NCBI RefSeq assembly: GCF_036785885.1
Contig: NC_092312.1
Span: forward strand, 16,138,001-16,202,000
Origin: Coffea arabica
Taxonomy: Eukaryota > Streptophyta > Magnoliopsida > Gentianales > Rubiaceae
Reading direction: 5' to 3'
Length of the DNA stretch: 64,000 nt
Below the pieces are notes generated by a model. That model saw only the letters and a program-made list of their open reading frames with translations. It was not told the origin of the DNA and ran no database searches. Each line of letters opens with the position of its first letter. The stretch's first letter is position 1. A program made the position numbers and the translations under genes. Positions 1 through 64,000 of this stretch are shown here, piece by piece.

Positions 1-1326
1 TGGTTCATTATTTTTTAAATAAGTTCAATTCTTGGACTTCCTTTTTTTTGCACATTGCTTTTTCATTTTTTTTTGTGTTCGTCCTAGATTAGATTAATAG
101 TTTAAATATACTTTCAACAGTAATTAATTTATAATCAGTTCCACAATTTAGATCTTAATTTTCTTTTTATGACGTTTGTATAACCTATAAAAGTGTTGGG
201 TATATCATAATTGTTAACGTGTCTAAAAGAAAATGCCTTCTTATATATACAAAACAATTAATGTCATTTTTATATACAAAAACAAGTAATGTCATTTTTA
301 ATGTGAAGTGCCTTATTGAATTTCACTTTGTGTATTTCAAGCTTCTCTGGCCTCCAAAGACGAAAATTCGCTGAGAAGATTTTGAGTGCCCTGCCCAGTT
401 TCTTTTTTTTTTTTTTTTTGATTTTGAAGTTTAACGACCGTTATACAACTTTCAAAATAAACAAATTTATTCTAATTTTTTTTTATAATTTTATAAACCA
501 AATCGCGGTCACTTTCACAAAAGTCATATTTTTCCATAAAAAACCAACTCTTGATGACTTTTCTCCATTATACGAACACAGTACTCATTTTTCCATAAAC
601 AAATTTATTTATTGGATAAAATAAAAATAAATTCATTTTTCAATAAAAAACACCAGTTTTTTATGACTTTCCTACATTATAAGAACAGAGTACCCATTTT
701 TTCATAAACAAATTTATTTATCGGATAAAATAAAAATAAATTCATTCTCCAATAAAATACCAGCTCTTTATGACTTTAGAATGAAGGGTTACAATCTCGC
801 TGTCTCTATCACCATCAACTTTTGACTCCCTACTTCTTCCATCCCACCCAACACCAGAACGAAAAAGATTTCACAAAAGATCTAATCTTGCATGAAATGA
901 TCAACTATAAAGCTTTATTAATATGCCAACCTTTTTTTAAAATTAAGAAACAAAATGTATCAATAAGAGACAAACAAATACAAAATATCATTTTGTTATT
1001 TTAATTAAGATACATATTTAATATACGTAGACAGAGCAAAACTATAATGAAACGAACAAATTTATCTCTCATTTGTATATAATTATTTAGAACTTGGCAT
1101 AAACAAGTGATTGCAACCCAATAATCTAGGAAAATTTATTGAATTTCACTTTGTGTGTTTCAAGCTTCTCTGGCCTCTAAAGACAAAAATTCGCTGACAA
1201 AAAAAGACTTGTAGAATACCTATACTAAAAAATATACTTTTCTACATAAATTATTATTTTGATTAGTTCAAAACTGGGCAGTGCATTTTATATTTCTATC
1301 GCGCGAAGCGCGTTCATGCCTCCTAG
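1..1326 (+). mobile_element. 3' part of a Helitron (neighbouring copy of the 6539-12386 element)
   Basis: This stretch is the same as 11061-12386, which is the 3' part of the full Helitron at 6539-12386. It ends with a hairpin (CGCGC, loop GAA, GCGCG at about 1301-1313) followed by TTCATGCCTC and CTAG, and the next base is T, as expected for a Helitron 3' terminus. The 5' part lies outside the window to the left. The inside is AT-rich with no credible gene. It has a near-tandem repeat of about 110 bp (about 500-775), built around 'aaatttattta' and 'ggataaaataaaaataaatt'. A 62-bp direct repeat (about 313-375 and 1136-1198) flanks this AT-rich core. What is seen is the identity and the terminus; the family assignment follows from Helitron rules. 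Confidence 0.85.
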
Positions 1327-1960
1327 TTGAGTGGAGAAGGTGAGCACTTTCGAGGGTCTGCTGCTGCTGCTGCTGCTTTTTTTTTTTTTACCCTATCAAT
1401 AGTGGACGTCGACGATGATCCGTTTTGCAGAGTTATTTATTCATTTATTGGGGTGACCAAACGCAATAGGGGATCCTCTTGACATGGGCATTTCTATTTA
1501 TTAAAAAAGGGGTAAAAAAATAAGAAAGTCTGTGTAATAAACCTATTTTACAGAAGAAAAATCTCTCGTAATTTCAAAATATACAATACAAAATATATAA
1601 TACGAAACCTCATACTTTGAACTAAATTATAAAGGTGACGGAATCCGATAAATTTAATGAAAATAAACGAAATAACCAAAATGCCCTGATATAATTAGGC
1701 AAAAAACAACTCAAAAATCATTTGTTTTATTCTCTAAATAGAGAGAATTGAGGGTTAAAAGGTAGAACAGGTATATTTGTTAAAAATTAGGTACAAAAAT
1801 ATTTTTTAAAATTCCAATAAGTCATTTCTGTTAAGTTTAACGGATTCTGTCACCTTTACAATTTAGTTCAAAGTACAGGGTATTGTGTCATACTATAGTT
1901 GGATCTCTAAAGCTCATGTTTGCGTTTAGGGTTTGGGCATTTCAATTGTCTGGTCACTTA
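1327..1960. repeat. Diverged copy of the HISN7 upstream region (segment X'), with a foldback MITE
   Basis: From 1327 on, the DNA matches 17597-18190, the upstream region of the second HISN7 copy, but with many more differences than the 11-kb repeat shows. It must therefore be an older duplicate. The match starts exactly at the Helitron end (CTAG at 1323-1326), so the break in homology is the Helitron insertion point. Inside, 'actttgaactaaattataa' near 1616 and 'acaatttagttcaaagt' near 1858 are inverted repeats of a foldback element of roughly 390 bp. Its right arm appears cut short here compared with 17770-18185. An identical copy lies at 12387-13020. No gene is seen. Confidence 0.75.
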
Positions 1961-2028
1961 TTCAATTTGGCAAAAACACTCAAGTCAAAATCAATATTGA
2001 ACCCTCTTCTAATAATCCCAATATCAAC

Positions 2029-2715
2029 GGCTCCGTTTGGATTTCTCATTTTTTGAAAAAATAAATTTTTCATATACAATGTTATGATAATATATACAAA
2101 CAAAAATAACTCAAAAAATACCACATCCATACAATATATAAAAATTAACTCCAAATATATAAAAAATAAAAATATATACTATATTTTCTTCCATCTATCA
2201 CCATAACCCATCACCACCATTCCCCCATTTCTCCTCTTTCCTTTCCCTCTCTCTTCCTCCTCCCTTTCCCTCCACATCTCACCTCTCCTCTTCCCCCCCC
2301 TTTCCAAATCTGTCCCTGGCTAGATCATGACCAAAAGGATCGCAATATGGTCGTGATGTCATAACTAAAGGTCTTGATTTGGTTTTGGCTAGATCTAGAG
2401 GGGGAAGAAAGGGAAGGGTAAGGAATGGCGGGGAAAGGGAGGGGAAGAGTGGAGGGGAGAAAAAAAAATGAGAAGGAAAGAGATGGAAGAAAAGGGAAGG
2501 AAGGAGCAAGAAGAAAGAGAAGGAGGAGGAAGTGGTGGCAATGGTGAGTGGTGGTAATTTTTAAAAAATATCACAAAAATTAGTGAGCCTTAAAAATATC
2601 CCAAAATATATCCCAAAAAACATCACAAGATCTATAATCAAAAGCTTTTCATATACACTATTACAGTAAAATATTTCAAAAATACTCTCAAAAAACAACA
2701 AATTCAAAGGGAGCA
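2029..2715. mobile_element. Foldback (hAT-like) non-autonomous element with polypyrimidine/polypurine arms
   Basis: The left end GGCTCCGTTTGGATTT and the right end, read in reverse complement as GCTCCCTTTGAATTTG, form imperfect terminal inverted repeats. Inside the ends come AT-rich arms ('catatacaatgttatgataa' on the left; 'catatacactattacagtaa' on the right). A C/T-rich tract (about 2218-2310) is then followed by a G/A-rich tract (about 2397-2545) that mirrors it. There is no coding capacity. The CCGTTTGG-type end is common in plant hAT-like MITEs; the superfamily is inferred, because no target duplication is clear. The identical copy at 13089-13775 belongs to the 11-kb repeat. Confidence 0.55.
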
Positions 2716-3194
2716 GACTTCGTGAGTTAGAAAATATTCATAGGATCAAGTGTTGATAATTGATTTGAAAGGAACACAATAAGGATCACTTATAAAAATA
2801 GAGCGGAAAAATGTGAATATATCTTCTCTATGAGATGTTTTAATTTTCAATAACATGTATTTGAAAATTTATCTCAATTAACAAAATTTTGAGGTCACTA
2901 GAGGTGGGGTAACCTGGACTAGTCAAGGGGTACGAGTTTAGATAAATTCATAATGCTAGAATCCTTTGCAATCATGTTTGTTTTTTTTTTACCATAAAAA
3001 ATTTACGATAAAAATAATGGGTAATAATTTTTTGCATTTCAACACCACTCGATGATATCCAAAATTACTCTTTTTGGCACTTAACAATCTATATTAAAAA
3101 ATTATTGTGATTTTAATTAAAAACAGGTTCTTAAGTATAGAAAAGAGATTTTTTTTAGCTCGCTGATAAGTATCGACTATCAAAATATTTATAG

Positions 3195-3480
3195 TCTAGG
3201 GAGAGAGAAGGAGGAGGAAAAGAAGAAAGATGAGAGAGGGGGGAGGAGGAGGGCGAGTAGTGGTGGCGATGGATGATGTAAAATTTTTAAAAAAATACCT
3301 CAAAAAAATTATAATTATTAAAATATTTCAAAATATATTTTAAAAATACCTCTAAAAATAATCCAGAAAACATCTAAAGTAAAAAATTTTCATATAATTT
3401 TCATATACACAATTACTGTAAAATTTTTTAAAAATACCCAAAAAAAAAATCCATCCGTCTGATAACAAACAGATGCTCTC
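3195..3480. mobile_element. Right half of a related foldback element
   Basis: A G/A-rich tract (about 3200-3280, 'gagggcgagtagtggtgg') is followed by AT-rich sequence with 'catataattttcatatacac' and 'aattactgtaaaat'. This is the same order as the right half of the 2029-2715 element. I see no matching left half. It recurs at about 14255-14540. The neighbouring stretches 2716-3194 and 3481-4408 hold no recognisable gene; they are the downstream flank of the truncated HISN7 copy. Confidence 0.4.
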
Positions 3481-4190
3481 TGATTACTTGGCACTGTGCA
3501 CACTATAAAGAGTTTAATCTCTGCATGACATGAAAATAAGATAAAAGGCAAACAAATAATGTAATTTTGTACTTATAAATACTTGGAGAACTCAATGTAC
3601 TACTGCACAAGCAATTAAAAATATACATATTAGGTCTATATACAACTCAAAGCAATGGACACAGTTTTCTTTGGAGAGGAGTCACAGGATAAACTTTCCC
3701 AAGAGTATTGTAGTACAGTCCTCAATCATCACTTGATCCTAGATCTTTACTTTCTCTAAAAGAGAGAGGACTACAAATACTCCAAGTTAGCTGTTGAAAG
3801 CAAGCATCTTTAACCTCAAATCAATTAGTACATAGTCTCCCATAATAAATCTGAAACAGATTAAGATCCTTAATGGCTTGTTATTATCTAAATCATATTG
3901 TGGCTTCTTCAATCGGAAATTGCTGTAGAGCAGATCCATGAACAATGGTTTTTCCAATATACGGCAAACTGCCTTACAAAGGAAGTGAAAGAGGATATCT
4001 ATCAACTACAACAGAAGCACAACTCTAAGATGCTTGTAAGGAAATAAAGCATGTCCATCAAAAGAGCCTAAAAGCAATGCAAGGCAACAGTTTTAAGAAC
4101 AAAAAATCTTCAAGAACACATGGAAGAAAAACAAAGATAAACATAAGCTGGATCGTTAACCATCTTCATGTGCTGCATCTTCATATAGTA

Positions 4191-4404
4191 TGCTTGTGCA
4201 TGTATACAACACACAGCAACCACCAGTAACCGATACCATGACAGTAGAGCAACATTCTCAAAACATTTATAGAAATTTATATGCATCTGTCTTTTTTTGT
4301 GCTTGTGCATGTATGCAATGCACAGCAACCACCCTTAACTGATACCATGACAGGTTACGCAACATTCTTAAACGTTTATAGAAATTTATACGCATCTATC
4401 TGAA
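4191..4404. repeat. Two-copy 109-bp tandem repeat at the broken 3' end of HISN7 copy 1
   Basis: The sequence beginning 'tgcttgtgcatgtat' at 4191 repeats at 4300 with a few differences (both include 'cacagcaaccacc' and 'gataccatgaca'). The same pair is present at about 15251-15464 in the second unit. On the minus strand the repeat holds a faint likeness to the Gly-Cys-Asp-Cys-Tyr stretch expected just after the last recognised HISN7 exon, but no open frame supports it. I treat that as unproven. Confidence 0.6.
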
Positions 4405-4408
4405 TGTT

Positions 4409-6449
4409 TCTTGGACATAGAGGATGAACCTTATCCCTGACTCGAGCAAAAGCCATCTCAGCATCTCCATTGAATAGATGTGGGCTGGTTGTGTACCTAA
4501 GACAGAATAATGGAAATATTAAAGACAGAAATTCAGGTCAATACCTATTTGTTTGCTGGAACAAATTAAAAAGTTTTGAAAGAACAATGGATGCAACACA
4601 AGGTAAGAGTGGAGAAATAGCATGATCGGATGCATAAAACCTACAGATAAGCTTGTGAGAGTTTTGCACAGCCACGTGTAGAAATATCTTGTCCATTTAA
4701 AGTAGTTTTCCTCCCATTTAATCCAACCCATCTCTCTCTCAAAATAGGCTGATCAATTATGCCAAGAACCTGAAAGAAAGAGAAGACGTCTATATTTTGT
4801 TGGTTATATTTTAACATGATTATCCTTCACAGTTCTCTTTAACATGATGGCTGCTTGGCACAATCTTAGGTGATTCAACTAAAAAAAAAAAAAAAGAAGA
4901 AAGAATTTAGACAAATTTACACAGCAGTACAATCCAAAGTCAATAACTCAGGAAGTCCTAATGAACTAAGGTCATTGTAGATGTACAGGTATTTGGGCAT
5001 TCTACAAGTAACAAAAGTCAGGTGTAAAGATAATATAGCTCACTATCTAAAAAGAGTAAACAAATGTATTGGCTGTCTTCATTCGCCCCATGTAAAATGA
5101 TAGTTGTTTCAGGACTATATTCTGGTGTCCTGATGAGAAATTTCTTGCTCAACTATTTGTCTTGGATTCTACCCAGAAAATTTCCCCGAGAATGTACTTG
5201 CTTTGTAAGAGACGAGATACATGGCCATTGACCAAAGTATTTTTTGAGGTAATGGCATATTAACAAGTTACTGATGGACAAGATATTAACAGAGGTTAAT
5301 AGCTCATCTCTCATACCGGTTTTCCTTGGTATAATAGAGCAATAAGAGTCCCAAATAATGGTTTTCCTGTATTGCAAGCAAAAAAATAATATGCTCAGTG
5401 AACTGAATTAGTTGAAAACAATAGTCAACAGTAAAAGGGGGAAAAGGAGCAGTACCTGTGATGAAGCTCTTTGTTCCATCAATTGGATCCAATACCCAAA
5501 CATAGTCCGCAACTTTCTCCTTACACCTCCAACCCTTCTCTTCTCCATAACTGCAATTAGCATTTCATTACATAATTTTTGGGAATAACATTTTACAAGG
5601 CCTCGAACAACAACCATCAAAGATCCAAGTTGGTTGCCAAGGGTTATTTTGGTTAATTAAAATCAAGACATTGAGAACACCAAATACGATAAATTCCTCC
5701 TCCCTTTTTTTTAATGGGATATTCACTCGTGAAAAACCCAGAGATGATTATTTCACGAGAGAGCAAACACGACTATTTTGGGAAGGCAGGTTTTCCATCC
5801 AGTTTAAATACGGAACTTTATCCATTCATAATCAAAGTACCAGTCCAATTTCTAGTATGAACAAGGATAAAAAGTAAAACCATAAATCAACCGGCAATGT
5901 CCTACCAAACTAAGAGAACATACATTGCATGGAAAGGAAAGTTCTCTTGTATAATCCTGACCATTGCCTCTTCAGCTGCTTGATCAGCAATTGTAACAGG
6001 ACCTAAAAGTATCACAAAAAACCTTCAAATCTTAACTGCCCGCTGCAAATAAAAAATTGCAGAGAATGATCAGGAGGAGAATACTACTGACTTAAATCCT
6101 CTTTATCGAGGATTTCGAAGCTCTTTCGGAAGTACTGGCGGATAACTTGGCCGGCGGCGTCGGCCAGCTGGTTAGCAACAGCTGCGAAGCGATCGAGCTG
6201 ACAATCGTCGAGCCCTAACTCAACAGATTGAGCATTATTGGAAAGTGCAGACTTGGAAGACATCCTTGCGGAGGTGAGGACTTTGGATTGTAGAGAAGCT
6301 GAGAGTAGATTGGGAGGCGAACGAAAAATTGAAGAGAAGTTGGTGAGATTGTTGGAAGGAGAAAGGAAAGGAGAAGAGAAAGAAGGGAGAGAAGAGTTCC
6401 GATTCGGGTTAACAAGGAACCGAGGGTTGGAAAGCATTTGGAGCTGCAT
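4409..6449 (-). CDS. HISN7: HISN7/IMPL2-like histidinol-phosphate phosphatase, copy 1, 3' exons missing
   Basis: Inositol-monophosphatase-fold enzyme of plastid histidine synthesis (histidinol phosphate to histidinol). Six exons read cleanly on the minus strand: 6092-6449, 5924-6002, 5456-5550, 5317-5366, 4645-4769, and 4496 down to about 4409. All joins are GT-AG with matching phases. Exon 1 starts MQLQMLSNP, with a Ser/Asn/Pro-rich stretch typical of a plastid transit peptide, then QLADAAGQVIRQYFRK. Later exons give TIADQAAEEAM, IYGEEKGWRC and the metal-binding signature WVLDPIDGTKSFITG, then GTLIALLY, IDQPILRERWVG, and YTTSPHLF. After RVRDKVH the protein sequence loses its family likeness. 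The C-terminal part of the family, with the second metal-binding Asp, is not found anywhere in 1-4408. The gene is therefore probably inactive or makes a truncated product. A Helitron sits 89 bp upstream of the start codon. Confidence 0.8.
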
Positions 6450-6717
6450 GTGAATAAGGGCTTTAAAGAGGCGGCAAAAAAAGGTTGAGAGAAATGGAGA
6501 AAGCTGATTTTGAAGAAAAGGAGAAACAGAGCAGCTTATCAACATAATCAACATAAGTAGATAAAGTGCGAAGGGTTTCGTCGTTCCGCTCGTGATTTCG
6601 TCGTCCTCACGTGACCCCCTCATCCTTTCCGCGCATCGCGCGGGATCCTCCTCACCTCTGCCTGTTCTTTTTTTTTTTTTTTTGTTTTTTTTTTCTAACC
6701 CTAAGAGTATCGTATCT

Positions 6718-7460
6718 TATCTCCCGCCGCTCTTCCTCCTGCTCTCCCTTCTTTCCCCTTTGCTCTCCTTGCCCTATCCGTATACCTCCATTACTCCCTT
6801 TCCTCCTTCCCTTTACTCTACAACATCATTCCCATTTGCAGAGACAGCGCCGCCCCTCCTCTCCCTTGCCTTTTCTTTTCTTTTTTTTTTTTAATTTCTG
6901 GACCTAATATCTGCTTAGCCTCCATCATTTTCATTAGCAATAGGTTAATTTCTGCTTTCTTCTGCCAACTCCATTCAGTTACTCCCTTTCCTCCTTCCCT
7001 TTACTTTACATTCTCTCCCGCCGCTCTTCCTCCTGCTCTCCCTTCTTTCCCCTTTGCTCTCCTTGCCCTATCCGTATACCTCCATTACTCCCTTTCCTCC
7101 TTCCCTTTACTCTACAACATCATTCCCATTTGCAGAGACAGCGCCGCCCCTCCTCTTCCCTGCCTTTTCTTTTTTTTTTTTTTTAATTTCTGGACCTAAT
7201 ATCTGCTTAGCCTCCATCATTTTCATTAGCAATAGGTTAATTTCTGCTTTCTTCTGCCAACTCCATTCAGTTACTCCCTTTCCTCCTTCCCTTTACTTTA
7301 CAGCATCATTCCCATTTGCAGAGACAGCGCCGCCCCTCCTCTCCTCTGCCTTTTCTTTTTTTTTTTTAATTTCTGGACCTAATTTCTGCTTAGTCTCCAT
7401 CATTTTCATTAGCAATAGGTTAATTTCAGCTTTCTTCTGCCAACTCCATTCAGTTGAACC
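6718..7460 (+). repeat. Pyrimidine-rich tandem repeat block inside the Helitron
   Basis: A roughly 294-bp unit starting 'ctcccgccgctcttcctcc' (6721 and again 7015) is repeated, followed by a shorter third copy from about 7273. The shared core runs from 'actccctttcctcc' through 'cagagacagcgccgcccct' and 'aatttctggacctaat' to 'caactccattcagtt'. The copies differ mainly in length of the T runs, so the amplification is fairly recent. Open frames here are simply due to low complexity. The block looks like a leader or promoter region of a captured gene that was then expanded, but that is inference. Confidence 0.7.
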
Positions 7461-8036
7461 CGTTTTCTTTTTAAAGCTTGGTGATTTTCCTCTTTTCCTT
7501 TGATTTTGCTTTTCTCGTTGGCTTGTGAAGGCCACCAAATTTCTCATTCTCTCTTAAATGTGGTCTCAAACAAGCTTTTCCATTCCAAATGTGGGCGGCT
7601 CCGCAGAAACCTAATCCACAGTAAGCTCTTAAACCTTCGGCCGCCGCAGCTTTCTTCTTCTTCTTTTTCTTCCCCGTGCTGCGCTGTTTCGGTACATTTG
7701 GTTCTTGCAAGGAAACAAATAAAGCACATGTGCCATGAGGTAAGAACCAAGAATATTTCAATTTTTGTTTGAATTAGAGTAAATTGATTTTTTGATTTGA
7801 TTAATCCTGTCCAGGTTTGAAATGGATAGGGTTTGGCAATGTTTAAGAATCCATGGCCAGGATAGTGCCGAGATTCATGGGTGTTGTGTAATCAGTTGAG
7901 CCCGTCAGAATTTGTTGCAAGAGATCGTCTTGGAGAGGCAAGTGCTTGTTTATTTTGATGGTATATTGTGGATTGTAGCTTGAGATAATTCTGTACAAAT
8001 AGTTCTTTAATTCAACTATTTCTTGATGCTATGCAG

Positions 8037-9988
8037 ATTCGATGTTCGGATGCTATTCATTGACTTTTCGAAGGGTTTCCTGAGGTACATGTTTTCCGTT
8101 TTTGCATTTCCTGGTCGCAATATGGCGACAATGGTGTTGGGAATTTGGTCTAATTTACTGGTTTTTAATAGCTTGGCCTGTTGCATTTGGTGGTTTGGTG
8201 TTTTTTTTGTTGGTTTCCTCTTCTTTCTCATTTTTTGCAACAAATGAAATGCATATTTCAAATTTTGAGATCTTGGTTTACTCGTTGTGTGAGGAAATAA
8301 TTAGGTTGAATGATTAGTTGCATTATCAATGAAATAATTTGGAATTGTATGTGGATAAGTATCAGTTGAGTTGAAGGTTAGTAATTATGTGACCAATAAT
8401 ATTTCCAGTTCAATGTTCCACTAATCTACCGCTTTTAGCAGTTTTCTTCGTCAAACTTCCTCTATCTTTTCTCCCATTCCTACCTCTCTCATTCTCCTAC
8501 TTCTGCTTTCTTTCCTCCCCCTCTCGTTGTATCAAAAGATTTTGCTATGTTTCTATTTGTCTCATTTTCTTCCCCTCTTAGATTTGAGTTCTGTTTTGTT
8601 AGATTTGCTTTTGATGATTTTAAAGGTTTCCTTCTCTTGTGCCTTTTAGATGGTTACATGAATTTTGATTATTGTTTGTATTTTTGTTATCACATCATTC
8701 TGGGATGCTTAGCTTCCCTTTTTTTTCTTTTTTTTCTATATTTTTTCTTTTTAGTCCATGGTTTTTCTTTTTCCTCTCAAATTTTCAACAAAGCATATAT
8801 GGCCAAAGAAAGCAAAACTGGAGAAGTTGTTGCTTTAAAGAAGATACGCATGGACAATGAAAAATAAGGGTTGTTGTTATTCTACCCAATTTCTTATTTT
8901 CTTAGCTTATGACATTTTAATTTCCTTAGTGGATGAATGGTTATGCCTGCTCTTTTTAGAACACTCATAATTTTTTCTTGTAGTTTCCTGTAACTGCCAT
9001 GCATGAAATAAAAATTCTAAGGAAGTTGTAGCATGAAAATGTCATTAAACTGAAAGAGATTGTGGCCTCTCCTGGTACTCATCCTTCTCCATATGTTCAG
9101 AGTGGTTATTTAATTCATAAACATCAAACATATACTATATGTTTTGTTGTCTTACATATAATAAACTCTTTTTCAGATCATGAGGTAGATAAGCAAGTGA
9201 ATCAAGGTAACTAGACGTGCAGAAATTTTCAAGTTTGTGGTTCCTGTTTCTGTAAGAATTCAATGCCCCTGAACTCCCAAATACTGAGATCGAAAATGGT
9301 ATTTTGTTTTTGAAATGTATAAGGTAATAGATACAAAGGCAGTATTTACATGATTTTTGGGTATATGGACCATAGCTTGACGGGACTTGCTGATTGTCCT
9401 GAATTGAGATTTACAATTCAACATATCAATGTATGTGACCTTGGACAAGGAGGATTTACTCATTATAATGAGCATCCATCACTTTTTTTTTGTCAACAAA
9501 GCATCCATCACTCAACTTGTTCTAATAATATGTATTTGTAGTGTTATATGAAGTAGCTGCTTACTGTTCTTCACTACTGTCATCTCAATAACGTGCAGAT
9601 ATCAAAGGTTAACTTTTTTATTCTTTTCTAAACATATTATCTAGGATTTTAGGTGTGCATATGATACTATGTTCTGGTTTTTGGTTTGGCAGGCTCCAGT
9701 ATGCTTATAGATAAAAGGGAAACCTGAAGCTAGCAGATTTTGGACTACCATAATCATTCTCCAATAACCACAGTCCATGGATGATGATTTTCCCTTATAG
9801 CTGACCCATGTCTTTGATATTATAACTTAATTTTCAATCAAGAAAATTTACTCATCTATGTATTGAGCAGACCTTCAGAGTTGCTTCTTGGAGCTACGAA
9901 ATATGATTCGGCAGTAGACATGTGGTTAGTTGGCTGTATTTCTGCTGAACTTTTGCATGAAAAACAAATCTTACCTAGAAAAAATGAG
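8037..9988 (+). pseudogene. CDKC-type cyclin-dependent kinase gene fragment, decayed, captured by the Helitron
   Basis: Exon-sized pieces in kinase order, separated by non-coding gaps with splice-like edges. They are a weak trace of exon 1 at about 8037-8091; 8793-8866 (YMAKESKTGEVVALKKIRMD, the ATP-anchoring VALKK); 8984-9077 (FPVTAMHEIKILRKL, a stop, then HENVIKLKEIVASPG); about 9345-9430 (MDHSLTGLADCPELRFTI); 9542-9609 (CYMK, stop, LLTVLHYCH); 9693-9750 (LIDKRE, then KLADFGLP, the DFG motif); and about 9868-9988 (PSELLLGATKYDSAVDMW, then VGCISAELLHEKQILPRKNE). Plant CDKC kinases act with cyclin T on RNA polymerase II. The HRD catalytic loop is lost through what looks like a 7-base deletion near 9596, and several stops occur. 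Introns are kept, so capture was from genomic DNA. Confidence 0.8.
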
Positions 9989-12386
9989 GTTAGGCATATA
10001 CCTTGAGTTGTTGTACTATTTTTTCAGCCTTTTTTTCATTATTTTTTAAGAAAAAAGCTGTCTTATCTTAATTTTTGATTTATCTTATCTTATTTATCTA
10101 TCAAGGAATTTTGAAAGAGTTAAGTAGATGGTGTTTCGTCTTTTTCTTACAATTGCTTTTCATGAAATGAACTTGGATGATTGTCATGATTATTTATTAG
10201 ATTGGTTCAGTTTGTATGCACTAGAAGAAAGGATATGGACCATTGTTGGCTTTTAGAGCATCCCAAGTTCACAAGCTTTCTATTTCATTTAACTTTTTTA
10301 GCACATCAAAGCTAAATGATTACAGACTCTGAATGATTACACTTATTCTTCTTGAATGATTTTGAATGCTTTTGACTGAATAAATAGTGTGTGTACAGAC
10401 TAGGAATTCATTGGTTATTTATGCTTATGCATTTTATGATTATGTTTCTGATTTTTTGCTGCAGAATGCTGAACTGAGTGCTCATGTGGCTAAGCAGTAA
10501 AGAGGAAGGAATCTGTTGTCCTGTGTTAGGCATTCATGTCGTTTGATTATGAGTGCAGTTTCATTGGATGTTTTTTAGTTAATGTGTATTATGTAGTTAT
10601 AGTTGTTAGTGGATTCAAGCACAGATTCTGTAATAGCTAGGTTGTTGCCATTTCAGTTTGTATATACCTTACTCTTTTTATATGTATTTATGGATCATGA
10701 TGTTTTGTACATTTTTTGTATTCCATGTAGTTAGTGACTTTCTCTGAACATATTTTGTTCTATTTGCTTAGATAGATGTTTCTGCTTGAACATTGGTTGA
10801 ATGATGGTAAGGGTACAATGTGAAAATGGTATATTAGAAGCTCGGGAAGATGTTCTTTCCTAGCTCATGAAGTTGAAACCCACTCAATCGCTGATGAATA
10901 GCAGTCACAATTTGCAAGTGAACATTGATCATATAATTTCTGAAGCATTCTTGATGGGAGAAAAAGACTTTGGGGTTAAGAATCAAGAAATCATATAGAG
11001 AAAAAGTTGAAAGTAATGTAAGGCGAGATTATAGAGCTTTCCTAAAATTGATTCTTTATTTGGTTCATTATTTTTTAAATAAGTTCAATTCTTGGACTTC
11101 CTTTTTTTTGCACATTGCTTTTTCATTTTTTTTTGTGTTCGTCCTAGATTAGATTAATAGTTTAAATATACTTTCAACAGTAATTAATTTATAATCAGTT
11201 CCACAATTTAGATCTTAATTTTCTTTTTATGACGTTTGTATAACCTATAAAAGTGTTGGGTATATCATAATTGTTAACGTGTCTAAAAGAAAATGCCTTC
11301 TTATATATACAAAACAATTAATGTCATTTTTATATACAAAAACAAGTAATGTCATTTTTAATGTGAAGTGCCTTATTGAATTTCACTTTGTGTATTTCAA
11401 GCTTCTCTGGCCTCCAAAGACGAAAATTCGCTGAGAAGATTTTGAGTGCCCTGCCCAGTTTCTTTTTTTTTTTTTTTTTGATTTTGAAGTTTAACGACCG
11501 TTATACAACTTTCAAAATAAACAAATTTATTCTAATTTTTTTTTATAATTTTATAAACCAAATCGCGGTCACTTTCACAAAAGTCATATTTTTCCATAAA
11601 AAACCAACTCTTGATGACTTTTCTCCATTATACGAACACAGTACTCATTTTTCCATAAACAAATTTATTTATTGGATAAAATAAAAATAAATTCATTTTT
11701 CAATAAAAAACACCAGTTTTTTATGACTTTCCTACATTATAAGAACAGAGTACCCATTTTTTCATAAACAAATTTATTTATCGGATAAAATAAAAATAAA
11801 TTCATTCTCCAATAAAATACCAGCTCTTTATGACTTTAGAATGAAGGGTTACAATCTCGCTGTCTCTATCACCATCAACTTTTGACTCCCTACTTCTTCC
11901 ATCCCACCCAACACCAGAACGAAAAAGATTTCACAAAAGATCTAATCTTGCATGAAATGATCAACTATAAAGCTTTATTAATATGCCAACCTTTTTTTAA
12001 AATTAAGAAACAAAATGTATCAATAAGAGACAAACAAATACAAAATATCATTTTGTTATTTTAATTAAGATACATATTTAATATACGTAGACAGAGCAAA
12101 ACTATAATGAAACGAACAAATTTATCTCTCATTTGTATATAATTATTTAGAACTTGGCATAAACAAGTGATTGCAACCCAATAATCTAGGAAAATTTATT
12201 GAATTTCACTTTGTGTGTTTCAAGCTTCTCTGGCCTCTAAAGACAAAAATTCGCTGACAAAAAAAGACTTGTAGAATACCTATACTAAAAAATATACTTT
12301 TCTACATAAATTATTATTTTGATTAGTTCAAAACTGGGCAGTGCATTTTATATTTCTATCGCGCGAAGCGCGTTCATGCCTCCTAG

Positions 12387-15300
12387 TTGAGTGGAGAAGG
12401 TGAGCACTTTCGAGGGTCTGCTGCTGCTGCTGCTGCTTTTTTTTTTTTTACCCTATCAATAGTGGACGTCGACGATGATCCGTTTTGCAGAGTTATTTAT
12501 TCATTTATTGGGGTGACCAAACGCAATAGGGGATCCTCTTGACATGGGCATTTCTATTTATTAAAAAAGGGGTAAAAAAATAAGAAAGTCTGTGTAATAA
12601 ACCTATTTTACAGAAGAAAAATCTCTCGTAATTTCAAAATATACAATACAAAATATATAATACGAAACCTCATACTTTGAACTAAATTATAAAGGTGACG
12701 GAATCCGATAAATTTAATGAAAATAAACGAAATAACCAAAATGCCCTGATATAATTAGGCAAAAAACAACTCAAAAATCATTTGTTTTATTCTCTAAATA
12801 GAGAGAATTGAGGGTTAAAAGGTAGAACAGGTATATTTGTTAAAAATTAGGTACAAAAATATTTTTTAAAATTCCAATAAGTCATTTCTGTTAAGTTTAA
12901 CGGATTCTGTCACCTTTACAATTTAGTTCAAAGTACAGGGTATTGTGTCATACTATAGTTGGATCTCTAAAGCTCATGTTTGCGTTTAGGGTTTGGGCAT
13001 TTCAATTGTCTGGTCACTTATTCAATTTGGCAAAAACACTCAAGTCAAAATCAATATTGAACCCTCTTCTAATAATCCCAATATCAACGGCTCCGTTTGG
13101 ATTTCTCATTTTTTGAAAAAATAAATTTTTCATATACAATGTTATGATAATATATACAAACAAAAATAACTCAAAAAATACCACATCCATACAATATATA
13201 AAAATTAACTCCAAATATATAAAAAATAAAAATATATACTATATTTTCTTCCATCTATCACCATAACCCATCACCACCATTCCCCCATTTCTCCTCTTTC
13301 CTTTCCCTCTCTCTTCCTCCTCCCTTTCCCTCCACATCTCACCTCTCCTCTTCCCCCCCCTTTCCAAATCTGTCCCTGGCTAGATCATGACCAAAAGGAT
13401 CGCAATATGGTCGTGATGTCATAACTAAAGGTCTTGATTTGGTTTTGGCTAGATCTAGAGGGGGAAGAAAGGGAAGGGTAAGGAATGGCGGGGAAAGGGA
13501 GGGGAAGAGTGGAGGGGAGAAAAAAAAATGAGAAGGAAAGAGATGGAAGAAAAGGGAAGGAAGGAGCAAGAAGAAAGAGAAGGAGGAGGAAGTGGTGGCA
13601 ATGGTGAGTGGTGGTAATTTTTAAAAAATATCACAAAAATTAGTGAGCCTTAAAAATATCCCAAAATATATCCCAAAAAACATCACAAGATCTATAATCA
13701 AAAGCTTTTCATATACACTATTACAGTAAAATATTTCAAAAATACTCTCAAAAAACAACAAATTCAAAGGGAGCAGACTTCGTGAGTTAGAAAATATTCA
13801 TAGGATCAAGTGTTGATAATTGATTTGAAAGGAACACAATAAGGATCACTTATAAAAATAGAGCGGAAAAATGTGAATATATCTTCTCTATGAGATGTTT
13901 TAATTTTCAATAACATGTATTTGAAAATTTATCTCAATTAACAAAATTTTGAGGTCACTAGAGGTGGGGTAACCTGGACTAGTCAAGGGGTACGAGTTTA
14001 GATAAATTCATAATGCTAGAATCCTTTGCAATCATGTTTGTTTTTTTTTTACCATAAAAAATTTACGATAAAAATAATGGGTAATAATTTTTTGCATTTC
14101 AACACCACTCGATGATATCCAAAATTACTCTTTTTGGCACTTAACAATCTATATTAAAAAATTATTGTGATTTTAATTAAAAACAGGTTCTTAAGTATAG
14201 AAAAGAGATTTTTTTTAGCTCGCTGATAAGTATCGACTATCAAAATATTTATAGTCTAGGGAGAGAGAAGGAGGAGGAAAAGAAGAAAGATGAGAGAGGG
14301 GGGAGGAGGAGGGCGAGTAGTGGTGGCGATGGATGATGTAAAATTTTTAAAAAAATACCTCAAAAAAATTATAATTATTAAAATATTTCAAAATATATTT
14401 TAAAAATACCTCTAAAAATAATCCAGAAAACATCTAAAGTAAAAAATTTTCATATAATTTTCATATACACAATTACTGTAAAATTTTTTAAAAATACCCA
14501 AAAAAAAAATCCATCCGTCTGATAACAAACAGATGCTCTCTGATTACTTGGCACTGTGCACACTATAAAGAGTTTAATCTCTGCATGACATGAAAATAAG
14601 ATAAAAGGCAAACAAATAATGTAATTTTGTACTTATAAATACTTGGAGAACTCAATGTACTACTGCACAAGCAATTAAAAATATACATATTAGGTCTATA
14701 TACAACTCAAAGCAATGGACACAGTTTTCTTTGGAGAGGAGTCACAGGATAAACTTTCCCAAGAGTATTGTAGTACAGTCCTCAATCATCACTTGATCCT
14801 AGATCTTTACTTTCTCTAAAAGAGAGAGGACTACAAATACTCCAAGTTAGCTGTTGAAAGCAAGCATCTTTAACCTCAAATCAATTAGTACATAGTCTCC
14901 CATAATAAATCTGAAACAGATTAAGATCCTTAATGGCTTGTTATTATCTAAATCATATTGTGGCTTCTTCAATCGGAAATTGCTGTAGAGCAGATCCATG
15001 AACAATGGTTTTTCCAATATACGGCAAACTGCCTTACAAAGGAAGTGAAAGAGGATATCTATCAACTACAACAGAAGCACAACTCTAAGATGCTTGTAAG
15101 GAAATAAAGCATGTCCATCAAAAGAGCCTAAAAGCAATGCAAGGCAACAGTTCTAAGAACAAAAAATCTTCAAGAACACATGAAAGAAAAACAAAGATAA
15201 ACATAAGCTGGATCGTTAACCATCTTCATGTGCTGCATCTTCATATAGTATGCTTGTGCATGTATACAACACACAGCAACCACCAGTAACCGATACCATG

Positions 15301-15468
15301 ACAGTAGAGCAACATTCTCAAAACATTTATAGAAATTTATATGCATCTGTCTTTTTTTGTGCTTGTGCATGTATGCAATGCACAGCAACCACCCTTAACT
15401 GATACCATGACAGGTTACGCAACATTCTTAAACGTTTATAGAAATTTATACGCATCTATCTGATTGTT
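12387..15468. repeat. Second copy of segment X' and the two foldback elements; no gene
   Basis: This stretch mirrors 1327-4408. It holds the older duplicate of the HISN7 upstream region (12387-13020, with its foldback MITE), the foldback element at 13089-13775, and the right-half foldback element at about 14255-14540. After that comes unassigned AT-rich DNA up to the broken 3' end of HISN7 copy 2, including the 109-bp tandem pair at about 15251-15464. Confidence 0.75.
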
Positions 15469-17507
15469 TCTTGGACATAGAGGATGAACCTTATCCCTGA
15501 CTCGAGCAAAAGCCACCTCAGCATCTCCATTGAATAGATGTGGGCTGGTTGTGTACCTAAGACAGAATAATGGAAATATCAAAGACAGAAATTCAGGTCA
15601 ATACCTATTTGTTTGCTGGAACAAATTAAAAAGTTTTGAAAGAACAATGGATGCAACACAAGGTAAGAGTGGAGAAATAGCATGATCGGATGCATAAAAC
15701 CTACAGATAAGCTTGTGAGAGTTTTGCACAGCCACGTGTAGATATATCTTGTCCATTTAAAGTAGTTTTCCTCCCATTTAATCCAACCCATCTCTCTCTC
15801 AAAATAGGCTGATCAATTATGCCAAGAACCTGAAAGAAAGAGAAGACGTCTATATTTTGTTGGTTATATTTTAACATGATTATCCTTCACAGTTCTCTTT
15901 TACATGATGGCTGCTTGGCACAATCTTAGGTGATTCAACTAAAAAAAAAAAAGAAGAAAGAATTTAGACAAATTTACACAGCAGTACAATCCAAAGTCAA
16001 TAACTCAGGAAGTCCTAATGAACTAAGGTCATTGTAGATGTACAGGTATTTGGGCATTCTACAAGTAACAAAAGTCAGGTGTAAAGATAATAGAGCTCAC
16101 TATCTAAAAAGAGTAAACAAATGTATTGGCTGTCTTCATTCGCCCCATGTAAAATGATAGTTGTTTCAGGACTACATTCTGGTGTCCTGATGAGAAATTT
16201 CTTGCTCAACTATTTGTCTTGGATTCTACCCAGAAAATTTCCCCAAGAATGTACTTGCTTTGTAAGAGACGAGATACATGGCCATTGACCAAAGTATTTT
16301 TTGAGGTAATGGCATATTAACAAGTTACTGATGGACAAGATATTAACAGAGGTTAATAGCTCATCTCTCATACCGGTTTTCCTTGGTATAATAGAGCAAT
16401 AAGAGTCCCAAATAATGGTTTTCCTGTATTGCAAGCAAAAAAATAATATGCTCAGTGAACTGAATTAGTTGAAAACAATAGTCAACAGTAAAAGGGGGAA
16501 AAGGAGCAGTACCTGTGATGAAGCTCTTTGTTCCATCAATTGGATCCAATACCCAAACATAGTCCGCAACTTTCTCCTTACACCTCCAACCCTTCTCTTC
16601 TCCATAACTGCAATTAGCATTTCATTACATAATTTTTGGGAATAACATTTTACAAGGCCTCGAACAACAACCATCAAAGATCCAAGTTGGTTGCCAAGGG
16701 TTATTTTGGTTAATTAAAATCAAGACATTGAGAACACCAAATACGATAAATTCCTCCTCCCTTTTTTTTTAATGGGATATTCACTCGTGAAAAACCCAGA
16801 GATGATTATTTCACGAGAGAGCAAACACGACTATTTTGGGAAGGCAGGTTTTCCATCCAGTTTAAATACGGAACTTTATCCACTCATAATCAAAGTACCA
16901 GTCCAATTTCTAGTATGAACAAGGATAAAAAGTAAAACCATAAATCAACCGGCAATGTCCTACCAAACTAAGAGAACATACATTGCATGGGAAGGAAAGT
17001 TCTCTTGTATAATCCTGACCATTGCCTCTTCAGCTGCTTGATCAGCAATTGTAACAGGACCTAAAAGTATCACAAAAAACCTTCAAATCTTAACTGCCCG
17101 CTGCAAATAAAAAATTGCAGAGAATGATCAGGAGGAGAATACTACTGACTTAAATCCTCTTTATCGAGGATTTCGAAGCTCTTTCGGAAGTACTGGCGGA
17201 TAACTTGGCCGGCGGCGTCGGCCAGCTGGTTAGCAACAGCTGCGAAGCGATCGAGCTGACAATCGTCGAGCCCTAACTCAACAGATTGAGCATTATCGGA
17301 AAGTGCAGACTTGGAAGACATCCTTGCGGAGGTGAGGACTTTGGATTGTAGAGAAGCTGAGAGTAGATTGGGAGGCGAACGAAAAATTGAAGAGAAGTTG
17401 GTGAGATTGTTGGAAGGAGAAAGGAAAGGAGAAGAAAAAGAAGGGAGAGAAGAGTTCCGATTCGGGTTAACAAGGAACCGAGGGTTGGAAAGCATTTGGA
17501 GCTGCAT
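15469..17507 (-). CDS. HISN7: HISN7/IMPL2-like histidinol-phosphate phosphatase, copy 2, 3' exons missing
   Basis: Near-identical to copy 1. Exons are 17150-17507, 16982-17060, 16513-16607, 16374-16423, 15705-15829, and 15556 down to about 15469. The start MQLQMLSNP and the metal-binding DPIDGTKS signature are kept. One visible protein change in exon 1 is Asp for Asn in the stretch SALSDNAQ. Like copy 1 it stops resembling the family after RVRDKVH and lacks the C-terminal exons, so the truncation is older than the 11-kb duplication. Unlike copy 1 its native upstream sequence (17597 onward) is intact, so this copy is more likely to be transcribed from the original promoter. A full-length gene, if one remains, would have to lie outside the window. 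Confidence 0.8.
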
Positions 17508-17596
17508 GTGAATAAGGGCTTTAAAAAGGCGGGAAAAAAGGTTGAGAGAAATGGAGAAAGCTGATTTTGAAGAAAAGGAGAAACAGAGCAGCTTAT

Positions 17597-18190
17597 TGAG
17601 TGGAGAAGGTGAGCACTTTCGAGGGTTTGTTGCTGCTGCTGCTGCTTTTTTTTTTCCCGGTATCAACAGTGGACGTCGACGATGATCCGTTTTGCAGAGT
17701 TATTTATTCATTTATTGGGGTGACGAAACGCAATAGTGGATCCTCTTGATATGGGCTTTTCTATTTATTAAAAAAGGGGTAAAAAAAAAGAAAGTCTCGT
17801 GTAATAAATCTAATCGGTAGAAAAGCCTCTTATAGTTTTAAAATATACAATATGACATCTCGTACTTTGAACTAAATTATAAATGTGACAGAATCTGATA
17901 AACTTAATGAAAATAGACGAAATGACCAAAATACCCTGATGTAATTAGGCAAAAAACAATTCAAAAATTATTTGTTTTATTCTCTAGATAGAGAGAATTG
18001 AGTGTTAAGAGGTAGAACAGGTATATTTATTGTCATTTCTGTTAAGTTTAACGGATTTCGTCATCTTTACAATTTAGTTCAAAGTACGGAGTGCTGTATT
18101 GTATATTTTGAAATCGCGAAAGACTTTTCTGTATATTAAATTTATCACAGGGGACTTTTTTTATATTTTACCCTTAAAAAAAGACGTACT
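17597..18190. repeat. HISN7 upstream segment X: Helitron empty site and foldback MITE
   Basis: The sequence runs unbroken from the HISN7 leader ('gcagcttattgagtgg') and matches the DNA just 3' of the Helitrons at 1327 and 12387. It contains a GCT/GTT-type short repeat near 17630. At about 17770-18185 is a foldback element with long inverted arms of over 100 bases: left 'actttgaactaaattat', right 'acaatttagttcaaagt', and outer ends 'aaaaaaggggtaaa' and 'ttttacccttaaaaaaa'. The long arms suggest a Mutator-like MITE, but I cannot define a target duplication. 18191-18552 is AT-rich DNA in which I see nothing. Confidence 0.65.
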
Positions 18191-18552
18191 TAATGGGGGT
18201 TATGGACGTGGGATAGACATGTTAATTCAACTCATACTCGTACATCCAATCTACCTGATTATCCAACACGATTGCTAACCTTGAAGTGAAATGCCCTCGT
18301 ACATGTATAAACTATTAATAGACGAGTTTTATGTGTATAAACTATCAATGTTTACAAGATTAATCTCGTTACCTAGTAATAGACAAGTTCGACCCTTACA
18401 CTATTTTACAAGAAGATTACGTCCCTTGCATTGTTTAGGAGTCTGTTTGTATGACATTGTAAACAAATGAAATGAATGTAGTAATTAGATTTTCAATAAG
18501 AACACTTCCAACTACTCGACCCGTATAGAGAACATAGTCAGTCTCAAAATAA

Positions 18553-19123
18553 GGCCCGGTTTGGAAGCGGAGGTTTTGGCCAAATTTTTTAATTACTTTA
18601 ACTACAGTAATTTCAAAAAACTCCTCAAAATTTTTAAACTATACTCTTTAAAGTAGCCAAAAACACACAAAAAAGTTTCCTTCATTCCTTTCTTCTTCTC
18701 ATCCCCCATCTCAACCCACCACCATCTCCGCCAGCTGCACCTCTTTTTTTTTTTTGTGACCTTTCTTTCCCCTTTCCCTCTCCTCCTCCCCTCTCCCTTG
18801 CCATCTCCTCCCCCTCATTTCCCCAACCACCCCTCCCTCTCCTTTATCGCAACAGGAAGAGTAAGGAGGAAGAGGGAGGGGGATTACAATTGACAGGGCG
18901 CCGATTAGCAAGGAGTGAGGCAGAAGAAGAACGCAATGGGGTGGGGGAAAAGAAGAGTCAAAAAAAGAAAGAGGAAAAGAAAAAAAGAAAAGGAAAAAGA
19001 AGGAAAGTTTTTTTTCTCTTAAAAGAAAAATTTTTAGACACTTCAAAAAATTTTCTATAAATTTAATAATAGATGATAATAAATTTTTGGACAAACAGCC
19101 AAAAAAACTCATTTACCAAACAG
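18553..19123. mobile_element. Foldback (hAT-like) non-autonomous element
   Basis: The ends GGCCCGGTTTGGAAG and, in reverse complement, CCTGTTTGGTAAATGAG form imperfect terminal repeats. As in the element at 2029-2715, a C/T-rich left arm (about 18690-18850) is followed by a G/A-rich right arm (about 18855-19010), and the outer arms are AT-rich. The open frame across it reflects low complexity, not a gene. The family is inferred from the shared build and the TTTGG-type ends. Confidence 0.45.
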
Positions 19124-20201
19124 GATCAAGAATTGCTTTCACCACGAGAGAGAACGTAGTCAGTCTCAAAGTAGGAATTGCTTTCGGCGAATGCACTCGG
19201 GGTGCAAATCCATATGAGGCCTATACACGTAAACATGGTGGAGAACTGATTTTACAACGCACCGTTTAATGAAAACATGACATCATATGTATAGGCCTTC
19301 TAAATTCTTAGCCAATGACCTCAGAGCTTGGACATCAAGACACTTCCCCTACCGCATTTTGAAGCCACAAAAAAAATTAAGGAAAGAAAATAAAAGAAAC
19401 GCCTAGATGAAGGAGATCTTATCCAAATAGTTGTTCACATGAAATGAAAGAAAGTTCAAGACTTGACCTAATTTTAGATTCATTTCAAGCAAAGCTTTTC
19501 CACCTTATCAATTTGGGTTCCAGAAAAGCTTTACGCGGAAGTGGCTTCTAAATTTTTCTTTTTTTTTTTAAGGGGATACCAAGGGGAGTTTCCAATTTTG
19601 ATCATAACATGTTGCTAATTGCGGGTTTGATTATTGCAACTCATCACATGTTGCTAATTGCAGGTCGTACATGTCGATAAACCAACATCAGAAAATAGAA
19701 TTAGTACGTATTAGTGTGTCCATATCAGCTCGCGTAACTTATCCCAAGGTGATTCGCCAAAATTAATTTTACATGTGACGTGGGTAAGATTGGACCTAAA
19801 CCTTTAATCTTCAATTTCATCTCATACCCAAACCCAAAAAGACTCCGTTCATCCGACCCATTTTGCCATCTCTAGTTAGAAGTTAGAACGCTAGTTTGTC
19901 TCAAAGCAATTGCCATGATCCGTAAAGCACCAAATTTCAAACGGTCTTAGGGTTATCGAGGTATTGCAGACAATGCTTAAGAAATACTGTAATATAATTG
20001 TGGCAAGACAGTAGACACTAGTACAATTTATTACACCAAATCAAATCAAACCAAGCAAATCCCATGCACGTTCAAGATTCAAGCGCACGACAAGGTCTTA
20101 ATCACACATATATACCAAACAAAATGCCTAACATAATCTAGATTTCCTAGGCATCAGGAGAGATTTTACACGATGATCACAGTATGTTGTGGTAGGTATC
20201 T
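19124..20201. other. Intergenic, 3' of the dehydrin gene
   Basis: AT-rich DNA with no recognisable coding exon, RNA gene or repeat family. The last few hundred bases probably carry the 3' untranslated region of the dehydrin gene, which is on the minus strand. Confidence 0.5.
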
Positions 20202-20927
20202 CTAGTGGGTGTCGTGATGGCCAGGGAGCTTTTCCATAATCTTCTCCATCATGCTCTTCTTTTCATGCTGCTGTTCCCGGTGCTGACCCCCGACTGTAGT
20301 AGACGTCCCGCTGCCAGTGGTGGTTGTTGGAGGAGAGGCGCTGTGTGCGTGCTGATCATCTATGTGCTCCTGATCGTCTCTGTCCTTGTGCCTCCCGCCC
20401 GTTAGTTTCTCCTTTATCTTTTCTTTCAACCCTTTTTTCTTTCTTCTTCCTCCTTGTCCATCATCCTCCGACTATAAACCAAATTCAACAACTCAGCCAC
20501 CAAAATTTTCTTTTAGCTAACAACATTCAAATTCAACAGGAGCCTGATTCGATATTATGTAAGTCCCAGAAAAACAAAACGTGTACACTTTACGTCAAAT
20601 TACGGTTCATTATTAACAGGATCTGTCAAGCAAACAATTATGATGGCGCATTATACACACACAGACACACACATTGTAACTTGGCAAGTATCTCACCGAG
20701 CCAGAGCTTGAGCTGCTAGACCGATGAAGCTGCTCCTGATGTTGCTGGGTTCCAGTGGCAGCAGTTGGTCCGGTTCCAGTAGAATGGACAGCACTAGCCG
20801 TCCCGGCGGTGATAGCTACACCGCTAAGCTGCATTGGGTTGCCATACTCGTCCTTGAGCTGAACCGGGTTGCCATACTGGTCGGTCAACTGCATAGGATT
20901 TCCATATTCATCACGCAAGTCAGCCAT
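20202..20927 (-). CDS. Y3SK2-type dehydrin (LEA group 2), 166 aa
   Basis: Dehydrins are disordered, very hydrophilic proteins that protect membranes and enzymes during drying, cold and seed maturation. Exon 1 (20697-20927) starts [11 protein letters not shown] and has three Y-segments (DEYGNP, DQYGNP, DEYGNP), then a Gly/Thr/Ala-rich linker and the serine run [11 protein letters not shown] 225-bp GT-AG intron sits inside the S-segment, the usual place in this family. Exon 2 (20202-20471) continues [14 protein letters not shown], a basic nuclear-type stretch, then two K-segments ([14 protein letters not shown] and [16 protein letters not shown]) and ends HDTH. The phase across the intron is 0 and both reading frames are clean, so it looks functional. 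Upstream G-boxes fit ABA control. Confidence 0.93.
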
Positions 20928-22109
20928 TTTCCAGGACTCCTGTTATTAGAAAAAAATAAAGAAAAAGGGCACTGAAATTAAGGTAGCCTGAGACTTGGGG
21001 TTGACGAATTTTAGCTGCGATAACGGCTTTGTTTGGATTTTGGATATCGCAGGAGACTTAAAAAAGCCAAGAGAGGGATGAGGACGGTGGAAGGAGCACC
21101 GCGGTCTTTTCTGCATGGTACCGAAGATCCTCACACGTATTAGCAGAGGAAGCTGAAGTGTATTGCCACCTATAAGACATCAAGGCACGTGTCTTCCGCT
21201 GGGGGATATTAAATACGTCATGGTCCTGAATTTTGGAAGGGTATGATATATATCAGATATCCCTTCCATCCAATCCATCCATCCTTGAAATAATACCAAA
21301 CGATCTTTTAATAATCACATTACATTTTAAACTATGAACAGAAGAAAAATGCCTTTTAAATTTTCACTAAAGAGACACGTGGTGAAGTCAGAATCCGCTG
21401 TCTTCTGAGTCGGTCAGTAACAAGTTAACAACACGCGAACACAAATCCCAAGTCAAAAGTTGAAAGGTTCAACATCATGATCCGGATCCGTCAATAGATA
21501 GAGATGGGATTGAGAGGAGCAACCCAATGATGTCTCCAACGCGTAATTCGGCCCATAGAATATCGATTTAGAAATGCGATGGTAAAACGCTACGCATATA
21601 TCCAAACTAATTTCATGAAATTAAACAGTAAACAGCCATCGTACAAAATGAAAGAGAACTAGTTTCATGATGCACGGACGCCCTGACCCCTATCATCTTT
21701 CCTTTTTCCTATATTATAATGAATTCATTTCCCCATCTGTATGGTCTTCCCTTTGCAGTGTATCTTCAAAAGCTAACCTACATTTGCACGAGACAATGCC
21801 AGCTTCCTTGACAGGGTTGAATTTATGGCTGATTGCCTGCTCCCTGCATGCATTTCGTAGCCCATCTGAAGAACAACTGTGGAATCTGCAGAAATCAACA
21901 AGAATCAAGAGGAGAAATGCGGGATGTAAAAAATTTAAATGACTAAAGCCTAATGATTAATAGAACGGATGAAGAACATTTTCGTGTTATAGGTACTAAG
22001 ACCAACCATGCAAAATATATGTTGTTCACTACGTGAAAAGGGATCCAATCCTTCCATTCCCTAATAAAAAACCGTGACTGTTGCTCACCTTTGTAACTCT
22101 AGACAGAAC
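20928..22109. other. Intergenic: dehydrin promoter and 3' flank of the RING gene
   Basis: This holds the dehydrin leader and promoter (G-boxes listed separately). From about 21600 on is the presumed 3' untranslated region and flank of the minus-strand RING gene. I see no other coding exon. Confidence 0.5.
21186..21381. promoter_or_regulatory. Two G-box/ABRE sites upstream of the dehydrin gene
   Basis: CACGTG occurs at 21186-21191 (context GGCACGTGTC) and at 21376-21381 (context GACACGTGGT), about 260 and 450 bp upstream of the dehydrin start codon. A further ACGT core with context CACACGTATT lies near 21132. ACGTG cores are the binding sites of ABF/AREB bZIP factors. Such clusters are usual in ABA-responsive dehydrin promoters. 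Activity is inferred. Confidence 0.6.
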
Positions 22110-25100
22110 TTAATCCTTTCTCGATTTTGCCCAGAAGAATCCCCTCTTCCAGGAAGAATGATTCTCTGACATTGATCTACTGCCTTTAGATCCAAAAGAA
22201 AAGTGACGCCTCAAGAAAGGCTTCGCCAAAGAGCCCTTCATGCTGGAACTGGAACTCATCTTAGGACCTCTTCCGTCATGTCCACTACTTTTCTGACGAT
22301 CAAAAGCAACAAGATCGCTATTAAGGTCACTATCAGCAATCCTGTTCCTAGATCTCTTTCTAGTCTTTAACTCAAATTCGGCTCTCAAAGCTTTCTCCGA
22401 CATTTTCTGTGCCTGTTTCTCCCCAAAGGTACAGATTGGACAAGCTGGATCATACTTGTTAATATCAGAGGTCATATTTTCCAAGCACTCTGCATGGTAA
22501 ACGTGCCCACAAATTAAAACAGCAACCACTGCAAGCTCATTAGTTGCTATAATTTTCTGGCTGCCCCATGAAGATTTCTCAGTCAAAAGTTTCGCACAAA
22601 TGCCACAGCTTTGGAGATCAAAGGAATAACCAGAATTTCTACCACTAGATCTGGTTATTTTGTCACGAACAAAACCCAATGTTTCACTGTCAAAAGACCA
22701 CCTTTCTCTACGGGAAGTTGACATGATATCAGGGAAGGTTGGTGTAGACCAACTGTCTGATGACCCACCATGGGAAGCCCTAGTTGACTCATGGCTCCAT
22801 CCAGGAAGCATAAAAGATGATGTTTCTTCAGAAACTGACAAAGTTGGAGACTTGATTGTTGGAACAAGGCTGTCAGATACTTGCCGTAAGAGTTGGTGCC
22901 CAGGAGAACGGCGAGGCCATCTTGATGGAGTTGAGCTTGCAGGAAGCGGGTGGCTTTGGGATGACAAAGGTGATGTTGACAGAGAGGAAACTGAAGGTGC
23001 TGAAGGAGATAACTTCACGGGAGATGGACAAGAAACTGCAGGAGATGCAGTTGACTCCCTAACCTAATTAAGAAACAAATAACCGATATATCAAGATGAT
23101 GCTAGGCAAAAAGAACTTAAAATTTGTGAATGCATCTAATGGAAAATCTTACACCTATTTCAAACTTACATCTGTAGAATTTGTACAGGTTAAAGGATCT
23201 GCAACCAAAAAAAATTCATCATAATTCAGACAAGATAATAGGTACCTCGGGGCTTAAAACCACCTTACCAAAAGTGGCAAGATTTGATGTCAAAATTGCT
23301 GACTTTTTTTTGCTTTTTTTCGGCAATTTGCTAATTATTCAGTAAAGAACACCAAGATACATCTAAATAACATGATTGATGCAGCAATAATTAGTGTTTT
23401 CCCCAATGCAGCAGGGCTGACCATGATGCACCATAGCAGTAAAATAAAATATTTTCCCAAATGTCCACAATAGAAGCAAGATGTTGCAAATGGAATATTT
23501 GAATGCACTCCACGAAACAGTTGTTAAAGCATCCTACTACTACTAAATTTTGAGTATAATTGCCAATCAGCCCATAGAGTTAAAAAAAAAAAAACTAATT
23601 TCATTTGCAGATACAAGAGAATAATTCGAAAAGTGCAAGATGAAAGCCCCATCACTCCACTAACATAGAATAAATAAGAGAGGAAATTATCAACTACCAC
23701 AGCATAGATGAGAATTGGCATCTATCATCTGCTTGTGTACGCATAAAGTTTTTCATGGTTGTATATATGTACAACCCATGAACTAAGGCTTGAGGCATAA
23801 ACTACCTCGTCCTTGAAAGATGCGCCTAAAATCCTTCACAAGATTTCTGACTCTTTGATCCTCATCCACTAGGTCTCCATCGAACTTTCTCAACAGTAGA
23901 CCTAGATAGTGAAGATGTTATGCAGTTATTTGGCTACTCAGAGAAACATCCACCGTTTTTCAGTTTGTCATGGTGATGTAAAACCACTCATCAGATATTT
24001 GAAACTATTAAACTAATCAGGAAACCTGTATATATAACCATTCCAGAACTCTTGAACAATCAAAGTGATACGAAATTATATATTTCCAAACTTATCAATG
24101 TTCATCAACTCGTGCATAAGGTGGATAGACTTAGATACGAAGTGATGGTTGAGTTAAACAGTTTCTGTGGCCTTGAAGCATGGTATCAGTAACACTGGTT
24201 GCCAAAATAGTTTGCTTCAACAATAATTTGAATATTATCATATACGTCATTACACATGAAACTGCCATCTAAGAGGAGATCAGGAAAATTTTATGCAAAC
24301 ATATAACACAGAAACCAAGTATTTGCCTATGAAGCTTGTATTATTCTACTTAGGAAAGGACTAAATTATAGTATAACACCACCTATCTTAGTAGCCAGCA
24401 AAGTTACTCTCAAAGTCACCCATCATCCCTGCTTAATCATCAATAGTGACTGCCTCATGCAGAATCACAAGTTGTTCACCCTTTTCCTTTTCCTATACTT
24501 GGTTTTCCAGTCAATCAGCTTGTGTAGTTGTGTGTTCGCCTTAAAGCTGCTCTGTACAGCTAGTATATGTGACATATGCAGCAGTATAGATGATGAATGT
24601 GCGAAATCGAAAGAACCTCACCCTACATACTGCCACTTCAGTGTAACATTGAAGTTTTTATTCTTAGACTAGAATGATGTTTTCTGTCGCACTAATTGGC
24701 ATTGCTTTTAGCCCAGTATACAACCATAACTATGTACTTTTAACTATGTATTTTTATGTCAAGGACTGATTATTTAATGTCTCACGAAATTCCGACATTG
24801 CAAAATACTAGGTTTAGTTCCCAGGAACAATAAACACAGCACTCACACAATCAAGTAGGAAAAAGAAAAGAAAACTTGCGTAATCTCCATAAGAGTACTT
24901 TTTTTCTTCAGAGAGCGTTACATTTATAAAATGAAATGAGATGAGAAGCAGCATAAAGATGTACCAGAAGTAGTGAGCCTTGTAGCCCCGTTATTTACAT
25001 CAGAAACTGGGGACTTCTGCCATACAAGTGATTGAAAACTATCCAATGGACTACCTTCTTCAGATGCATGTGTGGTTTCAATAGTTGGTCCAGATTTAAC

Positions 25101-25292
25101 ATCTAGTGGATCATTGCGGGTGACCCCATCGGAAATCCAATTTACAGAAGTTTCCTCCCCCACTACTCGCACCCGGTTATCCCATCGAAAGCTCCATGAT
25201 GGGGAATGCCGAATGTTCCTGTGCATAATTTCACTGGTAGACCCATTTGTAACCGTTCTATCCTTAGCAGCAACACAACAGACAGACCCCAT
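22110..25292 (-). CDS. RING-H2 E3 ubiquitin ligase, N-terminally acylated type, 436 aa
   Basis: Three coding exons on the minus strand: 24965-25292 (109 codons plus one base), a 29-base micro-exon 23170-23198 (encoding most of DPLTCTNSTD), and 22110-23063 (starting VRESTAS). Phases match through all joins. The protein begins MGSVCCVAAKD: Gly2 fits N-myristoylation, and Cys5/Cys6 fit palmitoylation, so membrane anchoring is likely. The middle is Ser/Pro-rich. The RING spans CGICAKLL, then LICGHVYHAEC and ACPICT, giving Cys-Cys-Cys-His-His-Cys-Cys-Cys (RING-H2). The tail is basic and Ser-rich and ends WAKSRKD. RING-H2 proteins hand ubiquitin from an E2 enzyme to targets; the target is unknown. 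Intron 1 is long (about 1.77 kb). Confidence 0.85.
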
Positions 25293-27284
25293 GCTTGCTC
25301 ATATAAACAAAATTATATCAATAAACTACTCCAGCTGTCAGTCACACCAATAATCCCATCATAGTCACTGCAACAATAAAATCCTAAAAAAGTTACTATA
25401 GGAAAACTGTAAACAAAAACATAAAAATTAGAACTAAGTCTCCATAGCAGGAGTTGAGGCATTCATAACTATCACTAGCAGAAACCACAAAAGAAACTAT
25501 CAATAGTTTGACAGCCAGAAAATAAACCATGCAAAACAATGGTCTCTTGCATAAAGAACTAAGAAGCGTGAATCCCATACGTGAAAGCATATTTTTCTAT
25601 GCAGGTGGTGAAAGTACGTTAAAACTACCCACCTGATCACGGTTCAAATAAAAGTCCAACATATCACTCTCAGAAACTTTCAAATTCATCAATTTCCATT
25701 AATCTCAATTAACATTTTCCAAGCAAAGCAGAAATAGTCAAGAAGAAGAACGGGCAATACCAGCCATCCCCATGACCAAGACCAACACAAAACGCATAAG
25801 TAAGTCTCAGAACAGTATGGCATCTAAGCAAAATAAGTGACAGGACTAAAAATTAGGAAACCTAAGAGCAGACAAGATTCATCTTTTGTTATGGTGGAAC
25901 AGTATTGTATCTAAGCAAAGTAAGTGACAAAACAAAAATTAGGAAACCTAAGAATAGACGAGATTCATCATTTTTTACGGTTGACTAATAGACAATAACT
26001 CTACCATTTGGCCAGTGAATCACAGCAGCTGAAACCCTAATCCCTCTTCCCTGTTCCATAAATTTCAGCGCTTCAAAAGCTTCTCCCAGAACTGAAATTT
26101 TCCAAGTCGGCAAAAATTATCATGATACTGGAAAATAAAAATTTACAACTCAATAAGACCCCTCTCTCTTAAAACAATTCAAGGAAACAATTAGCAATCA
26201 ACAGGCAACATCTATAATCCTATTTTTTATTTTTATTTAACTAAATAAATTCTTACTTTATAAACACAACTCAAGCTTAAAAAATTTACCACGAGCAAGT
26301 AGAATTAATTTTTTAAAGGAAAATAAAAGGAGAAATATATTTGCGAGAGGAAATTTTTAAGTGAAAAGAAAAAAGTCGAATAAAGCTGCTAGTAGGCAGG
26401 TGGAGAAGACTAAGCAGTAGGAGCAAGTCTGAGTCGCGAAAACCCTAAAAATACGAATAATCAGACACTGCATAGGTCCTAGAGATCCGAAACTGTAGCC
26501 CCGATTAATTTGTAATCTCATTCAATAACACTGCCTAATATATTTTCCCCAAATTCCGCCCGATTATTTCCTTAATCATCTCTAATGAATCCACCTCACT
26601 AATATTCCCAAGAGCAAACATATATACTACCAACTAATCAACCACAAAAATTCTTCGATTTTATGCATGCTAAACATTTTAGCGATTGTTCATATTTTTT
26701 GTCTAAAATCATAGAAAAGGAAACGATCAGAACAGTACCGTTTCGTGCTTGGGCGAACCACCGGCAGACGGAGACAATTTAGAGAGAGAGAGAGAGAGAG
26801 AATCTATATGTGTGTGCCTATATATATGTGTGTGTATATATCTGGTGTGTGTGAAACGGAGAAAATAGAGAGGGAAAGTGGAGAGAGAGAGAGAGGGAGA
26901 GGTTTCTGATTCTCCTGCTTCCCTGGTTGAATGAGTTGGGGATGGAGAGGTATAGGGGAGGGACGGGGCGGGGGTCCTCACTACTAAAGTCGTTGTAGAC
27001 GGTTCTTAAGAGTGCCGTCAACGTGTGCTGGTGAAACTCAGCACTCGGCAGAGCGTTTACGGCTGTGAACACCGTCGGCCGTTGACGTCGTTAACTGGCA
27101 CGTGTCCTAAGGTTGTTTGTTTGTTTTGATCATGTGGATGTTGGTGTTGTCAATTACCAAATTCCCTAGGCAGTGAACAAGTTTACTCGCTGTAAACACA
27201 ATAACCCTCTTAGTAGTTTTCTTTTTTTACACATAAATTAAGAAAAATTAGTTGACTTTGCTGAGTACTCACGGGGTGGCATTG
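25293..27284. other. Upstream region of the RING gene, likely with a leader intron
   Basis: There is no coding exon. On the minus strand, 'gcacgaaacggtactg' near 26740 looks like a donor that could end a non-coding first exon, with an intron reaching to near 25300. Next to it, 26778-26801 is an AG-repeat run, with TG/TA tracts to 26850 and a second AG run at about 26881-26900, typical of plant core promoters and leaders. The non-coding exon is inference. Confidence 0.4.
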
Positions 27285-27725
27285 TTTGGATTGTGATTTT
27301 TGACAAAAAAATTTTTATATTATTTATGAATATATTTTTTTAATTATTTTTTTATCTCACATATATTAAATTATTACAATCTTGCAAAAAACTCTTAAAA
27401 ATAGCAATTCAACCGATCTAGTCTACTATTTTTCTAAAATATCCTTACTTTAATATTTACCTTTACGTTAATTATAATAACGATTTTGATGGAAAGTTTT
27501 ACTATTCAGGCATGGATCAAACCAATTATTAGGTTTTTTTTTTGAAGCACAGATCAATTATTAGGTAAGCAACTTGTATTCATTCATAACAAAGTACATT
27601 AAATATGGACATTTTAGAGAAGTTAAAATTCAACCATATTTTTTAATTGAAAAGTAAACTATAATTTAGGATAAATGAAAAAATGAAAGCAAGATTATCA
27701 AAGTGGAACGAGAAAAGTAATAGTA
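27285..27725. mobile_element. Decayed composite: hAT-like MITE fragment with a Stowaway relative
   Basis: Starts 'cattgtttggattgtgattt' and continues with 'tttttatctcacatatatta', like 62445-62560. The following 27400-27725 resembles the inside and right end of the Stowaway MITE at 62562-62915 ('attttagagaag', 'aagtaaactataattta', 'gattatcaaagtggaacgag'). The same two parts in the same order thus occur twice in the window. Both are degenerate here, and no clean target duplication is visible. Confidence 0.5.
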
Positions 27726-29282
27726 CTACCATTTAAGCATTTAAAATTTATTTTATTATTATTCAATTATTGCTCAAATGAGTTTTCATGAGGTCGATTT
27801 CAAGTAATTTCGTATATTTATTTAAAAATTCAAGCTTTACACTTGTTAAGTTGAGATCAGTTAGATGGAGGAATGGATTAGGCGCTTAAGGAGAACGAAA
27901 TGTAAGTGAAATGTCCTAAATTCAAACCTCCCACCTATATTTAAAAGAAAAAAAGAATTGAGATTGGTTTAAAAGATTAATGAACATGATTTTTTTTATA
28001 CCTTTTTTCATCAACTAACCAATCAATCAAATTAAATCAAGCTGCATTTTAAAGGGTACCTAAGCTTGCAATTTTTTGCATTTTCAAAGGAAAAATAAAG
28101 GAAAAGTTGGTATATTGTGAAATGTTGAAGGAGTTTTTTTTCAAACGAAAAATTTTAAATCCAAAATCTCCTATTTATGCTATTTTCTTCTTACCATCCA
28201 ATTCAACCTAGCCCTCCCGCAATGTCACAGGAGGATACCAATGGTATATTGTGTTGGGCCGGGGGGGAAGGGGGGGGGGTACAAGTGGGGGTTTCTTATT
28301 AGGTACGCGGAGTGCATGGTACGCATTCCCAGCTTTTCACGTCACACACGAAAGTATCAACAAATTAATTTGAGCAGAGATTCCTTAATTTTTTTGTGTT
28401 AGCTTCATTCATTATCAAATCCATTTGATTCCCTTCAATAAACAGTGAGTGTGTCTGGAGAGCCATTATTAGGCTCCAAATTATTTACTTGCATTAGAAA
28501 CACAATTTTCATCACACATTTAGGTAGTTATGACCTCCCTCTTAGTTAATTAAATATTCTTCTTTTTTCTTGTCCAAAAAATAAGGGAATTTATATGAAA
28601 AGTTATTTGTGTTACTATCTTAAAATTTTAAGCGACCATTAGAGATTGTGCTCGTTAAGTAGCAAGCTCTCAATTTTAATCTGTTTAACGTTTGTGGGAA
28701 AAGAATTAGACATAGCTATCACTTTATCCCTCTTCAGTTTGGGGTTCTTTCCCCTCGAAAAGAAAAGGAACAAAAAAGGGTTCATGTCATAGTTAGTAAA
28801 GTGCAATACAAGACTAACAATAAATACTACGTATGCGTAATATATTAGATTTTTTAGTGAAAAGGCATGATTAAATGAAATATATGAATTTGGCAAAATT
28901 ATATACAAAAAAATCGTACATATATAAATGTTAAGTATAATTAGAACTTTAGTATAAACATATTAGTAAATTTAATAATTTCTATTAATATACATGCATA
29001 ATTGTTATATAATTAATATAATTAAGTATATTATATACACTAATATATATTATGTAATATTTATAATTAATCATATCATTATTATAAATTTATAACTAAT
29101 TAAATTAAATATATTTGCAACAATTTAATTTTTTTTTAACGGGCAACGGAACAGGAATGAGACAAGAGTATACTCTCCCACCCTATTTTTTAACGAGAGA
29201 AAAATGCTCCACATCCCGTCCCACCCCCGCTCTGCCCCTGTCTCCATAAGCCCGCCTGTTCCAATTGCAATCCCTATTATTA
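27726..29282. other. Intergenic, AT-rich, with a G-run cluster
   Basis: No gene is seen. At 28261-28291 three long G runs (7, 10 and 6 bases) lie on the plus strand, the only strongly G-rich patch in a very AT-rich stretch; it could form a G-quadruplex. From 28900 to 29150 the sequence is nearly pure A/T. Confidence 0.5.
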
Positions 29283-30361
29283 TCTATATCTATATAAATT
29301 TGAGAAGGGATTTTTAGCAACAAGCCTCCACGTATCTTCCCACTACCAATTCCATTTTTCTAGCATTTCACATTTAATTTAATTCATAAAATATATTCCT
29401 CTCAACTTCTACATCACCTCTGCGCATTTGAAATTGTTGGTTACTTTTTAACATCATTTCATTTCAAATTGTTGATTAATGTGCATGTTATTCTATTTGA
29501 ACTTCAACCCATCACGTTTCTGATTGCCTTGCATTGTTTATGATTCTACAACAATTAAAACTTCTATAAGACCATAAGAAGAGATAACAATTATAACATC
29601 CTTTCATGCTTTCTTATTAATTTAAATAAATAAGATTATTTACACTCCATTTTTGTTATTCACACTTCAATAATCATTTTGATCATATAATTTTCATTAG
29701 TTAGACTATATGATAAAACAAATGGTGCAATTACAAATAATAAAAAATGGAGGGCAAATAACATTTTCTTAAGTAAGAAATGACTTCTATACCTTTATAA
29801 TTTAATAAAGTAGTGGCTCTGCTTATATAGGAATTTGGTTTAAAATTTATTAGTGGGAGGGTAAATAAAAAAAAATATTGCCAAACATAGTAAAAGTAAA
29901 AAAGTAAATGATAATATTTTATCTTTTAACTTAGTAATCCTAAATAAAATGGCAAAATTAAATAGAAAACAAAAAGGAAACAATGTCGTGGATTTAAAAA
30001 ATCAAGAATGGTACCATTCATGAAATCGAAATTATGGAATCACTAAATAAAAAACAAAGTACTACTAGCCTTTTAACGTCGAAATTTTTTTGAAATATTC
30101 ATTTTTGATAAAAAAAAAATAATGATAATAACAACACCAATTCTACCAAAAATTTTTAAAAAAAGTAACATTATAGTTTAAGAGAAAGATATAGAACATT
30201 CAGCCCTAAAATACTACTTAATTTGTATATATCTGGCCCAAATTTGACATTAAATTTGAATAAGAGTGCAAAACCCAAACACTAAGGATAAGTTTTGGTA
30301 TCATTAATTATTTTATGTATTCTTATTGCTGCCTTCATATGTAAATATGTATTTGCTATGT

Positions 30362-30400
<39 letters not shown>

Positions 30401-30763
30401 ATTGTAGTACTTGAGGATATTATAGATATTATCAGTTTTTCATTTCGATTTTTAGATACTAATAATTGCAACCATTGTAATTAATTTTTAATTTTACATT
30501 TTCATTATGATAGGTAAAGTTAAATATATTGGGTCGCATGAATATGAATTTATATGTTAGGTAAAAGGGGAGGAGGGAGGGTAGAAAATAGTGAGGAGTT
30601 GAAAGATAGCAGAAAATGTTGAAAAAGAAATATGGGTTACAAGGATAGGCGGGGAAGGAAGAGAAGAAAAAAGAGAATTGCAAAAGACATGACAGAGATG
30701 ACAAAAAACAAATTTATTTTGATTTGAAATATAACCCGTGCATATCACAGGTCAAAATACTAG
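29283..30763 (+). mobile_element. Non-autonomous Helitron, 1.48 kb
   Basis: The 5' end is TCTATATCTATATAAATTTG after an A. The 3' end has an imperfect hairpin (CCCGTGCATATCACAGG at about 30735-30751), then TCAAAATA and CTAG (30760-30763), followed by a T. The first 120 bases closely match the 5' end of the Helitron at 32006, so the two belong to one family. The inside is AT-rich with no gene and includes a TA microsatellite at about 30366-30396. Confidence 0.8.
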
Positions 30764-32005
30764 TTTCACATAATGCAACATGGTGTGCTCGACTAGATTC
30801 ATCCCCAAGTGGGTAAAATTGCCGTTGCCGGAAACATCGTGGGAACAGTTATCCAGATCTTTACACGGTGGCAGATCAATTTAATTAATACTTGTTGTAA
30901 TTGTTGCTTAATGAGATCTTGATTGATTAAAAATCTGATGGCTCCAATGCACGGACTTGCTGTCTACAGAAAAAAAAAAAAAAAAAAAGAAGAAGACACA
31001 CTTGTGTTATTAAATTATTTTAAGATTCTCTTCCAAAGAGAATTGCAGTACCGTGCAAATTTAAAATTAGTATGTCACCGTATAATAGGCCCGGAAACTA
31101 CCCGCACATATTTTTTTCTGGTGGGCTCATTAGTAAGAAGGGCCAGTACACTTGTGATTTTCATACAATTGTATAGTTATTGTATTTTTTACATGATTTG
31201 ATATATATTTACTTCTCTTTGTTGTACACATATCTTTTGTTTTTGTACATCAACTCAGTAACTTAATACAATAACGATTGTAAACGTACAATCGTTTGGA
31301 CAGGAGATTATTTGGAATTTTTAAAAATATATATATATTGTAATACTTTTTTGATTTGATATATATAAGATAAAATAATAGTTAAAAAAATATGTTGATG
31401 ATGCAAACAAATAAAATTTGTGTAAATAAACACTATCCAAACAAATTATTCAAAACTGAAAAAGTTTACCAAAAAATATTTTCGTCCTTGTTAAACTGCA
31501 TGAATGATGTAATTGATATTCTTTTAACCCATAGTTGATGTAAACGGAGTTCATTGTGAATTGGACTCTTTCTCTCCCACAGTGTAAGAGTAATATAGAT
31601 TATTGTATTTAGACCGAAAAAAAAAAAGGTTCATGGTCTCTGTCCAAATTAATAAGCACATGTTATAAAATCTAATTAAGGAGGAAGAAAGTTGAAAAAT
31701 TAGTACGCCTCAAAGTAATAAGCACATGTAATTAAGTAAGGAGAAGACAGTTGACGAATTAGTACACTTGCAGAGAGTACACTTGAAGTTGACAAATTAG
31801 TACTAAAGAGAGAGTACACTTGGCCATGCTGATTGACATCAGCCGGTGGCGTATTTTGCCCAACAGAATCAAAATCATCACAAGCAAGCAATCCTGGGTC
31901 CAAAGCATTAGGACCTTTTTCTCCCCACAACGTTTCTTCCTCCTTCCATACATCCGGGCAGAAAAAATAGAGAAAATTGTCCCACATAATTCAAGTTCAG
32001 CAATA
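30764..32005. other. Intergenic between two Helitrons, with a small MITE and an unidentified coding-like patch
   Basis: At about 31293-31445 is a small element with ends 'gtttggacaggagattattt' and 'aaacactatccaaac' as inverted repeats; its left end also occurs near 62152. At 31660-31830 short phrases ('ataagcacatgt', 'aattagtac', 'agagtacacttg') recur several times. On the minus strand about 31830-31975 reads KEEETLWGEKGPNALDPGLL and on, with a codon-like texture unlike its surroundings. I cannot name it. Confidence 0.4.
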
Positions 32006-34059
32006 TCTATATCTATATAAATATGAGAAAGAGCTTTTTAGCAACAAGATTTCACACACCTTCCCATTCTCAATTCCATATTTCTAGCATTTTACATTTA
32101 ACTTATTTCGTAAAATACATCATGTCCACATTTTCAACACACTCTCACGTTTTTATCAAATAATAAGAATATCACTCCAACTAATACTTCTCCCCCTCAC
32201 ACACCTTCTCGCTCCAATTAATACTCCTCCAATTAATAATTCTATTCTAATTAAAACTCTTCCAACCCAATAATAAGAGATAACAACATAATTTCACTAA
32301 AAACTGCAATTTACCATCTCTTTCAACTTTCTTCACATGCTATTTTAATATAATTTTAATTCGAAAGCATACAACATGATTAAGAAACAGCAAAACTAAT
32401 TAGAATTAGATTTTGATCCAAAAAAAAAATTAGGCCTATATGTCACTGGCACGTTGCCGTAATTTGTAATGCCAATTAGGACTATTTATCATTTTTTTTC
32501 AAGGAGTTATGACATTGTAAAGCTTATTTAAGCAAAATTTGACTCATCGGTGATTTTAGTATCAAGTTATTAAATATACTACAAATTCTATAATATCAGT
32601 CTGCTATAAAAAATAATATTTTACCAGCATGTGATATTTACGTACGAAATTTCAAAGGTAAATCAGATGCTTTTACTTATACTCTATATAATTTGAATAG
32701 TTTTTTAGCGAATATAACTATACTATGCAAACCCATCACTTTGTATAATTGAAACTAGCAAATTGTAAATCAATCACAATTTAAATTTTGCTCGATACCT
32801 ACGCAATTGGTGAGTTCCATTAGTAATACTACATCAAACTTTTAATGTTGTTTCATACTCTTATCAACATGTATTTCAAAAATCATAGATCCAAAAATGA
32901 TACATGTGCTTGAAAGTTAGTTACGTGGTTGAGATCAAACAATTTTACAACATTACAAGCATTGTTGATAGCAAATTCAAAGAGAATATGAATATTCGAA
33001 TATACAATCATGCATACGGTAAACTTACTCTATTTAATTTAATTACTGCACAAATTTTTTAAATTTATAATCATAACATATACCTTCTTTCATTCTTACT
33101 AGATTAAATATTTTCAAATACTTGGTTACATTCAGAGCATTAACATAGAAAACATATTCTATGAGTTATGCAAAAATTGTGGACAACTATGTGAAAGTCA
33201 TTTTTCAAAAACAGTGTGTATGCATTGTAATGACGTGGTCGACACTGTTGTTAGGTAATTAATTTCATGTACCTTTAATTTCAACAAATTTTTCTATATT
33301 GTATATAACATTTTATTTGTCAAACAGGTACAATGTTAACATACAAATCAAAGATTCTAGTGATAACATACATCTTAATCTACAAGACAGACATGCAAGA
33401 TTTGTATTTGGTTGTGATACTTCTTATTTTGAGAATTACAAATGAAGGTAGAATTTCTTGATATATGTTTATTTTTTATAATGTTATTTAGAAACTATGT
33501 AAAAACAATACACTAATTTTTAATTCTTAGGACAATGGTGATAAGTTGTTTATTCAACGAATCAATTCATGCAAAGATCGTGCATTTTTATTTGTAATAC
33601 GCATTCCACAAAATTTAATAGAATTAATTAAATCACCAATTTTGACTTTCGTACTAAAAATTGATTGGTGTAAAGAGTGTTCACACTTTCATGCAAGATT
33701 ATCAAATCGAATACATAATATTTGTAAGTATTTCATTTTAACAACATTTAATTACATTCATTTTTATTCATATATCATTAATTTTTTAATATAAAATTTT
33801 ATTATTTTTTTAGGATATATCTTATGAAAAAGGTAATTTTTGAATAATATACACATTCTATTATATTTCAAACTATTGTTAGACAGATATTATATTTTAA
33901 TTGTATTGGTACAATTTTTTAACCTTTTTTAATTCACCATTTTATTTTCATTTTTTCAATAATGTCAGCACCGTGCGTAGCACAGATATTCACACTGGTA
34001 TATAAGTATTGTTTTGAATTGAAATATAAATCCGTGCAAAGCACGGGTTAGAATGCTAG
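32006..34059 (+). mobile_element. Helitron, 2.05 kb, with an RPA1-type zinc-ribbon remnant
   Basis: The 5' end is TCTATATCTATATAAATATG after an A. The 3' end has a hairpin (CCGTGCAAAGCACGG at about 34032-34046), then GTTAGAATG and CTAG (34056-34059), followed by T. At 33169-33254 the plus strand reads CKNCGQLCES and KTVCMHCNDVVDTVVR. A GT-AG intron follows, then from 33329 YNVNIQIKDSSDNIHLNL. This is the order of the zinc ribbon in the C-terminal domain of replication protein A1, which plant Helitrons often carry. A further coding patch at 33546-33720 may belong to the same fold. No Rep/helicase is seen. A second, weaker terminus (CCGTGCGTAGCACAG then CACTGG) lies at about 33968-33995. Confidence 0.82.
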
Positions 34060-34095
34060 TTCCATAGGAATGCTGGAATGTAAAAGAATGAGATT

Positions 34096-34872
34096 GTGGG
34101 TCCGTTTGTTTGCTTGTAAAATATTTTCCCCCCAAAATAAATATTTTAGCTGAAAATCATTTCCCTGGAAATATATGATTTTTTCATTTTTAATTGACTT
34201 TTTTGAAAATGTTTTCCTCATAACAAACAATGATTACTACATTTCCTTAAACTATCAGCATTCCAATATGATTACCACTACCTGTCTCTCATTTCTACAG
34301 ATGATTCACCTTAAACACCACAATCAATTTGAGAGTCAAAAATACTTTCTTGGTATTCATAGAAAACTCTAAGAACACTTGCATAAGATGATGTGCCCAA
34401 CAAGATGCTAAAAATGGGTAAGCAGAATCTTTGCCCTTTTGGAGGTACATCCACTAATCTGTAAAGCGTTATATCCATTTAAAATTATTCATCAATATAT
34501 ATGAGATAAAAAAATGCATACGACTCGTAAATTTGTGTGTGAGGCTGAGAGATAAAAAGTGGATCCAACGAGAAATCATAGCGGGTGAGAGCGAGAAAGT
34601 GACAGTCGATCCAACAAAGAATGGTAGACTGGTTGCTAGAGAGAGTGAATAGGAGAAAAATTGGTTGCGGAGGCAAGGGGGCTTTGTTCTGGAAAAGTAT
34701 TCAGTGTTCCGCTGGAAAACAACTTTAGTAAAAAGTTTTGCAGAAGTTGTTTTCCATTGGATCGCGTAAAACCTTTTCTAAAGGAAAAATTTTTCTTGAC
34801 ACTTCTTTGCAGCCAAACATCGAAAAAAAGGGAAAACATATTTTTCGCGAAAATTTTCCATCCAAACAAACA
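34096..34872. mobile_element. Foldback (hAT-like) non-autonomous element
   Basis: The left end GTCCGTTTGTTTGCTTGTAA (followed by AATATTTTC) and the right end, in reverse complement TGTTTGTTTGGATGGAAAAT (followed by TTTC), form inverted repeats. Arms rich in 'gaaaa'/'ttttc' follow on both sides. No coding capacity is seen; the open frames inside are incidental. Confidence 0.5.
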
Positions 34873-37473
34873 TATATACATACCCATATTATTTGACCTT
34901 TTTGTTGGAACTAAAATAGTAAAAAAGTACGACAAGAATTGCAGTTTGACTTTGAAATTCCTACCAGCTGAGCCATCCATTGTGGTCTCAATTTTTTCGG
35001 TCCTTGTGCGTCATAAATTCAACGCATTAGAAACCATAAGTTCCTTAGCCACTGTCTGATAGATTTGAATTAATCTTTTATACAATGATATATAGTATCA
35101 ATTTTGAACGGATGACAACTAATGTAAATTTAAATCTTTCTATTTGATAATTCAGTTCAGCATTTAAATATGCATTCAGATCTTAATATATTCAAAAAAT
35201 TTGATAATCAAAAATTGAACATTTAAATTAATTAAGTGACATTGAATTTTTAAGGAAAAACTTGCTCCCAAAATTAAGTGATAAACTATTTACTTATCAC
35301 TAAATGTAATATACACTCAAATATATTAGATTTAATATTTAACAATTCAATAATTTAAAAAACTCAGATTTCACACTTCAGTTTTATCAAATACACTTAG
35401 ATATCGATGTTCTGCATGTAGCGGTGATAACTGTAAGTGCGTTCCAAAGAAGAGATATATTCGCTATTTGACTTGACTCTAATTATACCATATATATATA
35501 TATATATATATATATGCATACATGATACGCGGTGGAGATTCACGGCGTACAAGGTGCCGAAAATTTGACGACAGTTTTTCCGGCTGGATTGAATTTGTAG
35601 TAGAGAAAGTTAAATCTTCAATTAACGATGGCCGCCAAATGAGAATTTGACAACAGTTTCTGTTTTGGGACAGTGCCACGCATTTAACTTCGTGTTTTTC
35701 TTTGACTGTATATTACCTAACCGTAAAAAGCTTATGAAATTATTACTGGGATTTTTTTTATTTCTGAAGCTAGTATTCATTAGTATTTTGTTGGGGATTT
35801 AACAACCAATCGGGCTAGTTAAATTTCAATTTTACATAAATTTCGAGCACTGGTACAATAAAAGTATTTTCCTGAAAATTTTCCGCTATTTCAAACTTTT
35901 CTTCCTTCCAAGAGACACTATCCAATAAACTGGAGGAATCATAAATGCGGTAAATTAATGTCGGCTCGTGACTTTGCAACCATATTATTGTTACTGCGCA
36001 ACTAACGGACCTAGAAGAAAACGCGGAGCATGATTTCACGAAAAGCTTGAAGTTTAGACTCGTCGTCACCAACAAAATGGGCTCGTTCCGGATAATTCTG
36101 CAAAGGAAGATTGGGCCAAATGATGCAGAAGCCTACATGCAAACCCAAGTCGCGATAGACTCGTCGTGACTTTTTTATTTTTTCAAGTAACTCGTCGTGA
36201 CTTGGTACTGCACTTTAAGATTTTTAATCATGAGTGCTGCAGTTGTAAATTGGCCCAGCGCGACCTGACGGTCAAACCGATCAACTCGTTGAATCGGTCA
36301 CAAGATCAGATTAGGTCACTGATTTGATCGGTTAAACATAAAATTTATTGACCGATCAACGACTCGACGATTCAACTCTTGAGCCCGAAAAAATCAGCTG
36401 CTGAACCATCAACTAAAATTTTTTATAATTTTAAATATATTATTATATTATATAATATAGTGATTGTGTAACTTACGGTTGAACCGATGATCCGATCGCC
36501 TTTGCGATGTCGAGTTTTGGATCGGGTTTAATAATTATCCATGAGACGCATTAAAGATTACAAATCATGATAAATATGATGGAATACAGGAACGTATTTT
36601 TACTCTAATTACTCTATACCCTAGATATTCTATCTCTTCATCCCCACGTATTTTTATGCCTGATTTGGATTCGCATATACTTTAACAAATCTTTTATAAA
36701 ATGGGAAAGCACGTACCCAAGAGCTCTTTTATCACATTATAAACGGACTTCTAAGAGGTTATCGGGAAAAGTGCTGAATATCGATTCCGAGCTACATGGT
36801 GACCTAAGTACTTCATCAATCTCTTAGACCCATTGGTGGTACTTTAGAATATTGTTGTGATCATCGGCCACTGGGTTTAGCAACAATTAAGCGTTAGCAA
36901 AATTTGAGTAATTACGTAAAATGTTTAAGATGTGGGTTTGTGATGCATATGGTATAAACTCATACGAACAATCTGGGATTTTCCCCTTCCCCTTCCCCCT
37001 TCCTCCCTATCTCCATTGATGGAAATTTGCCAACAGCATCGCTCTTGGGTCATTTCTATTACATCGCTGATTGTTCATCATGACTCACGAAAGATGGAAA
37101 AATTTTTGAAGAGCAAAGAATTATATGTTTCTCTATTTGAAGCAAAAGTTTAGAACATAACCGATACTTGGAATATACTACACATGACTTGCAAACGCAG
37201 CTTCACTCGCATCTCCCATTAGTCCACAGAGGGAGGCATGCATTCCATCTTCTATTTACATAATAAGCTAATTATAAGGCGTACATATGATACGGATCCC
37301 GCCTCATTCAACAGATACAAGAGCTTCCAAAAGCCAACTGTTACCACATTCAAAACTGACCTTATGGCAATATATAGAGCTAAATATAATAGCAGCACTT
37401 CTAGGCTTATTCTACGCACCATATATAGACACAGAATGAGCAGCTTAATTTATATCTATATATATTTCATCCA
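34873..37473. other. Intergenic, 3' of the CIF gene
   Basis: No coding exon is supported. It contains a TA microsatellite (about 35490-35514). A stretch at about 36255-36540 has recurring 'ccgat', 'gatcggtt' and 'gaaccgatgatccgatcg' phrases, which look like a repeat-family fragment I cannot classify. The part from about 37250 on may be the 3' untranslated region of the peptide gene. Confidence 0.4.
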
Positions 37474-38310
37474 TCAGTTTGGAATGAGCTTGAAAGGAGG
37501 CTTCCCTAGCGCTGGAGACGGGTCATACCTTCCATAGTCTTTGGTGTTAACTTTCAGAAGCCTTTCATGAACCTCCATCACCTCTTCATGGCTTAAATGC
37601 TCCTTTTGTACCTCCTGTGATTTTGGACAGAAGTTTGGAGTAATCATTAAACAGCAACGGTATAGAACTGGAGAAGGAAAGAGGGTAAGTGGAAGTCAAT
37701 GGTATTTATGAGTTTCTAGCGAGGTATGTGATTATTTTTTGTAACATGCACGATTTCAGTTGGTGGCATGCATGTAAAGAAAAAAAAGGAGGCTTTATGA
37801 ACAAGTGCCCACATCAAGTAGCCAAAGCATGCAACTATCTGGAAAAGTTCATGAATCATGACCGTGAAGGCGAAAAATGAAACGACATTAATTGTACCGC
37901 ATCCAATTAATGATTTTAGAGACGGATGGGATATAAAGTTATGAATTCAATTGCATCAACCTTTTAATATTTTGAGAAGCATGTACCTATATCAACCTAC
38001 AGTAATTTTCTTGTAACATAAGATCAGTCACAAACCTCATGGCCACCTGCTCCTGCGACCTTCTTCGAGTTGCTTGCAAACCTTGAATGCCGACCTGCGT
38101 CACAATTAAGTTTCAAGTCGTTATATTCTTGTGTACTTGTACATGTCTGGTATACGTATAAACCTCAATCAAGCGACAAAGTTTGATTCCGAACCCTCTC
38201 AAGAAATTTGTAACTGTTGTAAACCCACCTGCAGACGATGCAGACAAAAGTGATGCAGAAATGAGGAGGAAGAGAAGACCAATATCCTTGAGGAGAAGCA
38301 TGAGCCCCAT
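37474..38310 (-). CDS. Casparian strip integrity factor (CIF)-like peptide precursor, 93 aa
   Basis: CIF peptides are secreted, tyrosine-sulfated signals that bind the GSO/SGN3 receptor kinases and control diffusion barriers in the endodermis, embryo cuticle and pollen wall. Three exons assemble on the minus strand with matching phases: 38229-38310, 38036-38094 and 37474-37614. Exon 1 starts MGLMLLLKDIG and is a hydrophobic signal peptide ending near SLLSASSAG. Exon 2 gives a basic linker (RHSRFASNSKKVAG). Exon 3 gives an acidic propeptide (KEHLSHEEVMEVHERLLKVN), then the C-terminal peptide beginning DYGRYDPSP and ending PPFKLIPN followed at once by the stop. The Asp-Tyr is the sulfation site, and the PPFKLIPN end is the hallmark of CIF1/CIF2. 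Which CIF member is the orthologue I cannot say. The gene was invisible as a single open frame. Confidence 0.87.
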
Positions 38311-38794
38311 TTTTTTCCACAAACTTTCTCTCGAAGCTCTTTTTGCTCGCCCAAAAGAGAATAGAACCAATGCTGATGCCTTCTTTGTATATTGAACAAA
38401 GCACTTACATTTATTTATCACTGCATCTTTTAAAGATAAGAGGAAAATCGTAGTTTACTCTAAAGAACGGCATATCAATTTATACAAATACTTTTCCGTT
38501 TAAAATTGGAAAGAAAAAAGGTGAAGGAGACACCCTTTCTTTTGTTGGAGCACTAAGTCTACGTTTAGTTAGTGGATTAATATAATTAAGTCGACACCAA
38601 AGTGCAATGGACCCTATGAACAAGCATTACGGAGTCCTTTGATTTGAACGCACTAGTTCTCAACTTGTTCCAGCAACTAATTGATTGTAAATGTACACCA
38701 ATTATGACAAAAGTGCTAATCTTAAATTGATTTAGTGTATATGTCATTTCTATAGATAGATGATTCTGCATATACTTTTGTGTGTGTGTGTGTG

Positions 38795-38831
<37 letters not shown>

Positions 38832-40186
38832 TCTCAACTCACTGCACATCGATAAATCTAATCTTTTTGTACATTATATCTGGACACTAATTTATCATCT
38901 CTTCCCAATTTCTGATTCATAGTACCAAACCTAGTTTGTCCTGAAGTCTGCACTTTTGACAATGTGTGCTTCTCTTACCATTCAAAGGTAAACCTAAAAA
39001 TTCCTGACCCTGTCATCAGAGGACAAGACCCTCGGTTGGTTCATTAATCACTAGTGTTGATGCTGTACATGTAGATCATCATCACATTTCTAGCGGTTGT
39101 GAGTGCATGTGATCTTGATTGCCAGTGAAGAAACTGATCCACTGTCTTGATTTTAGAATGATTGACCCCTTCTAAGTTCTAACTCACACAGCCCTGCTCA
39201 TGAACTTACGAGATGTCATACCAGCAAAATTCAAACTATGGCTCTCAATTGCATTTCACTGGATAGGTAGCATGATTTGGCCTACCCCAACATAATCTCA
39301 AGACTTGGGGGTACGTGCCCAAGCGGGGAAGGAAAAGCAATTATCTTGGTTGTAAAATAGGTCCCCGTCACAAATGAGAAGTTTTTTTTTTCTTTATTAT
39401 TTATTTAACAACCACTTTACGCAATATACATGTAATGCAACAATTGGATCTAGTGCTTCCAATTAATGTATCCCGGAACAGCTGCAAGCCAACAATGGAC
39501 GCATGGACTGGAGACAATGGATGATGAATAGGGTTTTTAGTCCATGGTATGGTTACATCAATTAGGTTTGGTATAAAAAAAAGCTGTTGTGGACGAGTAG
39601 TGCTATCAATTATCCATAAAGACAAAGACAACGCACCAAATACTCTTTGAAAGGACAGTGGTGGACGACAAAGAGAACCACTATCACCTTAAAATATTCC
39701 AGTATTCTGCGTCTTTTCCTTAAAGCAGTTTTAGGACATGTAGCTCCCCAAAACTACGTTAAATCTGTTCTGTTTATCCTTAACATTGATTTTGTAAACA
39801 TTCTTCTTCTCCTGCAGTTGCTGTTGCAGCGGTAGGTCATCATTGCAACAGTTTCTGGCGGATGGAATTAACAGAACAAAGTATGGAAGTGGCACAACAA
39901 ACTTGTTCAGCGTGAATCGATTTGTCATAATAATTCACTTAAAAAATTTTCAACTTTTCACGTATTCATTCAAGTTTAAATAAAAAAGAGAACAAGAAGA
40001 AGAAGAAGAAGAAGAAGAAGAAGAAAATCAATATGCTCATAGAACCAAAAATTAGGCTAGTGTAGTTTTATCTGAATGGGTCGAAAAATATACACAGGAG
40101 ACAATAAACCACTCAAATATGAAGCAAGCAATAGGTCGCACTTTCTATGCAGCTCACACATACATAATTTTGGTTCAGAACAACAG
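38311..40186. other. Intergenic: CIF promoter side and 3' flank of the DNAJ gene
   Basis: A compound microsatellite, TG then TC then TA, lies at about 38779-38830, and a GAA run at about 39991-40025. No coding exon or RNA gene is seen. Confidence 0.45.
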
Positions 40187-43100
40187 TTAGCCTGACTTAG
40201 ATGATGATGTTGGAACCTGCAGCTGAGAGCTTTCATGGCGCAAACTGGTCTCCCTACTGTATATGGCCTTTGCACCCTGACAAGCAATAAACAATTCTTA
40301 GTAATGTGGGTGTTAGTGTGTGTGTGCGCGCGCGCGTGCGCGTGCGCGTGCGCGTGCGCGTGCGAGAGAGAGAATTTGCATCTAGTTCTTGTTTCCTTAC
40401 TTAACCCTGATTCATGGAGCCCTTGCTTACGTAAATGTCAAACCATTGCCCTTCGACCACTCAATGATATACAATGAATAGCTTTTAATGCGCCACCAAA
40501 AGTTCGATACCACATTTTTCCAATAAAAGTTAATATCGAAGAGAGTTATCTTAATTGCATCAACGAACCAAATGCAATTTGCCACAAAATGGCATACAAA
40601 GTGATTTGAAGTTCCATACAACGCCTGATTTTAGCTAGTCTTTCCTTGTCAAGTCAATCAATCCTTCCAGAAGCTTTTCATTTTTTAAACACTCGTGTCA
40701 TAAAAAAGGTAATCTTTTAGTCCTTCCATAAAATATTTTTTATGCTATTACCAGCGGATGATGCCTAATTTCAATTTTTGATCTTCATTTCATATATCAA
40801 AGGCGTTCAGCTATGTTTCTTATTCTCCAACTAATCCTCCATTCCCCTGTCTACTAACTGTTTTCTCCTATTCAGTTTTCTGTTGACCAGGACTTACAAT
40901 GCACAACTATTACCAGGAGTAAGGAGCAACTAAAAGCAGGGGAGATGATGGAATCATATTATCCATGAATGAGATCTTGGGAAACTACACATACCTGGAA
41001 AATTGTCCCAAGCTTTTTCATAGCATTTGCACGCAACTTGAGAACATCCTTAGAAACACTAGGGTCTCGAAGCACCTGAAATCAACAGAACAGTAGCACA
41101 TGGTTCGTTTCAGAGACGAACTTCATACACTCGCATTCCAAATCGTAATGGACATAAATCGAACTCAAGTTACCAATATAAGGATGACAATTTCTAATGT
41201 ATATTTTGGACCAATAGAGACATAAGAGCAGGATAGGATGAGAATAGCAACCCCAAGCCAGATATTACAACTAATCTGAAGCCATTTATTATCAATGAAC
41301 TACACTTTTGCATTACACTTCATTGGAATATATTGCAAGATGACATACAGATTTACAATATGAAATGTGAACCTTGGCCAAATGGCCCAGAAGTGCTCTG
41401 CCAAATAATAGAAGGCTGGAACTTACAGCTTGACACACACGAGATAAAGTCATCTCAATATCTACCACATTTAGCTGCCAAAGGGAGTTAAACATTTCCT
41501 CCTTCTTCTCTTCATATGCTTTCATTACACTCTCTTCAGAAAGTTCTCCTTGGTTTGACTTCTTCAATTCCTCCTGCAGCAGAAGTAAATTCACGGCACC
41601 TAGAATCAGAAATAAAACTTGTCAGGACTGTCTCAAAGTTATCAAACAGTGTATTCTAAAAGATGCACAGAGCCATTACCTGAAGCTGCAATTACTTGCG
41701 ATTTTATTCTATGCCCTTTATCTCTCACCCACTCTGCTAAAAATGGAACCTTCATATACCGCTTGTCCTTCCCAATTTCTCTTGCAGCCTGCCTGGTGTA
41801 GATATAACCGATTGTATGCAGCATAGGCTCACCGAAAGCTGAAAATTATTCAATTTGTGGCCATTAACAGTTTACAAAAGATTGGAGCATTCTAAAATCC
41901 CACTGGACAGCAGCAGACAAGTCTAGTTCAATGCACATGATGCGACCCCATTTAGTCAACCCCTCAAACAGATAACAATAAGAAAGATGACTGTTGTTCT
42001 TGCTGAAAAAACACCAATCTTCATAAAGAGAATATAGTTGCAATGTAATAGGTCTTTGCTAGGCCAGCAACTCTTAGAGCCTAAAGTCCTAACCTCAGAT
42101 ACTTCTAGGGCAACTTGCTCCTTCCAAACATCCTCAAGGCACTGTAAGACTAGCCTAGTAACTTATTAGAACCTCTAGCTTAAATGGTTAAAACCATGTT
42201 GAAAAAAGTACAATACTTAAGATCTTATTAGCCACTCAGATCCTATCCAGACATCAAATGTGAGACAAATAGTTGGTGCATGACAAAAGCGCAAATCAAT
42301 CCCCAAAAAATATATACTTTTATTAAATTTTTTTTAGAGAGGATCAACAGTGGCCTCTCACTCACCCTCGTGATAACTCGAAGCCATGACCTCTCGGTTA
42401 CAAGTGAAGCATTTTACCAACTAGGCCATGCTTCGTTGTCAAAAAAATAATACTTAAGTTAACCAGACACTATGGCAGTGAGATGCCATTAATTTACAAA
42501 GGCATTAATCAATTCAACAAGTACAGCTTCTGAAGATCAAATGAGGCATTATAACTGTAAACAGTCAAAAAATGCCAGCGATGCCTAAACACAAGTGCCA
42601 TGAGCAAATTCAACCCAAAAGGAAGATAGATTCAACAATTTGACCTTGTGCAAAATCTACATCACACCTAAATTCGTAGCTCCTTGAGTGCCCAAAGTTC
42701 TACATTTGGACTAGGACATGTAATTCAGAGGGCTATAATTCAACTGCTTTCAGTTCTTCTTAAGGCTACATGATGCTGAACTGCAGAGAAACTTAACAAG
42801 TTACAATGTTCCATTACTGTAAATTATCTCACATACAGCATGTGTCAGGCTGTGAACCTGAAAAAGAAATTTGACAAACAAAATGACAAATCTAAAAGAA
42901 GTGAAAACACATGACACTGATACACATTCACGCTTAATTCAATTCAAAAACATTGAACTCCTGAAGGAACAGAACATAATCTCTAGTAATAACAGGGTCA
43001 GACTTTGCAGAAGATCATAACAGAAAACTTCTCCTATTTTTCAACAAATTGAAACATCAAGGGAACCATTAGGAGACAATAACAAAGTGCTCAGTTTGTT

Positions 43101-44739
43101 TATGGTGAAATGAACCTCATGAAAAATAGTTAACCATGACCTGGGTTGTGCAACAGAATTTGTCCAATAAGTACATGTGTATAATTCTTGAAGCATCTTA
43201 AATAGAATAGATGGATTTGTTCACAAGATCATTAGTCACTACGTAGATTTCATGCTTACACATTTAGACTTGGATAGGACAGTTACCAGCCAAATTCACA
43301 TTTCTCATCTAGCTGTCAAGAGTCAATGTACTTGATTGCGTTAAAGTACAACAGAAAGCTGAGTTCTAAAGTGATTAAAGTTCCTCATGCATAGCAAAAT
43401 GTTCATATCAACACCTAAAAGTCATACCAGCATGAGAAAGACGACGAGCTTCTGCTTTTGCCCATTCCACAAACTCATTGGTTCGACCTTCAACAAAGGG
43501 TTGTAGACGATCTTTCAAATTTCCTATGAGCTTCTCTTCTCTGTCCTTTTGCAATGCCTGGGCATGAGCACTTAAATTGCAGTAATACACTTGTAATACA
43601 CAGAGATTGCGTACAATCCCAAGAAGGAATAGAAGTATAAGAACACAGTCAGCATCTTGACAATTGCAATTACCTTTAACTTTTCCTGAATTTTCTGAGT
43701 GCGCACATCAGGATTTTCTGAGTTATCATCAATTTCAACCCCTGCCAAAGAAGCCAATCGAAGTTGCCCCACATAATCTTCAAAGAAGTCACTCCCAAAT
43801 TGCATGCCAAACACAGTTGCAGGGTCCACCATGGTGTCTCTAAGCAAATGAAAACAGATGACGAAGGCTAAGAAACCTTTCTAATTTGTTCCAGAAGAAA
43901 GTAGATGACAATAATGGCCTTTTCAATGAAAATATCTACAGAAGATGAATTCACAAAACTTTATGCCACCATATGCATTTAACATGTTTCAATATGCCTC
44001 AGAAAAGTGCAAGCACATACTGCGCTACTCCATCTTTTCCATATTTGTCGTACGTTTCACGCTTTGCTGGGTCACTCAATACCTGATATGCCTCCCCAAG
44101 TACCTTCAAAGATGATTTCAACAAATTAGTTCCCAGTGGCAAATTAGTCTCAAATTTGATTAAGCTTTTACTATCCAAACAATAAAACAATTATTAAAGA
44201 GTAAAATGTTCAAGGAAATAGTCATTCACCCAAACAAGACTTTCGATTGCTAAAAATAAGAGCTATTTGCACAAAAATAATAGCAGCATTGTGGTCAACA
44301 AGCATTTTGGAAGGGTTGTGGCTAATCTAATTAGACTGAATTCTCGAATCATATAGATAGAACTATTTACCTGGAAATTATGAGCAGCCTTGGGGTCGTT
44401 GGGATTTTTGTCTGGGTGCACTACCCTTGCCTGAAACAGGTAAAAGAAAATCGTACAATTAGTAAGTTGTCAACAGCCATAGGAGCATTCTCTACTGTAA
44501 AGTTTGGCATGGAACAAAACATAGCAACATTTCCAGAATGAATATAGCTTAAATCAAAACTTGATTTCTTTGTGTAGTGGTAATTATAGCATATTATCTT
44601 AATAGGATTACTAATTACTCATGAAAAGCTCACATTACCATAAAGGTCTCACCTTTAGGTAGTATGCTTTCTTAATCTCGGCAGGAGATGCATCTATACT
44701 GACACCCAAGATATCATAGTACTCGGTTTCCTTCACCAT
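40187..44739 (-). CDS. J-domain protein, DNAJ10-like, 342 aa
   Basis: A co-chaperone that stimulates Hsp70 ATP hydrolysis through its J domain. Nine exons on the minus strand, all GT-AG with matching phases: 44653-44739, 44371-44430, 44021-44103, 43674-43839, 43428-43557, 41680-41838, 41427-41599, 40995-41075 and 40187-40276. The protein starts [20 protein letters not shown]; the J domain (about residues 4-70) has the essential HPD in [11 protein letters not shown] and ends [17 protein letters not shown]. Then comes the family's conserved C-terminal region: [53 protein letters not shown] and [18 protein letters not shown]. The tail ([20 protein letters not shown]) is shorter than that of Arabidopsis DNAJ10. 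No break is seen. Intron 5 (about 1.6 kb) holds a SINE; the last intron holds an alternating purine-pyrimidine repeat. Confidence 0.9.
40316..40372. repeat. TG/CG compound microsatellite (Z-DNA-prone) in the last DNAJ intron
   Basis: A run of TG repeats passes into CG repeats and then a GTGCGC-type hexamer array, ending in GA repeats. Nearly every step alternates purine and pyrimidine, the pattern that favours left-handed Z-DNA. It lies about 40 bp from the last exon's acceptor side. Confidence 0.8.
42320..42440 (-). mobile_element. tRNA-type SINE in DNAJ intron 5
   Basis: On the minus strand GAAGCATGGCCTAGTTGG contains an A box (TGGCCTAGTTGG), and about 30 bases on ATGGCTTCGAGTTATC resembles a B box, the split RNA polymerase III promoter of tRNA-derived SINEs. 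Flanks AAAAAATATATACTT (42305-42319) and AAAAAAATAATACTT (42441-42455) look like a slightly decayed target duplication. The body is about 120 bp. Confidence 0.6.
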
Positions 44740-46936
44740 AGCTCAGAAAGAAGCTCTTATTACCTTCTCAATTACTCAACTGAGAAAAGAAAAGAAAACC
44801 CAATTACACAACAAATCAAGCACAAATGAAACAACGGTTTCCATGGCTTGCAACAGTGGCATATTGGTTAGGCCTAGGTTTATTTGGTTGTACAAAAAGA
44901 CGTACTGAAATTGCTGAAGGCCGCCCTCAAAAATGTATGTATATGACAGGTATCCAAGAGATAAAAAGACGTAAAGCAGAATATTTCCCACAAGACTGGT
45001 AAATAAAGAACATAAACTTAGCTCTGATGAAATCAGAAAGAGATCAGAGCTGAATCATACATGCAAGAAACAAAATAGAGAACAATTAGACACGTAACTA
45101 AAATAATGAAACTCAGAATTAACAAAATAATAAAATACGGCAATTTCGAAATGGACAGCAAAACTAACCAGACAAAAACAGGAACTGACCCCAGATGCAA
45201 TTTTGCAATGTAAATTGCGTATCAGTGAAGACAACTAGCTCAAATATGAAATATAGCTGTGAAGAATGATGGGAAATTGAAGCCTAGAGATTCGACAAAC
45301 AATTACAGTGATAGATAGAAGGGGAGATGGCGACAGCCTTACTTGATTGTTTGTAATGATTGATTCCCACTATCTCCCGGACGTTTGCTGAATGAAAAAA
45401 TAAAACGAGAAAGAAGAAAAACAACAATATATGATCTCAATCTGCTCTGGCCACAAATATACCTCGCCTGTGATTTTTTTCCAGTAGCAGTTCTATAATT
45501 GGGTCCTGGGATCCTACAAGGGAGAGACAAGAAATTTTCTCATGAACACGGGCACGTCCTTGATAAAATTCTCGAATCGCGATACTATACATGTTGTAAT
45601 AGATATATAATTATTAGATATCGTCCAACTCTGACAGCAGTACGTCGGTGTTTCTTAACCGCGTAGCGGGCACCCAATAACGGATATCCAAGGGGTGAAA
45701 ATGCTACAGAGTGATGGACCGTCTCTAGAAGATAGATACCTTAGGCCCCGGAATAAATAAATACGGCTGGTTAGTTGGTGCCAATATGTATCATGTTCAA
45801 ATTGGAAATGAAAGTTCATTCATTTTGTGGAATTGTTCTTTTATATATATATATATATATATAATGATTTGTTTGTAATAGACTTAAATGGTAATTTCAA
45901 AAGATTGTATTAGAGTAAGAGTTTTATTCTTATTATTATCTCCTATCAACTTTTTCTTTTTTGTCTCGCTCTCATGACATTAGTTTTAGTAAGCGAGTTT
46001 CATACTAAGCTAGTCATTTGTGATACTTATAATTTGGTTAAAATTAATCGAAATGAGTTAATGGGTATGATAAGTCTATGGATTTTGCGACCCTCTACTT
46101 TTTAGTGGCTACCTACCGATGTTTTAATTAAAATTAAAAAAGATAAAGAAATATTAGAGGAAATTGAGAAAGTGGAGGAACTATAGAAGAGAAAGGAGTA
46201 CAAAAAAGAGGGGAAAAAATGTAAAACCTATGCTTAAATTTTAGGTACCAAACATTCTACTATATGTTTCAAGAAAAACCAAATACCATTAACTAGCTAA
46301 TTATAATTACAGCGACCTTGATAAACATTTATCAAAAGGCTCCAGATCAGTTTATTGAATCCGACAGTCTAACCCTAATAAATGACCATTCCACTAGGTG
46401 GTAATAATCAAATGCAAAAAAAAAAAAAAAAAAAAGTGAAAGCCCTCGACAGCAGAAAAGAAATATATGACAAAGGAGTTTGATGTCATTTGACATGGAA
46501 TTCCTATACGCATAAATCCACGTACCAGAATATATCACTATCTACTATTTGCATTTCCAATTATGTTGAAAATGGGTAAGAATTTTATTCAAGTCATATG
46601 ATTGTTTTTAACTGTTCTTTGTTTTTTTTCCGTTTGGTGTCCACAATTATTTTAGGTTGTGTTTGGATTAAGAAAGAGCAAATGAGAAGTCTCTGCATTC
46701 AAGAATAGTCAAGGCCTCTATGTAGTGTAGGTATGAGTTTTGATTGAATGATTCACTCCAATTTGACATTCATAAGCACTTTCTGAGCAGTTTAATTGAT
46801 AAAATGCTTTTGTAATGGACGGGTTACGAGTCTGAATCATCACAGTATTGGTTGAAGCTGCTGAGCACTTCTTTTTTTTTTTTTTCGGTTTGGGCTTACA
46901 TAGATGAATTGTGGTGGTTCCCGCGTGTTGACGGCT
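44740..46936. other. Intergenic: DNAJ promoter side and left flank of the LTR element
   Basis: A leader intron of the DNAJ gene may reach to about 45340, but no coding exon is visible. A TA microsatellite is at about 45841-45863 and an A run at about 46416-46435. The last few hundred bases are, by the insertion structure, the original upstream DNA of the PPR gene. Confidence 0.4.
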
Positions 46937-46941
46937 CAGGC

Positions 46942-47422
46942 TGATGCGACTGCCAAAAATCAGATCCGAGCTGACCTGTAGCAAGCCGGGCCAAGTCGTC
47001 CTGGGAGGATTAGCTGAGCTACTGGTCCTGTGAAGGAAAGGGGGAATTGCGGGACTGGCGTCCCTGAAATAACTCCGACGATCAAGTCAGTAAGCTTGTC
47101 CACAAAGTGATAGTTTAGAGTACTCGTGTTTGCGTACCTTGTATTGTCTCTAGGCATGGTTTATATAGGGCAGAGTGGGTTGTAGTTTCCTTGTGGAAGT
47201 CAGAATCCCCGTAGGGTTCGGAGTCTTCTTAGGGTTTCGTGCGGCGGCTCCTACAAGTTCGGAGGCGGCGGCCCATAGGCCCATCTCAGGGAGCGACAGG
47301 TAAGGCCGAGCTGGCATCCACATGCCGAGCTAGCGCCTGCGAGTCGTGAGGTCTCCACCGTCGACCTGACGCGTACAACCTGCCGAGCTGACACGTGTCA
47401 CGTGCAGATTTGTCCCACTACA
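46942..47422 (-). repeat. 3' LTR of the Tat-lineage element
   Basis: On the minus strand it starts TGTAGTGGGAC and ends GGCAGTCGCATCA. It includes a TATA box (CCCTATATAAACC in minus orientation, near 47160). A short purine-rich tract (CAAGGGGGCTAG on the minus strand) lies just outside, as expected for plus-strand priming. Confidence 0.92.
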
Positions 47423-47692
47423 CTAGCCCCCTTGAGTCTAGAGTCACTGATGAGTCACGTGGGTCTGGACCAAACTTCGAAGCGTCACGTCGGCTTCGTG
47501 CGGGACCCACGATCCCACGATCACGTACCTTCTCCTAAAAACTGCCACGTCCGCCGTCGTAACCGTCACTTCAAGGGTCACGTCCTTCATGATGGAGGTT
47601 TTGTCAGCTCAAGCGTTTTCCAAGGTAACCGCCCCCTTGCAATAAATTCGAATTTCTTCCTCAGGACTCTTCGGCTTCCCGCCCAGGGAGCC

Positions 47693-50073
47693 TATAAATA
47701 GGCCCCACCAAACGTCACTTTCAAGCCTCCCTTCTCATTTTCTCTTCTCCTCCAGTCTTCTTCAGCTCGCTCCGCATTCCGTGAGGTCGTCCGAGAGTAG
47801 GATTACCTTCTAAGCACATCCCAGCTCTTCTCCTTTATCCACCAGTAAGTCCTCCTTTTCCTTTTATGTCGTCTTCCTCCACACACTCAGACCTTACCAG
47901 CTCAGCACCTAGGCGTAGGATTACCCGACCTGCACTCATAGAAATACCTTCCTCCAGCCCCTCTTCTTCCAGCTCGTCTGATTCTGAATACCTTCCTCCC
48001 CCAACCCCACCTCTTGCTATAGCCATGGACCAACCTGGCCCATCTGCTCAGCTCGGGACTGGAGCTGCTGTCCCAGGGATTCCTCTGGAGGTAGTTCCAG
48101 CTCGCTCTAGGGCAGGACCCCCTAGGGGGCCAGACATCGACTTTGGAGAAGTCGAAATTATTCCCCCCTTCTCGACCAGGGGGACGTAGATGAGCTGGTG
48201 GGGAGGTATGACATCCTTCCCCAGTTCGAGGCTAGGGCAGCCCGGCTAGGGGAGTACGCTTGCCAACCTCTCCCTGGGTTTGTAGCTATCTACAGGGATC
48301 AGCTCGTGGCTGGTCTTCGCCTTCCCATTCCCCAATTTCTTTATGACATCCTAACCTTCTGGGGCATTCGAATCACCCAGGTCGTTCCCAACGCTATTCG
48401 GTCCATCCTCGGCTTCTTTATTTTGTGTCGAACTCTTGAAATCCCTTATTCCCTGAACTTATTTAGGTCCTTCTTTCAGATGAAGGTAAGCGGCCCAGTT
48501 CATGGTTGGTTCTACTTTGCTCGCAGGAGCGGAGGGGAACTCCCTACCCGCGAGCTGTTCACTCATATGCCTTCTCCATCAAGGGCTGGAAAGCCCAGTT
48601 CTTTTTTGTGAAGAATACTGGGTTTCCTCCCCTAACTTGGAGGGAGGATACCCAGGTAACCGATCCAATCCCTTCTCCTCTGCCCGAGGCCGAGCTAGAC
48701 CGCTTGGTCAGCTCGGAAGCTCAACTGAAGGTGAAGGAATTTAACAATGCCCAACTCTGGTCGGCGGGGCTAATCCGAGTAGAGGTGAACGACCCTGCCC
48801 CCGATCTCCGACCTATCACCCCCGAGGAGCTGACAGCTTGTAATTTTCTCGACCTCCTCCTTTCCATGAGTCCACATCACCCTAACTGACTAAGTGTTTT
48901 TGCCCTGCAGTGAAGAGGTTTTCCCAACTGCTGAACATTGGCGGAACTGGTAGCGCGAGCACGCCAACTCCTGCGCCTTCCACTGCGCCGAGCAGCACGG
49001 CTCCTCTACCTCCACCTGTGTCCACTCCCCAGACTGCCGCTCAGTCTTCACTGGGGGAAGGACCCAAGAAGAAAAGAAAGAAATCCACGGCCAAGAAGGC
49101 CAGGACAGAGGCGGCTTCCCCCCAGTCCCAGGAGGAGCCCTCTACTGCCGTTACCTCTCATTACGGGGTGAGCTCCGCCGAGCAGCAGGCCTCGTCACAA
49201 TCTCCCCCCGCTATGTGGCGCATGAGGAATGTGATTCCCATGAAACCCTCTACCGAACTGGGCTCACACCCACACCCCCTCCATTTCTGCCCGAAGTGGG
49301 GGTTGTCGGTGAACGACCGAGCTCAGTTCCCTGAAGTGGCGAAGGAGCTCGTCAAGGGCGCGGTGCTCCCCCGCGATCACCACTTCATCCAACTTGCCTC
49401 CAATGCCGAGCTGCTAGAGCACTTCTACCTCAGCACCACCCAGGTAGCTCCTTAACTAGCACTTTCTTTGGCATCCTTCCGAGTTTTGCTGCCTACTTAT
49501 CCCATGACTGACATGCAGCTCAATGTTGTGGGGGCCGAGCTGGCTCAGCGGTATGAGAACATGGGGGCCAACCTGTCCCAGGTTGACGCTGCCAAGGAAA
49601 AGTTGTCGAGCCAGCTCGAGGCTGCAAAGACCGAGCTGGAGACCCTGAAGAAGCAGCTTGCAGATGACAACTCCTCCTGTGAATTGGAAAAGAAGAAAGG
49701 GGCCGAACTGGCTGCGACTCTGGAGGCAGAGCAGAAAAAATCTGCCGAGCTAGTGGAGGCGGCAAGGGAAGAAGGACGCCAGCTAGGCGTCAAAGAGTTC
49801 AAGAAGTCTGAGGGCTTCATGAACGACCTGGCCCTCCTAAACGGCCCTGTCCTGCAACTCGGCTACACGAAAGCCTTGGTGGATGTGGAGTCCCTGAAGT
49901 TGCCGGGCTTTGACCTGAGCAAATGGCCTGACTTCAACCCCCAATCCACCAACCAAATTGACAGGCTTGTCACGGGCTATTCCAATGGCCGCGACCTGGC
50001 CGCCTTGATTGCCGACCCGACTCTTCCCGCACTCTCCCCAGAGCCAGAGCAAGAACAGCAAGGGGAGAGCTGA
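47693..50073 (+). mobile_element. Antisense gene region of the Tat-lineage element
   Basis: The plus strand of the element, opposite to its own coding direction, carries protein-like sequence at about 47866-50073. It has a Ser/Pro-rich start, a stretch with LYDILTFWGIRITQVVPNAI typical of the 'putative gypsy-type transposon' (transposase_28-like) domain, a basic middle (KKKRKKSTAKKAR) and a coiled-coil part rich in Glu, Lys and Ala (LEAAKTELETLKKQLADD). A TATAAATA at about 47692-47700 precedes it by some 165 bp. Antisense genes between integrase and 3' LTR, often spliced, are known in Tat elements. The frames here are interrupted by likely introns and perhaps one or two breaks. Confidence 0.75.
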
Positions 50074-50342
50074 GCAAATAGGGGAGAGCTGAGCAAATAG
50101 GGCATAGCCCAGACTTGTAGGGTTTAGGCTAGATTAGGGACCGAGCTGGCCAGCTCGCTTTTGTATGGCCCCCCACCTGTACATGCTTTGTGATATGGAA
50201 TATATGTGGCCTTTTTCTTTCCTAACACTTGCAAAAAATTTCTCTTTATTCCAAAGTTTGACTACATTTATAAATCCAAATGCCGAACTAATAAAACAAG
50301 AGTGGACCTATCCAGCTGGCTATTAGCAGCTCGGTCAGAATA

Positions 50343-51893
50343 TTAAAGAAAAAGCCTTAAATTTGAGTTGTGCCAAGTGCGTGGGACTTCGCCTCCCTCC
50401 AGACGAGCTAGCTTGCAATAACCTGCTCGGTCAGTTTCCTTTATGACATAAGGGCCTTCCCAATTCGGGTCTAACTTGCCTGTGCCCACAGCTCGGCTTA
50501 CGAAATTTTTGCGTAGCACCAGGTCTCCTGGCTTGAAAGAGAGGTGCCTTACCTTGGCATTGTAGTAACGCGCGACCTGGCCTTTATACTTAGCCATTCT
50601 TATAGCTGCTTCTTCCCTTCTATGCTCAAGCAGGTCCAGGTCGAGCCGCATTCCTTCCTCGTTGCTCTGAGCCACGAAGTGCTGCACCCTGGATGATGGC
50701 ATCCCAATTTTCGCAGGGATTACCGCTTCCATTCCATAGGCCAGAGCAAATGGAGTTTCCTGAGTAGCCGTCCGAGGCGTAGTCCGGTAAGCCCAAAGTA
50801 TAGTGGGCAGCTCGTCTAGCCAACCCGTTCGGGCAGATTCTATCCTTGTCTTTAAACCGTGCAGGATGGTTCTGTTGACATTCTCGACCTGCCCGTTGGC
50901 TTGGGGGTGCCCTACCGAGGTGAAGTGCTGCCGGATGCCGAGCTCAGTGCACCACTCTTGGAGCGAACGATCCGCGAACTGTCGGCCATTATCCGAGACG
51001 AGAGCCCTGGGTATGCCAAATCGGCAGATTATGCCTTTCCACAGGAACTTCTGGATCGACCTGCTGCTGATCGTACCGAGGGGCTCAGCCTCCATCCATT
51101 TGGTGAAGTAATCAATAGCTACTACCAAGTATTCATAACCTCCCGGAGCTCGTGGGAATGGTCCCAGCAGGTCAATTCCCCACTGGAAGAACGGCCAGGG
51201 GCTGCTAAGTGGGATCATTTCCTGAGTGGGAGTATGATGAATTGGAGCGTGTAGCTGGCAAGACTTACACCGAGCCACTAGCTCGGCCGAGTCTCGGAAG
51301 ATGGTCGGCCAATAGTATCCGGCCAGCATTCCCTTCTTGGCCAATACCCTGGTACCTACATGATTACCACAAATGCCCTCATGCAGCTCGCGCAGGACAT
51401 AGCCCCCTTCCTCTGGTGTTATACACTTCAGCCAGGGCTGCAAGTAGGATTTCCTATACAGGACTCCCTGCGCGAGCGTGTATTTCTGCGACTTAAGGAG
51501 AATTTTGCGGGCCTCTATCCTGCTCAGGGGGAGCTCCCCCTGTGCCAAGTATCGAACAATAGGATCCATCCAAGAGTTCACCACCTGGATGACCGCAGTA
51601 CTGACCTGGTCATACGCACGACTTCTGACGACCTCCACCACTATCTCCCGACCTAGGATGCCAGCCGAGGTGGAGGCCAGTTTGGACAGGGCATCAGCTC
51701 TCTTGTTCTGGCTCTGCGGGATCTGTTCCAGTGCGAACTGCTCGAACAGGCCCTTTAGTTCGTGTATTTTGGCCACGTATTTTTTCAGCGCCCCCTCTTT
51801 GACCTCGTAGCTTCCCCCGACCTGGTTCACTATCAGCTGCGAGTCGCTAAAAATTTTCAACGACCTGGCACCTAGCTTCCTGGCCATCTCCAT
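50343..51893 (-). mobile_element. Second RNase H (part) and integrase region of the Tat-lineage element
   Basis: The N-terminal part (ARSLKIFSDSQLIVNQVGGS, then NKRADALSKLAS) is an archaeal-type RNase H, the extra domain of Tat elements. Then comes the integrase zinc-binding His-His-Cys-Cys region (ELHEGICGNHVGT to CKSCQLHA), the catalytic core (WGIDLLGPFPRAPGG, VSDNGRQF, GQVENVNRTI) and a C-terminal GPY-type motif (LDPNWEGPYVI). The integrase core residues look kept. Confidence 0.9.
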
Positions 51894-52007
51894 TCCTGCA
51901 ATTAGAGCCTCATACTCAGATTCATTATTAGAGGCTCTGAAATCAAACCTTAGTGCATAGGGTAGCTCTTCCCCAGTGGGGCTGATTAGGAGGAGTCCGG
52001 CACCACA

Positions 52008-55000
52008 TCATTCTTTACTCGACGCGCCATCCACGTACAACGTCCAGACGGGATCAGCTCGCCCTACAGCTTCGGTAACCTTTCCATCCTGGGCAGTCTC
52101 TCTGGCCAGTTCAGCCTTAACGACTTCTCCAGGGTACGTGGCCTCGACAGCGTCTATGGTCTGTCCGACCTCAGCTGCCTCCTTAGTCTTCCCGACCTTG
52201 GCAGTCTCGCGAGTCTGTTCGGCCTTAGCTGCTTCTCCGACCTGTCTGTTCCTGGTGGTCTTTTCGGCCTGCTGGGCCATAGCTGCCTCATCAAGCAGTC
52301 CGACCTCTGCTACCTGGCCGACCTGGGTGACCTCGGCAGCGTCTCCGGCTTTTGCGACCTCTGCTGCTTCTTGGGTCTGCGTGGTCTTGGTAGTTTTCGG
52401 GGTTTGTAAGGCTTTAGCCTGATTGACGTCTGCCTCGGGCGGTCCAAAGGAAACGCCATCTGCTATGAAGTCTGCTAATGCTTGAGCCTTGATGGCTGTC
52501 CTAGGCTGATATCCCAGATCGTACTCTGATAATTCCACAGCCCATTTCACCATTCGACCCGAGGACTCGGGCTTGGAGAGGATCTGCTTCAGGGGCTGGT
52601 CCGTCATAACCACCACAGGATGAGTTTGGAAGTACGTCCTGAGCTTCCGAACTGCATGTCCTAATGCCAAAACATACCGTTCTACGGCCGAGTACCTTGC
52701 CTCGACTCCCTGCAGGGCGCGGCTGACATAGTATACGGGTTTCTGGACTTTGTTTTCCTCCCGAACCAGCACCGCGCTAATGGCCCCCTCTCCCGCAACT
52801 AAGTAGATGAACAGGGTTTCCCCCAACTCGGGAGAGGTCAGGGCTGGCAACCGAGCGAGGTGTTCCTTTAGCTCATCAAACGCTTTTTGGCACTCTAGAC
52901 TCCATTCAAACTGCCGACCTCCCTTCAGGGCCTTAAAGAAAGGCGACCCCCGAACCGCCGATTTAGACAGGAACCTGTTCAAGGCCGCCATCCTCCCAGT
53001 CAAACGTTGCACCTCCTTAATATTCCGAGGTGGAGCCATGTCCATAATAGCCTTGATTTTGTCCGGGTTAGCCCTCACCCCTTCTCTAGAAATCATGTAA
53101 CCCAAGAATTTTCCCGATCTGACCCCAAAGGTACACTTTTTTGGGTTTAGCCTCATCCGTGAGCTCCGGAGGACCTCAAAAACTTCTCTTAGGTCAGAGA
53201 TGAATTGCTCCTGAGTGCGACTTTTTACTAACATATCATCCACGTAGACTTCCAGGTTTCGGCCGACCTGATTCTTGAATAACTTGTTTACCAACCTCTG
53301 GTAGGTCGCGCATGCATTTTTTAGCCCGAATGGCATGGTGACATAGCAATAGGTTCCGTCCTCGGTGATGAACGAGGTCTTCTCCTGATCCTCCTCGTCC
53401 AGGGCTATCTGATGGTACCCCTTGAAAGCGTCCAAGAAACAGAAAATCTCATAACCCGCTGTTGAGTCCACCAGCTGATCAATCCGTGGAAGTGGGTAGC
53501 AGTCCTTTGGGCAGGCCTTATTTAAGTCTGTGAAATCCACACACATCCTCCATACCTTCTCCTCCTTCTTGACCAGCACCGGGTTGGCTAGCCAGGTTGG
53601 GTAGTAGACCTCCTTAACGATCTTAGCCTCCAGCAGCTTACTCACCTCGCCTCGGACGACCTCCTTTCGCTCGGGAGCAAAGCTCCTCTTCTTCTGCTTC
53701 ACAGGTCGGACGCCGGGGTCCACATGCAGCCTGTGAACGGCCAGCTCGGTCGGGACACCTGGCATGTCATCTGCACTCCATGCAAAGATCTCTGCGTACT
53801 CTTCTAAGAGAGATTGCAAGGAATCCCGAATTGAATCGCCCAGGCAGGTGCCGACCTTGACCGTGGGCTCAGGCTGGTCAAGGCGGACAGGCAACTCGGT
53901 CAGCCCTTCATCCGTCTCCAACCTTTCCCCCTTCTCCAGGGGCTCCCAAGGTTCTAAACAAGTAGTTTGGGCTACCAATTTCTCCTTGCCTTTAAGGGTG
54001 GCAATATAGCAGGCCTTGGCTACTTCCGGATCTCCGAGCACCTCTGCCACCCCATCCGGGGTGGGGAACTTCATACTGAGGTGCAAAGTGGAACAAACAG
54101 CTCGGAGGGCATTCAAAGTTGGCCGTCCCAGGATTATGTTGTAGGAAGAGGGCTCTTTCACCACCGTAAAGTTCACCGGAACAGTCCGGCACCTCGGTGA
54201 AACTCCCACTGTGACCATGAGGGTTATCATTCCTTCTGGCCTCACAGGAGGACCTGCAAACCCGATTAACGGAGTTCGCACCGGGATGAGTTGCCTGTCT
54301 TCCAGCTGCAGCTCCTTGAAGGTTTTGTAATACAGCACATCTATGGCACTTCCATTGTCTATGTATACCTTTTTCACCTTGTAGTTACAGGTGACGACCT
54401 CTATCACGATGGCCTCATGGTTATTAGAAGCCAGAGGTACTGCATCCTCAGGTCCATAGATAATTTCCTCATATACCTTCAATCGCTTCGCCGAGCTCTC
54501 CCCCGTGGGAGGGGGGCGGTTGTGCCGCCGAGCTGTATGACTATCCCCGCCGGCAGGTCCCCCGGCAATGGTGTTAATCACCCCTGCCAGATTCTGTGTT
54601 TCCTGCTCGGGAGTTCGGCCTCGATGCCCCTGAGGTCGGTTAGGGGGGTAGCTCGGTCGTTCCGACCTAGGCCTTCCCCGTTGGGGATCAGCTCGTTCGT
54701 CTCGCACGAACTGCCCCAAGTGACCTCGTTTGATCAATTTTTCAATGTCCTTCTTAAGGTGACGACAGTCCTCCGTGTCATGCCATACGTCTCGGTGATA
54801 TGCACAATATAGCCCCTGGTCTCGTCTACTTTTGTCCCCACCCAGGGGTCGGGGAGGTCGGGACAGCCCCTCCTGCTCCATCACCGCGAGGACCCGAGCG
54901 CGGGGCGCAGTAAGTGTAGTCCAGGGTTTGTCTCTCCCCATGGGGCGGTTCCTGGGTGGACAGTCGTAGGCACTCTTCCTGCCCAAGACAGATCGCGCAT

Positions 55001-55625
55001 CCACCTGGTCAGTGCCCCTCCTGCGCTTGTCGTCCCTCAGTCTTTCCTGCGCACTCTTCAAGCGGTTGTCCTCCTCCGCATTGGCCTTCTCGTGCGCGCG
55101 GTCTAGCATCTCCCGAACTGACTTGGGTGGTCTCTCCACCAGCTCGGTGTAGAGCTTCTGTTTGCGCAGCCCGTTGATGAAGGCTGCCATGACCACCTTG
55201 TCATCGCGATCCCTGACCTGAAGGGACTCGTTATTGAAACGCACCATGTATTCGCGTAAGGATTCCTCGGGCCTTTGCTGAATGGTCATTAGGTGCGCCG
55301 TGCTCTTGGAGAAGGCTCGTGATGAGACAAATTGGGCTGCAAACAGCCGAGCAAGCTGAGCAAAGGACCTAATGGACTTGGGGGGAAGCCCCTGGAACCA
55401 CTGACGTGCCTTCCCCTCCAGAAACATGGGAAAAGTCTTGCACCTGACCGCATCTGCTGCCGTTTGCAGACGTATTTGGGTCAGGAATGCAAACAAATGA
55501 TCCTCCGGATCCGTGGTCGCATCGTAAGGCTTCATGCTAGGTATCTTGAACTTCGCGGGCAACGGATAGTTCTCTATATCAGGCATGAAAGGGGACGCGA
55601 TATACCTGTCCGCCTTGGCATCCAA
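52008..55625 (-). mobile_element. Gag, protease, reverse transcriptase and RNase H region of the Tat-lineage element
   Basis: In order: gag core (DPEDHLFAFLTQIRLQTAAD, CKTFPMFLEGKARQWFQGLP); a zinc-knuckle-like CAYHRDVWHDTEDCRHLKKD; protease (VYIDNGSAIDVLYY); reverse transcriptase (FLDAFKGYHQIALDEEDQEK, VYVDDMLVKSR with the YVDD active site); and RNase H. A low-complexity linker of about 125 residues with a loose repeat of the EAAEVGQ kind follows the RNase H, before the second RNase H begins. Confidence 0.9.
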
Positions 55626-55637
55626 GAGCAGGTCCAG

Positions 55638-56108
55638 CTAGTCCTGCACCTGGAGCTGCTCTTTCCGAGGTGAGGGCTCATCCTTAGAATACCTCCGGAC
55701 AGGCTCCGGGTGCTCAGTTCGGGAGTGCTTGTGAGTGGGTTCCCCCACGTCGATGTGCTCGCTTGAGGGCTCCCGGCGCACTCGTTTGAGCTGGGGGTTG
55801 GGGCTCCCAGTCCTGGACTCGGTTGGACCCTCCGAGTTCTTCGGCTCCTGGCCCAGAGGCCCTCCTGTCTGCCCCCTGAGGTAACTCACAATGGCCTCGA
55901 AAGTGGGCAGACTTCCTGCTACCGCTTGAACCAGTTGCTCCGGCGGGATCCGCGATGGTCCCGTCCCCTCGCCTCTAGGGGTCGGACTCCGGGCAGACTG
56001 TTGGAGGCCGCTTCCTCCGTTCCCCTTGGATCCATCGGCATTCCTCTGAGACCTCGTTCTTGGCATGGTTCGCAAGAGAAGTTACGTGTTCCCACAGACG
56101 GCGCCAAT
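55638..56108 (-). mobile_element. Primer-binding site and gag N-terminal region of the Tat-lineage element
   Basis: Two bases inside the 5' LTR the minus strand reads TGGCGCCGTCTGTGGGAA, a tRNA primer-binding site starting with the usual TGG; the tRNA species is not settled by eye. A hydrophilic Arg/Ser/Pro-rich gag start (MPRTRSQRNADGSKGNGG) follows. Confidence 0.8.
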
Positions 56109-56589
56109 TGATGCGACTGCCAAAAACCAGATCCGAGCTGACCTGTAGCAAGCCGGGCCAAGTCGTCCTGGGAGGATTAGCCGAGCTACTGGTCCTGTGA
56201 AGGAAAGGGGGAATTGCGGGACTGGCGTCCCTGAAATAACTCCGACGATCAAGTCAGTAAGCTTGTCCACAAAGTGATAGTTTAGAGTACTCGTGTTTGC
56301 GTACCTTGTATTGTCCCTAGGCATGGTTTATATAGGGCAGAGTAGGTTGTAGTTTCCTTGTGAAAGTCAGAATCCCCGTAGGGTTCGGAGTCTTCTTAGG
56401 GTTTCGTGCGGCGACTCCTACAAGTTCGGAGGCGGCGGCCCATAGGCCCATCTCAGGGAGCGACAAGTAAGGCCGAGCTGGCATCCACATGCCGAGCTAG
56501 CGCCTGCGAGTCGTGAGGTCTCCACTGTCGACCTGACGCGTACAACCTGCCGAGCTGACACGTGTCACGTGCAGATTTGCCCCACTACA
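56109..56589 (-). repeat. 5' LTR of the Tat-lineage element
   Basis: Partner of 46942-47422 with about 98% identity. Its outer end is followed directly by the second CAGGC and then by the PPR gene's leader, so its outer edge lies 187 bp before that gene's start codon. The element is transcribed away from the PPR gene. Confidence 0.92.
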
Positions 56590-56776
56590 CAGGCCTAGAA
56601 AACTTATTGTTGGCCCACTTTCAAAACATCTCGAAATCATTCCCGCGCGCTGAAGGCTCAGTGCCCCAGCCGGCCAGCCGTAAAACAAAAGCATTCCCGC
56701 CGGCAGCTGCCATCCTGAAGCTGTTAGTATACTGCTGTCTTCTGCCCTCCGAGGCTCCATTTCCAAGTACAATAAC

Positions 56777-58511
56777 ATGGAAATCGCTACTATGGCTCAA
56801 GCTCTGCAGCTCCATGCCCAAGTCCTCAAGTCTGGCTGCCAAAACCATAATCCTAGTACCGAACAAACCCTCAGCAAGCTCTTTACCTTCTCAGCTCTCT
56901 CGCCCTCAGGTAGCTTGTCCTACGCCCGCCTTATCCTTAATTCCCTCCAAACCCCAAATTCTTATTACTATAACACGATTATGATTCGAGCCTATTCCGA
57001 CTTAACCCACCCTGCCCAAGCCATTAGCCTATTTTTAGCAGCAATGCAGAATCCGCCATCTCCTGGTACACCTCGACCGGACAAGTTCACTTGTCCCTTT
57101 GTCCTCAAAGCTTGCTCCAAATTACGTCAAATCCCTCTTGGAGAACAACTCCACGGACTAGTCTGCAAGTTGGGTTTTGGGCCGGATATGCATATAAGCA
57201 ATGCATTGATTCGTATGTATTCAGCTGGCGGTGTTCCGGACCTCGCGTTCAAGGTGTTTGACAAAATGCTCGAGAGAGATGTGGTGTCTTGGACTTCTAT
57301 AATCGATGGGCTTGTGGATAATGATAAACCCGTTAAAGCTATAGCTTTGTTTGAGCACATGTCGGAAAATGACGTTGAATGTAATGAAGCAACGGTTGTT
57401 TCGGTTCTTAGAGCTTGTGCTGATACTGGTGCTCTTAGTATGGGTAGAAAAGTTCATGATCTGGTTAGGGAGAAGAAGCTTATTAGTTTGAACGGTAAAG
57501 TTAGCACGGCTCTCATAGACGTGTATGCGAAATGTGGGTGCATAGATGGTGCGAAGGAGGTATTTTCTGAAACAGTGAACAAGGATGTTGTTACATGGAC
57601 TGCAATGATTGCTGGCCTTGCCATTCATGGGCAGTGTGAAGAGGCTACGGAATTGTTTGATAAGATGAAGGGTCTTGATATAAAGCGAAGATGAGAGGAC
57701 ATTGACTGCGCTTTTATCAGCTTATAGGAATGGGCATATGGTGAGTGAAGGCTTGGCTTGCTTCAGAACTATGAAGAAGAAGTATAAGATCAGGCCTAAA
57801 ATGCAGCATTATGGTTGTGTTATAGACATGCTTGTTCAAGTTGGGCATTTAGAAAATGCTGAGACATTTATGAATAAGATTCCTGTTGAACCGGATGCTG
57901 TCCTTTGGAGGAGCTCGATAAGGGCCTGTCAAATTCATGGAGATGTAGAGAGGGGTGAACGTCTGATGAAGCATTTTGAACTATTGAAATTGGATTCCAA
58001 TGACTCTGGAGCTTATGTTGTTCACCGGAATATCCGTGTGTCTGAGGGTAAATGGAAGGAGAATGGCAAAACAAGAGCATTGACCAATCGAAAAAAACTT
58101 CTGAGGGCCTCAGGGTATAGTCGAACGGAGATCAACGGTGAAATTTATGAATTTACCACTGGTGAACTGGGGCATGTTGAAGTGGAAGAAATTATTGGGA
58201 AAATGGGTGAAATAGCATTGAACTTGAGCTGTGAAGGTTATGATCCAAAACACTCAGATCTGTCACTTGATGATGAGGAGAAAGCCTTTGAACTATTTCA
58301 CCACAGCGAGAAACTTGCGGTTTCATTTGGCCTGATTAAAACCAGCCCAGGAACCTCCATAAGAATTGTAAAAAATTTCCGCCCTTGTGAGGATTGCCAT
58401 TCTTTCATGAAAATACTGTCAAAGATTTATCAAAGAGATATATTTCTCAGGGATCATGTACGATTCCACCATTTCAGGAATGGAGAATGTTCTTGTGGGA
58501 ACTTTTGGTAA
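56777..58511 (+). pseudogene. DYW-type PPR protein gene with one frameshift (about 575 codons)
   Basis: PLS-class pentatricopeptide proteins bind organelle RNA and guide C-to-U editing; the DYW domain is the deaminase. The first frame (56777-57694) starts MEIATMAQALQLHAQVLKSG and has PPR repeats such as NALIRMYSAGGVPDLAFKVF, DVVSWTSIIDGLV and STALIDVYAKCGCIDGAKEV. It ends IKRR-stop. The second frame resumes within the same repeat (DERTLTALLSAYRNG) and runs to 58511. One extra base at about 57686-57690 ('aagcgaagatgag') explains the switch. The second part has the E region, then HSEKLAVSFGL (the His-x-Glu zinc/catalytic motif), CEDCH and a C-terminus CSCGNFW in place of the usual DYW. The gene is either a recent pseudogene or carries a sequencing error. 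The intronless layout is usual for the family. A retrotransposon sits in its promoter. Confidence 0.88.
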
Positions 58512-60855
58512 TAACAGTGCCTGTGGGCAAAGGTTTGCTCATGGAGAGTGATGTTCTCCGGATGAAGCGTCACGAGGATTATGCATGTTTAAAGTCATTG
58601 GTCTATGAATCAATGGTTTAACTGGTGCAGTTCTACATCAATCGAGCTATTTTGCTCTCTAGGCATAATCCACAGCAGTATGCTGATGCTTGGGTTCTGG
58701 AAACAGGTGACGGTATTACCTAAGCTTAGTCTTCTTCAACGGAAAGTTGCTCTGCTGCATCGGTCAGTTATATAGCTATTCAGGAAGCAGAAACCTGCTA
58801 AGATAGTCCTTGCCATCGAATGTTGTTTTGCACCATTACGGATTTGTGTTTGTAGAAAGAGAAAACCATTATCATTTTTTTTTCTTGATTTCATTGACCA
58901 TCTGGAGTCTTGATAGCTAGCCAAAACACGGAAAGAGCATAATGTATAATGTTCTTGTTTACCCAGAGACTGAAATTCATTATTACACCAGACCAGAAAG
59001 AGTGAGAGCAGAGTTTGCTCCTTCCGGCCAAGTTATCATTTATGAGGGCCAGGCCAAATGATCGACGGTTGAAGATTTTTTTCATCCTTTGCGCATACCA
59101 ATTTGATTTTTGACCAAAAAATCTCCAGCATTTCAAATCAAGCAGCAATAGTATCGATTTAAAACGATCCCATCTGATCACCAGACTTGCTTATTCGAGG
59201 CAAGTTCGTGCGCGTTTAGATGGAATACCAGTTTTACTTTGTGGCTCACGCAGTAATATCCTGATAGCATGACTCCTAGCCAGAGCCTCTGGAGTTGGTA
59301 GCAATAAAATATTTGGGGAAAGAATGTGCGTTTGGATGGAGTATTATTTGCGGGGGGGAAAAAAACCAGTTCCATTCTGCAGCATGGATGGAGGGTTGCC
59401 ATTTTTTGTCCAACCTTTGCTTTAAAGAAGTTAAAAAAAAACTAGTGGAGTACATTACTCTAGAGCTTTCTCCACTAATCAATTAGCAAATGAACCTAAG
59501 GCTCTCTTCAATGACCCAGTGGGGATTACCAATCAGGAGAGTGGTTCCCCAGTGTCATTAGTCAAATTTTCCAAGCCAAGACTCCTTAAACAAATCGCAA
59601 GCACTCTCACTAAACAAACACAGCAACTTAGTTACTGTCCACTTTTTGTTGCTTTTCAGTGGATTATTCAAGAGCGTGGCTGGCCATATGCTTTCACAAT
59701 CTCATTTCATAATTAGTCGTACCAACTTTTTTTTTTTTTTTTATAATATACAAATTAACACAGGACAATTCGTGACATCATCCGCCCACCTTTAAGATTT
59801 TTATAAAATTTTTGCACTAGTGGTAGAGGATAGATAGCCATCTTTCCTTATTTCAGCAACGGCTTTGCCTGTTTGGCAACTTTAGCAAGCAATTGTTCTT
59901 TTCTTTTCCCTAAACAAATTAGTGGCAGAAGAAATTCTTCTTTGCTGGCAACCATCTCAGCATAAAATACAGGCCACTCTGTCTACGTGACGAGATAGAC
60001 TAGTTTTCGATTGGTTCAAAGCAAAAATGAATATCATCACATGTTTGGGAATTTCAGTCACTGTCGCCTTTTGCTTTTTTTTTTTTTTTAAATTTATCCC
60101 AAGTCAAGAGTCGACAACCCCGCTTAAGAATTTGCATTTGTCTTGAGTTCCTTCCAGATCCATTTTTTTTTTTTTACGCTAATATTATTATTAATGTGCA
60201 TTATTAGGAGGTAAAGAAGTCCAAAACGATGTTCAGTTCGTGGCTTGGAACCTCCCATCATATTCGCTTATATCATGGCATCACCGTTTTATTACTAAAA
60301 AATAATATAAATAAATCATTGTAGGAATTTGTACCTATTGTGAGAATATATGGTTTCTCTTCTTTTTTTTTAATTAATTAATTAATTATGTAATGTATAT
60401 ATATATATATATATATATCGTGGATCAATAATAGAGGGAAAAGATGCATGCTCAAAGCTCAGATTTTGTTTGCTTGGCATTTGAAGAGAATAATACTTTG
60501 CGTTAATCTTCTAGTAATGGTCAAAGATAGAGTAGCCATCGAATTTACTTTTTCCTCAACTCAACTGAAAGATGTCATATTCCCGTGCATGGAATGAAAT
60601 TAATAGCAGCCATGATGCCGCCCACTTATGCTTATTCCCTGTCTCGCCACCATTTACCTCTTCTTCTTCTTCTTCTTCTTCTTCTTCTTCTTCTTCTTCT
60701 TCTTCTTCTTCTTCTTCTTCTTCTGCTTTTTACTACAAGATATTATTCAAATATCTTGTTAAATGGCTTTTTGCAAAGGAGCTGCTGTCATCTTTTTCTT
60801 TAATTGCCACTTGTTTTCGAATTTCTATTCCTTAGATTCATCCCATCTATATATA

Positions 60856-60888
<33 letters not shown>

Positions 60889-62149
60889 TCTACTACTGTA
60901 TTTTCTTCTAGCTAGAGCCTAGATGTCAATTCAGGCACCAAAACCAGTGGCACAGGATATTAATTGCGTAATTAACTGCATACTCTATTAACCTTGACTG
61001 GTCGAGAGTATGACTTTCTTTCATCAGAGAAGGAGGCTGCTTTTCATCATGGAAAAAATTAAACGAGTTTATGGAAAAAGTGAATGGCAAATGTGCTTAC
61101 GGAACTGTGATTTCAAGGGCGAGAGTGCGACAAGATGATGATGGCTTCCATTTGTCTGGTTGCAGGAATTTGTTTCTACACGGATGCATGGATGGATGGA
61201 TGGATGGATGGAAATTGTGGCAAAGGCATCAATAAGACAAGTGGGTTGATGGCATTTCACTGTGCTTATAACTTTAATTATTTCTACACGGATGGATGGA
61301 TTGTTGTTTTCTTTACTGGAGATGGAGCTACAAAAGTTGTTGGGATCTAAAAGATTACCAACCCTCTGTTTCTCTGCCAAATCAACTTGCACCCCAATTT
61401 GCCATCTCCTCCTTGGCCACTTTCAGGAGTTTTTTTTTTTTTTTTTTTTAATAAAGAAAGAAAGAAAAAAAAAAAAAAGGAGGGGGGAGGGGGGCGGGGG
61501 TGGCATTTTCCTTTTGTGATTTGGCAAATCTTCTACTTGCACTTTTGATGATCTTTTGCATCTTATTGAAGGATTGATTTCACCGTAACGTAACACCTTT
61601 GGTGAGAGTTAATTATCACCAACCATCAGTCATGCGTGAATTTCGTGCAACATAATACTACTCTCAAACGAACAACAACATAATATATAACACTTGAGCA
61701 ACTTCCATGTTTTTCCCTCTCTTCTACTACTTGGAAAAGCAACACTACTACTTCCATGTATTTCTTTCTTTCAAAAAAATTTTGGGGTTACTCACATCGA
61801 AACTGATCAATGAAAACCGTCACATATTGTGACAAATTTTGTGGGAGACAAGGTTCGAATCTTGACCTTCCGCACCACTAAACCTAAGAAGATTTGGGAT
61901 GATCACGGGGACTAATGTGGTATTTGATCTGGGATTATTTTATTTTACGTCGTACACGAGAATAAATTTCCCGAAACAGCCAATCAATCACGTCCCCTCC
62001 ACCAAAACCCTCCTGTGAATAAATTTCAGCTAAAAGCTAACAAGAGATCTATGTATTCAGATTTGAGCACACCACTCTATATGTAATCGTGAATACACCT
62101 TGCATCTGTACTTGTACTGCTAATAATTAATAATATAATAATTGAGTGT
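58512..62149. other. Intergenic, no gene seen
   Basis: Starts with the PPR gene's 3' flank. Long T runs lie near 59730 and 60080. TA tracts are at about 60398-60417, and TA followed by TGTA at about 60848-60887. A GGAT-type run is at about 61187-61212. A G-rich cluster after a long A run (about 61480-61501) could form a G-quadruplex. Near 61850 'ggttcgaatcttgacc' looks like a Pol III B box, but no A box or cloverleaf goes with it. Confidence 0.5.
60659..60724 (+). repeat. TTC microsatellite, about 22 units
   Basis: An unbroken TTC run of about 65 bases. It accounts for the serine and leucine homopolymer frames that cross it. As a pure polypyrimidine/polypurine tract it could form triplex (H-)DNA. 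Confidence 0.95.
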
Positions 62150-62561
62150 GTTTGGACAGGAGATTATTTAAAATAATTTTTTTTAAAAAAAAATTGCTGT
62201 AAAATATTTTTGTGTAGATAATTTGTTATTCGAACACGTTCGTTGTTCCCTGCACGTGCAACTTGCAGCGCTCGTTGCTTACCCCGTTCCAAATTTGACC
62301 ATATGCGGTTTGTAGGCATACGTCGTTTCATTTTGGCCGCTCGTTTCATATTTCTTTGTTCCGTTGGTGTGGCTGGTAATTCATTGGGTTGCCAAGTGTG
62401 CAGTATCTACATCAATAGTCACATTTCTTTGGATTGCCTTATTTTTTTTTTTTTTAAAATATATTACGTTTTTTATGAACGTACTCCTCAATTATTTCTT
62501 TATCTCACGTTTATCAAATTGTTATGGCGCATTTTTTTTACATGAATTTTCAAAAATAGTA
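62150..62561. mobile_element. hAT-like MITE remnants
   Basis: Starts 'gtgtttggacaggagatta', the same end as the small element at 31293, and ends with a half-element ('tttatctcacgtttatcaaa', 'aattttcaaaaatag') like 27300-27410. The middle (about 62230-62440), less AT-rich, is unrelated to either, so the element may have been split by another insertion. No gene is seen. Confidence 0.4.
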
Positions 62562-62915
62562 CTCCCTCCGTCCCGTTTTGTTAGTCTTGGTTTTTTTTTT
62601 CACACAGATTAAGAAAGTGTAATTAATTTGATTGGAAACATAAATTTAGATTAATAATTTCCTAAAATACCTTTATGCTAATCACGAAGAGTGCCAATTA
62701 ATATCAGCTACAACTAATGGGTTGGTATTGGAAAAGCTCAATGTATTCAATGTAATAGGTTAGTTTTTAATAACAATGTATTAATAACAAGATATTTAAT
62801 AAGGGTATTTTAGACAATTTGAAAGATTACTACATTTCTTAATGGGAAAGTGGACTACAATTTGGGACAGACGAAAAAGGAAAACAAGACTATCAAAGTG
62901 GTGGGACGGAGTGAG
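62562..62915. mobile_element. Stowaway (Tc1/mariner) MITE, 354 bp
   Basis: The left end CTCCCTCCGTCCC follows a TA; the right end reads, in reverse complement, CTCACTCCGTCCC. The inverted repeat reaches further inward (GTTAGTCTTGG at left, CAAGACTATC at right). CTCCCTCCGTCCC is the canonical Stowaway terminus. The right-hand TA appears mutated (TG). There is no coding capacity. Confidence 0.85.
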
Positions 62916-64000
62916 TGATTCGAACGAGCTCTCAGAAAGTTGCACTCCATCCCTGTTCGTGTTTTTCTTGGATGAAGATTATGTAGAAACTTTTGCTGCT
63001 GCTGCTGCGTCATCATTACATTCTAAGAGATCTTTTGGAATGTCAAAAATTGATTGAGAAATGTATTTACGAAAAACGCACAAGTTTTACTGGAAAAAAA
63101 ATCACAATCCAAAAAGATTCTTGATGTTATGGTTCAATAATACAGAAGTTGGTGCAAGTACATTGAATTTGCGTTCAAGATGCTTTCTCCAAATTTCTGA
63201 AAATTGTCAAGCACGTTCCCCTTTCCTGGTCGGAAAAATCTTTTTCCCTTTGGTAAAAAGTAGGATAAGTCTCTCATATCGACATGAAACGGCTGCTGAC
63301 CAAGAGAGATTTCAGAACTTCATGGCCCCAAGGCGGACAAGATCATCAAATTGAAGCCATCTTTTCTAACTCCACTTGATTCGAGGCTCCGAGGATCAAC
63401 ACCATAATGAAACAAGCAGCCTCATAAGATTGGTGGATTGTCACTGTCCAAACCATTCAAGGAAATAAATCTACTCCTGATATTTGTCACTCAAACCCAT
63501 AATGTCTCACCCGGTAGTGCCGTTTCCCAGTTCATCTCTATTCTCAGTACCAGTTCATCTCTATTCGAGTGCCGCTTCCAACAATAATCAGTTTACTTGC
63601 TATACAAAGGTGAATTGGTAGGCAAGAGGATCAATTATACTGGACTAACGCCCATTTCTCTTGGATTAGAACTGCAAAAATATTATTGTGAATAAAACAC
63701 AAATAAAAGTTGGACAAAACCAAACTAGATTGGAAGGGAAAAGCATCACTAGTTTACAGACAAGAGAGAGTAATTGCTAATTACACTGGACAAGGTTCCT
63801 GAGCCACACCTGAAAAGATATAAGTAACTATAACCATAACCAAATCCCTCTATGCTTTATTCCTAGTAATTGCTGATAGTTGGAAGTCTAATTAAGACTG
63901 GATCCATATTAATTTAATCCCCTCTAGACGCCAAAAAAAGTCTTTCAATTGGGAGGTCAGCCAGTGCACGCTCGCTCAGTAGTGGAGCATGTTTGCTGAG
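62916..64000. other. Intergenic to the window end
   Basis: No confident coding exon. Open frames around 63060-63354 lack any family likeness or splice support. The last 500 bases could be the untranslated 3' region of a gene beyond the window, but nothing proves it. Confidence 0.35.

Follow-up and report, generated by a model that had tools for sequence, protein, structure and literature searches.

Maize Helitrons that carry captured gene fragments are, in the parts of the reports drawn on here, described with a 5' TC, a 3' CTAG, an A/T junction and gene fragments inside the element, all as at the locus analysed in this work; vacant sites in other lines, as well as adjacent, nested and multi-terminus elements, add to the likeness (PMC2267711, PMC3288121). 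Unlike those elements, as far as these parts describe them, ours has other terminal sequences, another host and another cargo, and its empty sites come from a single assembly, as a paralogue and as alleles. Helraiser/Helibat1, presented in sections of PMC4778049 as a reconstructed bat element that encodes RepHel, has 5'-TC/CTAG-3' ends and an A/T target in common with our element, in which no RepHel was found; the palindrome stands 11 nt before the 3' end in Helraiser/Helibat1 and 14 nt here. The element studied, H1, of the rolling-circle type, lies in a 64,000-nucleotide stretch of Coffea arabica DNA (the window; Table 1). As a representative of a known kind it is good but ordinary, and nothing at this locus is of a new kind.

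Table 1. Features of the H1 locus, in window coordinates
Feature	Position	Strand	Details or basis
Helitron H1 without RepHel, 5,839 bp	6548..12386	+	5' TCAACATAAGTAGATAAAG..., 3' hairpin and CTAG; empty sites and family ends
Extra 9 bp TCAACATAA, duplicating element bases 1-9	6539..6547	+	within the insertion relative to the empty site, from which it is absent
Tandem repeats of about 294 and 186 bp, 5' part of H1	6717..7455	+	window self-comparison
Captured CDKC-type kinase gene piece, exons with introns, decayed	8583..10310	+	88-91% to C14:13365785-13367754
3' end ATCGCGCGAAGCGCGTTCATGCCTCCTAG	12358..12386	+	hairpin 12360-12372, stem CGCGC/GCGCG, 14 nt before the end
Empty site, A/T	17595..17596	.	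letters and alignment of the joined flanks
Exons of inositol-monophosphatase-family gene	15439..17507	-	the first ATG in frame lies at 17507, 88 bp away from the empty site
Paralogue of the host gene with the Helitron in front	about 4379-6449		paralogous to the 15439..17507 copy
One period of the 11,060-bp tandem duplication	1..11060	.	1-6538 recurs as 11061-17595, which stops at the empty site
3' part of second identical Helitron copy H0	1..1326	+	start of H0 about 4.5 kb outside the window, to the left
Probable unequal crossover interval	3898..4093	.	L1 follows copy L2 on the left side and L0 on the right side

The insert spans 5,848 bp (6539-12386) and interrupts a sequence that is unbroken between 17595 (A) and 17596 (T), without target duplication. 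Read directly, the left junction is ...gagcagctta/TC at 6538/6539, and the right end consists of the hairpin CGCGCGAAGCGCG and CTAG up to 12386, followed by ttgagtgg. The empty site is the unbroken sequence gagcagcttattgagtgg at 17586-17603, and the joined flanks of the insert align with it through the junction, with no gap there. The left flank (1-6539) is 99.7% identical to 11061-17596 and the right flank (12387-12838) 87% identical to 17596-18028, which excludes a chance correspondence of filled and empty sites. A second instance of the same empty site is found on C4 (L052). These data bear out the earlier note, in which the insert was read as a Helitron proven by an empty site in the window, with filled and empty sites side by side as paralogues. 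Its ends are those of a Helitron: a 5' TC, a 3' CTRR with a hairpin just upstream (CGCGC-GAA-GCGCG, then TTCATGCCTCCTAG), and insertion before T without target duplication (A/T in the window and on C4, T/T in L014).

We found that both ends belong to a dispersed family. The family 5' end pattern, which starts with TC, has 117 exact matches in the genome (3 for the reversed control), and the flank changes at the TC in most of the 46 places read. Among 87 candidate 3' ends, 40 places were scored and all of them reach CTAG; a T follows in 16/16 of the 3' ends fetched, and their flanks differ. Both ends and the cargo are common to six loci. Two other copies also stand opposite element-free alleles, one of them joined to the base. 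For the copy at C4:74.15M (L014), the counterpart on C3 has the left and right flanks directly joined, the left one running to base 326 and the right one from 327. The C8 copy has an empty counterpart on C7, with similar sites on C16 and C3.

The edges might instead be mere breakpoints of a segmental duplication, since the end of the duplicated tract coincides to the base with the claimed 5' edge. However, identical ends recur at unlinked loci with different flanks, two unrelated insertions (L013, L014) have empty counterparts, and the switch between the parental copies falls inside the gene, at 3898-4093. We give this reading practically no credence and regard the edges as those of a transposable element. 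The earlier note had proposed looking elsewhere for the same ends with different flanks, and these occur at many of the places read. It had also named homology across the edges as a sign against them; among the 5' ends read, such homology appears only at duplicated or allelic-looking loci (H0, C4, and pairs such as L022/L027, L023/L028 and L041/L049) and in one trio, L025, L042 and L071, whose 5' ends have a common upstream flank and appear to lie within a larger repeat. The family is large in this genome and was not founded by this copy, a possibility that the earlier note had raised. It is distinct, as previously noted, from the window's two TCTATATC-type Helitrons (29283 and 32006), which have a Helitron-like 5' TC in common with H1 and give no match to it in the window self-comparison.

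An empty paralogue fixes the insertion, not necessarily the element terminus. The family 5' end of H1 is at 6548, nine bases inside 6539. Most other family 5' ends read lack the nine extra bases, and 18/20 genome matches to a query from 6539 start at query base 4-16, with a match from base 1 only in two C3 copies. The earlier claim that both boundaries are known to the base thus stands for the start of the insertion (6539) and for the 3' end (12386) but not for the 5' end of the element. Alternatively, 6539 could be the true end, if the repeat of TCAACATAA was already present at the 5' terminus of a lineage that moved in this stuttered form. Compared with the empty site, the inserted sequence does begin at 6539, and exact 8-bp stutters, TCAACATA followed by TCAACATAAG, are present at three other loci with different upstream flanks, with TCTACATA followed by TCTACATAAG at one. 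At L077, the one stuttered locus for which a 3' end was fetched, the following sequence is not Helitron-like, so that at this locus the stutter is either part of the element or younger than its insertion; for the same reason we rejected, for L077, the idea that an 8-bp stutter marks an element that landed in the end of a different Helitron family. However, the two closest relatives, L013 and L014 (96%), start at the inner TC without the nine-base stutter. At the same place C4 has TCAACA, four TAA units and then another Helitron, N, which makes this a locally unstable place, and the loose stutter pattern gives 12 matches versus 7 for its control, so only exact stutters count. Overall, we consider an element end at 6539 unlikely and place the terminus at 6548.

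In agreement with the description of H1 as a gene-capturing Helitron, its interior (8583-10310) matches a CDKC-type gene on C14, and the similarity extends to introns. Captured introns are also found in maize Helitrons, a further likeness to this element. A search for Rep/helicase in H1 gave no Pfam match in five overlapping ORFs of at least 110 aa, including the ORF over the kinase piece. Absence of RepHel is usual for non-autonomous Helitrons, and therefore denies H1 autonomy, not membership. On C12, a copy with the family 5' end has, downstream, an open frame of 923 codons that matches Helitron_like_N and PIF1; in 17.3 kb we recognised no 3' end. Rep domains also lie 9-10 kb upstream of two family-type 3' ends, on C9 and C7; the stretch read above each, roughly 6.5 kb, contains no family 5' end. 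None of the three loci was found with both family ends, and we rejected them as a proven autonomous partner.

Two points had escaped the earlier note: bases 1-1326 form the 3' part of a further, identical Helitron copy (H0), and the left flank has recently been duplicated in an 11-kb unit. No difference separates H0 from H1 over 5,848 bp. The middle copy, L1, is chimeric, matching L2 on the left and, after one switch, L0 on the right. The tandem duplication of Helitron and host gene on C3 is best explained by unequal crossing-over. C4 has at this locus a single Helitron copy and the empty site, with N, a different Helitron, in the Helitron's 5' end; we take C3 and C4 to be alleles representing two haplotypes. 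The duplication could also be an assembly artefact, with two haplotypes placed in tandem: 1-4092 and 11061-15152 are without any difference, and both haplotypes seem to be present in the assembly. However, C4 is assembled apart, at 99.3-99.65% identity, and a chimeric L1 with a single switch is what unequal crossing-over predicts. We find an artefact very improbable and retain unequal crossing-over. One observation counts against our model: the right flanks of the filled and empty sites differ by 13% and the left flanks by 0.3%, a gap that it explains only by an older duplication.

Taken as a whole, the following history appears to us nearly certain. The cargo would have come first, in a lineage that already had the 1.7-kb CDKC-type kinase piece found together with the family ends at six loci. 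A non-autonomous Helitron of this multi-copy family, with RepHel presumably supplied in trans, would then have entered an A/T site bordering the 5' side of one member of a tandem pair of host gene copies (presumably IMPL2/HISN7-like), some 90 bp ahead of the presumed start codon. After the haplotypes split, unequal crossing-over between the paralogous host genes would have duplicated Helitron and gene together on C3, and N would have come to lie within this Helitron's 5' end on C4. We infer the order of these events, as well as any effect on the host gene. The Helitron would have multiplied here together with its host gene, by unequal crossing-over, and not by transposing itself, in a case well resolved for insertion, empty site on both haplotypes, cargo with matching gene, and copy history.

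The nested element on C4 raises the question of whether the family 5' terminus is a preferred landing site for other Helitrons, which we put forward tentatively and think somewhat less probable than its opposite. A foreign Helitron 3' end is joined to the same base of the family 5' end (TCWACA/TAAG, base 7) at five loci, with the right junction alone seen in 4/5 (C2, C11, C17, C18); on C11 the left junction was not seen in 4.5 kb upstream, and on C4 twelve bases of TAA repeats separate TCAACA from N. By itself the junction pattern is no more frequent than its reversed control (6 versus 10), so the case rests on the flanks, which in 5/6 have a Helitron-type hairpin end on one side and family subterminal sequence on the other. 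A search for TCWACA just ahead of an N-type 5' end gives 29 matches (control 1), of which, on the letters shown, only C4 fits the family 5' end; the remaining ones look like other repeats. Literature text matches to the motif TCAACATAAGTA concerned other subjects, among the matches listed. A preference of Helitrons for inserting near other Helitrons is reported in part of PMC12477314, and joining at base 7 may be a sharper form of it, which we treat as a lead only. If true, 5' ends would be silenced or exchanged by landings of this kind, which could account for the different 5' regions among copies with the same cargo and 3' end; the loci given here are concrete places for testing the attraction of Helitrons to Helitron 5' ends. 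Two more family ends have a CTAG end just outside, at 3 bp (L044, with a hairpin) and at 6 bp (C12, with no clear hairpin), and in a second family 3/15 fetched ends are directly abutted by a Helitron 3' end.

In the window, a 5,848-bp stretch at 6539-12386 is absent from otherwise matching sequence at 17595|17596. Self-comparison of the window gives a 99.7% match between its left flank and 11061-17595 and an 87% match between its right flank and 17596-18028. The insert opens with TC and closes with a hairpin (CGCGC-GAA-GCGCG) plus CTAG, and it is placed between A and T without a target duplication. Its structure, a Helitron with an empty site, is as the earlier note had read it, and by every structural test applied here the element is a Helitron without RepHel. 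The assembly holding the window (C3:16138001-16202000) comprises 1.198 Gb in 131 contigs. Around the locus, contigs C3 and C4 share 99.3% identity along 7.7 kb and 99.65% along 2.6 kb; from this similarity we infer that they are allelic, behaving here as two haplotypes of one chromosome.

We found that the left edge differs from that of other copies. The first 122 bases match at 20 places, from base 1 only in the two C3 copies and from base 4 to 16 in the remaining 18; other copies start at TCWACATAAGTA, which corresponds to window base 6548. Exact matches to TCWACATAAGTARWNAAAG number 117 in the genome versus 3 for the reversed control. We inspected 5' ends from this set in batches of 30 and 16, the second of which also gave one repeat and three places outside the exact pattern. 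The sequence preceding TC differs at most of the 46. Exceptions with a common upstream flank are the two window copies, the allelic-looking pairs L022/L027, L023/L028 and L041/L049, and a trio (L025, L042, L071) that probably lies within a larger repeat. A search with the last 90 bases gave 87 candidates, of which the 40 scored are 84-100% alike and all reach CTAG. Since this query itself stops at CTAG, the 3' edge rests on the flanks: T and then differing sequence follow 16 of 16 fetched family 3' ends. Family 5' ends also lie close together in the same orientation, 99 bp apart at C2:56536209 and 56536308 and 521 bp apart at C3:1943836 and 1944357.

Two further copies, C8:39491132-39496620 (5,489 bp) and C4:74145085-74150629 (5,545 bp), have the same interior as the window element and are 96% alike to it. 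No element is present in the C7 counterpart of the former or at similar sites on C16 and on C3; a T-rich repeat blurs the exact base there. For the latter (L014), the C3 counterpart is also empty, its left flank running to base 326 and its right flank from 327, and this sets the limits of the element at TC (window 6548) and CTAG (window 12386). The 5' boundary proposed at 6539 therefore has to move by nine bases, to 6548. Three more cargo-bearing copies, two on C14 and one on C2, begin TCAACATAAGTAGATAAC, each after a different flank, and differ over the next few hundred bases. With the 3' ends of these and the two 96%-alike copies, both ends and the cargo are common to six loci. Overall, the element is a further example of an already known kind, with a captured gene piece and a real family.

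The cargo claimed earlier as a gene capture is borne out: a kinase-gene piece at 8583-10310 matches C14:13365785-13367754 at 88-91%, exons and introns alike. A probable allele of the C14 locus lies on C13. The C14 locus, seen in part of the gene, also has the preceding and following kinase exons in open frames. Its joined exons give CDK12, CDK13 and CDK9 as best PDB matches, a group whose plant name we take to be CDKC, and two of its kinase exons match Pfam Pkinase. The piece within the Helitron is decayed. No Pfam match was found in five ORFs that overlap the element, each 110 aa or longer, nor in one host ORF, and the element is hence taken as non-autonomous. Rep domains were scored at 150 of 763 candidates in the genome. 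On C12, one is situated ~7.6 kb inward from a family 5' end and runs on into a PIF1 helicase; no 3' end was recognised for this copy.

Adjoining the empty site, the minus strand carries exons for a protein of the inositol-monophosphatase family. Against Pfam PF00459, one exon passes the cut-off with 1.5e-9 and two fall below it; one more exon and the first-exon ORF have no match. Judged from the exon sequences, we take this host gene to be IMPL2/HISN7-like. The first ATG in its frame, at 17507, lies 88 bp away from the junction. Of the three C3 copies of this gene (L0, L1 and L2), L0 and L1, not L2, are parted from their upstream sequence by the Helitron.

Copies of the host gene on C3
Copy	Position	Remark
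L0	left of window	similarity only from equivalent of 3501
L1	to 6538	
L2	to 17595	

L1 follows L2 against L0 up to 3898, and L0 against L2 from 4093. A single unequal crossover in these 195 bp, joining an L2-type to an L0-type copy, would yield both the L1 chimera and an 11,060-bp duplication that takes in Helitron and gene. Between the C3 Helitron copies no difference is seen over 5,848 bp, so the duplication is recent. On C4 the locus holds a single Helitron copy, with the same empty site 5.2 kb beyond. The setting of the element is a recent tandem duplication. For the 87% right versus 99% left flank identity between the old copies, an older duplication is the sole account we offer.

The nine extra bases (6539-6547, TCAACATAA), present in both C3 copies, repeat the element's first nine. 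At this place the C4 allele has TCAACA, four TAA units and then another Helitron. Exact 8-base stutters occur at C4:25158569, C8:5761901, C9:49083798 and C12:25670901; a loose stutter pattern is little above control (12 versus 7 matches). We read the extra bases as a short terminal duplication, which may have arisen before, during or after insertion.

The Helitron nested in the C4 copy's 5' end (N, ~5.55 kb, C4:16272556-16278114; L011, L012) ends in CACCGCGCGGTGCGCGGTGTTCTCCTCCTAG directly before TAAGTAGATAAAG, the family 5' end from base 7 onward; on its left, TAA repeats lie between TCAACA and N. Its 3' end and its 5' region each match at 40 scored places, the former reaching CTAG in 38. The same right junction (TAAGTA) follows other Helitron-type 3' ends at C2:25767686, C11:13216535, C17:43151166 and C18:8231678, each before a different family member. 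Another Helitron 3' end lies 3 bp outside the 5' end of L044, and a CTAG whose hairpin is not clear lies 6 bp outside that of the C12 copy. Of 15 N-type ends fetched, 3 have a Helitron end immediately against them. Counted as a bare pattern, the junction does not exceed its control (6 versus 10). These junctions may be a lead to Helitrons landing on Helitron ends, with the left junction seen in one of five cases. They would fit the preferential insertion of Helitrons near Helitrons described in one report (PMC12477314), and likewise the adjacent and nested maize Helitrons in two others (PMC2267711; PMC3288121).

Head-to-tail Helitron junctions (CTCCTAG|TTAACATAT) were also observed at L102, L105 and L106, and a Helitron-like 5' end (TCAACATATATAG) lies ~18 bp past the 3' CTAG of L083 (C12:14013100-14013320). 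Elsewhere in the window, two Helitron-like 5' ends (TCTATATC) at 29283 and 32006 agree at 84% across 114 bp, and a hairpin and CTAG followed by TT make a candidate 3' end at 34059. Direct repeats of 482 bp, 98% alike (46942-47423 and 56109-56590), flank long minus-strand ORFs resembling a retrotransposon polyprotein. At 56684-58511, two plus-strand ORFs that overlap in different frames resemble a PPR protein by eye.
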